The translations under genes and the position numbers were made by a program. DNA of 64,000 nt from Loxodes magnus (Eukaryota; Ciliophora; Karyorelictea; Loxodida; Loxodidae): NCBI GenBank assembly GCA_946699065.1, contig CAMPDV010000134.1, positions 124,001-188,000 of the forward strand. Reading direction: 5' to 3'. A model generated the notes under the pieces. It made no database searches. It was not told the DNA's origin and saw only the letters and a program-made list of their open reading frames with translations. Each line of letters begins with the position of its first letter. The stretch's first letter is position 1. Positions 1 through 64,000 of this stretch are shown here, one piece after another.

Positions 1-1634
1 TTAGATTTTTATTATTTTAGAAATATTAATTTTGACTTTACTTATAAGTCTTTTTACTAGATTTTATTTATTTCTAAGCTTAACCATTTTTTAACTAGTT
101 ATTTCTTATTTATTTTTGCCTTAATTAAATAGAATATTTACACCTTATATTTAATAAATGCCATAATACTTAGGTATAACTTTGGAGTTTATGAAAAAGT
201 TATGTAATTAAAATTTATTAATTGATAAGATATGAAAACGCTGGACATAATCTTTAAAAAATAAAGAGACTCTTTCTTTTCTAATATTGTCGATTCTATG
301 CTTAATTCTATTTTTCTATAACTGCTTAAAAACTTACTTATTAAATTAAAATTTATTCTCTTTCTTTCTTAATTATAAGCAACTTATTAAATCAATTATC
401 TTACTATTTTTCCTGCTATCTCTTCTGAAAAATTTCTTTATTAGTAGACATTTATTGTTCTAATAAAAATGTAAAGGCTTTATGCATTTAAAGCTTATTT
501 TATAAGATAGATTTTATTGAGCAAATATTTTTTATTTATGAAAGTTCAATTATTTATTTAGGAAGTTAAAGATGTAAATAGCCCTAAAGTAATTACATGT
601 ATTTATATTAGTCTAAAGAGAATTCTCCCTACATTTTTATAATTAACGCTAATCAATAAAAGAGAAATGAGTCTCTTTTATTTACTCATATTGCAACAAT
701 TTCTTTTGATATATAGATTCTACATTCTTGAATGATTATTAAAAAGGCAATGATAACTTAATAACTTAAATGATTGCCTTCACTAATATTAATTAATTAT
801 AAGCTTTTAAATTTGTTTAATAGTTATGTTTAAGAAGAAAATTTAATTAAAGCTTCTCTTAATTTAAATTAAATCTATTAACTAAGAGGGTCTTAGTGTT
901 AAATAAATAAATTATTATATTACATTAAAACTTTTATTTTTAAGATTTAATTATGTTCCCTTATTTCAAAAATTTTAGCCAATCTTATCTAGATTAAGAA
1001 ATAAAATGAAAATAGTTTAATAGATATTTCCATAATAATAAAAATAGAAACTATTTCATTATTTTATAAACATATTTTATAATCTAAGTTTAGAAAATAC
1101 AACAGTCAGAATAAGCTAAGTTAGAAAGAATAAATACTTGTAATTAAATTATAAAAAGCTTAGTAAATTTTGAGCTATAATAATTTTAATGGTAATTGTC
1201 CTAAATAAGAAAAGATGTTTGCTTAATGTTTTATTAGTATACTAAATATTCTTTAATAAGCAGCATTATTTTATTATTAATAACTATAATTAATAAATAA
1301 AAGCTAAGTTTATATTTTAATAACTTTTAGCTTCTCTTTTATTTTTTAATTATCTAGCTTCAATTTTTTAATGCCATCTTAAAAGTATTTTCTAAATAAA
1401 ATTAATAAATCTTTTCAAAGCACAAATAAAAAGCATTGAGATGAATAAAAAGGATAAAAAAGTTATACTGGGTTATTAAGAGACTTAGAATAAAGAATTT
1501 AATAACAACTTTATTTTAAAACTTAATTTTAACTTAAATTCTAAAATTTAAATTTTAGATGCTAAAGCTTATAGACGTATAATACAAAAAGATGTTGCAT
1601 TTAATAAAAAGTTTATTTAATGATTTATAAAAGT
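1..1634. other. gene-free AT-rich stretch
   Basis: No convincing coding frame, RNA gene or repeat seen. Composition is near-uniform A and T with short homopolymers, so any open frame here is a by-product of the reassigned stop codons. Confidence 0.5.
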
Positions 1635-1704
1635 GCATCAGCCGGGAATCGAACCCGGGTCACTTCGATGGCAACGAAGTATTCTACCACTAGACCACTA
1701 ATGC
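1635..1704 (-). tRNA. tRNA-Gly (anticodon GCC)
   Basis: The minus strand folds as a full cloverleaf. The 7-bp acceptor stem pairs with one G-T wobble. The D arm carries TCTAGTGGTA, the anticodon loop reads TTGCCAT with GCC as anticodon, and the T arm is CCCGGGTTCGATTCCCGG with a perfect B box. It has no intron and no encoded CCA. It is a GC-rich island in AT-rich DNA, as expected for a functional Pol III gene. Confidence 0.95.
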
Positions 1705-3829
1705 TGTTAAACTTAAAGAAATCTAAATCTTAAATATAGAATTTAAGAGGATAATATAAAAGCTATGTAAATTTATCTCTTTTATAATATTTTAATTAGC
1801 ACTTTTAAAATAAAAAAATATAAGGAATTAAAGGTAGAAAAGCATTATATAATTATAATGCTTAAATTTACATTGTATTACATAAAGTTACTATCTTTCT
1901 TTAAACTATTAGTAAATTTTTAGTTAATATGATATAAACGCTTTCATCAATAAATCATTCAAAAGCATCCAAAAATAAATAATATAATGCTTACAGCTTC
2001 AAAGTTTTCTTAATGTAAATTTTTCATTTAACAATATATTTTATTAGAAGATTAATTGTTTATTCAAGTGAACTATTATGCGCGATGAGGATATTAGATA
2101 GGAATATAGTAATTTTAACTAAATATATGATGATTTAAATTATCTAAAAAATGCTTAATCTCTATATTTCTTCTTAATATATAGTTGCATTTTATTTCTT
2201 TCAAAGTCTCTTAACTGTAAAAAATGCTTCACATATCAAATATAAATATAAATTTTAATTTATTTAAATGACTCTACCTTATATTTAAAATGAATGAAGC
2301 ATCGAAAAGGCTTTCTTTTAAAATTTGAAGAAATTATGATTTAAATGTCTTTCTTTAAAGTGATAATCTTAGGAAAATAAGGGAAGATTAGTTAAAAAAG
2401 ATTTAATTCTCTAAATAGTTTATATATCTTCTTTAGATAAAGCAGCAACATAATAATATTCTTTTTATTAATTATCTGCATCTGTAGAGACCTAAAAGCT
2501 TAAATTAATTTCACTAAAAATTAAATTTATGCTATTTAATAAGCTATAAGCTGAAACTTTGAAGATATGATATAAGTATAACTCTGCTAAATGAGATATA
2601 TAGTAATCAAACCTACTAAAACAATTTAAATGCTATATAAGAGAATTCATATGAATTAAATAAAAGATTTATTTAATTTAGCTTATAAAATCATCATATT
2701 TATATCTTTAAAGCAATTCTATAATAAAATGCTTTCAATGTAAAATTATATAATAATAGAAATTCACTTATAGATTAATAGGCTTATGTAAACATTTTTA
2801 GATTAGAGTACTTTAGATATTTAGACTTATTTCATTTATTTTAGTTTATACTTAAAATTTAGTTTTTACTAAATAAAACTTAAAATATAATATTAGCACT
2901 ATAATCCTATTATTCAAAAACTTCCTCTTTTATAACTAATTTTTAATTTATTAAATCCAGGACTTTAAGTGATCATAACGAGAAGAACTATTCGAAAAGC
3001 AAATTCTTAGAAAAATAATAAAATAATATATCTTAATATTATTTATTTAGCTTAAAATCTAGTTTCTTTATTTTTTATGATAAATAAACTTTAAGAAATA
3101 AGTGTATAATACTAAATCTCATAACCATTATACATTTAAACTTAATTATTTTCAATCAAAGTATCTTAAAAGAATAAATTTATAAATTATTCTTAAAAAG
3201 TATTTATGAATATAAGTTTTTTAAAAATACAAAACTGATTTAACTCTTTAAAATTAACAATATTTTTTTATTTTAATTATTAGTTTTTATTATTTTTCTA
3301 TTTTTGCAAGGTTTCAGTTTTTTCTTATTTCTTGCAAACATTTTAGTTTTATGTTTTCTCCTTTTTATTTAATTTTCTAGAATTATAAAATAATGATATT
3401 TATTTGTATGGAAAGGATAAATTTTCTTTTTTAATTAGTTTATAAAAAATTACTATTTCATATACTAATATAGATATACTAATTTTATACACTTAAGCTA
3501 TAAACTAAAATGACTAATGTTTAGTATATTAATCAAATGAAATAAATAAAAAAATCTAGCTTATATTAAACCAGAAGAATTTAGTGTCTTAATATTAATT
3601 AATTTAAGCTTTATCATATATTTATTCTTTTTAATGTATTTGATTGATAAATATTCATGTAAATATACCTTTATAATTTTAAGACTATAAAATCATTATA
3701 AAAGTGTTATTTAAAGCTTCTTTATTATTCAATTAGTTTCGTTTTTATTCTAATAATCTTTAAAATAAAATGTAACTGAATTTTCTATTAATTTAATATA
3801 GTACAAAGCAACTTTTTAAGGTTTTATTT
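1705..3829. other. gene-free AT-rich stretch
   Basis: Nothing supportable was seen. Short fragments with slightly higher GC, such as around 2080 and 2970, do not extend into a frame or structure. Confidence 0.45.
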
Positions 3830-4040
3830 CTGTATTTGATAAATTGGAGAATGAAAAACAAATAGTATTTTTATTATTTTGATGGAATTTCTTCTTTTAA
3901 TTAAAAAATTAAAAAATTTATATCCCTGAGCCTGTTCCTCTAAATTAGACATATGCATCTCTTATAAAGCATAAAATCTTTCAGTTTCTTATCTTATAGT
4001 ATTTAAAACAATAAATTGATTAAGTGTCTTCAGTTAATGT
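3830..4040 (-). pseudogene. decayed beta-tubulin fossil
   Basis: Read on the minus strand, this stretch aligns by eye with the middle of the intact tubulin at 14303-15646. The correspondence runs from the YTEGADL segment (ACTGAAG near 4030), through VVRKEAEG and LQGFQ, to a GTGSG remnant near 3935 and then KEEF (AAAAGAAGAAATTCC near 3895). Indels break the frame and the GGGTGSG signature is reduced to RGTGSG. Only about 200 bp remain, so this is an old fragment rather than a gene. Identity rests on ordered blocks, not on a computed alignment. Confidence 0.6.
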
Positions 4041-4277
4041 TTCAAAGCTCAATTGTTTTAATTGCTTTCATTATAAATTATATATAAGAATCAACTTTTT
4101 CTTTAAATTTTATATATTTGGTTCTATATAAATAAGAATAGTGATTAATTAATATCTTCTTTATCTATATGGAAATAAGCAATCTTTTTAAACTTATAAA
4201 TCAAACTCTTCCTGAATAAAAACTTATGATCAGAATGATGCTCAACTGAAATAAACCTAAAGATTTTAAATAAATAA

Positions 4278-4770
4278 TAAATAAATTTGATTATAGAGCG
4301 CGTAGCACTCTCGTTGGTGCGCAGCTCTTTAAAAAAATGTTTCATATTGACAAGAATGTTTGTTACTGATAAAATTATCAGATACTGATAAACCTTGTTC
4401 AACTGGTATAATTATTCAGTACTGATAAAAATGTTCAATACTGATATAATTTAAGAATACTCGTAATCTTATCTACTTGTTGGAGGTCCAAGGACATGGC
4501 AGGATTGTGTCTCATTGCATCACCAAAGCAGAGGACGACATGTGTCAATTATGGGTACTTAAATTCCCCACCTCTGATGAAGCTCGCAATTTTATTCTTT
4601 TTAGTTCCAGCATTAAATTAAATTTAAATTGAGCCAGTGCCGAAGGTATAAGAATCTTATGTCTCGAGGCCAAGCCAAAGTAGAGGAAGACATAAAGTCG
4701 ATTATGGGTACTTAACTTCCCCAACCTCTAATGAAGATGACCTTGTTGCTCACCTTCGAACAATGAGCAA
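4278..4770 (-). repeat. SINE-like repeat, family S2, copy a
   Basis: On the minus strand the element ends with a 33-nt imperfect hairpin (4296-4328, GAGC..GCAC..GTGC..GCTC) followed by a TTTA-rich tail at 4270-4292. The body is GC-richer than its surroundings. It matches copy d (62856-63204) over most of its length, but contains a diverged internal duplication: the block with GGGTACTTAA and CCCC at 4480-4590 recurs at 4650-4770. A promoter box could not be assigned with confidence. Confidence 0.7.
4343..4452. repeat. degenerate short tandem repeat inside S2
   Basis: Several copies of a unit close to ATACTGATAAA, spaced about 20-25 bp, lie between the hairpin and the GC-rich body. The same array is present in copy d near 62935-63040, so it belongs to this subtype of the element rather than to the locus. 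Confidence 0.6.
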
Positions 4771-5207
4771 AGCAATTTAATAAAAATATTTTAATAAATT
4801 GCTAATTTCACCTTTAATCTGATAGATCAGCTACTTCACTTAAAATCGTTAACTTTATTTTTTAACTTTAGCTTGACAAAAAATTAATCCAAAATAAGAT
4901 AAAATAATTCTAAGTTAAAAAAGAATAGTTATTTTTTAAATAATACGAAATAAATATAGATATTAATTGAAATTCTTAGTAATGTACTTATCTAAAAGAT
5001 ATTCAGATAAAAAATACTTTCAAAGCATTTTTATTAGATTGAATTATTTAGTTATAAATTAATATATTTTTATTTTTTATCTTTAAAACTCTAAAATCTT
5101 TATTAAGTTTCCTTTTTAAAGTTTCCTTATTTAAAAACTCTTTAACTGTTTCATCTTTAAAAGCTCTTTAATATCTTATTTTTATAAAATAATTTCTTCA
5201 AGAGTTT

Positions 5208-6083
5208 TCAATAAAAATTTTTATTAAATAAAAATTTTAATTAATAAAATAGATATAAATTTTTGTTGCTTTTTCCTTCAAAATAACTGGAAGATCTGCT
5301 TTGCAAATTATTTATCTTAATCTGATATTTAGGGCTTTAATTTTTTGTTTAATTCAAAAAAAATCATAAAATTATATATGTTTATTTATTATTTTTAGAA
5401 ATAGCCATGTAATTAAGAAAAAGCGTCGCTTATTTGTATAAAGCTATTTCAAATAGACAAATAAAATTTTAGTTAGTCAATTTTTTTATTATCTACTTAT
5501 TTTAACTTTTAATATCTTTCATCTTAAATAAAGTTGTTCTGCGCTTTTTTAAATTTCTCATAAATATTAATATTTTTCCTTTAAACTAGAAGATGCCTTT
5601 TATATTCTTAGTAGAAGATAGCAAAAAATATTAGGTTATTAGGATTTTTACAAAAAATAGGAATTTTTATTTAAGCATTTTGCATTTTCGCAATTATTCC
5701 TTATTCTTATATTTTTCTCCAAAATTTGCTGTTGCTATTAAATATCGAAATATATGATATCACCCTTGCACATTCTATATTTATAATCAAGTGCTGATTT
5801 ATTATTTTTAAGAGTTTGAGTTATGAACGTAAATTTTAAAGAGTAGTTAAAGGATTAAATTTAACTCATTATCGCTTTATTTTGGAGATGGAATTATCGA
5901 AATTAATTGTTCTTAAATAGTGATTTTTATCTTAAATATTTAAATTAGTTTTTACTCAACTCACTAAATTTATTGTTTGTCAAATTTAATTTCCTTCTGT
6001 TGGAATTTTCAATTTTAAACTTTTATCAATATATCATAATAAGCTTAATTACAAAACCGTACTCTATCTGTTTTATCCTTCAT
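5208..6083 (-). CDS. hypothetical protein, 291 aa
   Basis: A single frame runs from ATG at 6081-6083 to TGA at 5208-5210 with TAA/TAG as Gln. The N-terminal half is clearly protein-like: MKDKTDRVRFCNQAYYDI, then LIQIF, IIPSPKQSDNELN and a GWYHIFRYLIATANFGEKYK stretch. Basic segments with Arg and Lys and a Ser-rich segment lie near the end. No family is recognised. Downstream to 4808 another frame also looks partly coding (TLEEIILQKQ, TVKEFLNKET), joined by an 8-T run, so the true 3-prime end could be lower if that run hides an indel. The LINE begins about 190 bp upstream on the other strand. Confidence 0.5.
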
Positions 6084-6190
6084 TTATTTACACAAAAGTA
6101 TTTAAGGTTATACTACAGTATCTGATACTTTGAAAAGAGGGAAATCAAAAAAGTTATAATTATTTATCTGAAATTTATTTTATTATTTCA

Positions 6191-6238
6191 GAAACTAAAA
6201 GAGTTTCTACTACTGAGCCAACTCCATCTACAAAAGAG
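6191..6238 (-). repeat. fragment with LINE/S1-type 3-prime tail
   Basis: The minus strand reads TGGCTCAGTAGT, close to a Pol III A box, then AAACTCTTTTAGTTT, the terminal tail found on the LINE and on S1 repeats. It is probably the end of a small truncated SINE lying just upstream of the LINE insertion. Confidence 0.4.
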
Positions 6239-6275
6239 TGATATTTTAAAGCTCTTATAGAAAAAAAAAAAAAAA

Positions 6276-9200
6276 ATGGACGAAATATAGAATTCACTAG
6301 TTTTTAATAGTGACTCTTCTTTAATTAATTTCAAAGAAGCTGCAAATTCATAGGAAAAGCATAGGCAGGTGCATTAAAATCTCCAAACGAAAGATTTGGA
6401 GTAACTACAAATTAAATAAGTAAACCTAATAATGAATTTATTAAGACAACTACTTAAAAATTGTAGTCAAAAACCGGAAAACAAATTCATACGCGTCCCA
6501 TTAAAACTACTTAGGAACTCTCTTCAACGTGGATATTAATTGTAGCGTATTATGAAAGTGAAATCAACCTATAAATAGATGAACAGATTAACCGCCTAAA
6601 ATAATACCGCGAAAGATACGAAACGATTACCTAAGAAATCTTTCCAAAAATAAGATATTATCTTAGATAGTTAGAATTCAAAAGATATACCTTCAAATCC
6701 TAATTAAAATTCAAATAAAGATATCCTTTTATGGTAGTCAAAAATAACATAAACTTAAGATTCATTTTTGAATAATACTAATTAACAATTCTATTAAATT
6801 TCAAATAACGAAATTAATCAGAAATAAAATAATACTACTAATCCTGATAATTCAAATAATCATTATTTACCTGATCTTCAGAGCAAACAAGCTTAAAATT
6901 AAACTGCTGATTTAAGAAATGTAATATAAAATTAAATAATTAATTAGTCTAATGAGAATTTATTTACCTTAGAAATAAAAGAACTTAAACATAATATATA
7001 AAGACTTATAGATAAGAACCAATAATTAAATGAAATGTTAATTAATATAAAAGCAAAATATGAACGAGATATTGAAACATTGATAAGTAACTAAGAAATA
7101 TCCAAAATATATTATAAAACTTATATAAATAAAATTTATTAGAAATATAAGCAATTATAGAACAATTTTTAGTCAATCAAATCTGATATATAGCAATATC
7201 ACAAAAAAATGCTATCAAAATAACTAGTTCATAAAATTACTTAAACAAACTTCTCCACTTATTACAGTAACTAAATAGTTTAAACAGATGAAATAATTAG
7301 TATATTTCAAGAAATTTAGATATAATAGAAAAACTATGAGAATTAAGTCAATTCAAAATATGAAATATAATCTAATTAAGAGATTCAAATTGAAGCCAAT
7401 GCTAATTAAAGCTTTACTTAAGCTTAAATGATAGGAGCAAATAATTCACTATGCCAAAACTTTAATAAAATTAAAAATTTTACTTAAATTGAAATAGATA
7501 ACTTTCTAAATAAAACTTAGCAAGGATATCAATAGACTATATTAGAATAGAACTAATATTTACTTCAACAAATTACCTAATAAAAAATAATAAACGAAAT
7601 TTAGCTCCAAGAGTTATATTCTTAATATTAAAAATTATAAAACTAAAATAAGTAATTTATAGATTAAGAATAGAAAGCTTAAATGGAAATTTTAACTTTT
7701 AAAATCGAATTAGATAAGTAAAGATAATAAAAATATGAAATAAATATAGCTTTTCAAAATTAAATTCTATTAAAAAATAAGGAAATTCAAATGTATAAAG
7801 AATTATTTTAGAATTAAATCTAACATACAAAAGAATTCAGTAATTAATAGTAATTTTAGAAGAAGTAATTTGTAGATGCATAAACTTAGACATTATATGG
7901 AAATATTTAAAAAAAGGATAGTATTATCTAAACAGATAATATAAATAAATAATAAACAGCTTTTTTGTGTCAAAAATTTACTCAAACAAATATAATCAAG
8001 CAAGACAAGTTAATGTAAACTTAAAATAATTAATAGGAAGCATAAACTAATACTATTATAACATAACATAATAACTAATACTGTCAAATAAAATTGCCAG
8101 ATGAAGATTTTGTTTTACTATAGCATTAATATCACTAACTCAACTTAAAATTCATTTAAAGTACCAAAAATATATAGACACTTGAGATAAAAATAGAAGA
8201 GTTTTAAAAACTTAATTAAAATTTGAAAAAAGATATATTTAATTATTCTACTAAAAGATGAAAAAAAGATTAATAAAACTAAACAGATTCGATCGATGCT
8301 ATTTATCAGAATTAAGCCTTATCTTCCAATATTAATCTTAATATTCTTAAAAGGAAACATGAAGAAGAAGATAAAACAATTCCGCCAGCAAAACGTATGA
8401 GTAAACATAATAATAAAAAAGAGTGCGATTAAATAATATGTTATTTCAATCTGACTAGTCTATAACTTTAAAAGTTTATTAAATCCGAAACTTGAAGACG
8501 TCCATAGTACGAAATGCACAATATATAAGGTAGATATGTCACAGTTACTTAAGATTTAGAATAAGGTACATGTGATAGTGTGAAAAGTAAAATTGATATA
8601 GATAGAAAGCTACTTAAAAAATATACGACGTAAGTAATATATATTTTGATACAATATTTTCATTAACATCCTGAGTATGGAAAAAGATTAGTACATATTT
8701 AGATTAACCAATAAGGATAGAAAAGCATTTGCATTTACGAAAGTGGTCTATCTGCAGGCTCGGAAAAAATTAGAAAGGACTAATAAATTTAAAAAATAAA
8801 GATGGGACATATAAATATTAATGGAATAGCGAGCAAGTGCTTGAATATTGAAGAATTTATCAGAGATAACAGTATAGATATTTTATCAATAAACGAAACC
8901 TGATAAAAAGATGACTTTCCTCCAATATTGATAAATGGATTTAAAACATATTTTAAGAACTCAGGAAAAGGAGGAGGTGTATGCTTAATTGTAGGAGAAG
9001 AATTTAATAGTACAGAAATACATATATAAGTTGAAAAAGAAATAAATAGATTCATAACAATTAAACTGGATAATATTTTAATCACGTCTTGTTACATGCC
9101 TGATAATGGAAAAAGTTAAGATGTTAAAGATTTAGCTTATGAACAACTAAATACATTGCTGAATTTATATAATGATAATCCACATATACTAATGGGAGAT

Positions 9201-12185
9201 TTCAATGCTCTTTTATAAGGCTTCGGTGATAATCCTGAAAATGCTTATGATAATAACATTAGACTATAAGAATTCTTACTATAAAACGATCTTGAGATAG
9301 TGAATGATAGCAACATTAATACATGTATTCACAAAGGAACAGGAAAAACGTATTGTAATGATTATATCATTATAAACAACCATTTGAACGTTAATTAGTT
9401 TGCAAATTTCACTGCTCATAATAATAGTTTATATTCTGATCATATTCCAATCACTGTCGACTTTATCAATAATTCTATAGTATATTGGGAAAAGATAACT
9501 CAGAGAAAATATAAAATAAATAGGTTATAAGATGCAATAGATAGATAAAAATATTAAGAATCTTTCCTACAAACTTATCTAGAATTCTTTTAAATAGATT
9601 AAGATAATCTTGAAGATTAATATGAATGCATCAAAAGTAATATTTAAGACAATGCTGATCAAACATTAGGTTCGTTTATTCCAGATTCAAATTATAACAA
9701 ACTTCCTCGAGCTCTCACAAAGAAATATATAGAGGCAAAAAGAACTAACTCAGAATATAAGGAAGCTCACGTAAGATTTGGAAGAATAAACTAGCAAGTA
9801 ACTAATCTTCATGAGGAAGCAAAACGACTTTGGAAAGACTTCAAGTATAATCTATGAAAATTTAAAAAAAACAAAGCAAAAAAGAAATTTCTTCTTCTTA
9901 ATGGAGATTCTAGGGAAATTTTTTCACAGGCTAAGAAAATTTTAAATCCTTTGAAGAGAAATACTATGAACTTTAATTAAGAAATCAAAAATAAATTCAT
10001 TGAATCATGGGAAAATTGTGTTTTTAACAAGCATTATAATCTAACTCAAGAATAGATAAATCTTAGTAATTAAAAAATAGATAAAATATACGATAATATT
10101 TAAGAAATTAAAGATTATCCACTCTCGTATTTGTAAGGATTTGATCTTTTTACCATAAAAGAAATCTAAGAAATTATAAAAGAAATTCCGAATGGAAAAG
10201 CAGCTGGTCCAGATGGAATAAAAGGCGAACTTCTGAAATATGGTGGATAATATTTATTAATAATTCTTCATTCTTTTCTGAATAATATGCTAAGACTTGG
10301 AAGAATCCCTTAGGAATTAAATATATCGGTGATAATTCCAATATTTAAAAAAGGAAATAAAGATGATTGGAAAAACTGACGACCTATTTCTCTTATTAAT
10401 ACTATTCTAAAACTATATGATAAAGCTTTAACAAAAAGACTATACAATCTGATTTATTAGAGAAATTTGATTCACCCTTCATAAATGGGATTTATGAAAA
10501 ACAGATAAACAACTTAATAAATTTGAATAATATAACAAATAATTGATAACTATCGGAAATGTGCTAAAGGTAAGACTAAATTGATAGCAACACTGATAGA
10601 CGTTGAAAAAATGTTTGACTCAATAGAAAGAAGACTCTTGTTTGATTAACTTAAGAGAGTTAAACTACCACTTGGAATAATAATAGCATTAGAATCGTTT
10701 TATAAAAACCTAAACTCTTGATTTATCATAGAGGGAAAGAACTCCAGAACATTATAATACAATAAAGGAGTTATGTAAGGAAGTTCTCATGGACCAGTTT
10801 TAGCATTATTGTATTATGATATAGTAATTAGTTATTTGGAAAGTAAAAGTGCCTAATTTAAATGACAGAGCTTGCGTGTTAGCTTCGCTTGTAGAGGATG
10901 GGCAGATGATCTTATTCTTCTTTCCAAATCTGCAAAGTAGATGTAGAATTTAATAAATGAAGCAAATAAAGTTTTTGCATGAACACATTTAAAGATTAAT
11001 GTTACCAAATCCGAATGCATCTAATTTCTAAAGAAGAATCAGAAATAATAAATTTTAAATTTATGATTAGGAAATTAGCCAATTGCTTAAAAAGAACAAG
11101 TAACATATTTAGGAGTTATTCTACATTAGAAGAAGAACTTAAATCCCCATTGCAAAGAAACTGCATTCAAGTATATAGCTGCAATGAAGAAAGCTGTTTT
11201 TTAACTGATGAGATATAAGAATGTAACTCCTTGACATTTTAAAACTTTATGTAGACTTTTTACATTACCTAAAGCAGAATATGGAGGAGACTTAGTACCA
11301 TGAAGTATTCAAAAAGGAGTAACTGGAGTTCTGAACAGAATAGAATCAAGCATGAGATTAATTTCAAGAAAAGCTTTTTAAGTAGCAACTTCAACATTTA
11401 ATGAATCATGTTATATAGACCTGAATTGATTACCCTTTAAGCACATTATGGCTATAAAATTCTTCAGATTCTACCATAAAATTAAATAAGAAAGTACTGA
11501 TTTTCCAAGATCAACAATAGGCTCTCTTTTCATTAATATATGGAAAAAAGGATTTCAATACTACGATTAAGTGTAGCAATTATCAGACCTTTATAATATC
11601 GATCTGCAGAATTAATAGAATAATACCAATCTTAAAACTTTTACTAAACATGTAAGAGAAAAAATACAACAATATTTCTACAAAGTAGCTACTAAAAAAT
11701 TTATGAGGATGAAAACAGCTAGAGTATATACTGAATAATTTGGTAATCTTTAACAATTTCCACAAATTACTTATACTAAATTAAACAAATAGTATAGACG
11801 AGAAATTATCAGTATATATAAACTTAGAACCTAAACTTATAATTTCCGTAAGGATCTTTAAGATCGTCATTACCCCATTGATAATCCCTATTGTATGTGT
11901 GGAGAGTATGAAACTTTCGAGCATATCTTTAAATGTGTGTACTATTCTAATATAATGAATTGATTATCGGAAAATATCGGAAATTATGACTTAAGGCGCC
12001 TTATACTATACTATCAAGAATATCTAAACTCATTTTCAAGGTCTAAATTGGAGTATTTAGACTTATAGATCAAAATATTTCATAAGAAGCTAATGACAAG
12101 GAGACTTGAGATTCTAGAAATGGAGAAAGCAAAAAAGGAAGAAGCTAAAGATGAATAGAAAGAAGAACTAATTAAAGAAAAATGA
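6276..12185 (+). CDS. LINE polyprotein: coiled coil, AP endonuclease, reverse transcriptase, zinc knuckle (1969 aa)
   Basis: One frame, with TAA/TAG=Gln and TGA=Trp, ends at tandem TGA TGA (12183-12188). Residues ~110-720 are Q/N/K-rich and coiled-coil-like (LKHNIQRLIDKNQQLNEM). A basic PPAKRMSK patch and an unrecognised ~130-residue segment follow. The apurinic endonuclease spans ~843-1070, with NETW at 873, MGDFNA at 973 and SDHIPI at 1054. The reverse transcriptase has KAAGPDGIKGE, NWRPISLI, FDSIE at 1447, GVMQGSSHGP and a catalytic WADD at 1542 (YADD or FADD is usual). A Cys/His knuckle (CMC..H..C) lies at 1873-1887. Trp in NETW and NWRP is TGA, which supports the code. No frameshift was found, so the copy could be active. 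Confidence 0.88.
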
Positions 12186-12229
12186 TGAGATGTAAACAAG
12201 ATTAAAAAACTATTTAAAAACATTTACTA

Positions 12230-12290
12230 ACGTCTATAATTGAAAGAAGCAATTCTTGCAATTAAAGACGTCAAAAAACTCTTTTAGTTT
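12230..12290 (+). other. LINE 3-prime hairpin and terminal tail
   Basis: ACGTCTATAATTG (12230-12242) pairs with CAATTAAAGACGT (12259-12271) with one mismatch. It is followed by CAAAAAACTCTTTTAGTTT to 12290. In LINE families with a stringent 3-prime end, such a structure is what the reverse transcriptase recognises on its template RNA. That role is inferred here. Confidence 0.7.
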
Positions 12291-12372
12291 AAATTTAATT
12301 TAATTTAATTAATTAATTAATTAAATTTAACTATAAAGATTAGTTTCATATTTAATTAGAGAAAATGTTTCT

Positions 12373-13254
12373 TCAAATAAAGACGATAAAAATTTTTATA
12401 ATCATTACTTAACTGTTCATTTCTTTATCTGAATCAAGTTCAAACTGAGATAATTCTTCCTTCCCTTCAATAAGTTCATAAAATTGTTCTTATATTTTCT
12501 TGAAATTTTTCTCCAGCATCTTTAATTAAATTCTAAGATTATCGATGTCCTTTTGAAGCTATTTATTTTTTACTATTAATTACCAAAACCCTGTTTGAGT
12601 AGTGTTACACATGAAACAATTAATACCGGCCTCTTTCTGTAAATACCTCCAAATTAGTTACAATATAGCTTCTTTGATACACCAAATTCTTTTCAGTGTT
12701 GCTCAAAACACTCATTTTTTCACTTTAGACTTTATCTCCATAAATGTCTAATATTTTGTCAGCAATAACAACATTTTATTACGGGCTTGAAGTAAAGTAT
12801 TTATTGTATTTAAATTTTTTATTCAATTTCAATTTTATCTGTTTGAAGTTAGTTTTTTTAATTTGTAATTGGACTTCTTCTTCAATTTTATATGGATTTG
12901 CTGTTAGGTCTTTTTCAATTAGCAAAAATTTAGAAGTTAAGGTTTCAATTTAAAACTAAACTTAATTTATCTAGCATCGATTCCCTTTTTTATCTAACAA
13001 AAGAAGCCGAAAATTTTAGTTTTCCGCTTCAGGATCTATATTTTTGTATTAATTTTCTTAATTAAGGAATAAAGCTAAATAAAGTCTTTGCTCATGGGAT
13101 TTCTCAAGTCTTTTCAGTTTGTTAGGAAAATCAGTATTTCCCAATCCTTAACAGGAGTAGATTTATCTTTTTTTAATTTTTTTTTTATACTTGTTAGTTA
13201 AAATTGAGCTATTAGGTTAGAATTAAAGGTTTAGATTATTTGATTTTTCCCCAT
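12373..13254 (-). CDS. hypothetical protein with C-terminal coiled coil
   Basis: Candidate ATG at 13252-13254, TGA stop at 12373-12375. The strongest coding stretch reads KLKRLEKSHEQRLYLALF, DPEAEN, FRLLLLDKKGNR, VVIADKILDIYGDKVQ and NTEKNLVYQRSYI. A GTAAC...ACAG intron of 25 nt (about 12650-12674) then restores the frame into KEAGINCFMCNTTQTGFW and a heptad-like tail (LQKDIDNLRIQLKMLEKNF, IEGKEELSQFELDSD). The first ~60 codons need one more frame change, through an undetected intron or an indel, so the N-terminus is uncertain. No family is recognised; CFMCN could be half of a zinc site. The opposite-strand ORF at 12744-12953 is its antisense shadow. Confidence 0.6.
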
Positions 13255-13386
13255 ATTATTTAGTTTTATAGTTAAAAGATAGATTTTATTATTAATAGAA
13301 TAATAGAAAATAAATAAAGTTATTATTTCATTTTCTATATTTAGTTTATCCATTTGTTACTAAATTATTTCCATCAAATCAAAAAG

Positions 13387-13457
13387 GGCTGTTCCGGGAA
13401 TTGAACCCGGGACCTCTCGCACCCTAAGCGAGAATCATACCACTAGACCAAACAACC
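13387..13457 (-). tRNA. tRNA-Pro (anticodon AGG)
   Basis: The minus strand gives a complete cloverleaf: acceptor GGTTGTT pairs with AACAGCC, the D arm contains TCTAGTGGTA, the anticodon stem-loop is CTCGCTTAGGGTGCGAG with AGG, and the T arm is CCCGGGTTCAATTCCCGG. It closely follows the usual eukaryotic tRNA-Pro pattern and has no intron. Confidence 0.95.
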
Positions 13458-14302
13458 TGTTATAAGAATATTAAGCAATTGCTTTAAAATGATAAACTAG
13501 TATAATTCTAAATTTTCTTTCTACTTACTCATATTAAATTTAGGAAAACTGCTGCAGAATCTATTAATAAATCTGATTTTACAAGATTTGATCTTGTTAA
13601 CATTTTAAATTTTTGTTTCTTAAAATTAAATACTAAAGTTATTTTGACTAGAAAATCTGAATTATTTAAGTTCCAAAAACTACATACGAGCAGATATAAT
13701 CTGATAAGAATATGAAATCTTGGTAAAATGTTTTAAAAAAAAATTTATTTGCCCTATTTATTTGACCTAAAAATAATAATTGAAATTCAAATGCAAAAAG
13801 TATAACGAAGGTTGTACTACATTCTTAATTAGAATAGGAACATTAAAAAGTAAAGCTACACCTAATTTTAAGAAACTATATACAATTAACATCTTAAATT
13901 ATATAACTATTTCTATTAAAACTTAATTAATTTAGAACTTCTAAATATAAAATTAATTCCAAATTTAAAATTTTATTTATTGCTCCAAATATTAATGATA
14001 TAATAAGATAAAAACTACTTTGCCAAAAAATAAAGTTCTATTTAAAGAACTCTCACATTTTATTTTACATAAGCAAAGATTCATTCTTTCTAATAAGATT
14101 AATTAAGTTTTCTTTTTATTATTTAATGAAATTTGCTTCCTGTAAATCCTTCATTCATCAGTAAAAATGCAAATTTAAGAGAAGATTGTGAAGATAAACA
14201 AAGACTAAAAAAATGAAGCTAAGCTCTATTTTCAGATTATTTTAACATTTATTAGTCCAAATAAATAAAAAAAGTTATATAGATATTTTTAGATTTAAGT
14301 GA
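13458..14302. other. intergenic, nothing recognised
   Basis: AT-rich spacer between the tRNA-Pro and the end of the tubulin gene. No structured or coding segment could be supported. Confidence 0.45.
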
Positions 14303-15646
14303 TCAAAGTAATTCTTCATCTTCACTTTCTTCATCTTCAGATTCTTTATCTTATTCTCTATTTATTTCTTGATATTATTAATATTCAGATATTAGATCTT
14401 TCATATTCTATTCTGCTTCTGTAAATTCCATTTCATCCATACCCTAATCAATGTATTAGTGTAAAAATGTACTTCTTATAAATTTTAGCGATAACTATTC
14501 ACCTATTCGTGAAAACACTTCTTATATTGAAGTATTATTTCCAATTAAAACCATTGAAGTTCTAACTCCGAAATATGGAATATCGCAAAAAGATCATTTA
14601 AAGTTGTTAGGTATTCATTCTACAAAATAGTGGTTATATTTATTCTATGCATTAAGCATCTACTCATCTATTTCACTTCTTAAAACTCTTCCTCTAAGAA
14701 TTCCTGTTGCTGATAAATACAGACCATGTTTTTGATCAGAAGCACACATTGTATTTTAACCACTGAATATTTAATAAACTAATTCTGGAACTGTAAGAGC
14801 TCTATATTAACTACTTCCACGTGATTTTAAAGGAGCATAGCTGATAGTCAAAAAATTAAGTTTTGGAAAAGGAACTAAATTATAGGTAAGTTTTCTTAAA
14901 TCACTATTTATCTAGCCTGAAAATCTTAAACTAGCAGTTGCTCCACTCATTCCCATTGATATTTAAAGATTTAGATCCCTATATGTTGGAATAGGAAGTT
15001 TAAGAGTTCTAAAGCATGTTTCATATAAAGCTTCGTTATCTAATACCATCACTGCATCTGAATATTCCATTAATTAATTTATACCTAAAATAGCATTGTA
15101 AGGTTCTAATACTTAATCAGATACCTTTGTAGAAGGAAAAACTGAGAAAGTTTAAATTAATTTATCTGGAAATTCTTCTTTTAATTTAGAAAGTAAAAGA
15201 CTTCCCATTCCTGATCCTGTTCCTCCTCCTAAAGAATGAAACATTTGAAATCCTTATAAGCTATCACAACCTTCAGCTTCTTTTCTTACAACATCTAATA
15301 CTTGATTTATTAAATCAGCTCCTTCAGTATAATACCCTTTTGCTCAATTATTACCTGTACCTGTTTATCCATAAATAAAGTTTTCAGGTTTAAATAATTA
15401 TCCAAAGGAACTAGCTCTAACATAATCCATCGTACCAATTTCCAAATCAATAAGAATAGCTCTAGGAATAAATTTTCATCCTATATTTTCATTATAATAA
15501 ACATTAATTTTATCGAGTTATAAATCAGAATTTCCATTATAGTTACCAATAGGATCAATTCCATGTTCATCTGAAATTATTTCTCAGAATCTAGTTGCAA
15601 TTTAATTTCCACATTAGCCTACTTAAATTAGTATAATTTCTCTCAT
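14303..15646 (-). CDS. beta-tubulin, divergent paralogue (447 aa)
   Basis: Beta-tubulin forms the alpha/beta heterodimer of microtubules. Translation starts at ATG 15644-15646 with MREI, the beta autoregulation motif, and continues [27 protein letters not shown], the GTP-binding loop [43 protein letters not shown] and [11 protein letters not shown]. It ends with an acidic E/D tail and TGA at 14303-14305. TGA also encodes Trp at RFWE, NNWAKG, VEWIP and FKWS, and TAA/TAG encode the Gln of QVGQCGNQ. No intron is needed. Several usually invariant sites differ (LHQYIDQ for [15 protein letters not shown] for CAADPRHG), so it may be a fast-evolving or specialised copy, but every structural block is present. 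Confidence 0.93.
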
Positions 15647-15963
15647 TCTTATACTTTATTAATGTTTATTATATTTATAATTAATAGTTAATACTCTATA
15701 GCAATATGCATAATTAAATATCTTTAGGTAAATTAAATTACTAAATTTAGTAACTTTATCCTAGATAATTCTAAACTTTAAATTAATAGCTTTTAAAGAT
15801 AGTTTTATTATATTTATTTGCTTAATGCTAAAGTATTAATATACCTGTTTATTTATAAGATAATAGCTTCAAATATTAATTAAACTAAGATAAGATAGGT
15901 TAGACTTTAAATTTTATCGAATTCATATGAGGGCTTAATTTATTGCTTCTCTTTACGATACCA

Positions 15964-17117
15964 CTTAAATAATACTTACCTTTCCTTAAGGAAGGTTAAA
16001 AAGGGGAATATCAGAATGTAATGATTTCGTCCTCAAAGCTGAAAGCTTCTAAACAGTATTTCTGTCCAGTATTAACTGTGTATCTCAATTCGAATGCGAA
16101 CTTCTTGAGATCACAGTAAATTTCCAGATGAGGTGAATTATTTTAGCTTAAAATATTAAATAATAAAATAAAGCTTGATTCTATATTTAGCAATAATAAT
16201 GTAATATTAGTAAATAAACATTTAGTTTAATTTATATACTTATAGCATATTTAGAAATTATTACTTTTAAGTAAAAGATTTAATATTTTATAAGGATTGT
16301 ATTGGTACTTTATTATTAGGCAAATAATAGAATATATATAGTAGAGACTTTAGTATAACTTATATTTACTATCTTAAATATTTATATTAATGGGATCACT
16401 TTCTTATGCTTTATTAAATATATTTATTTAACTTTCTTCTTGGAACTTTAAAATCTCCAATCTTCTCTTTCTTAATTCCTTATCAAATATACTAACAAAT
16501 TTATCTACTTTAGGAATTTGGTTTTTAGTAAAATAGCAATTGATGTAGTTTTAGTCCTACAATAATAGTCTTTTGGAATCTTTTTGAATAAAACTATAAT
16601 GGCTATTAAATTCCTAAAGAATATCTAAGTAATAAAAAATTAGAAAATGTGATCAATCTCTATCTCTGTATTATGTAAGCACTATTTTACTAGCATCTAC
16701 TATTATAAAATATTTAAAGGAAATAAACTATCTTTGTTTGCTTAAAAAAGGGAAAATTATAATAAATGAGAAATGCTATTATTTTAAAAATAATTAAAAG
16801 TAGAATAGAATAAAGAAACTACTCTTTTAGATTTATAAAATAAGCATAACTATTATCAATACAGTTAAATTAATAATTATTTAAGAATAATGGGTCTATA
16901 TTTTAATTATTTGATTTTAACTCTCTTGAGCGATTATTCTAGTTGAATCTAAAATCTTAAAAGATCACTATTAGTAGGTTACAGGCTTTGATAGAGGCTT
17001 GAAACCTATGATTATCGAATATGCTTTAATTACTCAAAGGATTTACAGTTTGCAGAACTGATAAGCAGAATGGTCAAAGCAAGTAACATGATGAGAACTT
17101 AATTTTCCTAAAACATA
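15964..17117 (-). CDS. possible hypothetical gene, structure uncertain
   Basis: On the minus strand three protein-like stretches lie in order: HHVTCFDHSAYQFC and FKPLSKPVTYQQWSFKILDS (~17100-16900); VDASKIVLTQYRDRDWSHF, RLLLQDQNYINCYF and VDKFVSIFDKELRKRR (~16700-16440); and DLKKFAFELRYTVNTGQKYC, FSFEDEIITF, stopping at TGA 16011-16013. The DNA between them is AT noise, so they may be exons, gene remnants or partly chance. Just beyond that TGA is GTAAGTATTATTTAAG (15964-15979), a perfect donor and a possible 16-nt intron, so the gene could extend further if the TGA is Trp. No family is recognised. Confidence 0.35.
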
Positions 17118-17884
17118 CAAAGTTAATAATTATTAATCACTATATTGTTTTCTAAATAAACAACTAAGAAACAAAAAGTTTTAGATTTTCATTTTCAAAT
17201 TTATTTAATTAACAAAGGAAACTATTATTAAGCTAAATAATCAATATATAATAACATATCTCATAGGAACCTTTTTCTACAGTTATTTTATATTGCTATT
17301 AATCAACTGCTAGTGAATCTAATTAATAGCTTTACTAAAACTATATAATCTTAAATCTCACAAAATACTACTTCTTTTTTTCCTTTCATAGAACTTTAAA
17401 TATTAGAAGTGAATTTTTTAATTACAAATATGTAAGAAGAGAGTTAGTTACAAGTAGATATAATAAAGAATTAAAATATAAATTAAATAAAGCTATAATT
17501 TAATTTAAAATAGAAGATAACAGTAATAAACTTAAAATTCATATAGAGATAAACAACCATTTATATTAAATCTTATGAAACTTTCAATTATCTTTTATTC
17601 TTCGGTAAAATTAAAAATGTAGCACCTTACTGATTATTAATAAAAGATCTATATTAGCTAACTATATTTATTTAGTCATTAGAAGAGGATAAAAGGTTAA
17701 TAAACTTGAGATTAAAAATTGTAATTTAAAAAGGAAAATAAAAAAATAAGATGAAAGAAATAATAAAAGGAAATAGAATCTTTTATATTCCAAAATTATT
17801 TATAGTATTTTCCTTATTAATATGATAAATTAATTAATTAAAATAAATAGTTAAATTAAATTAAATTAAGATTATAGTTTAAAA
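17118..17884. other. intergenic, nothing recognised
   Basis: AT-rich, including simple TTAA repeats near 17830-17870. No supportable gene or structure. Confidence 0.4.
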
Positions 17885-18677
17885 AGAGACTTTGAGAACA
17901 AACAAATCTTGTAAACATATTCTCATAAACTAAAGAATTAAATAGGATTTCGTTATTCCGCCATCCTTGTTTTCGAATATTAATTTTGATAAGTATAATC
18001 CCGTCTATTGAAAGAAATTATTTTTACGTTAGTCTATATTTGAATTGTAAAACTTCTTCCTGTAGATTAATCCAGTCTTTGTTGGTCGAATCTTAAATAA
18101 ATCGTTAAAAATGGCTTACTTATTTTTGTTATAAATTTCTTCATTCTACTCAACATCTTTTGTAATTATATTATTTTTAACATATGTAGCACCGAATTTT
18201 TCTTCTTATGTCTTATTATACATCGATTTGCTCTATTTCCATAGGTACTCATCCTTATTATCCTTAGGTCCTTTAGATAATTTCATATTAGAATATTTGC
18301 TTTTCTTTACATTTTTTTATTTATTATTAGAAATATGAAAACTAAAACTAAATCATTTATGAATTTCATAAAATATTATTCAATTTTATCCTATTTTTGT
18401 TTCTTTTGAGATTAAATATTATTAAAAGCATCTTCCACAGATAAACATTAAATGCTAAATCTTCGCCCATTATATCTAGTATTGATTCTAATTTTTCAAG
18501 TTTTTATTTATTATTCTTTTAAAGATTTTTTATTCTTTAATGAACTTACAGTGCAAACGATCCTTGATATTAATATTTTCCTTATTATGATTTTGCTTAA
18601 TCTGAATTTGTTTTTTGTTTTATTTTTTAAGATATCGTTAAGAGAGGACTGTTGCTTCTTTGAAGCAATTTTTTCAT
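17885..18677 (-). pseudogene. relic of CCHC ORF1-like element protein
   Basis: The frame starts at ATG 18675-18677 (MKKLLQRSNSPLLTISQK, then KQKLEKLESILDIMGEDLAF). Further down are a degenerate zinc knuckle, CYICQKQYNYKRC, where Tyr replaces His, and in another frame QAIFNDLFKIRPTKTGLIYR followed by KKFYNSN. The latter matches QDIFRKLFRIYPTQSGKIYR followed by KKFFNSN in the element at 28832-29554. Knuckle and motif sit in different frames, and a further frame change is needed near 18450, so this is a broken copy of that family rather than a working host gene. A small host gene with introns is the less likely alternative. The 3-prime end is uncertain. Confidence 0.5.
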
Positions 18678-18967
18678 AATATAATATTTATTTGATAAAT
18701 CTATTTAAAATCTATAAATATAAATCTAAATAGATAATTGATGCTTTTAGATAGAAGAACAATATATTTGCTTATTATCACTTAATTGTTATATTATAGA
18801 AATTTTAGTTATCATTCTATAAAATTATTTTCTTTAAATTCTGAATTTGGTAATAGTTAATTAAATTTTAATTATGTAATTAATTATAAAATTTAAAAGT
18901 TGCTTACTTTATTTAAATTAAAAATTAGTAATTTCATAATAAAGAAATTAAACTGATATCAGAACTA

Positions 18968-19443
18968 ATGAGAATAAATGGAGATTAATATAAATAAAGA
19001 TTAAAGCTTATAGAAGAAATAAATAGCATATTCAAATACTCTACTGTGAAGCAAATATTTGATTAAATAATTGACATCTGGTATATTTTGGTTTATTAAA
19101 TATAAATTTAAATTTTCTCTTAGTTGTATCAAAATAAACAAAAAGCTGAAAAATTAGAAACTATAAAATAAAATAAGTAAGCTGTGATTTAATACTGAAG
19201 GTTTTATTAATATATTTAAGATTTGAAATAGAAAGATTTAATTATGAAATTTGAAGAAATCTAAATACATCTGCGTTAATAATTATTTGGCAATAATTTG
19301 TATTTCAATATAATAAAAGACTGGTGAAAAAGTTTGCTTGATATTTTATAATGAAACACGAAACTGAAGAAGACTGTGAAGCTTTCTATTAGAGAAATTA
19401 TTTCAATAACATTAAACATTTATTCAATGATGAACCTAATTGA
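18968..19443 (+). CDS. small hypothetical protein with 20-nt intron
   Basis: Exon 1 runs from ATG 18968 (MRINGDQYKQRLKLIEEINS ... KQNKQAVIQYWRF ... IQDLKQKDLIMKFEEIQ) to 19299. An intron GTATTTCAATATAATAAAAG occupies 19300-19319. Exon 2 (LVKKFAWYFIMKHETEEDCE, then FYQRNYFN and FNDEPN) ends at TGA 19441-19443. The frame joins exactly across the intron. A further GT...TAG segment of 33 nt (19091-19123) is in frame and could be a second intron. The product is charged and mostly helical, about 145-155 aa, with no recognised family. It is convergent with the WD40 gene, and the hydrophobic open frame continuing past 19443 is antisense to that gene. Confidence 0.55.
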
Positions 19444-19770
19444 AGGTGGTATCACTATTATTTATTATTATTATTCCCTTTGTATAAATTTTTTAATTCT
19501 AAGATTAGAAATACAAATCTTTCTCTATATATACTTTTATTCCTTACTATAAAATCATTTTAATTGGCATCATAAATATTATATTTATTTAATTTTGATG
19601 GAATTTGATACTGAAAAATAATAAAACGGACAAAAACTCTTTATCAACTCTTCCTTTATAATTCTTTTATTATTTCCCTTTTATTTATTTAAAAATACAA
19701 AACTTTTATTTGTTTTTATTACTCTAATTAATTTTTTATACTTTTCTGATTTTATAGACAAGACTTTTAT

Positions 19771-21043
19771 TCATTTTTTACTTTATAACTTTTAAAAATT
19801 ATATGCATTGCTTTTGTCTGTTTTTTAATTTTTAAAATGTTTCTTCTCTTCAAATGTCGTGCATCTTCCTAACAACACATCTTTTTCTTTCTCACTCGAC
19901 TCTATATTCTTAAAACTACTACATAATACCATCAAATCACTCTTCCCTTATAACTCTAAAAATTTATACTTATTTATTTTTTTCTATATAATTTACCTTT
20001 TCTTTCTGCCCTTAGTTTTAAATGCTAAAATTATTTATATGTCTATTTTCCTTATCTCATTATCATCAGAACCTGATATTATTCACTTGCTACCCTTTTA
20101 TCTGCAAACTACTTTCACAAGCTCCTGGTGACTTTAAAGAGTGGATATACAATAAATAATTGTAAATATCCATATTTTGATTATTTTATCTTCACTTTCT
20201 GAAATGATAAAGTTTTTATACTTGATATCTCTACAGAAAATCATCTGTTCTTATGTTCTTACAAAGTACTCTTTAACTAACCACAAGTAAAGTCTCGTAT
20301 TTTTATCTTTTTTATCACTATTCCCAGAAATAATATTGCTATCATCACTTGACATCGCTACAGATTATACAGAACTGATTATCCTATTAAAATAAGAAAA
20401 TCCAATATAATATAGAATAATTTATTATTGTAGTATGGCCTTTAATTGGTTTACTTCACATAAATTTATTTCTTAAAATAGAATTCCCCTCAAATTTGTT
20501 TGGATCTTCACTGCCATAATTCTTGTTAATTTTAAGATTTTTTTCTAAAGGTCAAATTCCAATCATCTTCTATTGAATTAATTAACTGGTTTTTAGGTAT
20601 AGGGAGCTTCTTCATTTGCTTAAAGTATTTTATATGTAAAGCTAACCTTCTTAATTGTAGATTCTGATTAAATTTTCCTATTATTTTTTTTACTATTTTC
20701 TTTGCTTTTCGTATAATTGGAAGCAATTTCTTATTTTGTTGTCTTTGACACTTTCAATATATAGTTTCTCTTTGATAGGAAATGTATTTTTAAGGCTTCT
20801 ACTCTATTTCCATTGTGATGTTGAGTAATTAGAATTGTTCTGGTTTAAAGATTCCAGTATTTAAAATTTCCCTCATGATCTATTCTGTTTATAATATTCT
20901 CCCTTAAATTTACTATGGTAACTGGTTCAAAATTATTCCTATCTTAAAATTGAGTTTTCAGATTTAAAAAATTTAATAGATTTTAACAAATCTAAATTAT
21001 TAATAAAAATAATTAACATCCTTTAATAATTTTGATATTCCAT
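19771..21043 (-). CDS. WD40-repeat protein
   Basis: A single minus-strand frame from ~20950 down to TGA 19771-19773 shows degenerate WD40 blades: EGNFKYWNLQTRTILITQ, then SVQSVAMSSDDSNIISGNSD followed by RLYLW, then KNFIISESEDKIIKIWIF, then HQELVKVVCRQKGSKWIISG followed by SDDNEIRKID. The tail is basic and Ser/Lys-rich (SSEKEKDVLLGRCTTFEEKK). WD40 proteins form beta-propellers that act as interaction scaffolds; no specific partner can be inferred. The likely ATG (21041-21043, MEYQNYQRM) is one frame off the main body, so a short intron or indel lies near 20950. The hydrophobic ORF on the plus strand at 19859-20131 is its antisense shadow. Confidence 0.65.
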
Positions 21044-21214
21044 TTAAAGAAAAAAAGATAATTGGTTCTATCTACTAAGAGTTACTTCTTTTTATTGAAG
21101 AGAACTGTTATTTATTAGGTGGCATTTCATTTAATCTATATAATATAAATAATAACTAATATTTTCTATATAAATTTAAACTATAAATAAATAAAATAAA
21201 ATTAGTTTAACTGA

Positions 21215-21734
21215 AATTAAAATATTTATATTTATTATCATTTAGTTCGTTTTTTATATACTCTCACATATAGAAAGTTTAACTCATATTATTTATTTTG
21301 CAATGATGATCTAACTAAACATACTAGATTAGTTTATAAATTTACTTTATCTTCAAATAAATGCCATAAAATTATGTTCTTATTTAGCTAGATTGTTTAA
21401 GTTGACTTTTAGTAACTAATAAATTAGTAAAGATGGTTATGTTTATTGGTAATATAATATACTAAAAGGAGGAAGTAAATTAATAAAATGAATAATTAAT
21501 TTAATATGTAGTTTGTATTTTTAAATAATAATTGAATATATATAGATAAGAAATTAATTATAAGCCAATAGTAATTTTATTAATTTTGCTTTTTCTTTTA
21601 GTATATAAGTATATTTTTATCTATAATAAGCATTAACATTTATTTACCAGTTATCTTTATATTTTCTACTTGCCTTTTCTATTCAAATTCAAGCTTATAC
21701 CATAACTTTCTACAATTACCAATATATAGAAAGA
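21215..21734. other. intergenic, nothing recognised
   Basis: AT-rich spacer upstream of the WD40 gene and before the old LINE fragment. Confidence 0.4.
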
Positions 21735-22094
21735 AAAATTGCAATACCGCCTAAAATAGTACCGCCAAAGATACTTAATGAGTATCCAAAGATATTTAAA
21801 AAATAAAGATATAATCTAAGATAGTGAGAATATTAAAGATATGCACTAAAATCTGAACTAAAATAAAGATATCTTTATATGATAATCAAAAAGCACATAA
21901 ACTTTAGATTTATTTTGAATAGTACCAATCAGTAATTAGACTAAAATTTATTAAATTATTTAAAAGTAAACCAATATTATTAATTCTCATATTTCACACC
22001 ATCACTATTTATCTTATCTCTAGAATAAAAACACACTACTTTAAAATTTTACTCCTTACTTTATAAGAACAAGTAATCAAAAATAAATCTAATT
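21735..22094 (+). mobile_element. old LINE fragment, left half
   Basis: Colinear with positions ~6590-6900 of LINE copy 1, the N-terminal coiled-coil region: shared landmarks include ACCGCCTAAAATA, AAAGATATAA and AAAGATATC. Many substitutions and indels make it much older than copies 1 and 2. It continues at 28181 after the insertion of copy 2. Confidence 0.75.
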
Positions 22095-22107
22095 AAAATC
22101 TGTTTAT
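22095..22107. repeat. 13-bp target-site duplication, left
   Basis: AAAATCTGTTTAT here is repeated exactly at 28168-28180, bracketing LINE copy 2. Confidence 0.8.
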
Positions 22108-25100
22108 AAATAAATTTAAACTAAAAGAGTTTTTTGACGTCTTTAATTGCAAGAATTGCTTCTTTCAATTATAGACGTTAGTAAATGTTTTTAAATAGTT
22201 TTTTAATCTTGTTTACATTTCATCTTTTTTCTTTAATTAGTTCTTCTTTCTATTCATCTTTAGCTTCTTCCTTTTTTGCTTTCTCCATTTTAGAATCTCA
22301 AGTCTCCTTGTCATTAGCTTCTTATGAAATATTTTGATCTATAAGTCTAAATACTCCAATTTAGACCTTGAAAATGAGTTTAGATATTCTTGATCGTATA
22401 GTATAAGGTGCCTTAAGTCATAATTTCCGATCTTTTCCGATAATCAATTCATTATATTAGAATAGTACACACATTTAAAGATATGCTCGAAAATTTCATA
22501 TTCTCCACACATATATTAGGGATTATCAATGGGGTAATGACGATCTTAAAGATCCTTACGGAAATTATAAGTTTAGGTTCTAAGTTTATATATAATGATA
22601 ATTTCTCGTCTATACTATTTGTTTAATTTAGTATAAGTAATTTGTGGAAATTGTTAAAGATTACCAAATTATTCAGTATATACTTTAGCTGTTTTCATTC
22701 TCATAAATTTTTTAGTAGCTACTTTGTAGAAATATTGTTGTATTTTTTCTCTTACATGTTTAGTAAAATTTTTAAGATTGGTATTATTCTATTAATTCTC
22801 CAGATCGATATTATAAAGGTCTGATAATTGCTACACTTAATCGTAGTATTGAAATCCTTTTTTCCATATATTAAAGAAAAGAGAGCCTATTGTTGATCTT
22901 GGAAAATCAATACTTTCTTATTTAATTTTATGGTAGAATCTGAAGAATTTTATAGCCATAATGTGCTTAAAGGGTAATCAATTCAGGTCTATATAACATG
23001 ATTCATTAAATGTTGAAGTTGCTACTTAAAAAGCTTTTCTTGAAATTAATCTCATGCTTGATTCTATTCTGTTCAGAACTCCAGTTACTCCTTTTTGAAT
23101 ACTTCATGGTACTAAGTCTCCTCCATATTCTGCTTTAGGTAATGTAAAAAGTCTACATAAAGTTTTAAAATGTCAAGGAGTTACATTCTTATATCTCATC
23201 AGTTAAAAAACAGCTTTTTTCATTGCAGCTATATATTTGAATACAACTTCTTTGCAATGGGGATTCAAGTTCTTCTTCTGATGTAGAATAACTCCTAAAT
23301 ATGTTACTTGTTCTTTTTATGCAATTGGTTAATTTCCTAATCATAAATTTAAAATTTATTATTTTAATTCTTCTTTAGAAATTAGATGCATTCAAATTTG
23401 GTAACATTTATCTTTAAATGTGTTCATGCAAAAACTTTATTTGCTTCATTTATTAAATTCTACATCTAATTTGCAGATTTGGAAAGAAGAATAAGATCAT
23501 CTGCCCATCCTCTACAAGCGAAGCTAATACTTGAATCCTGGCATTTAAATCCCAATTAGTTACTTTTACTTTCCAGATATCTAATTACTATGTCATAATA
23601 CAATAATGCTAAAACTGGTCCATGAGAACTTCCTTACATGACTCCATTGTTGAATTATAAAGTTCAGGTGCTCTTTCCATCTATGATAAATGAAGAGTTT
23701 AGGTTTTTGTAAAGCGATTCTAAGGCTATTATTATTCCAAGTGGTAATTTAACTTTCTTAAGTTAATCAAACAAGAGTCTTCTTTCTATTGATTCAAACA
23801 TTTTTTCAACGTCTATCAGTGTTGCTATCAATTTAGTTTTATTTTTAGCACATTTCCGATAGTTATCAATTATTTGTTATATTATTCAAATTTATTAAGT
23901 TGTTTATCTGTTTTTCATAAATCCCATTTATGAAGAGTGAATCAAATTTCTCTAATAAATCAGATTGTATAGTCTTTTTGTTAAAGCTTTATCATATAGT
24001 TTTAGAATAGTATTAATAAGAGAAATAGATAGTCAGTTTTTCCAATCATCTTTATTTCCTTTTTTAAATATTGGAATTATCACCGATATATTTAATTCCT
24101 AAGGGATTCTTCCAAGTCTTAGCATATTATTCAGAAAAGAATGAAGAATTATTAATAAATATTATCCACCATATTTCAGAAGTTCGCCTTTTATTCCATC
24201 TGGACCAGCTGCTTTTCCATTCGGAATTTCTTTTATAATTTCTTTTATAATTTCTTTTATAATTTCTTATATTTCTTTTATGGTAAAAAGATCAAATCCT
24301 TACAAATACGAGAGTGGATAATCTTTAATTTCTTAAATATTATCGTATATTTTATCTATTTTTTAATTACTAAGATTTATCTATTCTTGAGTTAGATTAG
24401 AATGCTTGTTAAAAACACAATTTTCCCATGATTCAATGAATTTATTTTTGATTTCTTAATTAAAGTTCATAGTATTTCTCTTCAAAGGATTTAGAATTTT
24501 ATTAGCTTGTGAAAAAATTTCCTTAGAATCTCCATTAAGAAGTAGAAATTTCTTTTTTGCTTTGTTCTTTTTAAATTTTCGTAGATTATACTTGAAGTCT
24601 TTCCAAAGTCGTTTTGCTTCCTCATGAAGATTAGTTACTTGCTAGTTTATTCTTCCAAATTTTACGTGAGCTTCCTTATATTCTGAGTTAGCTCTTTTTG
24701 CCTCTAAATATTTCTTTGTAAGAGCTCGAGGAAGTTTGCTATAATTTGAGTCTGGAATAAACGAACCTAATGTTTGATCAGCATTGTCTTAAATATTACT
24801 TTTGATGCATTCATATTAATCTTCAAGATTATCTTAATCTATTTAAAAGAATTCTAGAAAAGTTTGTAGGAAAGATTCTTAATATTTTTGCCTATCTATT
24901 GCATCTTATAACCTATTTATTTTATAGTTTCTCTGAGTTATCTTTTCCCAATATACTATAGAATTATTGATAAAGTCGACAGTGATTGGAATATGATCAG
25001 AAAATAAACTATTATTATGAGCAGTGAAATTTGCAAACTAATTAACGTTCAAATGGTTGTTTATAATGATATAATCATTACAATACGTTTTTCCTGTTCC

Positions 25101-28100
25101 TTTGTGAATACATGTATTAATGTTGCTATCATTCACTATCTCAAGATCGTTTTATAGTAAGAATTCTTATAGTCTAATGTTATTATCATAAGCATTTTCA
25201 GGATTATCACCGAAGCCTTATAAAAGAGCATTGAAATCTCCCATTAGTATATGTGGATTATCATTATATAAATTCAGCAATGTATTTAGTTGTTCATAAG
25301 CTAAATCTTTAACATCTTAACTTTTTCCATTATCAGGCATGTAACAAGACGTGATTAAAATATTATCCAGTTTAATTGTTATGAATCTATTTATTTCTTT
25401 TTCAACTTATATATGTATTTCTGTACTATTAAATTCTTCTCCTACAATTAAGCATACACCTCCTCCTTTTCCTGAGTTCTTAAAATATGTTTTAAATCCA
25501 TTTATCAATATTGGAGGAAAGTCATCTTTTTATCAGGTTCCGTTTATTGATAAAATATCTATACTGTTATCTCTGATAAATTCTTCAATATTCAAGCACT
25601 TGCTCGCTATTCCATTAATATTTATATGTCCCATCTTTAATTTTTTAAATTTATTAGTCCTTTCTAATTTTTTCCGATCCTGCAGGTAGACCACTTTCGT
25701 AAATGCAAATGCTTTTCTATCCTTATTGGTTAATCTAAATATGAACTAATCTTTTTCCATACTCAGGATGTTAATGAAAATATTGTATCAAAATATATAT
25801 TACTTACGTCGTATATTTTTTAAGTAGCTTTCTATCTATATCAATTTTACTTTTCACACTATCACATGTACCTTATTCTAAATCTTAAGTAACTGTGACA
25901 TATCTACCTTATATATTGTACATTTCGTACTATGGACGTCTTCAAGTTTCGGATTTAATAAACTTTTAAAGTTATAGACTAGTCAGATTGAAATAACATA
26001 TTATTTAATCGCACTCTTTTTTATTATTATGTTTACTCATACGTTTTGCTGGCGGAATTGTTTTATCTTCTTCTTCATGTTTCCTTTTAAGAATATTAAG
26101 ATTAATATTGGAAGATAAGGTTTAATTCTGATAAATAGCATCGATCGAATCTGTTTAGTTTTATTAATCTTTTTTCATCTTTTAGTAGAATAATTAAATA
26201 TATCTGTTTTCAAATTTTAATTAAGTTTTTAAAACTCTTATATTTTTATCTCAAGTGTCTACATATTTTGGGTACTTTAAATGAATTTTAAGTTGAGTTA
26301 GTGATATTAATGCTATAGTAAAACAAAATCTTCATCTGGCAATTTTATTTGACAGTATTAGTTATTATGTTATGTTATAATAGTATTAGTTTATGCTTCC
26401 TATTAATTATTTTAAGTTTACATTAACTTGTCTTGCTTGATTATATTTGTTTGAGTAAATTTTTGACACAAAAAAGCTGTTTATTATTTATTTATATTAT
26501 CTGTTTAGATAATACTATCTTTTGCTTAAATATTTCCATATAATGTCTAAGTTTATGCATCTACAAAATACTTCTTCTAAAATTACTATTAATTACTAAA
26601 TTCTTTTGTATGCTAGATTTAATTCTAAAATAATTATTTATACATTTGGATTTCCTTATTTTTTAATAGAATTTAATTTTGAAAAGCAATATTTATTTCA
26701 TAGTTTTATTATCTTTACTTATCTAATTCGATTTTAAAAGTTAAATTTTCCATTTAAGCTTTCTATTCTTAATCTATAAATTACTTATTTTAGTTTTATA
26801 ATTTTTAATATTAAGAATATAACTCTTGGAGTTAAATTTCGTTTATTATTTTTTATTAGGTAATTTGTTGAAGTAAATATTAGTTCTATTCTAATATAGT
26901 CTATTGATATCCTTGCTAAGTTTTATTTAGAAAGTTATCTATTTCAATTTAAGTAAAATTTCTAATTTTATTAAAGTTTTGGCATAGTGAATTATTTATT
27001 CCTATCATTTAAGCTTAAGTAAAGCTTTAATTAACATTGGCTTCAATTTGAATCTCTTTATTATATTATATTTCATCTATTGAATTGACTTAATTCTCAT
27101 AGTTTTTCTATTATATCTAAATTTCTTGAACTATACTAATTATTTCATCTGTTTAAACTATTTAGTTACTGTAATAAGTAGAGAAGTTTGTTTAAGTAAT
27201 TTTAAGAACTAGTTATTTTGATAGCATTTTTTTGTGATATTGCTATATATCAGATTTGATTGATTAAAAATTGTTCTATAATTGTTTATATTTCTAATAA
27301 ATTTTATTTATATAAGTTTTTTAATATATTTTGGATATTTCTTAGTTACTTATCAATGTTTCAATATCTCGTTCATATTTTACTTTTATATTAATTAGCA
27401 TTTCATTTAATTATTGGTTCTTATCTATAAGTCTTTATATATTATGTTTAAGTTCTTTTATTTCTAAGGTAAATAAGTTTTCATTAGACTAATTAATTAT
27501 TTTATTTTATATTACATTTCTTAAATCAGCAGTTTAATTTTAAGGTTGTTTGCTCTGAAGATCAGGTAAATAATGATTATTTGAATTATCAGGATTAGTA
27601 ATATTATTTTATTTCTGGCTAATTTAGTTATTTGAAATTTAATAGAATTGTTAATTAGTATTATTCAAAAATGAATCTTAGGTTTATGTTATTTTTGACT
27701 ACCATAAAAGGATATCTTTATTTGGATTTTAATTAGGATTTGAAGGTATATCTTTAGAATTCTAACTATCTAAGATAATATCTTATTTTTGGAAAAATTT
27801 CTTAGGTAATCGTTTCGTATCTTTCGCGGTATTATTTTAGGCGGTTAATCTGTTCATCTATTTATAGGTTGATTTCACTTTCATAATACGCTACAATTAA
27901 TATCCACGTTGAAGAGAGTTCCTAAGTAGTTTTAATGGGACGCGTATGAATTTGGTTTCCGGTTTTTGACTACAATTTTTAAGTAGTTGTCTTAATAAAT
28001 TCATTATTATGTTTACTTATTTAATTTGTAGTTACTCCAAATCTTTCGTTTGGAGATTTTAATGCACCTGCCTATGCTTTTCCTATGAATTTGCAGCTTC

Positions 28101-28167
28101 TTTGAAATTAATTAAAGAAGAGTCACTATTAAAAACTAGTGAATTCTATATTTCGTCCATTTTTTAA
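22108..28167 (-). mobile_element. LINE retrotransposon, copy 2, inverted and decayed
   Basis: Full-length relative of copy 1 on the opposite strand. The 3-prime tail AAACTAAAAGAG begins near 22119 after a short AT tail, and the 5-prime ATG lies at 28158-28160, only about 7 bp from the duplicated target. It is flanked by the 13-bp duplication and inserted into an older, oppositely oriented LINE. Confidence 0.9.
22220..28160 (-). pseudogene. LINE polyprotein remnant with four frameshifts
   Basis: Line-by-line comparison with copy 1 shows a lost A in an A run near 26168, a gained T near 25645, a lost base near 23365 and a lost base near 22288. A 12-bp unit (TTTTATAATTTC) present once in copy 1 is triplicated near 24230-24270. 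The endonuclease NET motif reads N-G-T here (GAA to GGA), which should remove the metal-binding Glu. The first Cys of the C-terminal knuckle is Tyr, and NWRPI becomes NWLSI. WADD remains. The copy is dead by several independent lesions. Confidence 0.9.
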
Positions 28168-28180
28168 AAAATCTGTTTAT
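28168..28180. repeat. 13-bp target-site duplication, right
   Basis: Exact repeat of 22095-22107. Confidence 0.8.
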
Positions 28181-28828
28181 TTAAGAAATAAAATAACTTA
28201 AAAATGCTATATAAAGACTAATTGATTGGAACTAGCTTTTAAACGAAATTTTAATCCATGCAAAAGTAAAATATTATCTAGATATATAAACCTTGATAAG
28301 TAACTAAGAAATAACCGAAATATATTATAAAAATTACATAAACAAAATTTATTAGAAATGCAAAAGAATATAAAATTGAAGCTAGCGAATAAAATATGAT
28401 ATATAATAATATAAGAAAAAGTTACACTAAAAATAAATAGATATTAAAGCAGATAAAAAATAACTTTTTTATATATCTACTTAAATCAATTTTTCCTGTA
28501 ATTCCAAAACTAAATAATTTAAACTGATTAAATTTTTATTCTAGATAGAGAAATTAAGACACAATGATGCACTGATAAAAATTAAATTAATTATAAGAGT
28601 AAATCTTAATCTAGTGGAGAGATCAAAGTTGAATCCAATGCTAATTAAACTGATTTAAACTTAAATGACAGGTGTAAAAATCTCATAAAGAGATAATTTG
28701 AAAATAATAAAAAATTTTAATTAAATTGAAACAGGTAACTTACTAAATAAAACTTAGTTGATTAATAATAGATTATACTAGAATGGACTTGATATTTACT
28801 TCAACTAATTTCCTAGTAAAGATGATAC
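28181..28828 (+). mobile_element. old LINE fragment, right half
   Basis: Colinear with ~6985-7600 of LINE copy 1 (AACTTAAA, TATATAAAGAC, CTTGATAAGTAACTAAGAAA, TTTATTAGAAAT). It resumes where the left half stops, which shows both were one element before copy 2 landed. It ends at the junction with the ORF1-like element. Confidence 0.75.
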
Positions 28829-28831
28829 CAT

Positions 28832-29554
28832 CCTTTAATATTCTGAATAGTTTTCATCTTGCATGTTGCGTTCCTAATTATTTCTCCAAGGATTAAGATT
28901 TGAATTAAAGAATTTTTTTCTATAAATTTTTCCGCTTTATGTTGGATATATCCTAAATAGTTTTCTAAAAATATCTTATTTATTCTTTCTTTAAATTTCG
29001 CTTAGTTAGTAGCAGTATTTTCATTGGCGTTATTTATTGCACACGTAGCATTTTATTCTTCTTTTAAACTATTATTCTTGTAACACTTATTTAATTTAAA
29101 TTTACTACTTATTTTAAATAAACGTTTACTGTTTATTTTAATTTGAGGCTTCATTTTCTATTTCCATAGGATCTGATTAATTCTGTTAAAACGAAAATGG
29201 CGTTACCTGAATTTATTATTAAATTTAAAGAATTCTTTGTTCCAGTTTGTCTTCTATTTCTTATTATTATTAAAATTGTTTCTAAAGTAAAGACGTTATT
29301 AGTTTTTCTAATTTTTCTACTTTATCAGTGAGGTATCTATTTTTAAACATAAACTCTTTTAATGACTTAGATAATATTTCTATTTGAGTTTATGTCGGAA
29401 GTTTTTTTAGTTCTGTATTTCCAAGTGGTTAATGTTCGTCATATCAATCATATTTCTCACTTTCACTCATTGTAATTATTTCGCTTTTTTATTTTTTAGA
29501 TTATTTTCCTGTTTAACTGTTTTATTCAAAGTTCTGTTATTTCTTAGAAGCCAT
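28832..29554 (-). CDS. ORF1/Gag-like element protein with CCHC-type knuckle, truncated (copy A)
   Basis: Continuous 241-codon frame from ATG 29552-29554 (MASKKQQNFEQNSQTGKQ) to the junction at 28832, with no terminal stop. Order: basic Gln/Lys-rich N-terminus; MSESEKYDWYDEHQPLG; a helical segment (IQIEIL-like, then FMFKNRYLTDKVEKLEKLIT); a Gln-rich coil (QQQQEIEDKLEQRI); SDPMEIENEASNQ; a knuckle CYVCNKQRQWKYC in which Arg replaces the expected His; and QDIFRKLFRIYPTQSGKIYR followed by KKFFNSN. A second copy (56389-57206) keeps the His. The architecture suggests a nucleic-acid-binding protein of a retroelement. No reverse transcriptase is linked here, so element class is open. It is divergent with the gene at 29858. 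Confidence 0.6.
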
Positions 29555-29857
29555 TTTATATTTAATATAATAAAACCTTTAAATAACATTATTTAGAAAA
29601 AAACTAAAAATTCTACTTACTGTATAAATAAAAAATAATTTTCCAGTTATCAATCTCAGCTAAATGTAAAACTATTAAATCTAGCCAACATAAGAATTGC
29701 AAAATTTAAATGTTTAAAGCTTTAATTTAAAAAATAAGTGATAGAAATATAAAGACAACCTAAGTTAGAGTAAATTTTAAATTTAGCTAGAAGATTTAAA
29801 ATAATGAAGCTTTGATATTAATAGTATAATAGCTAAATAAATAAGATTATTTTTAGA

Positions 29858-30877
29858 ATGAGCGAAGATACAAGAAGAAGAGAAACTAAACTAAAAAAAT
29901 CAAATCAAAACAATAATGAAGACCTAAGAGTTTCAGAATGAGAGTGATATCATAAAAATTATTTTATTAAGCTGAAAGGCGAACATTATTTAATTTAATT
30001 TAATGTAAAAATAAAATAAAATAATCCTTTTAAGAATATTGAAGTAAGTGAAGAAGGAAAAGAAAGTTGCTAGTAAGCAGCTTTATTTTTTGATGAAAAG
30101 GAAGATATTAAAAAATATTAAATATTAAAGATAAAAAATAAAAGTTAATTTTGCAATTATATAAAATAGCATCTTATAAAAAATCAAATAATTTCTATAA
30201 AGCTAAAATATTAAGGTCATAAAAAATTTAAAAAAAGTTTTATAATTAGATATGAAGAAAGAAAGAAAAAAGATATAAAAGATTTAAATAAACAGATTTT
30301 GCAAAAGATTTGACAATTACTGAATTTACTGAAAAAATTTTAGAAAGAATATTCCAAAATGAATTTAAAAAATATTTATGATATAAGTTAAAGAGTTCTA
30401 AAGTAAGGAATAAAATATATTTAGATAGCGAAAGAATTTATTTATAATTTAGAGTAAAAAATTATTAAAATAGTTAGAAAAATTTAAATAACAAAAATTC
30501 GAAAAGAACTTAATAATGCAGAAACTTATATGAATACTAAACAATTTGATTTTACTAATGAAAATAAGTTGAAATAGATAATATATAAGAAAAAAATTAT
30601 AAAAATGGATGCTAATTCGGCTTGAGTTGAAGATTTTAAAGAGTATGTTAGGAGAGGAGATGAAGACAAATTTATAAAGTAATAATTTAAGTAAAAAAAG
30701 GATTGGAGGTAGAGATAATGCAAAGATTAAAAATAATAAAGAGAAGATAAAGAGATAAGAAGAAAGAAGTAAGATAAGAGAATTAATTATTGACGATAAT
30801 AGGAGGAGTAAAAAAGAATTTCAGGTAGGAGAGAGCAAAGAAGGATAAAAAGCAAAAAAATAAAAAAAGAAAAATGA
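29858..30877 (+). CDS. hypothetical charged protein
   Basis: The frame starts at ATG 29858 (MSEDTRRRETKLKKSNQNN). It has a compact, protein-like first half: RVSEWEWYHKNYFIKLKGEH, NPFKNIEVSEEGKESCQQAA, LFFDEKEDIKKYQILK and FIIRYEERKKKDIKDL. A helical middle (RKELNNAETYMNTKQFDF, ANSAWVEDFKEYVRRGDEDK) and a Lys/Arg-rich tail follow. In-frame TGAs at 30791 and 30875 are candidate stops. The second is used here, but coding-like sequence rich in Lys and Arg continues to ~31020. No domain is recognised. It lies 300 bp from and divergent to the ORF1-like element, so it may be an element passenger; it could also be a host gene. Confidence 0.5.
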
Positions 30878-31116
30878 AACGTAAATTTCAAAGAATTAAA
30901 TATTAAGAAAAGATTTTAGTTGAGCTTAAAGAGTCTTAAAATATTAAGAAGAAAATAATGTATAAAGGTAAAAAGAGAAGAAGTAAGAAATATTTAAAAG
31001 TAAAGAGCTAAGAGATATTAGAGAGGAAAAACAGTGTTTTATTTAAAGCATGAAAATTTTTAAAATGCTTTTTGCTTAGCGTTTATACTACATGAGGTTT
31101 TTTTGGAAGGACCTAT

Positions 31117-31156
31117 AAACTTAAAATTTTTTATATATATGAAAAATTTTAAGTTT
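31117..31156. repeat. perfect 15-bp inverted repeat
   Basis: AAACTTAAAATTTTT and its exact complement AAAAATTTTAAGTTT surround a TA-rich loop. It sits downstream of the hypothetical gene; role unknown. Confidence 0.6.
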
Positions 31157-33202
31157 TTAGAATTCATTTAAATTTCAGAAAACAACTTTACGCTCAGAGT
31201 TTTATACAATAGTAAATTTTTTGAACTGAGTTTTTTTTATATATAAGATTATTATAAACCAATAAAAATAATTTAAATTTTATATATTTTCCAATTTATA
31301 AAAATTTGATATAAACAAATCAATTAATTTGGATTCATTTTTATTAAGTTCATCACAATTAATAAAAGAAGTCAAATAACTATTATTTAGAAAAATTTAA
31401 CAAATAATTGGTCATTTGACACAAATAGTGGAATGTTCTCTAACTCTTTCTAACTCCAGTTTATGGAAGAATTACAAGAATTTGAAGAATGAAGGCAATC
31501 ATCTTTGATTATAAAAACGGAGAGAAGAAGTTAAGAATCAAAGAGACTAGATTAAGCTAGAAACATTTCTTGTCTATTTTTAATAATTAAATTTGGCTTC
31601 TTCAATTTTTCGTGGTGAACCAAACAATGGTGGTACCACACTAATTTAATTAATTTATTAATTAATTTATTTAAAAATTAGTTTTTATTATTCTTTTTAT
31701 ACTCACTTTTTCTATAAAAAGCTATTATTATAAAATATATATTTTTAGACTTTTCATTAAAGAAATATTTTTCTCTATATCTAATTTTAGTAATTTTAAA
31801 TAAATAATCTTTCTAAGCTAATTAAGAAAATATAGTTTTGACTTATTTAAGATTAATCCCATTGTTTTATACTTTTTATATGTTTTAAACTTATTTCTTA
31901 ATGTAAATGAATCATAATTATTAAATAACTTTATTCTATTTCTTTTTCTTAAATATAATCTAGAAAGGTAGATTCTACTTGAAGGTTAATATATTTCTAA
32001 GATTTTTATTAATATTATTTTGCTTAAGTGAAAAAATAAAAAACTATTTGTTGAATCATTCTTAAGCTTTAGGTTCTAGTATACTTATAGAAAGAACAAA
32101 TTCCTTACTAATAGATTAAATAAATCTAAATTAAATTTAAATTTATGGTATTTTATTATTAAATATGATTCTCAAGTCTAGGAATGTTTAGAAAAGACTT
32201 AAATAAATAAAGATAATAAGCCTTAATATAAATTTGTAATAATGCAAAGCAATTTATATAAGTTATTTATTTTAGTCAACAAGATAGAAAAAAACCAAAA
32301 AGTTAGTAATACAGATATTATAGAGTTATATTAGTTAACCTTAATTTATATAAGAGAATCAGTTTATGGTATATTATCTAGATGTTTTACCAAACATTTA
32401 AATCTGATGGAAGCAACAATTTAGAAAATAAATTTAATTCTCAAATTTCTAATTAGTTGCTAGCACTATAATCTCTATTTTAAAATATAATCTAAAACCT
32501 AATGTTCATATTATTTTTCAATTTATTCTATCAAATGATTATAGTTAAAAAACTATTAAAATAAATAATTTTTCAAAAAGATGAAAGAATAGTTAAATAT
32601 ATTATAAAATGAATATAATTTTAAATGTGCATAAATTAATTAAAACCTAATGATAAAAAAAATATTCTAAAAATTGCTTAATCATTTTTAGTTAATTGAG
32701 AAAATAAAATAAATAAAATTTATGCATTTTCAATTTAAAAGATAATATTTGTATTTATAAGATAATAGATTACTTATCAAATAACTATTTTAATTTATTT
32801 TAATGCTTAAAGTTTATAAAGCTGCAAATATTAAAATTAAAAAGATAAAAGCTAAATTATGCATAACCATTTTTTTAAATTATTAAGTATTAAAACTTAA
32901 AGAAATAAACTTATTTTGTGGGCTGGAAATTATGTTTATTTCTTTTGATGAAATTGGTATTTTCATTATTTACTATCTCTTTATCAAAGTAAAAAGAACT
33001 AAATATTTACTTTTAATTAATATGTATAAATATAGAAAATATAATTAAATGACTGCTAAATTAAAAAAATAATTTGATATTTAGTTTTATTTTTAATATT
33101 TTTATTTATTTAAATAAGTCATAATAGAAACTATAAATATACAATATAAAGCTTTTATAAATATATTTATAATTATTCTTATTCTATTTTTTTTAATTAA
33201 TT
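31157..33202. other. gene-free AT-rich stretch
   Basis: Only a mildly GC-richer patch at 31430-31650 stands out (GAAGAATGAAGGCAATC, GGTGAACC, GGTGGTACCAC). It could be an old element remnant. No frame or fold could be supported. Confidence 0.4.
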
Positions 33203-33502
33203 TTAAACTAAAAGAGTTTTTGGACTGCAACTTCTTGCAGTTTAACGACCCCAGCACTCCCTTCATGGGATAACGGGGATATCCTGTTGCTTTCGAAAAG
33301 CAGCTGCCAGGGAGCTCCATCGCTATGGGCAGCCAGGCTTCAAGCCCCTACCAGGAGTGGATAATCAAGAGGAAGGTGTTCCCTTGCTAAGGTTGACTTT
33401 GACCAGGGACTTTCTCAGCGACAGGAAAGGAACTTGTTCCTAGCCTTAAAACCAGAAAGTATGACTCAGAAGGTCAATCTCAGCTCCCACCATCTTTTTA
33501 AT
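33203..33502 (-). repeat. SINE-like repeat, family S1, copy a
   Basis: A ~300-bp GC-rich element. On the minus strand it begins GATGGTGGGAGCTGAG and carries TCGCTGAGA (A-box-like) and GGCTTGAAGCC (close to the B-box consensus) about 60 bp apart. It ends with an ACTGCAA/TTGCAGT hairpin and AAAAACTCTTTTAGTTTA, the same tail as the LINE. Five copies or fragments occur in the window in both orientations. Confidence 0.85.
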
Positions 33503-33943
33503 TATTATTCTCATTCTATTATTGTTTTATTCTACTCTTTATAAACTCCTATCTTTTTTTATTTGACTTAAATTAAAAATAAGAAATATTTTAGAAATGT
33601 AATAAACAAATTGGAGAATAAATTTCCCTTTTATTTTTATAAAATTAAATGATGGAAAGTATCTAAAAACCTCTTCTAAATGATATAAATTTTTGTAAAT
33701 TTTTGTTTTATAAAATTTATCTGACTATAGCAAATAATTTAAGGATTGATACTAATATTATTTATATTAAGTAGCATTTAAGTATAAATAATTCTTAATT
33801 GCTAATATTTTTCTAGTTTATAATTAAAAAGATTAAGAGCATATTATATTAATAAACTTATAAGTTAAATACAACTTTTATATTGTTTTTAAACAGAATT
33901 TATTATAACTATTTACAAAAAAATTAAATTAAATTACTAAAAA

Positions 33944-34105
33944 ATGAAGGAAATAGTGGAAATTTAAGTAGGTTAACGTGGAAATTAAATTGGAAATAAG
34001 TTCTGGGAATAAATTTCAAATGAACATGGAATTGATGATAATGGGAATTATCAAGGAGATATAGATTTACTTACAAAACTCAATTTGCAAATTTATATAG
34101 AACCT
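33944..34105 (+). pseudogene. truncated beta-tubulin, N-terminal piece
   Basis: Starts ATG AAG GAA and reads MKEIVEIQVGQRGNQIGNKF, then NEHGIDDNGNYQGDIDL. This is the start of a beta-tubulin with Arg in place of the nucleotide-contacting Cys of GQCGNQ. Similarity fades after ~50 codons (LNLQIYIE against INVYYNE) into AT noise. No further exon was found downstream, so it is a truncated copy. Confidence 0.8.
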
Positions 34106-34839
34106 CATATTTGCATCTCTGTAAACATTAGCTTTAAAATTCTTAGTGTTTATTTAGTTCCTTTTAATAAGATATTTAGTTTTAGAGATTCCTACAATGT
34201 ATATATGATGTTATTCTACCTTAATAGAAATATTTTTTATTTTATTTTATATTTATACTAGAATATTTAACTTTTTATTGATATTTTCTAAACTTTATTA
34301 TTTTTTTAATGATTAATAGTTTTTATTAATTAAATATTAGCTTATTATTTATAAAGTTTAAAAGCATTTGACTTAATTGATTTATAATATTATTATTTTC
34401 CATAACTATTTAAGTAATCTCTCCTAATTATCAATTTAAAATCATTATATTTTATATTTCAACCTAAATAATTAAGTTCTTAGAATTTATTTTATGTTGT
34501 AAATTTATTTTTTTAAGTTTTTTATTACTTTTATAAGCTAAAATCTCTTAGTAGCTTCATTTAAACTTCAAACTATAAGGGCTACTAGAAAATTAAGACT
34601 TTACTATACAATATAAACTGAAAAATGATTTCTTTGTACGAATTTTTAGATTTAGAGATTTCTTTTAAGTTAATCTTAGCTCGATTCTTTAATTTCTTCG
34701 TAGTAAATATTATTACTTTCCATAATTAAGATTTTAGGATTTAAACTATATAAAAATTAAAATAAAATTGATTGAGATAATTATTAAGAAACTAAAACAA
34801 TAAAGGAAAATATAATAAAGAAAGAAAATTATATAATAA
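34106..34839. other. gene-free AT-rich stretch
   Basis: Nothing supportable between the tubulin fragment and the S2 repeats. Confidence 0.4.
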
Positions 34840-35215
34840 ATAAATAAATTCTATTATAGAGCGCGTAGCACTCTCGTTGGTGCGCAGCTCTTTAAATTAA
34901 TTTTATTTAATGTCCAAAAATAAAATTTTATTGGTCTCTCTATCTTGTTTTCTCTTCCTGCGGTACGTCCCTGTAATTTTTCCTTCCAAAGCATAGGATG
35001 CAATTACTGGTATATTTCTCCTACCTATGATGAAGAAAGTTTCCTCCTGGCATTCAGAGTAATCCAGCTTGTCGCATCTTCCTTCTCTTGTTATTGGTTT
35101 CTCTTCTGTCGATTTATCCTCCGTCCGCGCTCATTTTTTAGTTTCCCTGCTGGGCCTCCAAGCAGCATCCGAAGGAGAGGGCTTTCCACTCTATTTAAAT
35201 TAAATTATAATAAAT
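34840..35215 (-). repeat. SINE-like repeat, family S2, copy b
   Basis: It shares the 3-prime hairpin (34858-34892) and TTTA-rich tail of copy a but has a different GC-rich body. On the minus strand the body has protein-like stretches such as DATSWITLNARRKLSSSQVG and MLWKEKLQGRTAGRENKIER, so it may be a captured coding fragment rather than an RNA-derived head. It ends directly against copy c. Confidence 0.7.
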
Positions 35216-35540
35216 AAATAAATAAATTTGATTATAGAGCGTGCAGCACTTTCGATAATGAGCAGCTCTTTAAATTAATTTTATTTATTATTAATAAAAA
35301 TTTATTATTGGAAATTTCCTCTAGTGCTTCACTTCCTCAGAAATTCTATCTTCTAATAGAGAATTGTCGGAGTGATGACCTAAGAGATCTAATTTTCTGG
35401 CATCTTTCAACAACCGTAAACCAATGCCTCCAGTTCTTTCCTGCTTTGCTCCTGCCAAGATTTTTGCTCAGTTCGTCGCTCCTGAAGTACTTCGAGTTTA
35501 AGTTAGTCTCAGTTGGAGGATTGGTTCTCCCTATTTAAAA
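35216..35540 (-). repeat. SINE-like repeat, family S2, copy c
   Basis: In tandem with copy b, with a diverged hairpin at 35237-35270 and again a distinct body. The minus strand reads KLEVLQERRTEQKSWQEQSR followed by KELEALVYG, a coiled-coil-like fragment. Hairpin and tail are the only parts shared with copies a, b and d. Confidence 0.65.
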
Positions 35541-35794
35541 TATAAACATTAAAGCATAATTATGAAGCAAAGCTTTAAATATTTAATACAATTATAATAA
35601 AATTAAAGTAAATAAATTTAACTAGCCAACATAAAAAACTTTAAATTATCATGATGGAATAATGAATAAAGCTCAAGAAGATATTATGTAACTTGAACAT
35701 TTTTATTTTATAGAAAACTTAGTTGAAAAAAGGAAAAATAAATTAGATAAAAATTAAAAAAATATTTAAAAGTTTTGGAGGATTAATAATCAAC

Positions 35795-36462
35795 ATATTC
35801 ACCTAATTTTCTTAGTAAATAATTATTATTCACATAAACTTTTATTATTTTTTCATTACTATTAATATCTCTATAAGGCTTAATTATCAATAAACTTTGT
35901 GTTGCTAATTTTCCCTCATCAGATGTATTATTTTCTTCTGTATAAGATTGCTTATTTTATTTTTGTGAACGTGGATTAGAAACATTTTCTAACTTCTACA
36001 AACACTTAATTCATTAATCCTATTTAGAAAATTATATTAACCTAATAATTTTCTTAGCTTAGCTTAACTTAAATTTTATTTCATTTTGTTCAAAGATAAC
36101 TTATTTTTATTTAATTCAAATCTTTTGGTCTCTACTTTTGAAAAACAGTATCTTAAAATTTTTAATCCCGTTATCTTTGAACTTTCATTCTAACTGAGAT
36201 TTGAAATTAAATGCTTAATGTTTCAATATTAGTCCTTTAGAGGCATAATATAATTTACTTCTACTTCTAAAGTTGTTGTATCTTAATAATTTCTTAAGAT
36301 TCCCAATATTAGCATTAATAAATTTAGAAGCTATTTAAATCTACTATTCTAAAGCAATTCTAAGCGCATAAAGAACTTTATTATCATCTTTCCTTTCTAG
36401 TTTACTAGTAACTTATACATATTTGAGATTATTTATAGTTCTTAGTTAGATTAACTGATTTT
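35795..36462 (-). CDS. hypothetical protein, ends uncertain
   Basis: One continuous minus-strand frame has good protein composition: QLRTINNLKYVQVTSKLERK, then DDNKVLYALRIALEQQ, SKFINANIGNLKKLL, KFKDNGIKNFKILFFKSRDQ, LENVSNPRSQKQNKQSYTEE, then GKLATQSLLIIKPYRDINSN and VYVNNNYLLRKLGEYVDY. No in-frame ATG or terminal TGA was found close by, so start and stop are missing, altered by short introns, or lost. No family is recognised. It is divergent with the cyclic-nucleotide-binding gene, with about 250 bp between them. Confidence 0.45.
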
Positions 36463-36711
36463 CTTATTATTTTAACCAAATTAAGCTAGGAAATAATACA
36501 ATCTCTATTAATTTTATAAGTTATAAGAGATTTGTTTTTGGAAGAAGCAAGATTAAGAATGAGATGAATAATTTATACCATCCTGCTATCAATAAACTAA
36601 CATTATAAATTTAGTTAGGCATTTATAAAGAAATTAGATTAATAAGTGTAAAGATCTATCAGTTATAAATTTGGAGACGATTCTTTATAGAAACTAACAT
36701 TCAGTCAGCAG

Positions 36712-38712
36712 ATGTAGAAGAACAAAACACCTCTGGCTAAGAAATTAACTAACTATAAAGCCTTTTGCTCGAAGCCTGCTTCAGCTACCAAGAAGAAGAA
36801 AAAGTTCAAGCTTAGTTAGATAAACTTCAAAGAGATACTTGATAAGAATGAGGTGGACATGGATAGTACGAATAAAATAGGCTAAGTGTATAAGAGATGA
36901 AGAGAAAGCTGCTAGGGTGAGAGAGTAGGCTAAAGTAGGTCTTTTAAAAGTAATCCAACGTCTATTAATTAGAGTTTCCTTCAGGATATTGAAAGCAGAT
37001 AGTGGAAGAAAAATTAGGATTAGACTGATTTACAGTCTAATTATTTCAGTGGAATGTCTACCTAGGAACCAACTCCTATGAATTCTAGATAGTCAATTAA
37101 AATAGATTTCAGGCGTAAAACTAGGGATATTACAAGCTCAAAATATCTCCATAAAAAGTGAATTCAAAAAGAATCTAATCATGGTGATAATGAAGGCATG
37201 AAGAAAGAGTTTGAGAAGCAATAGGAAAATAGCAATAAAAAGAACAAAAAACTAGAGAGTATTTTTAATAAATCCAAAAGTCCATAGAATAATAAAAACT
37301 AATTCTATCAGTTGCATAGATCGCAAACTCCTTAAGCAAGAAATAGAAAGAAGTCTGATGATAATCACATTTTCGGCTTCAAGATTATCAAGAAATCAAA
37401 AGATTTTTGTAGTAAATTGAAGGAAAATCGTGCTTCGATAGTTAAGAAATAGTATTAGAACTGAAATCAACTAGATCAGAAGGCGATGCTGGAGTTTGTT
37501 TAGGAGATTTACCCTTTTAACTACTTATCGAAGAATCAATGTACATATGCTTGTAGCCACTTCAAGAAAAAGGAGTTTAACTAGGTTGATATCATCATAT
37601 AGGAAAATACTTATGGTGATGAGATGTATATTACCAAGGGGAAAGTTAGAATATACAAGCATTCTTAGAGTAATAATGAGCTGCTTGTTGAACTAGGGAG
37701 GTAAGAAGTACTAGGAGAAGCTTCACTTAAACAGAACAGCAAAAGAACGGCATCTTGCATAGCGTATACATTCGTGGGCACTTTGGTTTATGATAGGGAG
37801 CATTACTTAGAGATCTACCACATAGCAAAGAAAGAGGAGAAAAACCAAGTTTATAACTTTTTGACGTAGATAGAAGAATTGTCATGTCTATCAGACTTCA
37901 AGAAAAAATTGCTATCAACACAAGTATCAGCTATTAGATATAGAAAGGCCTAAAATATTTTTAATGAGGGTAATCCACCCACATTTTTCTATATACTGTG
38001 GGATGGAACAGTAGCTCTCAGAAAAAATGTGCTAGTCTCAACAGATCAAACTAAACCTAAATCTCATAATACTTGAGAAGTTCGAACTATCTCCAAGCTT
38101 TATCATTATACCATCAAGATCTTAGAGCGTAAGGCTATGTTTGGGATCTTTGAAATCTGTTATGACATTCCAAGAAGAAAGCAGATCTATTGCTTGACAG
38201 ACTGTACAATACTGCAAATAAGCAAGAACACGGTATTCAGTTCATTAAGTTCAAGTGAGTTGAAAGAGATTAAAATGAAATGTCTAAACCAAGAGATAAC
38301 TGCTAATTATATAAGAGATGAGATGGAGAGCACTTAGGTTAGTAATTTAAAGACTAAAAAGATATGATAAGCTATTTGAAAAGGAAAACTGGATAACATT
38401 AATTGGAATGACTTTGATTCACTTGAAAAAGTAAGTATTTATAGTAGCATGAGAAGAAGATCAAAAAGTACTATGATGATTTAAAAGAGAGGTAGAAGTA
38501 GCCCTCCAAATACTAAAAGAAAGAGATTATAAAAGTCAAAGAGGTAGGGAATTTTATCTTTAGGCTAATTAAGAGTTCGACTTTTAAAATCTGAAGCTTA
38601 CACAACAAAATAGAAAGCTGTCAACGAATGGTTGGTGGAAAACGATTTTATCGAGAAGTGTATAAAGGATTTCCAATAGAAAGAGACCTAAGAAGAACAG
38701 TCTTTAGTTTGA
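36712..38712 (+). CDS. protein with two cyclic-nucleotide-binding domains (666 aa)
   Basis: Intronless frame from ATG 36712 to TGA 38710-38712, with internal TGA (Trp) and TAA/TAG (Gln). Residues 1-250 are basic, low-complexity and probably disordered (KPASATKKKKKFKL, SRQSIKIDFRRKTRD). The first domain (~260-385) has IIIQENTYGDEMYITKGKVR and a phosphate-cassette-like VLGEASLKQNSKRTASC, with Glu and Arg retained. The second (~390-510) has NIFNEGNPPTFFYILWDGTV and MFGIFEICYDIPRRKQIYC, with a less canonical cassette. The C-terminus is basic. No kinase, channel or GEF domain is linked, so it resembles the stand-alone double-CNB proteins common in ciliates, perhaps a cAMP/cGMP-responsive regulatory or ciliary protein. 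Ligand binding is inferred. Confidence 0.85.
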
Positions 38713-39076
38713 TTTATTTATTAATGTAACCTTTAAAAAAAGTTCTAAGGCATTTAAACTAGAGGCTTTCATATATACATATATATACATCAAAAGCATC
38801 TTTTTAAACTAGGATTTTCACTTTAAAACCCAGATTAAATCCTTAAACGGGCGTTTAAAGTCAGCCATATTCCATTTTGGACTATAAATAGGGAGATGAA
38901 TAAATAATAATATAAGTATAAAGATGACACATGCACCACTAAGACTTTTTGGTTACACCTCACACTTTCTGATACATACTTACTTATAAATACAAAATAG
39001 CCTACTTTAGAATTGGCCACCATACTCATATATCTTTGATCATTGCTTGCTTTTACTTCTTTCTACCTTGTAGTTA

Positions 39077-40641
39077 ATGTCTAAATATGATGATCATATG
39101 GTAAAATATCTTGTCATTTTATTAGTTCTTGTATTTACATCTTGCTATTCATTAATACTAGTCATCATGTTTTGCTATAGTCGTGTTATATAAAAAGGCT
39201 GAAGGAAAAAGGGATAAATGAAGCTTATCTAGTTGAAATAAATAAGACTTGAAGTTGATTAGACCACTTTGAAAGGTAAATTGCTTAACCTAGTGGAATA
39301 TGAAAGATACTAGCTTAAAGTTGTATATATGTTTGGAATGTATCAAGAGATAGGAGAGTCAGAGATAGATAGAGGTAATTAGTCAGTTTTTGTCATAAAT
39401 ATGTCAAATGAAATAACTTCATGCTAATGATGATAATTCGCTTGATATATAAGTGAGGTTTCTTTTGCTTTTTCTAGCTAGTTAGCTACCCTGCATCAAA
39501 GTCAATATACATAATAAATGTTCTTAATAATGTAGATTTAATTGAGGGTCGGTAAAAAATTAATAAGGGAGAAGAAAATTTAGTAAACATATTAGTCTTC
39601 ATTGAAGGAATGAAAGGGCTTGAAATGATAGATATATTAAGTTATAAGCTTAAAGCTATAAATAAAGTATATAATATAAACCTTTAATTTCCTTCTACCT
39701 AAGATACTAGGCAGAACACTATGCATCATAAATATTCCTAAAATTCCTCACTTCTATCAAGGTCTATAGTTTTCATGAGCTCTCATATAATAAAATTTAA
39801 AGGGATAAAATCTAAAAATGTTAAAAATGCTAAGATATTACCAAGATAAAAGCACTTTCTAGTCCTTCTAGTTTAATATTTTCAGCTTCTATGACTAATT
39901 TAGAGCAAATTTAGTTTCTTTCTAATACTTGTAATAAAACGTAGAGGGTGAATCTATATGATCTAACACATTCTAAGCCTTAAAATACTTATCTACTTTA
40001 CTTTCTATCCTTCTTTGAGTATCTTATATATGCTAGTCACTTAATTCCTATTAACTAAGTTCGACTTAATTAGCTATCCAATTCCCCCAAATCTAATTAG
40101 CTGTATATCTTACCACTATGAGTATGTAGCTTAGATTCAAGTACTATAGTTTATCATCACTTTCTTAATCTTAATTTAGTTAGCTAGTTTTTACTATAAA
40201 AGATATTAGATTTTGATCTAAGTTTTAGAACCTTTTTTGATGGGTTAAAAACTCAAGATATCAGAAGATATTTAAGTACAAAGTGCTTACTCGGAAAAAT
40301 ATCGAAATAAGATATAAAGAGAAAAAAAGTACTTTGAATAGGCTTTTGAACTAAGTCTAAATTAAATTTTTGAAAAGACTTTGTAAGAAGCTCAGTTGTT
40401 ATGAGGTAGGAGTCTTGGAGGAAATGGCAATCATGCTATACTGTTGAAATTACTAAGCAAAATATTAAAAATGATAGAAAAGAAAAACAGCATTAATTGG
40501 AATATAAAACTAAGAGTTTGGAAATAAGAAATGCTTTAAATAAGATACTAATTTGATAAATTCTTAAAAGTTCTCTTATCTTAAAAATTTAAAGGCTAAT
40601 GTTTAAAATCTTGTAATCTTTCAATACAATTTGCCCATTGA
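39077..40641 (+). CDS. multi-pass membrane protein with 20-nt intron (514 aa)
   Basis: Exon 1 is 39077-39457, intron GTTTCTTTTGCTTTTTCTAG 39458-39477, exon 2 39478-40641, stop TGA 40639-40641. The frame joins exactly across the intron and needs tandem TGA TGA at 39428 as Trp-Trp. Order: MSKYDDHMVK; one or two N-terminal membrane helices (KYLVILLVLVFTSCYSLILV); a helical stretch (LVEYERYQLKVVYMFGMYQE, ESEIDRGNQSVFVINM); LNNVDLIEGRQKINKGEENL; four or so hydrophobic helices (residues ~250-370); and a charged C-terminal coil (SEKYRNKIQREKKYFEQAFE). No family is recognised. It follows the double-CNB gene on the same strand by 365 bp, which hints at, but does not prove, a functional link. Confidence 0.65.
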
Positions 40642-40972
40642 GTAATATATTTTTAAAATAGTTATAGATATTTTAAGTTGATTTATAACTTTAGCTTAAA
40701 ATAGTAAATTTATATATAAAAATAAATTGCGTTAATTTAAGAATCATGTTAGTATGTTAAAATACCTAGAATCATATTTATTTAATCTAATAAAAGATTT
40801 TTATAGAAGTAAACAAAACATTTTTTAAGTCCTTGATGATTATATTAGAGAAATCCTAAAAAGTAGTAACTAGAAAAAAATAAAAGGAAAATTATAGAAA
40901 TATAATAAATTTTTAAATTTTGGTATTATTTTAATAAATAATACCAAACAATTAGAGAATAAGATATAATTA

Positions 40973-41270
40973 AAAAGATGGTGGGAGCTGAGATTGACCT
41001 TCTGAATCATACTTTCTGGTTTTATGGCTAGGAACAAGTTCCTTTCCTGTCGCTGAGAAAGTCCCTGGTCAAAGTCAACCTTTGCAAGGGAACGCCTTCC
41101 TCTTGATTATCCACTCCTGGTAGGGGCTTGAAGCCTGGCTGCCCATAGCGATGGAGCTCCCTGGCAGCTGCTTTTCGAAAGCAACAGGATATCCCCGTTA
41201 TCCCATGAAGGGAGTGTTGGGGTCGTTAAACTGCAAGAAGTTGCAGTCCAAAAACTCTTTTAGTTTAAAA
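40973..41270 (+). repeat. SINE-like repeat, family S1, copy b
   Basis: Nearly identical to copy a in the opposite orientation, so it is a recent copy. A-box-like TCGCTGAGA, B-box-like GGCTTGAAGCC, an ACTGCAA/TTGCAGT hairpin and the LINE-type tail at 41248-41267 are all intact, followed by an AAAATT-type tail. Confidence 0.88.
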
Positions 41271-42311
41271 TTAAAATTAAAATTAGAGAATAAGATATCT
41301 ATTATTTCTCTAATAATTTGCGTCTTTCCTTATAAATTTCAAATTCTCATTTTATTTAAAAGTTGCTTTATTATTACTATTAGACATCAACTCTATTTCC
41401 TCGCAGTTATTTAAATAAAAATAATTTTAAAAGAGATAACGAAATCTTTAAAACCTTTTTCTGAATGAAGCTATTAATTCTCCTTTAAGTATAATCTTCA
41501 TATTTAGATATCTTTTATTTATTCCCCACGTTATTGAGTTAAAATAGCAAGATTAAGTATTTTAGATTTTAAAATGATTCTCTTTATAATTATTGAGTTT
41601 TTATATAAAATATCAGACTTAAGAACAAATTTTTTCTATATTTGTCTAGAGCAAATCATTTAATCTAAAAAATTATTATTAGTTTACATTTTTACTCTCA
41701 AAGTAACCAGAAATTTTTATGAAATGAGCATAATAACGGCGATTATATCTTATTGAAAAACTGAATGATTATCATGCATTTACTTATAGAATAGGATTTT
41801 ATTTGATAACTTTAACATATTTGATACTTTATTAATAAAAACATGATAGTTGATAAACATATTCTTATTCCTTTATTATCTCAATTTTCATATTTTTTAA
41901 GCATCATTCATATATAAACTAAATTAAAGTTTTAAAGTGTAAAATTAATTTACTATTTTGGTTTTTGTTGAATTTTACCTTTGACTTTAAACTATTAAAT
42001 TTATCTTAACTACTTCAACCATTTGCTTAAAGTTTAATAGTTTATTTATTCAAATTTTCTAAATACATTTGCATACTATATTCTTGTAAAACTTTGCCTT
42101 TTAATTAGGCTTTTTGGTGTATTTGAGTTCTTTTTTCGAATAATTTACTTTTATAGTTAGAACAATTAAAAGTTCTTTTTTATAAATATCTAGTCTTTAT
42201 GAAAAAATTTAAATATTAGCTTAAATTTTGTAAATTTATTATCTTTTAGCTTCTTTATTTCAATAATTCCTTTACTTGTAAGCAATAAATAAATTAAGTT
42301 TTGTTCTTTAT
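41271..42311. other. gene-free AT-rich stretch
   Basis: Nothing supportable was seen between the S1 repeat and the tubulin pseudogene. Confidence 0.4.
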
Positions 42312-43657
42312 TCACAACAATTCTTCATCTTCAATTTCTTCATCTTCACTTTCTTCTGACTCTTCTTCTAAAAATGCATCTTGATATTATTAATATTCAG
42401 AAATTAAATCTACCATACTAAATTCTGCCTCTGTAAATTCCATTTCACACATTCCTTCTCCTATATACTAATGTAAAAAGACTTTTCTATTAAAAATAGT
42501 TGAAAAGTCAGTACCTATACGCTTAAATATCTCTTAAATGTTGGTATTATTTCCTAGTAAAGTAGCTGATGCTTTTACTCATTTAAGTGAAATATCGCAA
42601 GCAGATGCTTTTAAGTTATTAGGGATTCATTCTACGAAATAAGAAGTACTTTTATTCCTTATATTAAGTATCTAATCTTCTACTTCCTTTCCTCAATCTT
42701 TTTTTCTAAGAATCGCTGTTGCTGATAAATAAAAACCCTTTCTTGGATCTGAAGCGCATAAAACATTTTTAGCATCCAAAATTTATTAAGTCAACTCTGG
42801 AACTGTTAGGTTTCTATATGCTGAACTTTGACGAGCTTTTAAAGGAGATTAACTTATGGTTAAAAAATGTAATTTCTTGAAAAGGAACTAAATTGTAAGC
42901 AAGCTTTCTCAAATCACTATTTAGTCAACCTGGAAATCTCAAACTAGCAGTAAATCCACTCATTGCATTAGCTACTAATCAATCCAAATCTTCAAATGTA
43001 GGAGTTAGTAGTTTTAAAGGCCGTTAGCATATATTAAATAAAGCTTCATTATCTATTGCTATAACTACACTTGAGTTCTATATTAACTAATCAATATTTA
43101 AAATTGCATTATAAGTATCTACTACTTTATCTGATACTTTAGAAGAAGGAAAACTGAAGTAGTCTCTATTATTTTATCTGGAAATTCTTCTTTCAGTTTA
43201 GAATTAAAAAACTTCCCATACCTGAACCTGTTCCATCTCCCAGAGAATGAACTATTTCAAATCCTTATAGAGAGTCCCAGAATTCCGTTTCTTTCCTTAC
43301 AACATCTAAAACATAATTTATCAAATCAGCACCTTCAGTATAAAAACCTCTAGCTCAATTATTAAAACCACCTGTTAATCCAGCAATTAAATTATCAGGC
43401 TTAAATAACTATCCAAATGAACTAGGTCTAATAGAATCCAAAGTACCTGGCTATAAATCAGTAAGAATGGTTCTAGGTAAATACCTATTTTCTGATGTTT
43501 CATTGAAAAAGGTATTTATTCTTTCAAATAATAACTCTAAATCTCCATTAAAATTACCAAAGTAATCGATTTCATGTTCTTCTGAAATAAGTTTCCAAAG
43601 ATCAGTTCCAATTTAGTTTCCACACTAGCCAACTTAAATGTGTACTATCTATCTCAT
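42312..43657 (-). pseudogene. full-length beta-tubulin pseudogene
   Basis: Starts at ATG 43655-43657 (MRQIVHIQVGQCGNQIGTDL) and ends with an acidic tail and TGA 42312-42314, colinear with the intact tubulin. Relative to that gene it has single-base deletions near 43205 and 43155 and a single-base insertion near 42875, putting the middle out of frame. The nucleotide-binding GGGTGSG is GDGTGSG and MREI is MRQI. C-terminal blocks (QYQDAFLEEESEESEDE) remain readable. Three short introns could in principle explain the shifts, but the indels are single bases, so a pseudogene is much more likely. Confidence 0.85.
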
Positions 43658-44029
43658 GCTTGAAGAACTAATGTTTATTCTTTCTTTTAAATAAAGTATA
43701 ATAAATACTGATTAAAAAGTAAACTACTTTAAAAATTATAAAATCACTTTAGCTTATTCCTCTATTTAAATCTCTAGTGCTTAAATTAAATAGGCCCTAA
43801 GTTTTGGGAATATATTTTGAATTATCAAGGAATTGATTGATTGGATTTATAATTATAAAGAAAAATTACTTATTTTATCTAAATTAAGCATTTAAATTCA
43901 TTCCTAGGCCTATTCTTATAGATTTAGAGTCTGATATATTGGATTCTGCTAGGATAGGCCTTTTGGACAATTTTTAAGTAAGATAATTAATTTTTATTAA
44001 GCAGATACATAATTCCTTTTAGATATTAT

Positions 44030-44262
44030 TTCTATTATTAACCAAGCTGGTAGTATTTGACACTCCTAAAATAATCTAGCAGATTCAAAAAATTTAATTA
44101 ATGCTTTACACTATAAATATGATGTGTGAGACTGATCCGAGACATGGTATTTATTTAGCAGTAACAGCAGCTTTAATAAGAAGAATACCTGCATGAGAAG
44201 TAGATGATTAAATATAAAATGCATAGAGTAAAAGTAAAGCTTACTACATTAATTTAAATTCC
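44030..44262 (+). pseudogene. beta-tubulin fragment, C-terminal third
   Basis: The plus strand reads INMMCETDPRHGIYLAVTAA, then LIRRIPAWEVDDQIQNAQSK. This matches the beta-tubulin NMMC..DPRHG.YL segment and the VDEQMLN.QNK helix. Upstream VVFDTPKIIQQI is a weak remnant of the preceding block. It retains the canonical DPRHG that the intact gene here has altered to DQKHG, so it derives from a more typical tubulin. It is flanked by AT noise on both sides. Confidence 0.8.
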
Positions 44263-47200
44263 TAATAACTTAAAATTATTCTCCTTAAAAATCTTAGACA
44301 TTTCAGCTACAAGTTATTTATTTAAAGATAAAAGAAGAAAAAGAGTTTTAAAAAAGAGCCATATCTTAGAGTTTTAAAGATAAAGAGCAAAAATATCTTA
44401 ATTAAATAATTAAATTTAATAAAAATACATTTGAACATTTCTTAATTTGAATATCTTTTAGCTAAGTATTTTCCTTTATTTTTAATAAAGTTTATAATTT
44501 ATTTCATATGATTGAAATAGTTTACTATTCTTCATTTTAGTTTATTATTTAACTATAATGAAAATAGTCATATAGTAACAGTAATGTATGTATGCTATTC
44601 TAAAGTATAGTAAGAGTTTAAAATTAAAGAAAAAGAATAAGAATAAAGCGAAAATGTTCTAAGGAAAGAAGATAAATAAGAAGGTTCTGAAATATATAAA
44701 ATATAATAAGCTAAAGCTATTTAATAAAAGTTAAACAATAAGTTACTAATTTAAAGTTAAACATTCAGCTTGAAAAAGTATAAGATTAATAATTAATTGT
44801 TTAGTTATTAGAATACGTATACTTGATATATTTAATTTATAGCTCTCTTAAATTATTATAAGATATAAACTTATATAATAAAGAGACTAATAATGATGCT
44901 AATAAATATTTTATAGGTTTGGTGGTAGCATAGAATAATAATTTTATTAGCTATTTAGTAAAATGTATAATTTATTTATTTTCCTATTTTAAAGCTATAA
45001 AGCATAATTTTGTTTATTTATATATCTAACTAGCAAGAAGTAATTTGATTGCCTTACTAAAATGACTAATGCAATATTCCTTATAAAATAGCTAAGATTA
45101 TTAACTATTTTCTAGTTTAAACTAAAAAGTAGCTTACTTTAATTACACCGATAACGAGTTATATTCACAATTACTCTTTAAGATATTTAAAGATTAAATT
45201 CTATTTTTAGGGTTTCTTTATAAAACATTTAGTATAAGCGAATATTCCTTTAAGGTTAAAGCTTTTATAATTAAATTTTAACTAAAGTATAAAAAGAAAG
45301 AAAACGTAAGCAAGTCTCATTAATATGAATCTTAGCTAGCATTTTAATTAGAAAACTTGCAATTTAAATGAGTTTTTAAATAAATAAATTCTAAATTATT
45401 TTAAAAGATAGGGTATATTATGATTTTGAAGGAGTCATTATAACGTATTCTTATATATTTCTTAATGAAACTCTAATCATATGAAATTGTATTTCTGCTG
45501 ATTTATATACATCATCACAATATGAATGATTTAGCATAAAATTTAAAACGGTTAAACTTATAGATGCTATTGATATAATTTCAAAGCATTTAGCTTTCTT
45601 TATATAAAATAAAGATAGAAAAATAAAATAACCTAATATACAATTAAAAAGCTTTATCTTTACATACCCTTAAAAGATATATTCATTATTAAGCAAACAT
45701 ATTATATTCTTTACATTTTTAAAATCTACTCTAATATCCTATTTCTATACTTCTTAAAAAAACTAAACCAAATTAAAATTTACTTCCATACCAGAGCTAA
45801 TTGCCATTTTATTAAGTAACTGAAATAAACCAAGAGAATTTAGTCTTATTTGAAGTAAAATTTTAAATAATAAAAAGTTGAAGCTATAGTAAAATTAGCA
45901 TTCTAAGTTGGTTTATTTAGTTATTTTTTAATTAATATGTAATAAATTATTAATTGGTATGCTTATATTGTATTATATTAGTCATGCTTATTGTAACCTA
46001 ATTTTAGAATACACTAATTATTATTTTTAGATATAGAATCTTAGGAATTTAATCATAAGAGTTATAGAGATAAAAATATTTATGAAATGCTATAATTAAT
46101 CCTATCATAGTATTTATCTTAATTCTTAACCATTTTAATATTCTAAATTAATAGACTTTAGTTCTTAGATTTCCTAAATAAGATAAAATACAATTTAAAG
46201 TTTAGATAATAAGAGAAGTTAAATTTATCAATATACCAATTTATAATTACTAGATTTGACTTTTTAGCTTTAGTCTCTAATAAATGATTGAGAGGTTATT
46301 TAATTAGAAAATGTATCCTAAATTTAAAATAGAGTATACTATGAAATATCTAAATATTTTTGTTTAAGTACTACAATGTATAATCATTAAAGAAAGGCTA
46401 TTTAAGTTAGTAAAATTATTAAGGAAAATCAATATTTAGTCTGAATATGAAGGCTATTTAATAAATGTATGCTAGTTAATAAGTTTCCTTTATAATTAAG
46501 TTATTCAAACTAAATAATGTCTAAAATTAAATTTATAGAAAGAGCTTATTACACACAATATTATCATGCATTAAGGAAGAGTTCCTGTTATGTAAAAATT
46601 TAAAAGTATTAAACCAAATTATTATTATCTTTCTACCTTTATTTTTGTAATAGAAAGCAAGGACTTATTAACAGCGCTATTAAGTGATGTTGTCTTAAAG
46701 TTAATATGGATTGTACAGCATCTTATTACATTAAGGCAAGAATAACTCCCAACACTATAGAATTAAAGCTTCGTAATTTATTTAGAAAATCCTGCAGAGA
46801 TAAAACAATCAAAAAGGATTTATTTTAATAACTATTATTAAAATTATAGCATCTGAATCTAAACTTTCTATAAGTATAACTAAAATAAATTAATTAATTT
46901 AAGTCTTAAATTAAAATAAAAAGTAAATTAACTTTTATTAACTAGATAAAGAAGCTTTCTTCAAATATCATAAATCAAAAGAATTCCTTTCTTTCATTAA
47001 TATCTTTTAAGAATAATTTCGTATAATTTTAAATCCCATTTTCATGTTCAAATGCTAGTTCTGCTTTTAATTAATTAATAAAAAAAATAAGTTAGGTAAT
47101 CAATTTACCTTAAGAATGGAATTTAAATTAATCTTATATTTATAGCTGTAAAATAGATTTAATGTATATAATGGTATATTTGCAAACTTTAAACTTATAA

Positions 47201-47727
47201 CAACATAGCTTTAGACGCTTTTAGATACTTTTACTTAAAGAGAAAAAATAGTAAGAGATAGCTTATTAAAGGAATTAAGAGCAAACTAAATTTCTTTAAA
47301 AATCTCTAAATAATTAAAATTAAAGCATTTTTTATTTTAGCCTTTCCTTTCTTAAAGCTTAATAGTGTGTTTGAGGAATAATTAAAGAAATGATTATACT
47401 TATTTTAAATTTAATTCATAATGCTTTTGCTTGCTTATTTTATAAGGTTTAATCCATGAACTATGAAAATTTAGTATCCAGTTCATAAATTAATAAAGCA
47501 TAGACTGCTATTAATTTTTAAAAATCTACTACTTACCTTATGGAATTTTGCCTTAATGGTAGGTTGATTGAATATATTTAGCTGTTTGGTTATTTTGGAT
47601 TTAATATTTATAGTTTATAAGCATCTGTTAATAGGTAATTAACTAATACTGGTTAGGAGGTTTTAAAGTTAATAGGTTCTCATAAATTAAATCTATTTAT
47701 TTTTTATTTTATACCTTTATAGTTTAA
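44263..47727. other. gene-free AT-rich stretch
   Basis: The longest stretch without a supportable gene, about 3.4 kb of near-pure AT with short charged-looking runs that never extend. The promoter of the downstream giant gene must lie at its right end, but no motif could be assigned. Confidence 0.4.
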
Positions 47728-50700
47728 ATGAAGATATCCCTTTAATCCTTTATCTTTATTTACACTATTTTTTCCTTCTTTCCTGGTTCCAAAGCTCAAG
47801 TTTAATAAGTATATGTAACTACAGCTGAAATATTCTAAGAGTTAAATGTTTCTGAATAAATTGGAACTAAAGAATATCCTTTTACTGATTTATCAGCTGC
47901 TATTTACTAGTCAAAGGAGAATTAATCAGTATAAATGTTTATATCCCCTCATAATCATAAACTTGATTGCTTAAATTAAGTTTATAACAAAGAATCCTGT
48001 GAGATTGTTAGAGGTGGATCTGGTTGATTAGGCTCTAAAAAAATAGCAATATAGACATATTAAGAGTGTGGAGATGATTAAGAATCAGCAATGTGCTACA
48101 AGAAGAATAGCACAGCAGTAATATTAGTTTAATATCCTGGACTAGTAATAAATCTTTAGTAAGATGTATTCATAATGAAAAATCTCATTATTTCAGGAGA
48201 ATAAATGCCATCTTTATATCCAGATTCTTGATATAATGGATATATTTATCCATATCATAACTTCATATAGATAAACTAATCCAGTCTAACCATTAATCAC
48301 ACTATTTTAAGAGACTTCATAGTAGACTTTCATTATTTAGAGAGAGACTCATTCATAGTTGAACAAAGAGATTTATAAATCTAAATAGAATACAATAGAT
48401 ATCTTTTCTTAACAATAAATTCAAACTTAACAATAATAAATAGCTAATTTTCAGGTATTTAAGGAAATACTCTTTTTAGTGGTTAAAGTAACCTGATAAT
48501 AAGAAATTCTATATTTGAGTATAGCAAGTCATTTAAAAGCATGCTTTACAACTATAATACATCTTTAATAATATAAAACTCCTCATTTACATTAAACTAT
48601 TGCGATTATGGAGTTTTATATTCTGAATATTCTAATTTAATGATGCTTGACAATTTATTCCTCAACAATTAAAACTTTAATAAAGGTGCTGCTCTTTATG
48701 TGAGAAAAACTAGAATTATAGTCTCAAATTCTTAATTTATTGGAAATTAAGCAATATTTGGAGGTGCAATTTACCTAGAGAATTCAACTTGTGAGATTAT
48801 AGAAAACAGCTAGTTTATTAAAAACAGGAATTTTGAGAGGGGCGGAGCAATTTATTTATAAAATGCGAGAATAAACTTAATCATAAATACTTAGTTTAAG
48901 CAGAATTACGCTAACTATGGAGCATCTATTTATAGTAGCTCTTCTAATATAAGTTCAGTTTAAGATAGTTAGTTTGAAGAGAATAAAAGCTAACTTGGAG
49001 ATTTTTATTTAGAAAATTCAAACATTCAATACATTTAAAATATATTAGCTAAGGGAAATTCAGCTTAAGAGGGAGGTTTTTTGTATTTGAAATAATCTTC
49101 AATTGATTATATTGATAATAGTTAATTTTTTAATAACAAAGCTGAATAAAACGGAGGAGTTTTATTTTTTAGTTAAAGTAATATAAGTATAGCAATATAA
49201 AGATGCCTATTTTATAATAATAATGCTGAATAGTTTAATGGAGGCTGCATTTATTTGGAATATTCTAAAATAAATTTAGTTTAGAATAATAAGTTCGAAC
49301 TAAATAAAGCCTAGAATGGAAGTGCTATTTGTAGTTAAAATTAGACAATTATTAATTTAATATTTAACTGCTCTTTTACTAATAACAGTGCATAATAAAT
49401 GGGAGGCTCTATTTTTATATCTTAAAAGTCTAAGATTATTATTATCTCTAACAATTTTATTTCCAGAAACTAAGCAATAGATTACCAATAGAAAGGAGGA
49501 TTCTTAGCCTTATCAAATTCAGAAATCACGCTAATAGAAAGCAACATTTTTTCTGAAAATGTTGCTTAATAGAAAGGAGGAGTATTTTATCTTATAGAGA
49601 AGTCTAAAATAGAAAAAATAGAAAATAACTAATTTATCAAAAACTAAGCCAATAATGGAGGCTCCTTTTATCTTGACGATTCAACAATCAATCTAATTTA
49701 AAACAGTTAATTTGATTAAAATGAGGCTTACGATAGTGGAGGAGCTTTATTTTCAGGTTATTAGGCTGTTATTGAAGAAATAAAAAATTGTTAATTTGAT
49801 AATAATACAGCATAACAAAAAGGAGGAGCTATTTATTTAGAATCTTCTTCTGTAAGCAGAATAGTAAATACAAGTGCTTAGAGTAATCAAGCAAGCTCTG
49901 GAAGAGGAGGATTTATATATTCGCAAGATTCACAAATTTAGATATTGGAAAATAATATTTATAATAAGAATGAAGCATAGAAAGGAGGAGTCTTCTACTT
50001 TGAAAATTTAATGAATTAATAATTCACAAAATTAGTAAATAATTCATTCCAATATAATAGAGCTAAACAAGGAAGTGTTGGCTATTTAAAATTATTCTCT
50101 TTAGATATTTAAAAAATAGAAATTTAATATAACAAAGCAACTGAAAATGGAAGCTTGCTTATAGAATAAAGCAACGTTACTATTTTAGAAATTTAAGTAC
50201 ACAATAATATAGCAGTCAATGGAGCATTTATTTATGCTATAAATTCAAGAATTGATATAGAAAATATTTAAAGTAGTTAAAATTATGCTTAAGATAGTGG
50301 AGGCTTAATTTACTAAGAAGCTAGCATTCTATCAATTTCATATTTAAAAATACAAGAAAGCTATGCTAAATACTGTTCTTGCTTTTATTTATCAGCTGGA
50401 AGTTAAGTAGAAATTAAATGAAGTGATTTCGAAGCGAATGAAGTATACGATAATGGAGTAATAATATTCGGAACTTCATCTAATATAAGTATCTAATAGA
50501 GTAAGATAAAAGCTAACTATGCTAAAGTTGGTAATCTATTCTATTTATTCCAATCATATTTGCAATTATTCGATACTTAAGTCATATAAAACTAAGCTAT
50601 GAAATCTATTTTTTACTTAAGTTCTTCCAATCTTAATCTAACATCAGTTGGTATGTCTGATAATAATGCTTCTTAAGGAACCTTAGTAGATATTTTGATA

Positions 50701-53700
50701 GGTGAGAGTTTATTACTAAACAAATGTGTTATTAGAAATAACTAAGTTAGTTTTTTGATTAAAGAATCTAGTCTTAATTTAATTATTATAAGCAAAACAG
50801 AATTTAGGAATAACTAAATAAGAACCTTGCTTATAGTAACTAAAGATGCTCAAATACAAATATAAGAAAGCTCCTTTATAGCAAATTAAGTTGATGATGG
50901 AATTTTAATTGAAGTTACTAATTAGATTCTTTAGTTAATTAGTTGCACTTTAATTTAAAACTAAGTTAAAAAAGGTTCTTTAATCTCTCTTAAAAACTCT
51001 TTAGTTTTGCTTTAAAACTCTACATTTTAAGCAAACACTGCATCTAATGGAGCTTCAATTATATCCTAATTTTCAACTTTAAATATAATAGATTGTCTGT
51101 TTTTAAATAATGAAGCTTAAAATCAAGGAGGAGTAATAGAATCTAACTTAGATACTATCTAAATAAATAAATGCTAGTTCATTGAAAATAAAGCTAAAAA
51201 TGGAGCAGTCTTATCATTTACTTAAGTATAAGCTACTATACAATAAATTAATGCAAGCTATAATAAAGCTGAAGTTGGAGGATTTATTAAGGCAGACTAA
51301 TCAAACATACAGTTTATTAAATCAACCTTTAATAACAACTAAGCTAACTAAGGAGCTGTATTTTACATATAATAATCTACTTTATTTTACAAAGAAGTTA
51401 TATGTTAATAAAATTTAGCAAATGATAAAGGAGGAGTTGGCTACATGTTTTAAGATAGTCAATTTAGAATGGAAAAATCAAATGTTACTCAGAATAAAGC
51501 TTTAGATGGAGCTTTCTTATATGCATAGAATTCTCAATTCGTAATAATAAACTCAGAAGTTAGTAATAATACAGCTTATTCTATGGGAATTATTAATTTA
51601 TGAATTTCAAGCTAATAATAGCCAAGTATCCTAAAATAAGTGAGAATAAGTGATAACGATGGATAGTCATCTATAGTATTTGTGTATTAAAGTTAGCTAA
51701 AAATACAGAGGATAGTAGTAAGTAAAAATAAAGGACTTAAATAGACTTCAGGTATTTTAGGGTAATACTCGAAAATAAGTATAAATGGATCTACTTTTGA
51801 AGATCAAAAGGGATACACTGGAGCGTTTATTTATAGTGACCTTTATTCTGAAATTGAAATAAATAATAGTTGGTTTAGAAATGGAGAAGGAGAATATGAA
51901 GGAGGAGCAATTTATGTAAGATAAAGTTAGTTAAGTATGAATTAGGTTAGGTTTGAGAATATGAGAGGAGGTAAAGGAGGAGTAATTTATGGGTTTGATT
52001 CAAATATGAGTCTGGAGAAAATAGATTTTGTTAATAGTACTTCTAGTTATGGAGCAGTAGTTTATGCATAAAAAAGTAGTAAATTATGAATTGAAGATAG
52101 TAGAATTGAAGACTTCTAAGATACTGGTTTAGTTATAGAAGAAAGTGAATTAAATTTAAGTGACGTAAAGTTTGAGAGAGGAGTAAGTAATAATAGTTAT
52201 GGGTCTGCTATTTATGCATTGAATTCTTAGATGAATATGAGTAACTGTATTTGTTAAAATTAGAGATCAGTATAAGGTTCTTGTTTTGCTATAGTGAATG
52301 ATGATCTGAAATATAATTACTTAATTAAGAATAATATCTTTTAAGATTGTATAGCAACTGAACATGGAGGAGTTGGTTACTGCTTGAATGGTAATATAAC
52401 TTTTAAGTAAAATGTATTTTAGAATAATAAAATAGATGGTTAGAAGTAATTTGCTTCTAAAGGTGGAGCATTAAGATTAGTATGTGATAAGAAATAAATT
52501 TGTAACTATACATTACAAAATAATTCCTTTATCCATAATTCTGTTACTACTAATGTAGGGGAAGGAGGAGCTATTTCTTTTCAAGCTACTCTTCCTACTT
52601 TTATACCCCATCTCAATACCTCTTCCATATGCACGCTATTTATCAATAATTCTGCTTATTATGGAAATCATTTAGCTGCCTTTGGATACCAGTTAAGTAA
52701 TACCTATATCTCTGATGTATTGGCTCATTGCTATAAGAAAAAGTCTGAAAGATAGTTAATAGACTAGTTGCCTGGATTTCCTATAGAAGAAAGAAAACTA
52801 TACATTACTGATGTCTATGGCTAGCTAGTAAAAACTGATAATACTTCTAATTTGTAAATAGAATCAGTAGATTAAAATTAAGTTATGCTTGTAGGCAAAA
52901 CATTAATATAAGCTGAGATGGGTGTTTTTTATATAAAAGATTTAGCTATAAATACTAAGCCAGATAGTGAGGCAATTTTGTAGCTTAGTACTGATGCAAT
53001 AGACTTAAAAAATTAACCTTAAAATCTATAAATTTAAAATAAAATTTAAATGAAAGTTCATTTTTCTAATTGTCTTGTAGGTTAAATATTAGTTAATGGT
53101 AAACAGTGCTAGAATTGCTTTTATGGATAATATTCTTTAAATTAAAGTGACACTTATTGCAAAGGATGTTTTGAAGGTGCAACATGTTATGGAAGTAACT
53201 TAATTGTTCCTAATGAAGGATATTGAAGATATAGTTTTATTACAGATAAAGTACATAAATGCCCTAATTCTGAATCTTGCTTAGGAACTTCCTTAACTAG
53301 TTAATATATAATAGATTATCTAAGTAAAACAAATGAAATATCAAGATAACAAATGCTAAATGATACCAATATTTAAGGATATTGTGCAGAAGGATATTAA
53401 GGAATTTTATGTGATTTATGCGAGGAAGAGTGATCTAAAAATGGACTCAACAAATGCTAAAAGTGTTAAAATGATAAAAGTAATATAATTTATGGAATAT
53501 GTATCATAATGATATTTATATTCTTTATATTATATTTAGTTAAATCTACTTTATTGTCAGCTAGGAAATAGGATAATCACTTAGGAGTGTATTTCAAAAT
53601 TCTTTCTAACTATATGTAATTTTCAGCTTTAATACAGAACTTTAAATTTAATTGGCCAGATATTTTTAATAACTTGTTTACGTTTAATTAGAGTTATATA

Positions 53701-55350
53701 TCAGCAACATCTAATATTGTAAACTTTGAATGTCTTTAATAAGAAGGTGAGTAGAAATATTACAGTAAAGTAACAGGTAGCATCTCTCTTCCCTTTATAA
53801 TCTTGATTATTACTTTTCTGTTTATTTGAATATAGTCACTAGTAACAAGAAAACCTATCAAAAAGCCTATCTTAATAACAGTAATGAGTGTTTCCTTTTT
53901 TTAAATTTATTCAAGTTTAATACTGACTATTCAAAGTTCTTTTAGTTGCTACAATATTAATAATGATGTGTTTGTTTTGAATGCTTATACAGAAATTATA
54001 TGCTGATAAAGAAATCATCTTTAATATATCTTAACAATTGCTTTGCCAGCGTTCATATTATACATAGTAGCTATTCCTCTCATAATTATCCTTTATTTAC
54101 ACAAGAATAGAAGACTAGTTCGTACTTATAAAATAAAGACTTAATTTGGATTTCTAACAATCGGATACAAAGACTAGTTTTATTACTGAGAATTCGTAAA
54201 AATATACTAGAAGTTTATAATTTCATCAGTTTTCATCTTTCTACAAAACACTAATGTAATATTCTAATTCTGATGTCTTACTTCTGTCATATTTGTCTTC
54301 ATAATGCTTTAGCTAAAGTTTCAGCCTTATGTTAAATATGAACTAAATTAGATGGAAAAATATTACTTATTCATCTCTATTATTTTACTTTATATAGGCA
54401 TTTATTTTGAGTCAGGTGAAAGTCATATTATTATAGATATGGCAGTATTTATTCTGCTTGTATTGGCTAATCTTTTCTTCCTAGTTAATCTAATTTATTA
54501 CATTTTAGCTGAGTTTAGCATCTAGATTCTTAGGAAATCACTTAAATGATATTTTCTCCTTGGATTTTTTAAGAACAAGACTAAGATATTTTACATAATG
54601 GAGAATCTAGAAAATGCAAAGGAAAAAAAGAAACAAAAGAATAGTAAGGAAAGCAAAGCTAAACTAATAAGAGCATAATAACTATTATAAGAATAACAAA
54701 ATTAGATAGTATTCTAAGGCTGAAAAAAATAAAGGAGCAAACAATTATATAAGCTATTTGATAATTATGAGGAAGTAGAATTTTTGAGCTTTATAGAGAA
54801 AAAATTAATTCCTAATTATAACTTTTCCTAACTATTTTTGCAGGTTGTAAAGAATAAAAATAATACTGTAGAAAACTACTGAAATTAAAGGATTAATATG
54901 TTCTTTTCAGAATAATAAGAATTAGATAACATTCTTGAGGAAAATTAAGAGGAAGAAAAAATTTAGAATTTGAATCCGTATCAAGATGTACCATCAAGTC
55001 AAGAAAAAAGTAAATCTTATTTGAAAAGTTAATACTAGAATAAATAAAAAAGGACAAATTAATTCTCTCTAAGTATAATAACAGAAGAAATAGAAAAAAA
55101 AGCTAAAAAAATTAGTTATAAGTAGAAAGGTCAAGATTAAACAGCTAATGCTTCATAAAATGTTAATTGAAATAGTTAAGATTTATTAGAAAAAGGAATA
55201 AAAAATATTGATGAAAACTAAAATCAAATTTAGAATTTTTCGTTGGAAATAACCTTAGATGAATAAAATATTTTGGGTTAAAAAGACTAAATCAAAAAAA
55301 TCTTTTTAAAAAGAGTAAAGATTCAAGATAAGGACCAGTCTCATCTGTGA
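47728..55350 (+). CDS. giant beta-helix surface membrane protein (2540 aa)
   Basis: ATG 47728 to TGA 55348-55350 in one frame with no intron. Residues 1-24 form a signal peptide (FIFIYTIFSFFPGSKAQ). From ~190 to ~1640 there are some forty imperfect ~25-45-residue units built on N.F..N.A..GGAIYL, the rung pattern of right-handed beta-helix (pectin-lyase-like, Pmp-like) proteins. A Cys-rich module follows (CQNCFYGQY, CKGCFEGATC, CAEGYQGILCDLC), then about seven membrane helices from ~1920 to 2260 and a ~280-residue charged cytoplasmic tail. Ciliates encode large families of such receptors or adhesins. Function is unknown. Many TGA codons within are Trp, and after 55350 the frame dissolves into AT noise, which supports the stop. 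Confidence 0.9.
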
Positions 55351-56388
55351 GATATAAACTTAAAAAAACTTAATTATTTAAAATATTAATAAAATAAAAT
55401 AGAAGACTCTTAAAAATTATATAAATATATTTTTAAATATATCTATAAATTATATACAATAGCTTATTTCTAATCTTAGGATAACTTCAAATGGATTAAT
55501 ATTCAAATTTCTAAATTATTATTTATTAACCCAAACTTTTTTATACATAAAATAATTGTTAGTTTAATTCTTTAATTCTTTAACTATTAATATAATATAA
55601 ATAACTTAGTAAATTTGAATATTGCTCATATAACTTATCTAACTTTTTAAAACTATAATGAATATATTATTTTAATATCGCTTTATTAACTAAATAAAAT
55701 TAATTTTAATTTATTAAGCTATTTATTTATATTTTTGAAATAAAGCATAAATTATTTTTTATATTTAATTCGTACTGTTAAAGTTTTATAATTTATAATT
55801 TAAACAAAATGAACTAATATTAAATTTAATAAATTATTTTATTTTATTTTCCTTTAAAAAATTATAAAAATTGTAAAATTAATTTTAATTTAATTTATAA
55901 GGTTATAAAATATTAAAGTCAAGCAATATTTGAAAGCCATTGACTCTCCTCTTTTATATCTAGCCTGCTTTCAAGTAATTTTTTAATGGTTTTCTGTCCA
56001 GAATTTAGTAGGATGCATAATAAATTGACGAAGTTTTTAATATTATCCATTATTCTAATATAAGTTAGATATTATTCTTTCTAATTATTTTTATTTTTTT
56101 ATCCCTTACCAGAACATTCTTGACCTAAAGATAGTTTGAAACAAAAAAATAGTAATTCTTTCGATGAATTTTAATATTTAAAAATATTTCTTTTCATTTC
56201 ATCAGTATATCAGATTCGCTTTCTTGCTATATTTTTTTTCTTCAATCTTCATTTTAGATATAGTTTTTTAATCTATTTCTGTACTATAAATTGATTCTTA
56301 CGAATATTCTGTTAGCTTTACTTACTGAGAAAAATTATCTTTTTTTATACTTAATTTTTTATTATTATTATATTATATTATATATAAA
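55351..56388. other. gene-free AT-rich stretch
   Basis: Nothing supportable was seen between the giant gene and the ORF1-like element. Confidence 0.4.
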
Positions 56389-57206
56389 ATGGCTTCTAAG
56401 AAATAACAGAACTTTGAACAAAACATTTAAACAGGAAAATTCTCTAAAAAATAAAAAACGAAATAATTACAATGAGTGAAAGTGAGAAATATGATTGATA
56501 TGACGAGCATTAACCACTTGGAAATCCAGAACTAAAAAAACTTCCGATACAAATTCAAATAGAAATATTATCTAAGTCATTAAAAGAGTTTATGTTTAAA
56601 AATAGATACCTCACTGATAAAGTAGAAAAATAGAAAAACTAATAACGTCTTTACTTGAGAAACAATATTAATAATCATAAGAAATAGAAAACAAACTGGA
56701 ACAAAGATTTCTTTAAATTTAATAATAAATTCAGGTAACGCCATTTTCGTTTTAACAGAATTAATCAGATCCTATGGAAATAGAAAATGAAGCCTCAAAT
56801 TAAAATAAACAGTAAACGTTTATTTAAAATAAGTAGTAAATTTAAATTAAATAATTGTTACAAGAATAATAGTTTAAAAGAAGAATAAAATGCTACGTGT
56901 GCAATAGATAACACCAATGAAAATACTGCTACTAACTAAGCGAAATTTAAAGAAAGAATAAATAAGATATTTTTAGAAAACTATTTAGGATATATCCAAC
57001 ATAAAGCGGAAAAATTTATAGAAAAAATTCTTTAATTCAAATCTTAATCCTTGGAGAAATAATTAGGAATGCTACATGCAAGATGAAGACTATTCAGAAT
57101 ATTAAAGGATGGTGCGCTAATGAAGTGGTACACCGCCTAACTAAGCCTAGTAGAAATTCAAGACAAACTAATGGAGACAAGCTGATAGAATAGGTCAGAT
57201 GGCTGA
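56389..57206 (+). pseudogene. ORF1/Gag-like element protein, copy B, frameshifted
   Basis: Same family as 28832-29554. It starts MASKKQQNFEQN at 56389 but has lost a base in the A run at ~56457, another near 56630 (TAG for TTAG) and another near 57020. It keeps an intact knuckle CYVCNRQHQWKYC (56890-56928, Cx2Cx3Hx4C) and the QDIF..LF motif, and extends beyond where copy A is truncated. Candidate terminal TGAs are at 57183 and 57204. The longest single frame, starting MSESEKYDWYDEH at 56472, mixes true and shifted segments. Confidence 0.65.
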
Positions 57207-57290
57207 TTATTAAGGCTTTAACAAAGCTTTTTAACTTTTAACTTTTTTTTATCAACTAAAAGTTTAATAAATGTTTGTTTTTCCTGGAAT

Positions 57291-58060
57291 TCAAACCATC
57301 TCCAGCTATCCATTTTTTATCGAGGCTAAGATCCTCAACAAATTTATATGTAGATGGTTACCACTCCCTCTCTATCTCGCTTAGGTATACTCTGTATCTA
57401 ATCTTTTTTTTGTAAATTCCATTGCTATTTTATAAAAAATCAATGTTAAATCTCTTCAGGTACTTTAATCTTCTTGCTCTTTAGTCTTTGTAATAAATGC
57501 AGTACTTTATTAGATATTATGAAAAATTGTAATATCAACATCTCTTTATCCTATATTTATTTTCTATTTCGAATAATTAAGCTATCAAGTTTTTCCATTT
57601 TTCTGACTATCTCAGTTCTTTAAATTTCTATTTAATTTCTCATTTTATTAGACAATATATCAGTCTTAGTTTCTTCAGTGATCATTAGAACTTCTTAAAT
57701 TTTTATTGTCTAAGGATTAACACCATAGTTGTTCTTATTTTAAGAATCTGTTTATTTCCGTAAGTAAGTTGTTTCTAAGTACAATTATTCAGAATTAGTC
57801 ATCAATTCTCTTATTTTGTCTGAAATAATGTAATTACTTCATCCTACTTGCTGAAAGTTTTCCTCATTTTTCGTATTATTCAGATGTAGATTCATTTTTC
57901 TGTGAAGTTCTTTTCCAATTGGTTTATATTCGTTTTCCTTGAAACATTAGGAAGATTCCGGTGATTTCTGGTTTTTGTATTGTTGTCTAGCTTATCTCGT
58001 AGTCTAAGTTATCTAGTGTTTGTTATAAAGTTTTTTGATGGTTTGTTATTGTGCATTTTG
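57291..58060 (-). CDS. hypothetical ORF, possibly a second element ORF
   Basis: A long minus-strand frame reads KNQKSPESSQCFKENEYKPI, then GKELHRKMNLHLNNTKNEEN, REL..NSEQLYLETTYLRKQ, VLMITEETKTDILSNKMRNQ and KMEKLDSLIIRNRKQIQDKE. Near 57405 an 8-A run separates two plausible ends: the same frame to TGA 57291, or a shifted frame with IRYRVYLSEIEREW, TYKFVEDLSLDKKWIAGDGL. The helical Lys/Glu/Asn-rich character resembles retroelement ORF1 proteins. It is convergent with the ORF1-like copy B, so both may be debris of one composite element. No start codon is certain. Confidence 0.45.
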
Positions 58061-59681
58061 GCAGGTTAAATGAATATGATTAAATAAATGTTATCCCTAT
58101 AATTTTGAGATTTGATCTTCTATAAAAGGTTTTCTTAATAAAGTAGATGTAACTAGTTTGCATAAGATGAATATGGATTAATGATATTTAGTTAGTTTGT
58201 TAGTGTATATTAATGAATAATGATATTAAATGGTTGATTTAATTAAACTATTTTCCTTTTATACAGTCTTAAGAGAATATTAGTGTAATATATTTTTAAT
58301 ATATTTAAGGAAATGTAAATAAACTTAAGTTTATATTATAAAAAAGAGTACTAATTAAAGCTATTATTATAATACAATATAAACTGTTAAATAGTTAGCT
58401 CTAATATTAATATTTTCCTATATAGTAAATAATTAATTTATAAGTTAAATAATAAGTTAAATCTAACTATTATCCTAATTATTCTATATTCAAATTCTTT
58501 AAATTTAATTTAACTAATATATTCAAACACCAAAATATTCAAATATATACCTCATTAATTCAATTTTACATAAGACTCATCTAATCTATTTACACTTATC
58601 AAATTATTTAAACTATCAAAATATAAATCATTATTACAACCTTATAAGCCAGATATTCTCAACCTTAATATTATAGGCATATTCATTTATTTTCAACCAA
58701 TCTCTTATGTTTAAATCTAGTCATTCATTTCTTATTAAGTAAGTTATATCATTAATCTAAGGCTAAGTACCATCAAAATTAATAATTCCTAAATAGATGT
58801 CTTATTAAGAAAATTTTGCAATTCGAGTAAATAACCAAAAGGGAAAAAATTAATTTTTTATAGATAATGGTAATCTCATCTAACATACATAAAAATGATG
58901 CTTATTATTTAATGATAATATGAGAAGAACTAAATCATTTTACAATAAATTAAATAATAATTAGATACTAATAGCAAATGCTTAATAAGTTTAGTATAAT
59001 AAACAAAGTTTTAACTTAGAATAAGATTAATAAACATCATATTTAGTAAATTAATTTTAAGGAAAATATATTAAAATGTAATTTCTATTTTTGTATAAAA
59101 AATTAATTCAAACTTATCTAAGAGCAGTATGATTATGGAAAAAGAAAAGCAGTAGACTTTCAAATATTCTTTGACTTTAATATATAACTAATCTTAGTAA
59201 AAAGTAAATTTATAGCTTTATTTATAAAAATAAATTAAATATATTAAGCTTAAAAGTTTTGAATAACTTAAAAGAAGGCTTATTTAATGATATAATTCTT
59301 AAAAAAAGAGATTTCTTGAGTTAATTTTGATATAATTACTTTTATTAAATTTTAATTTTAATATATTTGATATAGAAAAATAATCTAAAAGTATATTAAA
59401 CATATAATTAAATTTATTCTTTATTAATTAAAGTTATTTATATAGTTTCCAATCTTATGCCAATCTCTTTTCTATAAAATTATTTATATCCATGCTGTTA
59501 TAAAATATATTAGCATTCTTCTAATTAAAAAAGTTTTGTTTATAAATAGAGTAAAAAGAAAAATTATATAGAAACTATTTCAAAGCTAATATTTTATTTA
59601 AATATTGCTTAATATTATGAAATCTTTATTTATGTCTTTTTGAAGCAAAATTTTAATTTAATAAATGTAGAATTTAAAAAA
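58061..59681. other. gene-free AT-rich stretch
   Basis: Nothing supportable was seen. A few charged runs near 58740-58860 do not extend. Confidence 0.4.
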
Positions 59682-60480
59682 ATGGAAGGATTCAAAAGAG
59701 GTTTCTACACCACCTCCAAAAAGTTGGAGAGGAAACCTGAATCCAATCTTGGATTGTCTTCTTACACTTAACCCTAACCTTTTTCTTAATTCTAACAACC
59801 TGAAGAGGAACAGAAACAAGCTCAGAAGAGAAGCCCAGAAAGCAGATGAAGTCTGCTCTGCACCAGGAGGTCTTAAAGTTCAATCCTTCTGGCCAGATGA
59901 ACATGGAATAGCTCATCAAAGTGGTACTAAACCTCCAGGAAGAGGTTAGGAAACTGAGAAAGGACAATGAGAAACTGATGGAAAAACTCAACCTAACGGA
60001 AGGAATAGAATCCAGACTTATGTCCTAAGAAAGAGAACTAAGCGCTTTCTGAAACATATCTTAAGACCAGAGTAGATAATCTTAAAATTAGCTTCAGAAA
60101 CAATCTGATATGAGTATTAGACTGGAATACTAGAAAAGAAATTAGATGAGCAAAGGGGAGATCCAATGATGATTGAAGAGACCAATAGGAAGACTTAGGT
60201 TAAACTCCAAAAAGTAGTGAAGAAATGTTACTAATGCAATTCGACAGAACACTTATGAAGACGCTGCAAGGAATTCCAAAATTTCAAGACATAGTACTGG
60301 AATAAATAAAGAACCATACAAGCACAGTAGAGGAAGAAAAAAAATGTAGTAGAGACAAATAAGAGAAAGATAATACTTAAATGAATAAGGATACATTTAC
60401 AAGAGGAAATTTAATTAGAAATAAGGCTAGATCCGGAAATGACAAGAGTAATGGGAGGAGAGAGGAGTAGAGACATCTAA
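59682..60480 (+). pseudogene. GC-rich Gag/ORF1-like remnant with CCHC zinc knuckle
   Basis: An island clearly GC-richer than its surroundings. Frame 1 from ATG 59682 gives MEGFKRGFYTTSKKLERKPE then PEEEQKQAQKRSP. A second frame gives a heptad coiled coil (LNLQEEVRKLRKDNEKLMEK, ESRLMSQERELSAF). A third gives a perfect Cx2Cx4Hx4C knuckle, CYQCNSTEHLWRRC (60226-60267), and a basic tail. Coiled coil plus CCHC knuckle is the layout of retroelement Gag/ORF1 proteins. The three-frame layout indicates indels. No protease, integrase or reverse transcriptase follows. Codon and base use unlike neighbours suggests a different element lineage or recent transfer. Confidence 0.6.
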
Positions 60481-60789
60481 AACTTTATTTTTAACACTGG
60501 AGCAATCGGGTATCCAGCATGAAGAGGTGAAAATCCTCGAAAATTTCTAAACTTAATTTATCCTATTATATATAAATGTAGAATTTTATAAGAATATATA
60601 TTATTTATTAAATAGCTAATTTATGATTATGCATATAAATATTTAATTATATATAATTAAAAAGGATAAATACTATAAAATTTAAATGTCCTTTTTATAA
60701 ATAAAGAAATAAGATAATTTTATCCTTCATTATTTATATTACTTATATAATTTTTTATAGTTAAATCAAATTTTATTTAATTAATTAAT

Positions 60790-61092
60790 TTAAACTAAAA
60801 AAGTTTTTGGACCAGAAACTCCTTTCCGATTGCACGACCCGACGCTCTCTTTTTATGGAATAATGGGGATATCCTGTTGTGCTCCAGGCACAGCTGCTAG
60901 GGAGCTCCATCGCTATTAGCAGCCAGGCTTCAAGCCCCTACCAAGAGCGGATAATCTCAAAGACAGTGTTCCATTCAGAAAATGACTCTGACCAGGGACT
61001 TTCTCAGCGACAGGAAAGGAACTTGTTCCTAGCCATAAAACCAGAAAGAGTTGTCACGAAGGTCATTCTCAGCTCCTACAATCTTTTCAACT
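60790..61092 (-). repeat. SINE-like repeat, family S1, copy c
   Basis: Full-length copy somewhat diverged from a and b (ACCAGAAACTCC replaces the hairpin arm region). The tail TAAACTAAAAAAGTTTTTGG is at the low-coordinate end. Its 5-prime end lies 46 bp from copy d in head-to-head inverted arrangement. Confidence 0.8.
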
Positions 61093-61138
61093 ATAAATAA
61101 AATTTTATTATATCATTTATTTCAATAATTATAAAGAT

Positions 61139-61432
61139 GGAGTATAGAGATTGGTCATCTTATAAAACCTTATATCTTAATGGATAAGGTCAAGTTTCTA
61201 TCCTGTCGTTGAGACTGTCCCTAATTAGAGTAAATTTACAAGGGTACAAATTTTTTTGGCTATCCGCTCTTGCTAGCGGCTTGAAGTTTATAGTACTAAA
61301 AACATAAAATTCTTTGGCCGAAATTTAAGAATCACGCAACAGGATATCCGTGTCATGTGCATTAAGAGTATGACTTATGTGGTTTAATTAGAAAAGAGTT
61401 TCCAGTCCCTGGGAAGAGAAAGCCTTTAGGTT
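61139..61432 (+). repeat. SINE-like repeat, family S1, copy d, decayed
   Basis: Diverged but colinear: TTTCTATCCTGTCGTTGAGA, ATCCGCTCTTG..GGCTTGAAG, CAACAGGATATCC, and an AAAAGAGTTT-like remnant near the end. It forms an inverted pair with copy c. Confidence 0.65.
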
Positions 61433-62363
61433 AATTAAATAATCAAATATAATAAATTTAAATAAATTTAGATGGTAATATCCTATTTTAGATAAATATA
61501 TTAAATATAATCTAATTTTAATCTAAAATTAACTATTTAGATACATTTTTTTAGTTTCATTAAATTTTTAATTTTATGCAGATGATCTAAGTTTTTTGAT
61601 TTAAATCAGTCTAAAAATTAAAGAATCTATATAACTTTACATTATAACTTAGTTATATGAATAAAGAAAAAAATTATTTTATTTGAATAAATTTTAAATA
61701 TTTAAATAATAAGCAAATCATATAATAGAACAATTAACTTTCTCTAGTTTTAAGCCATTTGTTTTTCATAATAGTTAATAGCTATTATAAATTTAAACAA
61801 TTTAATTTTTTAGATAAAATCAAAAATTTAATAACTAAAGAATTATTTTTAATAATCTAAAGATTATATTAACTATTTAAATCACTCTTTTTATTTATAT
61901 TATAGTATATTATATTTATCTTATTGAAACTTAAATTAACTAAAAAATTTAACTTATAACACAAAAAAATATCTAAATTAAATAGTTTAGATATAGAGAT
62001 AAATAGCTAAGTTAATTTATATTTGACTAGATTAAATCTTTTTGATATTCTTAGCCAATCTAAATTTTCAAAATGATAACTTAAATCTAAATATTAAAAC
62101 TATTATATAATAAGTCTGAGATATTAAGAACATTTTTAGAATATAGTTATTAATTATAAATGAATTAATAATATCTCCAATTATAAGAGGATTATTTAGC
62201 ATTAAAGCTATATAATTGTATTCTTTAATATTTATTTAACTGCTTAAGATTATTCTTAATAAATTATCCTAATAAATATTTAGTTCCTATCGTAAGCATT
62301 CTTCCTAATCCTAGTTATTCTTAAATTTAAATTAAAAATTATAACTATCTTTTTTAATTTCTA
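61433..62363. other. gene-free AT-rich stretch
   Basis: Nothing supportable was seen between two S1 copies. Confidence 0.4.
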
Positions 62364-62540
62364 TGAACAGCCAGATTTCAAGCCCTTACCAAGAACGGAT
62401 AATTTCGAAGACAGCGTTCTCATCAGAAAATGACTATGACCAGGAACTTTCTCAGTGGCATGAAAGGAACTTGCTCCTATCCATAAAACCAGAAATTTTA
62501 GTCAAGAAGGCCTATCTCAGCTCCCACCATCTTTTTAATT
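62364..62540 (-). repeat. SINE-like repeat, family S1, copy e, lacking the 3-prime end
   Basis: Contains the 5-prime head (from CACCATCTTTTT), the A-box-like and B-box-like region and stops at GATTTCAAGCCC. The hairpin and LINE-type tail are missing. Loss of the 3-prime part is unusual for target-primed insertion, which truncates 5-prime ends, so it probably arose by later deletion. Confidence 0.75.
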
Positions 62541-62855
62541 ACAAAAAAGGATTAATATTAATTACTTTAGTATTAAATATATAAATATAGCTTTATCTTA
62601 AGTAAAAAGAAGATAAAATTGAAATAAATATTAGTTAAAAGCGAATATAATTAGTCTAATTATATTATCTTCTTTAAATTAAATTAGCAAATAAAGAAAA
62701 TTAAAATCTATTTAAATTTTTAAAATTCAAACTAGAGATTTTTAAAAAAATTTAATTGTAAAAATTGCTTCCATTATTTAAGGTCTTAGTAGAGGCCTTT
62801 TAATTATATTAAAATCTCATAAATAGATTTAATTATGATTACTCTAAAATAATAG
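62541..62855. other. short AT-rich spacer
   Basis: Nothing supportable was seen between S1 copy e and S2 copy d. Confidence 0.4.
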
Positions 62856-63204
62856 CAATAAATAAATAAATTTGATTATAGAGCGCGTAGCACTCTCATT
62901 GGCGCGCAGCTCTTTAAAAAAAATGTTTCATACTGACAAGAATGTTTGTTACTGATAAAATTATCAGATACTGATAAACCTTGTTCAATACTGGTATAAT
63001 TATTCAGTACTGATAAAAATGTTCAATACTGATATAATCCAAGAATACTCTTAATTTTTAATACTTTTTGGAGGTCCAAAGACATGGCAGGATTATGTCT
63101 CATTGCATCACCAAAGCAGAGGACGACATGTGTCAATTATGGGTACTTAAATTCCCCAACCTCTGATGAAGATGACCTTGTTGCTCACCTTCGAGCAACT
63201 ATTT
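62856..63204 (-). repeat. SINE-like repeat, family S2, copy d
   Basis: Closest to copy a: same hairpin (62881-62913), same ATACTGATAAA array and same GC-rich body with GGAGGTCCAAAGACATGGCA and GGGTACTTAAATTCCCC. It has a single body module, so the duplication in copy a is derived. Both ends carry AATAAATAAATA runs, possibly a short target duplication of simple sequence. Confidence 0.75.
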
Positions 63205-63254
63205 AAATTAAATTATATATAATAAATAAATAAATAAAAAATATACAATTAGGA

Positions 63255-63294
63255 AGTTTTTTAGTCTAGTGGTAGTGATTCACGCTTCGGTTAT
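63255..63294 (+). pseudogene. 5-prime half of a tRNA-Pro (CGG-like)
   Basis: GTTTTTTAGTCTAGTGGTAG then TGATTCACGCTTCGG resembles the D arm and anticodon-loop half of tRNA-Pro (compare 13387-13457) with CGG as anticodon. The 3-prime half and T arm are absent: the sequence falls into AT after TTCGGTTAT. A long intron is unlikely, as no GC-rich T arm follows within several hundred bases. Confidence 0.6.
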
Positions 63295-64000
63295 AATATT
63301 ATAAGATTCTTTTTAATAAGTGCTTTTAGTTCTTAATCTAATAGCTTTTATAATAAAACTAATAACCTAACTTAATTAATTTTTGCTCTTATTTAATATA
63401 AATTTTAAGAAGATTCTTATAAATAACTTTTATTTTGCTTATCACTCATAAAAATGATATTTAAAGAATAATTATTCTTTCTTTAAATTGAAATAGCATA
63501 TGATATCTTTATCATTTATTTTTAAAGCTGCTTTAAAAGAATGCAAGGATTAACTATTGATAGCCTGCTATAGTAAAGAATAGTTTCTATTATAATTTAA
63601 ATTTATCATAATATAATTACTTAAAGGGGCTTTTTAAGTAAATTTAGTTATTAGTAAATCAAATTCATTTCAGCCATACTCTTTAGTTTTATCTCAATAT
63701 AACTAGTTTAAAATTATAATAATATTATGCTAATTAATAGCAACTCCTAGCTTTTAATAGCTGTAATTAATTGAAGTTATGTATAGAAAACATTTGCTAG
63801 ACTTATAGATTAATATAAGTTATTGAAGTATTAATTTGATAATAAGAAGGATTAATATAGAACCTAATTGAATTAATTGAATGCAATATATAATCAGTTT
63901 ATATAGCTTAAATTAGAATACTTTAATTATATTTCTTTAAGGCTATCTTATTAAATTTATTTTTAAAATGGCTCTTAGTAATTTGAAAACTATCCTCTGC
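63295..64000. other. gene-free AT-rich stretch
   Basis: Nothing supportable to the window end. Confidence 0.4.

Follow-up and report, generated by a model that had tools for sequence, protein, structure and literature searches.

The window, the stretch of 64,000 nucleotides of the Loxodes magnus contig CAMPDV010000134.1 that was analysed, contains a LINE (copy A) at 6276-12182 on the plus strand, whose 1969 codons lie in one frame and are followed by TGA TGA. A sister copy (copy B), an old relative, copies of a SINE (SINE-1) and the host beta-tubulin gene lie downstream. The features of the window are as follows:

6261..6275, plus strand: run of 15 A in place of a 5′UTR, adjoining the start codon
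6276..12185, plus strand: open frame of 1969 codons with its TGA, and another TGA directly after it (12186-12188)
6276..8258, plus strand: ORF1-like region, residues 1-661, Q/N/K-rich and mostly helical
8259..8261, plus strand: TGA-662, the first in-frame TGA, kept in the family alignment, with constraint downstream
8259..8795, plus strand: linker, residues 662-840, between the ORF1-like region and the endonuclease, without a Pfam match
8814..9443, plus strand: AP endonuclease (APE) domain, residues 847-1056, Pfam PF03372 (Exo_endo_phos), E 1.5e-8
10356..11123, plus strand: reverse transcriptase (RT) domain, residues 1361-1616, Pfam PF00078 (RVT_1), E 1.6e-29
10676..11075, plus strand: divergent RT patch of copy A, holding the 6-nt deletion and 24 of the 34 substitutions
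11892..11936, plus strand: putative CCHC-like zinc knuckle, residues 1873-1887, read by eye in the translation
12230..12271, plus strand: predicted 3′UTR hairpin (RNA fold of 115 nt, −19.0 kcal/mol, without shuffled control)
12270..12297, plus strand: 3′ terminal sequence common to SINE-1 (26 of 28 bases identical), then AATTT-like repeats
14330..15646, minus strand: host beta-tubulin gene, used for the genetic code check
21746..22096, plus strand: old decayed relative, left part, 71% to copy A 6591-6943
22084..28165, minus strand: copy B, the full-length sister, at 97% identity, with a 13 bp target-site duplication and four frameshifts
28176..28820, plus strand: old decayed relative, right part, 72% to copy A 6959-7584
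33177..33527, minus strand: SINE-1 copy, 95% to the copy at 40966..41300
40966..41300, plus strand: SINE-1 copy flanked by a target-site duplication of 18 bp
60770..61135, minus strand: older SINE-1 copy, ~80%

Pfam searches of copy A placed the APE domain upstream of the RT domain in a single protein (PF03372 and PF00078), the arrangement of an APE-type LINE. The RT also matches R2 proteins in the PDB (E 1.5e-22), theirs being the closest RT core among solved structures. The translation displays HININGI, INETW, YMP, GDFN and SDH, and also LIDVEKMFD, MQGSSHGP and WADD, which we take to be APE and RT motifs. The C-terminal CMCGEYETFEHIFKC is presumably a CCHC-like zinc knuckle; a preliminary description of this DNA had placed a knuckle in the same frame, and the motif can indeed be read there, although Pfam gives it no score. 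In the same domain search, residues 1-661 gave nothing above chance and the linker gave no match; the structure model of the linker, with a mean pLDDT of 37, was left unused. The ORF1-like region is composed of 18% Q, 12% N and 10% K, and a single-sequence AF2 model of it is largely helical, with one helix of 140 residues (404-543, pLDDT ~70); only the helices were taken from this model, whose mean pLDDT is 46. Thus, of the coiled-coil ORF1 described earlier, the Q/N/K-richness and, at low pLDDT, the helices were found, and the coiled coil itself is plausible.

The genetic code was checked on beta-tubulin, where TGA is the terminal codon and also occupies three of the four positions at which the aligned PDB chain has tryptophan. 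Two TGAs fall at positions without tryptophan in that chain, and one tryptophan of the chain lies opposite a TAA/TAG codon. This is the code of NCBI table 27, with TAA and TAG as glutamine and TGA as tryptophan within genes and as stop at the gene end. The recoded genetic code under which the element had been proposed to live is therefore the host's ordinary ambiguous code. In Loxodes, an internal UGA is reported to encode tryptophan if it is distant from the poly(A) tail (PMC11441545).

Since an open frame alone is no proof in a code without fixed stops, the frame of copy A was tested by comparison. The ORF holds 14 in-frame TGAs versus 37 and 57 in the other two frames, and in codons 1-661 there are none in frame versus 8 and 17 off frame. 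Codon statistics trained on codons 841-1969 prefer the same frame for codons 1-661 as a whole and for codons 662-840, and give no support for the frame in the first 100 codons. Between copy A and old relatives (roughly 67-82% nucleotide identity), pooled pN/pS is 0.30-0.51 in frame and 0.78-1.13 off frame; the values are 0.51 versus 0.78 and 0.80 for the ORF1-like region, and 0.33 versus 0.87 and 1.13 for the linker. As comparative evidence, these ratios show that protein-level selection acts on this frame all the way from ORF1 to RT. Pfam domains, TGA counts and pN/pS agree with the fusion of the ORF1-like region, APE and RT in one frame that had been described.

Twenty family copies were fetched from the genome, and they are ~0.2% divergent (medians 0.15-0.28%), a value biased towards young copies by their choice for similarity to copy A. 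Fifteen are full length, 14 of these being indel-free, and the other five are 5′ truncated; all have the 3′ end in common. Target-site duplications of 11-22 bp flank 18 of the 20 (counted without a chance control); none was found for copy A, and none is clear for copies L009 and L013. Exact 5′ ends of the family number 305 in the genome. These near-identical, full-length copies stand beside the relatives at ~67-82%, so that the genomic copies are not all equally old. By its sequences the family is young and recently multiplied, and this youth suggests that it is active, as the preliminary description had thought possible.

The ORF of copy A had been called undamaged. Its frame is intact, yet it departs from the family by 34 substitutions and an in-frame deletion of 6 nt, most of these changes lying in the divergent RT patch, and copy A is evidently a mosaic family member. 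Copy B, inserted into the old decayed relative whose two parts are listed above, had been described as riddled with indels; against the family majority its ORF has only five, of which four are frameshifting.

The junction between the ORF1-like region and the linker is marked by TGA-662. In the 22-row family alignment, the 20 rows with a whole codon here all read TGA and none TGG; the old relatives L040 and L042 also have TGA, and L043 has a gap. L040 alone is gap-free across the junction (185 columns), small gaps lying nearby in L042 and L043, and none of these three has an ATG overlapping the TGA; L041 and L039 do not span the junction. For codons 662-744, pN/pS is 0.34 in frame versus 0.76 and 1.16 off frame, and their only ATG (codon 708) is ATA, ATA and TCA in the three relatives. 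Because these codons are constrained without a conserved ATG, the alignment implies that at least some ribosomes must continue past TGA-662. Of the 19 fetched copies readable at the junction, 18 keep it in frame (L009 has two extra A's), and it has the fused length in 93 of 100 genome copies among the matches listed (283 in all). A frame break, named earlier as evidence that would count against the fusion, is therefore not the family norm.

We consider it probable that copy A belongs to a young non-LTR LINE of the karyorelict Loxodes magnus in which internal UGAs are read as tryptophan, giving a single ORF1-ORF2 protein where most related elements divide these parts between two ORFs. An unlikely alternative keeps the single frame but derives two products from it: UGA-662 would end most translation, releasing a free ORF1, and a fraction read as tryptophan would give a minor fusion protein, by analogy with Gag and Gag-Pol of other retroelements. 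The codon is suitably located, being the first TGA after 661 TGA-free codons and sitting between the ORF1-like region and the linker. It is also constant in the 20 family codons, L040 and L042, whereas TGA and TGG are exchanged at five other tryptophan codons between copy A and the relatives. That exchange favours a tryptophan reading of internal UGA; against this reading, 4 of the 18 readable tryptophan codons in the relatives encode something else (AGT, TAG, TAG and TGT). The leaky stop is weakened by the single tryptophan among the 661 residues of ORF1, so that the missing TGA tells little; by TGA-740, which is equally constant in the three relatives; and by the tryptophan reading reported for internal UGA at a distance from the poly(A) tail (PMC11441545).

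It is very unlikely that the element is a two-ORF LINE in which UGA-662 ends ORF1 and ORF2 restarts at an overlapping ATG (ATGA) or a later one, the single frame of copy A reflecting an extra A in a homopolymer. Such an arrangement is suggested by copy B, whose junction is one A shorter, so that the linker continues the frame of an ATG that overlaps the TGA. The same shorter, frame-breaking length occurs in 7 of 100 copies among the matches listed, and ATG-843, just upstream of APE, is present in all three relatives. As a family norm, the ATGA layout is contradicted by the genome copies and by the old relatives, which lack the overlapping ATG, and separate cistrons of the canonical kind are at odds with the fused length and with the constraint across UGA-662 in the ORF1 frame. 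A chance open frame or an old, functionless relic is unlikely for the family as a whole and hardly credible as the explanation of this locus: all three former stop codons are residues here and copy A carries its 34 differences and deletion, but TGA depletion, codon statistics, pN/pS and the 14 of 15 indel-free full-length copies speak against it.

The LINE of copy A may be one of the Loxodes LINEs of PMC11441545. These have RVT_1 and an endonuclease domain in 5 to 6 kbp, form families of ~3,000 copies each (~10% full length, <10% divergence) and encode proteins whose best matches are Blepharisma proteins. The endonuclease named there is Exo_endo_phos_2, whereas copy A matches Exo_endo_phos, and the main-text passages on LINEs in that paper speak of no ORF1, fused frame, A-rich leader, target-site duplications or SINE partner. 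The single-ORF LINEs of L2 subgroup 4 and CR1 subgroup 6, as described in PMC4120745, likewise have an extra domain 5′ of the endonuclease in the same ORF; theirs is a PHD domain under ordinary codes, in contrast with the long Q/N-rich helical region and internal UGA of copy A. R2 (PDB 9nl3, 9dou, 8gh6) has the nearest solved RT core and a single ORF, but uses a restriction-enzyme-like nuclease (PMC2881922), whereas the copy A family has an APE domain and is inserted at scattered sites. The APE domain found by Pfam, in place of a restriction-like endonuclease, places copy A outside the R2 group. L1-type LINEs resemble the family in APE, RT, target-site duplications, 5′ truncation and a coiled-coil-like ORF1; they differ by their second ORF and their poly(A) tail (PMC2881922), copy A having one frame and an AATTT-like tail. 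Membership of the L1 clade was rejected, as no L1-type ORF1 (Transposase_22) match was obtained with Pfam at E up to 1. Blepharisma LINE/RTE-X elements, compared by description only, are likewise LINEs of a ciliate in which APE precedes RT, in an account that makes no mention of ORF1 fusion where it describes them (PMC9942856). No description of ORF fusion in ciliate LINEs was found in titles and abstract openings of the open-licence literature, and viral contigs yielded nothing, whether searched by protein or by a DNA pattern.

We suggest tentatively that the ambiguous stop code may drive the LINE lineages of this host to fuse ORF1 and ORF2 in a single frame and to keep next to no 5′UTR, because a two-ORF mRNA cannot end ORF1 if UGA, the only stop, is tryptophan away from the poly(A) tail. 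If so, the way a genome parasite is laid out would be concretely tied to the genetic code of its host. Another LINE family, distantly related and with a different, CCHC-bearing upstream region, also reads as one frame in one of two inspected copies; the statistics are weak, since the codon model was partly trained on the frameshifted copy c97. In c97 the frame switches at one-base indels; the other copy, c519, keeps a single frame from ~2775 on and switches frames within its first 600 bases. In a third family (L046, L047) the frames switch. Given the youth of the copy A family, one should be able to find its transcripts and peptides as well as insertions that still segregate, and published RNA-seq (PRJEB55324, named in PMC11441545) and genome data exist for Loxodes magnus.

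Copy A has no 5′UTR apart from its A-rich leader, and each of the 17 full-length copies read (the 15 fetched ones plus A and B) has an A-run, 3 to at least 60 long, immediately 5′ of ATGGACGA. If the single-protein reading is correct, transcription would be driven by an internal promoter and would start in this leader, right next to the ATG. Ribosomes would read UAA and UAG as glutamine and internal UGAs as tryptophan, and end at UGA UGA near the transcript end. The APE would then nick AT-rich DNA and the RT would begin at the 3′ hairpin and tail, and the insertion structure points to such target-primed reverse transcription. The same machinery would copy SINE-1, bearer of the same 3′ end. The LINE/SINE pair and the nearly all-A leader offer leads on transcription start and RNA choice in such elements. 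SINE-1 is young, with at least 40 copies at 97-100% identity, and target-site duplications of at least 12 bp occur in six of the nine copies read (11 given). With a 3′ end in common and similar target-site duplications, the two elements form a LINE/SINE pair, in which SINE-1 may be moved by the LINE enzyme.

The genetic code of Loxodes magnus is table 27, in which UGA encodes W at a distance from the poly(A) tail and terminates translation close to it (PMC11441545). The host beta-tubulin (window 14330-15646) aligned without gaps to a PDB tubulin over 439 residues. Three of the four W residues of the PDB chain (21, 101, and 344) face TGA, and the fourth (397) faces a TAA/TAG codon; at TGA 57 and 351 of the host gene the chain has no W, and the terminal codon is TGA. 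From this check it therefore follows that the LINE uses its host's genetic code. With TAA/TAG read as Q and TGA as W, copy A reads as one frame, whereas taking TGA as stop interrupts that frame at codon 662 and 13 more times downstream.

Features of the LINE and of repeats in the window
6276-12185 (+): LINE copy A, 1969 codons and TGA
residues 847-1056 of copy A: AP-type endonuclease (APE), Pfam
residues 1361-1616 of copy A: reverse transcriptase (RT), Pfam
22084-28165 (-): copy B, sister of copy A
28827-29603 and 56340-57113: 777-bp repeat, inverted, 95% identity
4266-4582, 34829-34919, 35207-35297, and 62851-63171: second SINE-like family (D4/D6)

A search of solved structures with the copy A protein returned R2 proteins as top-scoring, and a CCHC-like motif was read by eye at the C terminus. 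The ORF1-like region (residues 1 to 661; Q 18%, N 12%, K 10%) is predicted, with low confidence, to be mostly helical, and the linker (662 to 840) had no Pfam match. The RT motif at window 10899-10910 is WADD, its W codon being TGG in 22/22 aligned copies; the usual form of this motif is YADD or FADD.

Because every frame is open under this code, the openness of the copy A frame is no evidence. The TGA count is 14 in frame versus 37 and 57 in the two alternative frames. Codon statistics trained on codons 841 to 1969 preferred this frame in residues 1 to 661 as a whole and in the linker; the first 100 codons did not favor it. Pooled pN/pS in frame was 0.51 for ORF1, 0.33 for the linker, 0.39 for APE, and 0.30 for RT, versus 0.78 to 1.13 in the two off frames, in comparisons with old relatives that are non-independent, since copy A is common to all. 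The relatives used were five loci fetched from the genome plus two fragments within the window (∼67 to 82% identity in long alignments). TGA and TGG are swapped between copy A and its relatives at five W codons. Of 18 W positions that can be read in the relatives, 14 carry a W codon (TGA or TGG) and 4 do not. On TGA depletion, codon statistics, and pN/pS, the preliminary description was right in proposing a single-frame LINE with an ORF1-like region, APE, and RT.

The strongest challenge to the fused frame comes from copy B, where one A fewer right after TGA-662, the first in-frame TGA, brings the linker into register with an ATG that overlaps this TGA. Such an ATGA overlap is a junction type of two-ORF elements. 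This length is, however, the minority form: a genome pattern search with variable length at this site gave 283 matches, and among the 100 listed, 93 had the in-frame length and 7, copy B included, the shorter one. The fetched copies with a readable junction (19/20) had the length of copy A in 18 cases, L009 being two A's longer. The junction of two old relatives, L040 and L042, reads GCTGATAAAAGG, retaining the TGA without an overlapping ATG. Around the junction, L040 aligned with copy A gap-free over 185 columns, L042 has 1-nt and 2-nt gaps nearby, and L043, a third old relative, has a gap inside codon 662. Codons 662 to 744 gave a pN/pS of 0.34 in frame versus 0.76 and 1.16 off frame, and their sole ATG (ATG-708) is ATA, ATA, and TCA in three relatives; farther on, ATG-747 is ATG, ATG, and ATT, and ATG-843 is ATG in 3/3. 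To judge from this constraint without a conserved ATG, UGA-662 must be translated through, at least in part, with W as the predicted inserted residue. It is possible that UGA-662 is also a leaky stop, releasing free ORF1 protein besides the fused product.

The genome (705,730,643 bases, 7843 contigs) was searched with the RT half of copy A, and the top 40 matches comprised copy A and 39 further copies, each with 99% identity. Of these 39, 20 were fetched, chosen by similarity, which favors young ones; each differed from the others by a median of 0.15 to 0.28%. Fifteen were full length and five 5' truncated; all full-length ones but L009 (14/15) were indel-free versus the majority. Exact 5' ends numbered 305 in the genome, a count to which alleles and tandem duplications may contribute. 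The longest flank-to-flank shared words (raw lengths), taken as candidate TSDs, measured 11 to 22 bp in 18/20 fetched copies and 13 bp in copy B; this flank word comparison gave no clear TSD for L009, L013, or copy A. Substitutions among the 20 copies were 32 synonymous and 43 nonsynonymous, a synonymous excess over the expected fraction of 0.267, which assumes a transition weight of 3 (p 0.004). The suggested interpretation is supported: the LINE family is young and carries a single fused frame, in a recoded genome in which the sole stop codon is ambiguous. Copy A is itself atypical, because 24 of its 34 differences and its 6-nt deletion are clustered in one 400-nt RT patch, a pattern that points to gene conversion or to a template switch. 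L040 and L042 contain internal inverted segments (A 8330-8772 and A 6431-7073, respectively), which could stem from twin priming or from an inversion at a later time.

An A-run of 3 to at least 60 abuts ATGGACGA in 17/17 full-length copies (15 fetched, A, and B). Where a fetched full-length copy has a TSD (14 cases), A-rich filler of 2 to 31 nt separates it from the ATG. The 3' end consists of a hairpin, GTCAAAAAACTCTTTTAGTTTAAATTTA, and AATTT-like repeats overlapping the TSD start, in that order. SINE-1, a short element (335-bp query), has the LINE terminal sequence at its own end, with 26/28 bases identical. The 40 scored matches among its 1659 first-look candidates had 97 to 100% identity, and in 6 of 9 readable copies (11 submitted) the flanks shared words 12 bp or longer as candidate TSDs. 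Rfam at gathering level found two tRNAs in the whole window and no match for SINE-1. The pattern is that of a LINE and a SINE moved by that LINE, a partnership that we infer from sequence.

A profile search of the genome with RVT_1, in which 150 of 3403 candidates were scored, returned ten loci, all from one other LINE family (96 to 100% identity among themselves) with ∼23 to 25% protein identity to copy A over long stretches. A CCHC-like motif was read by eye in its upstream region. In its copy c519 a single best-scoring frame (∼2775 to 7250) spans the border to APE and scores low in places, and in copy c97 the frame switches at one-base indels, under a codon model trained in part on c97 itself; frames switch in a third family as well. 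The second family lends weak support to the idea that the code favors single-frame LINEs. The 3' hairpin of D4/D6, AGAGCTGCGCACC...GGTGCTACGCGCTCTATAATCAAATTTATTT, matches the 3' end of c97 and c519, making them a putative second LINE/SINE pair. The coding strand of the 777-bp repeat starts near ATGGCTTC and reads as a Q/K-rich peptide; this start is also present in the 3' flank of c97, and the repeat is perhaps an ORF1-only element.

The component parts of the LINE are of known kinds. New are the way they are arranged, the selection through a UGA that supports this arrangement, the A-rich leader, and the pairing of LINE and SINE. A literature search of open-licence papers found no description of this arrangement, leader, or pair, and the family itself may already be in the repeat library of the Loxodes paper (PMC11441545).

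Two other LINE families likewise have a short A-run and ATGG near the start of their shared sequence (L044, 2172-2186 region; L046 and L047, near 1895), with ATTG in place of ATGG in c519; absence of a 5'UTR may be common among LINE families here. RT domains at 2532-bp spacing (contigs C5131 and C20) and LINE ends at ∼17.5-kb spacing (C162 and C54) are tandem arrays with LINE pieces. A second tubulin copy (window 42321-43621), is 73% identical to the first; its frame changes from place to place, as in a paralogue that is decaying. A fragment at 6103-6261, ∼71% similar to the tubulin copy near 43.2 kb, adjoins the 5' end of copy A. A long coding-like region at 48664-53496 matched Beta_helix (E 4.8e-37) and the Chlamydia PMP repeat (E 5.3e-7).
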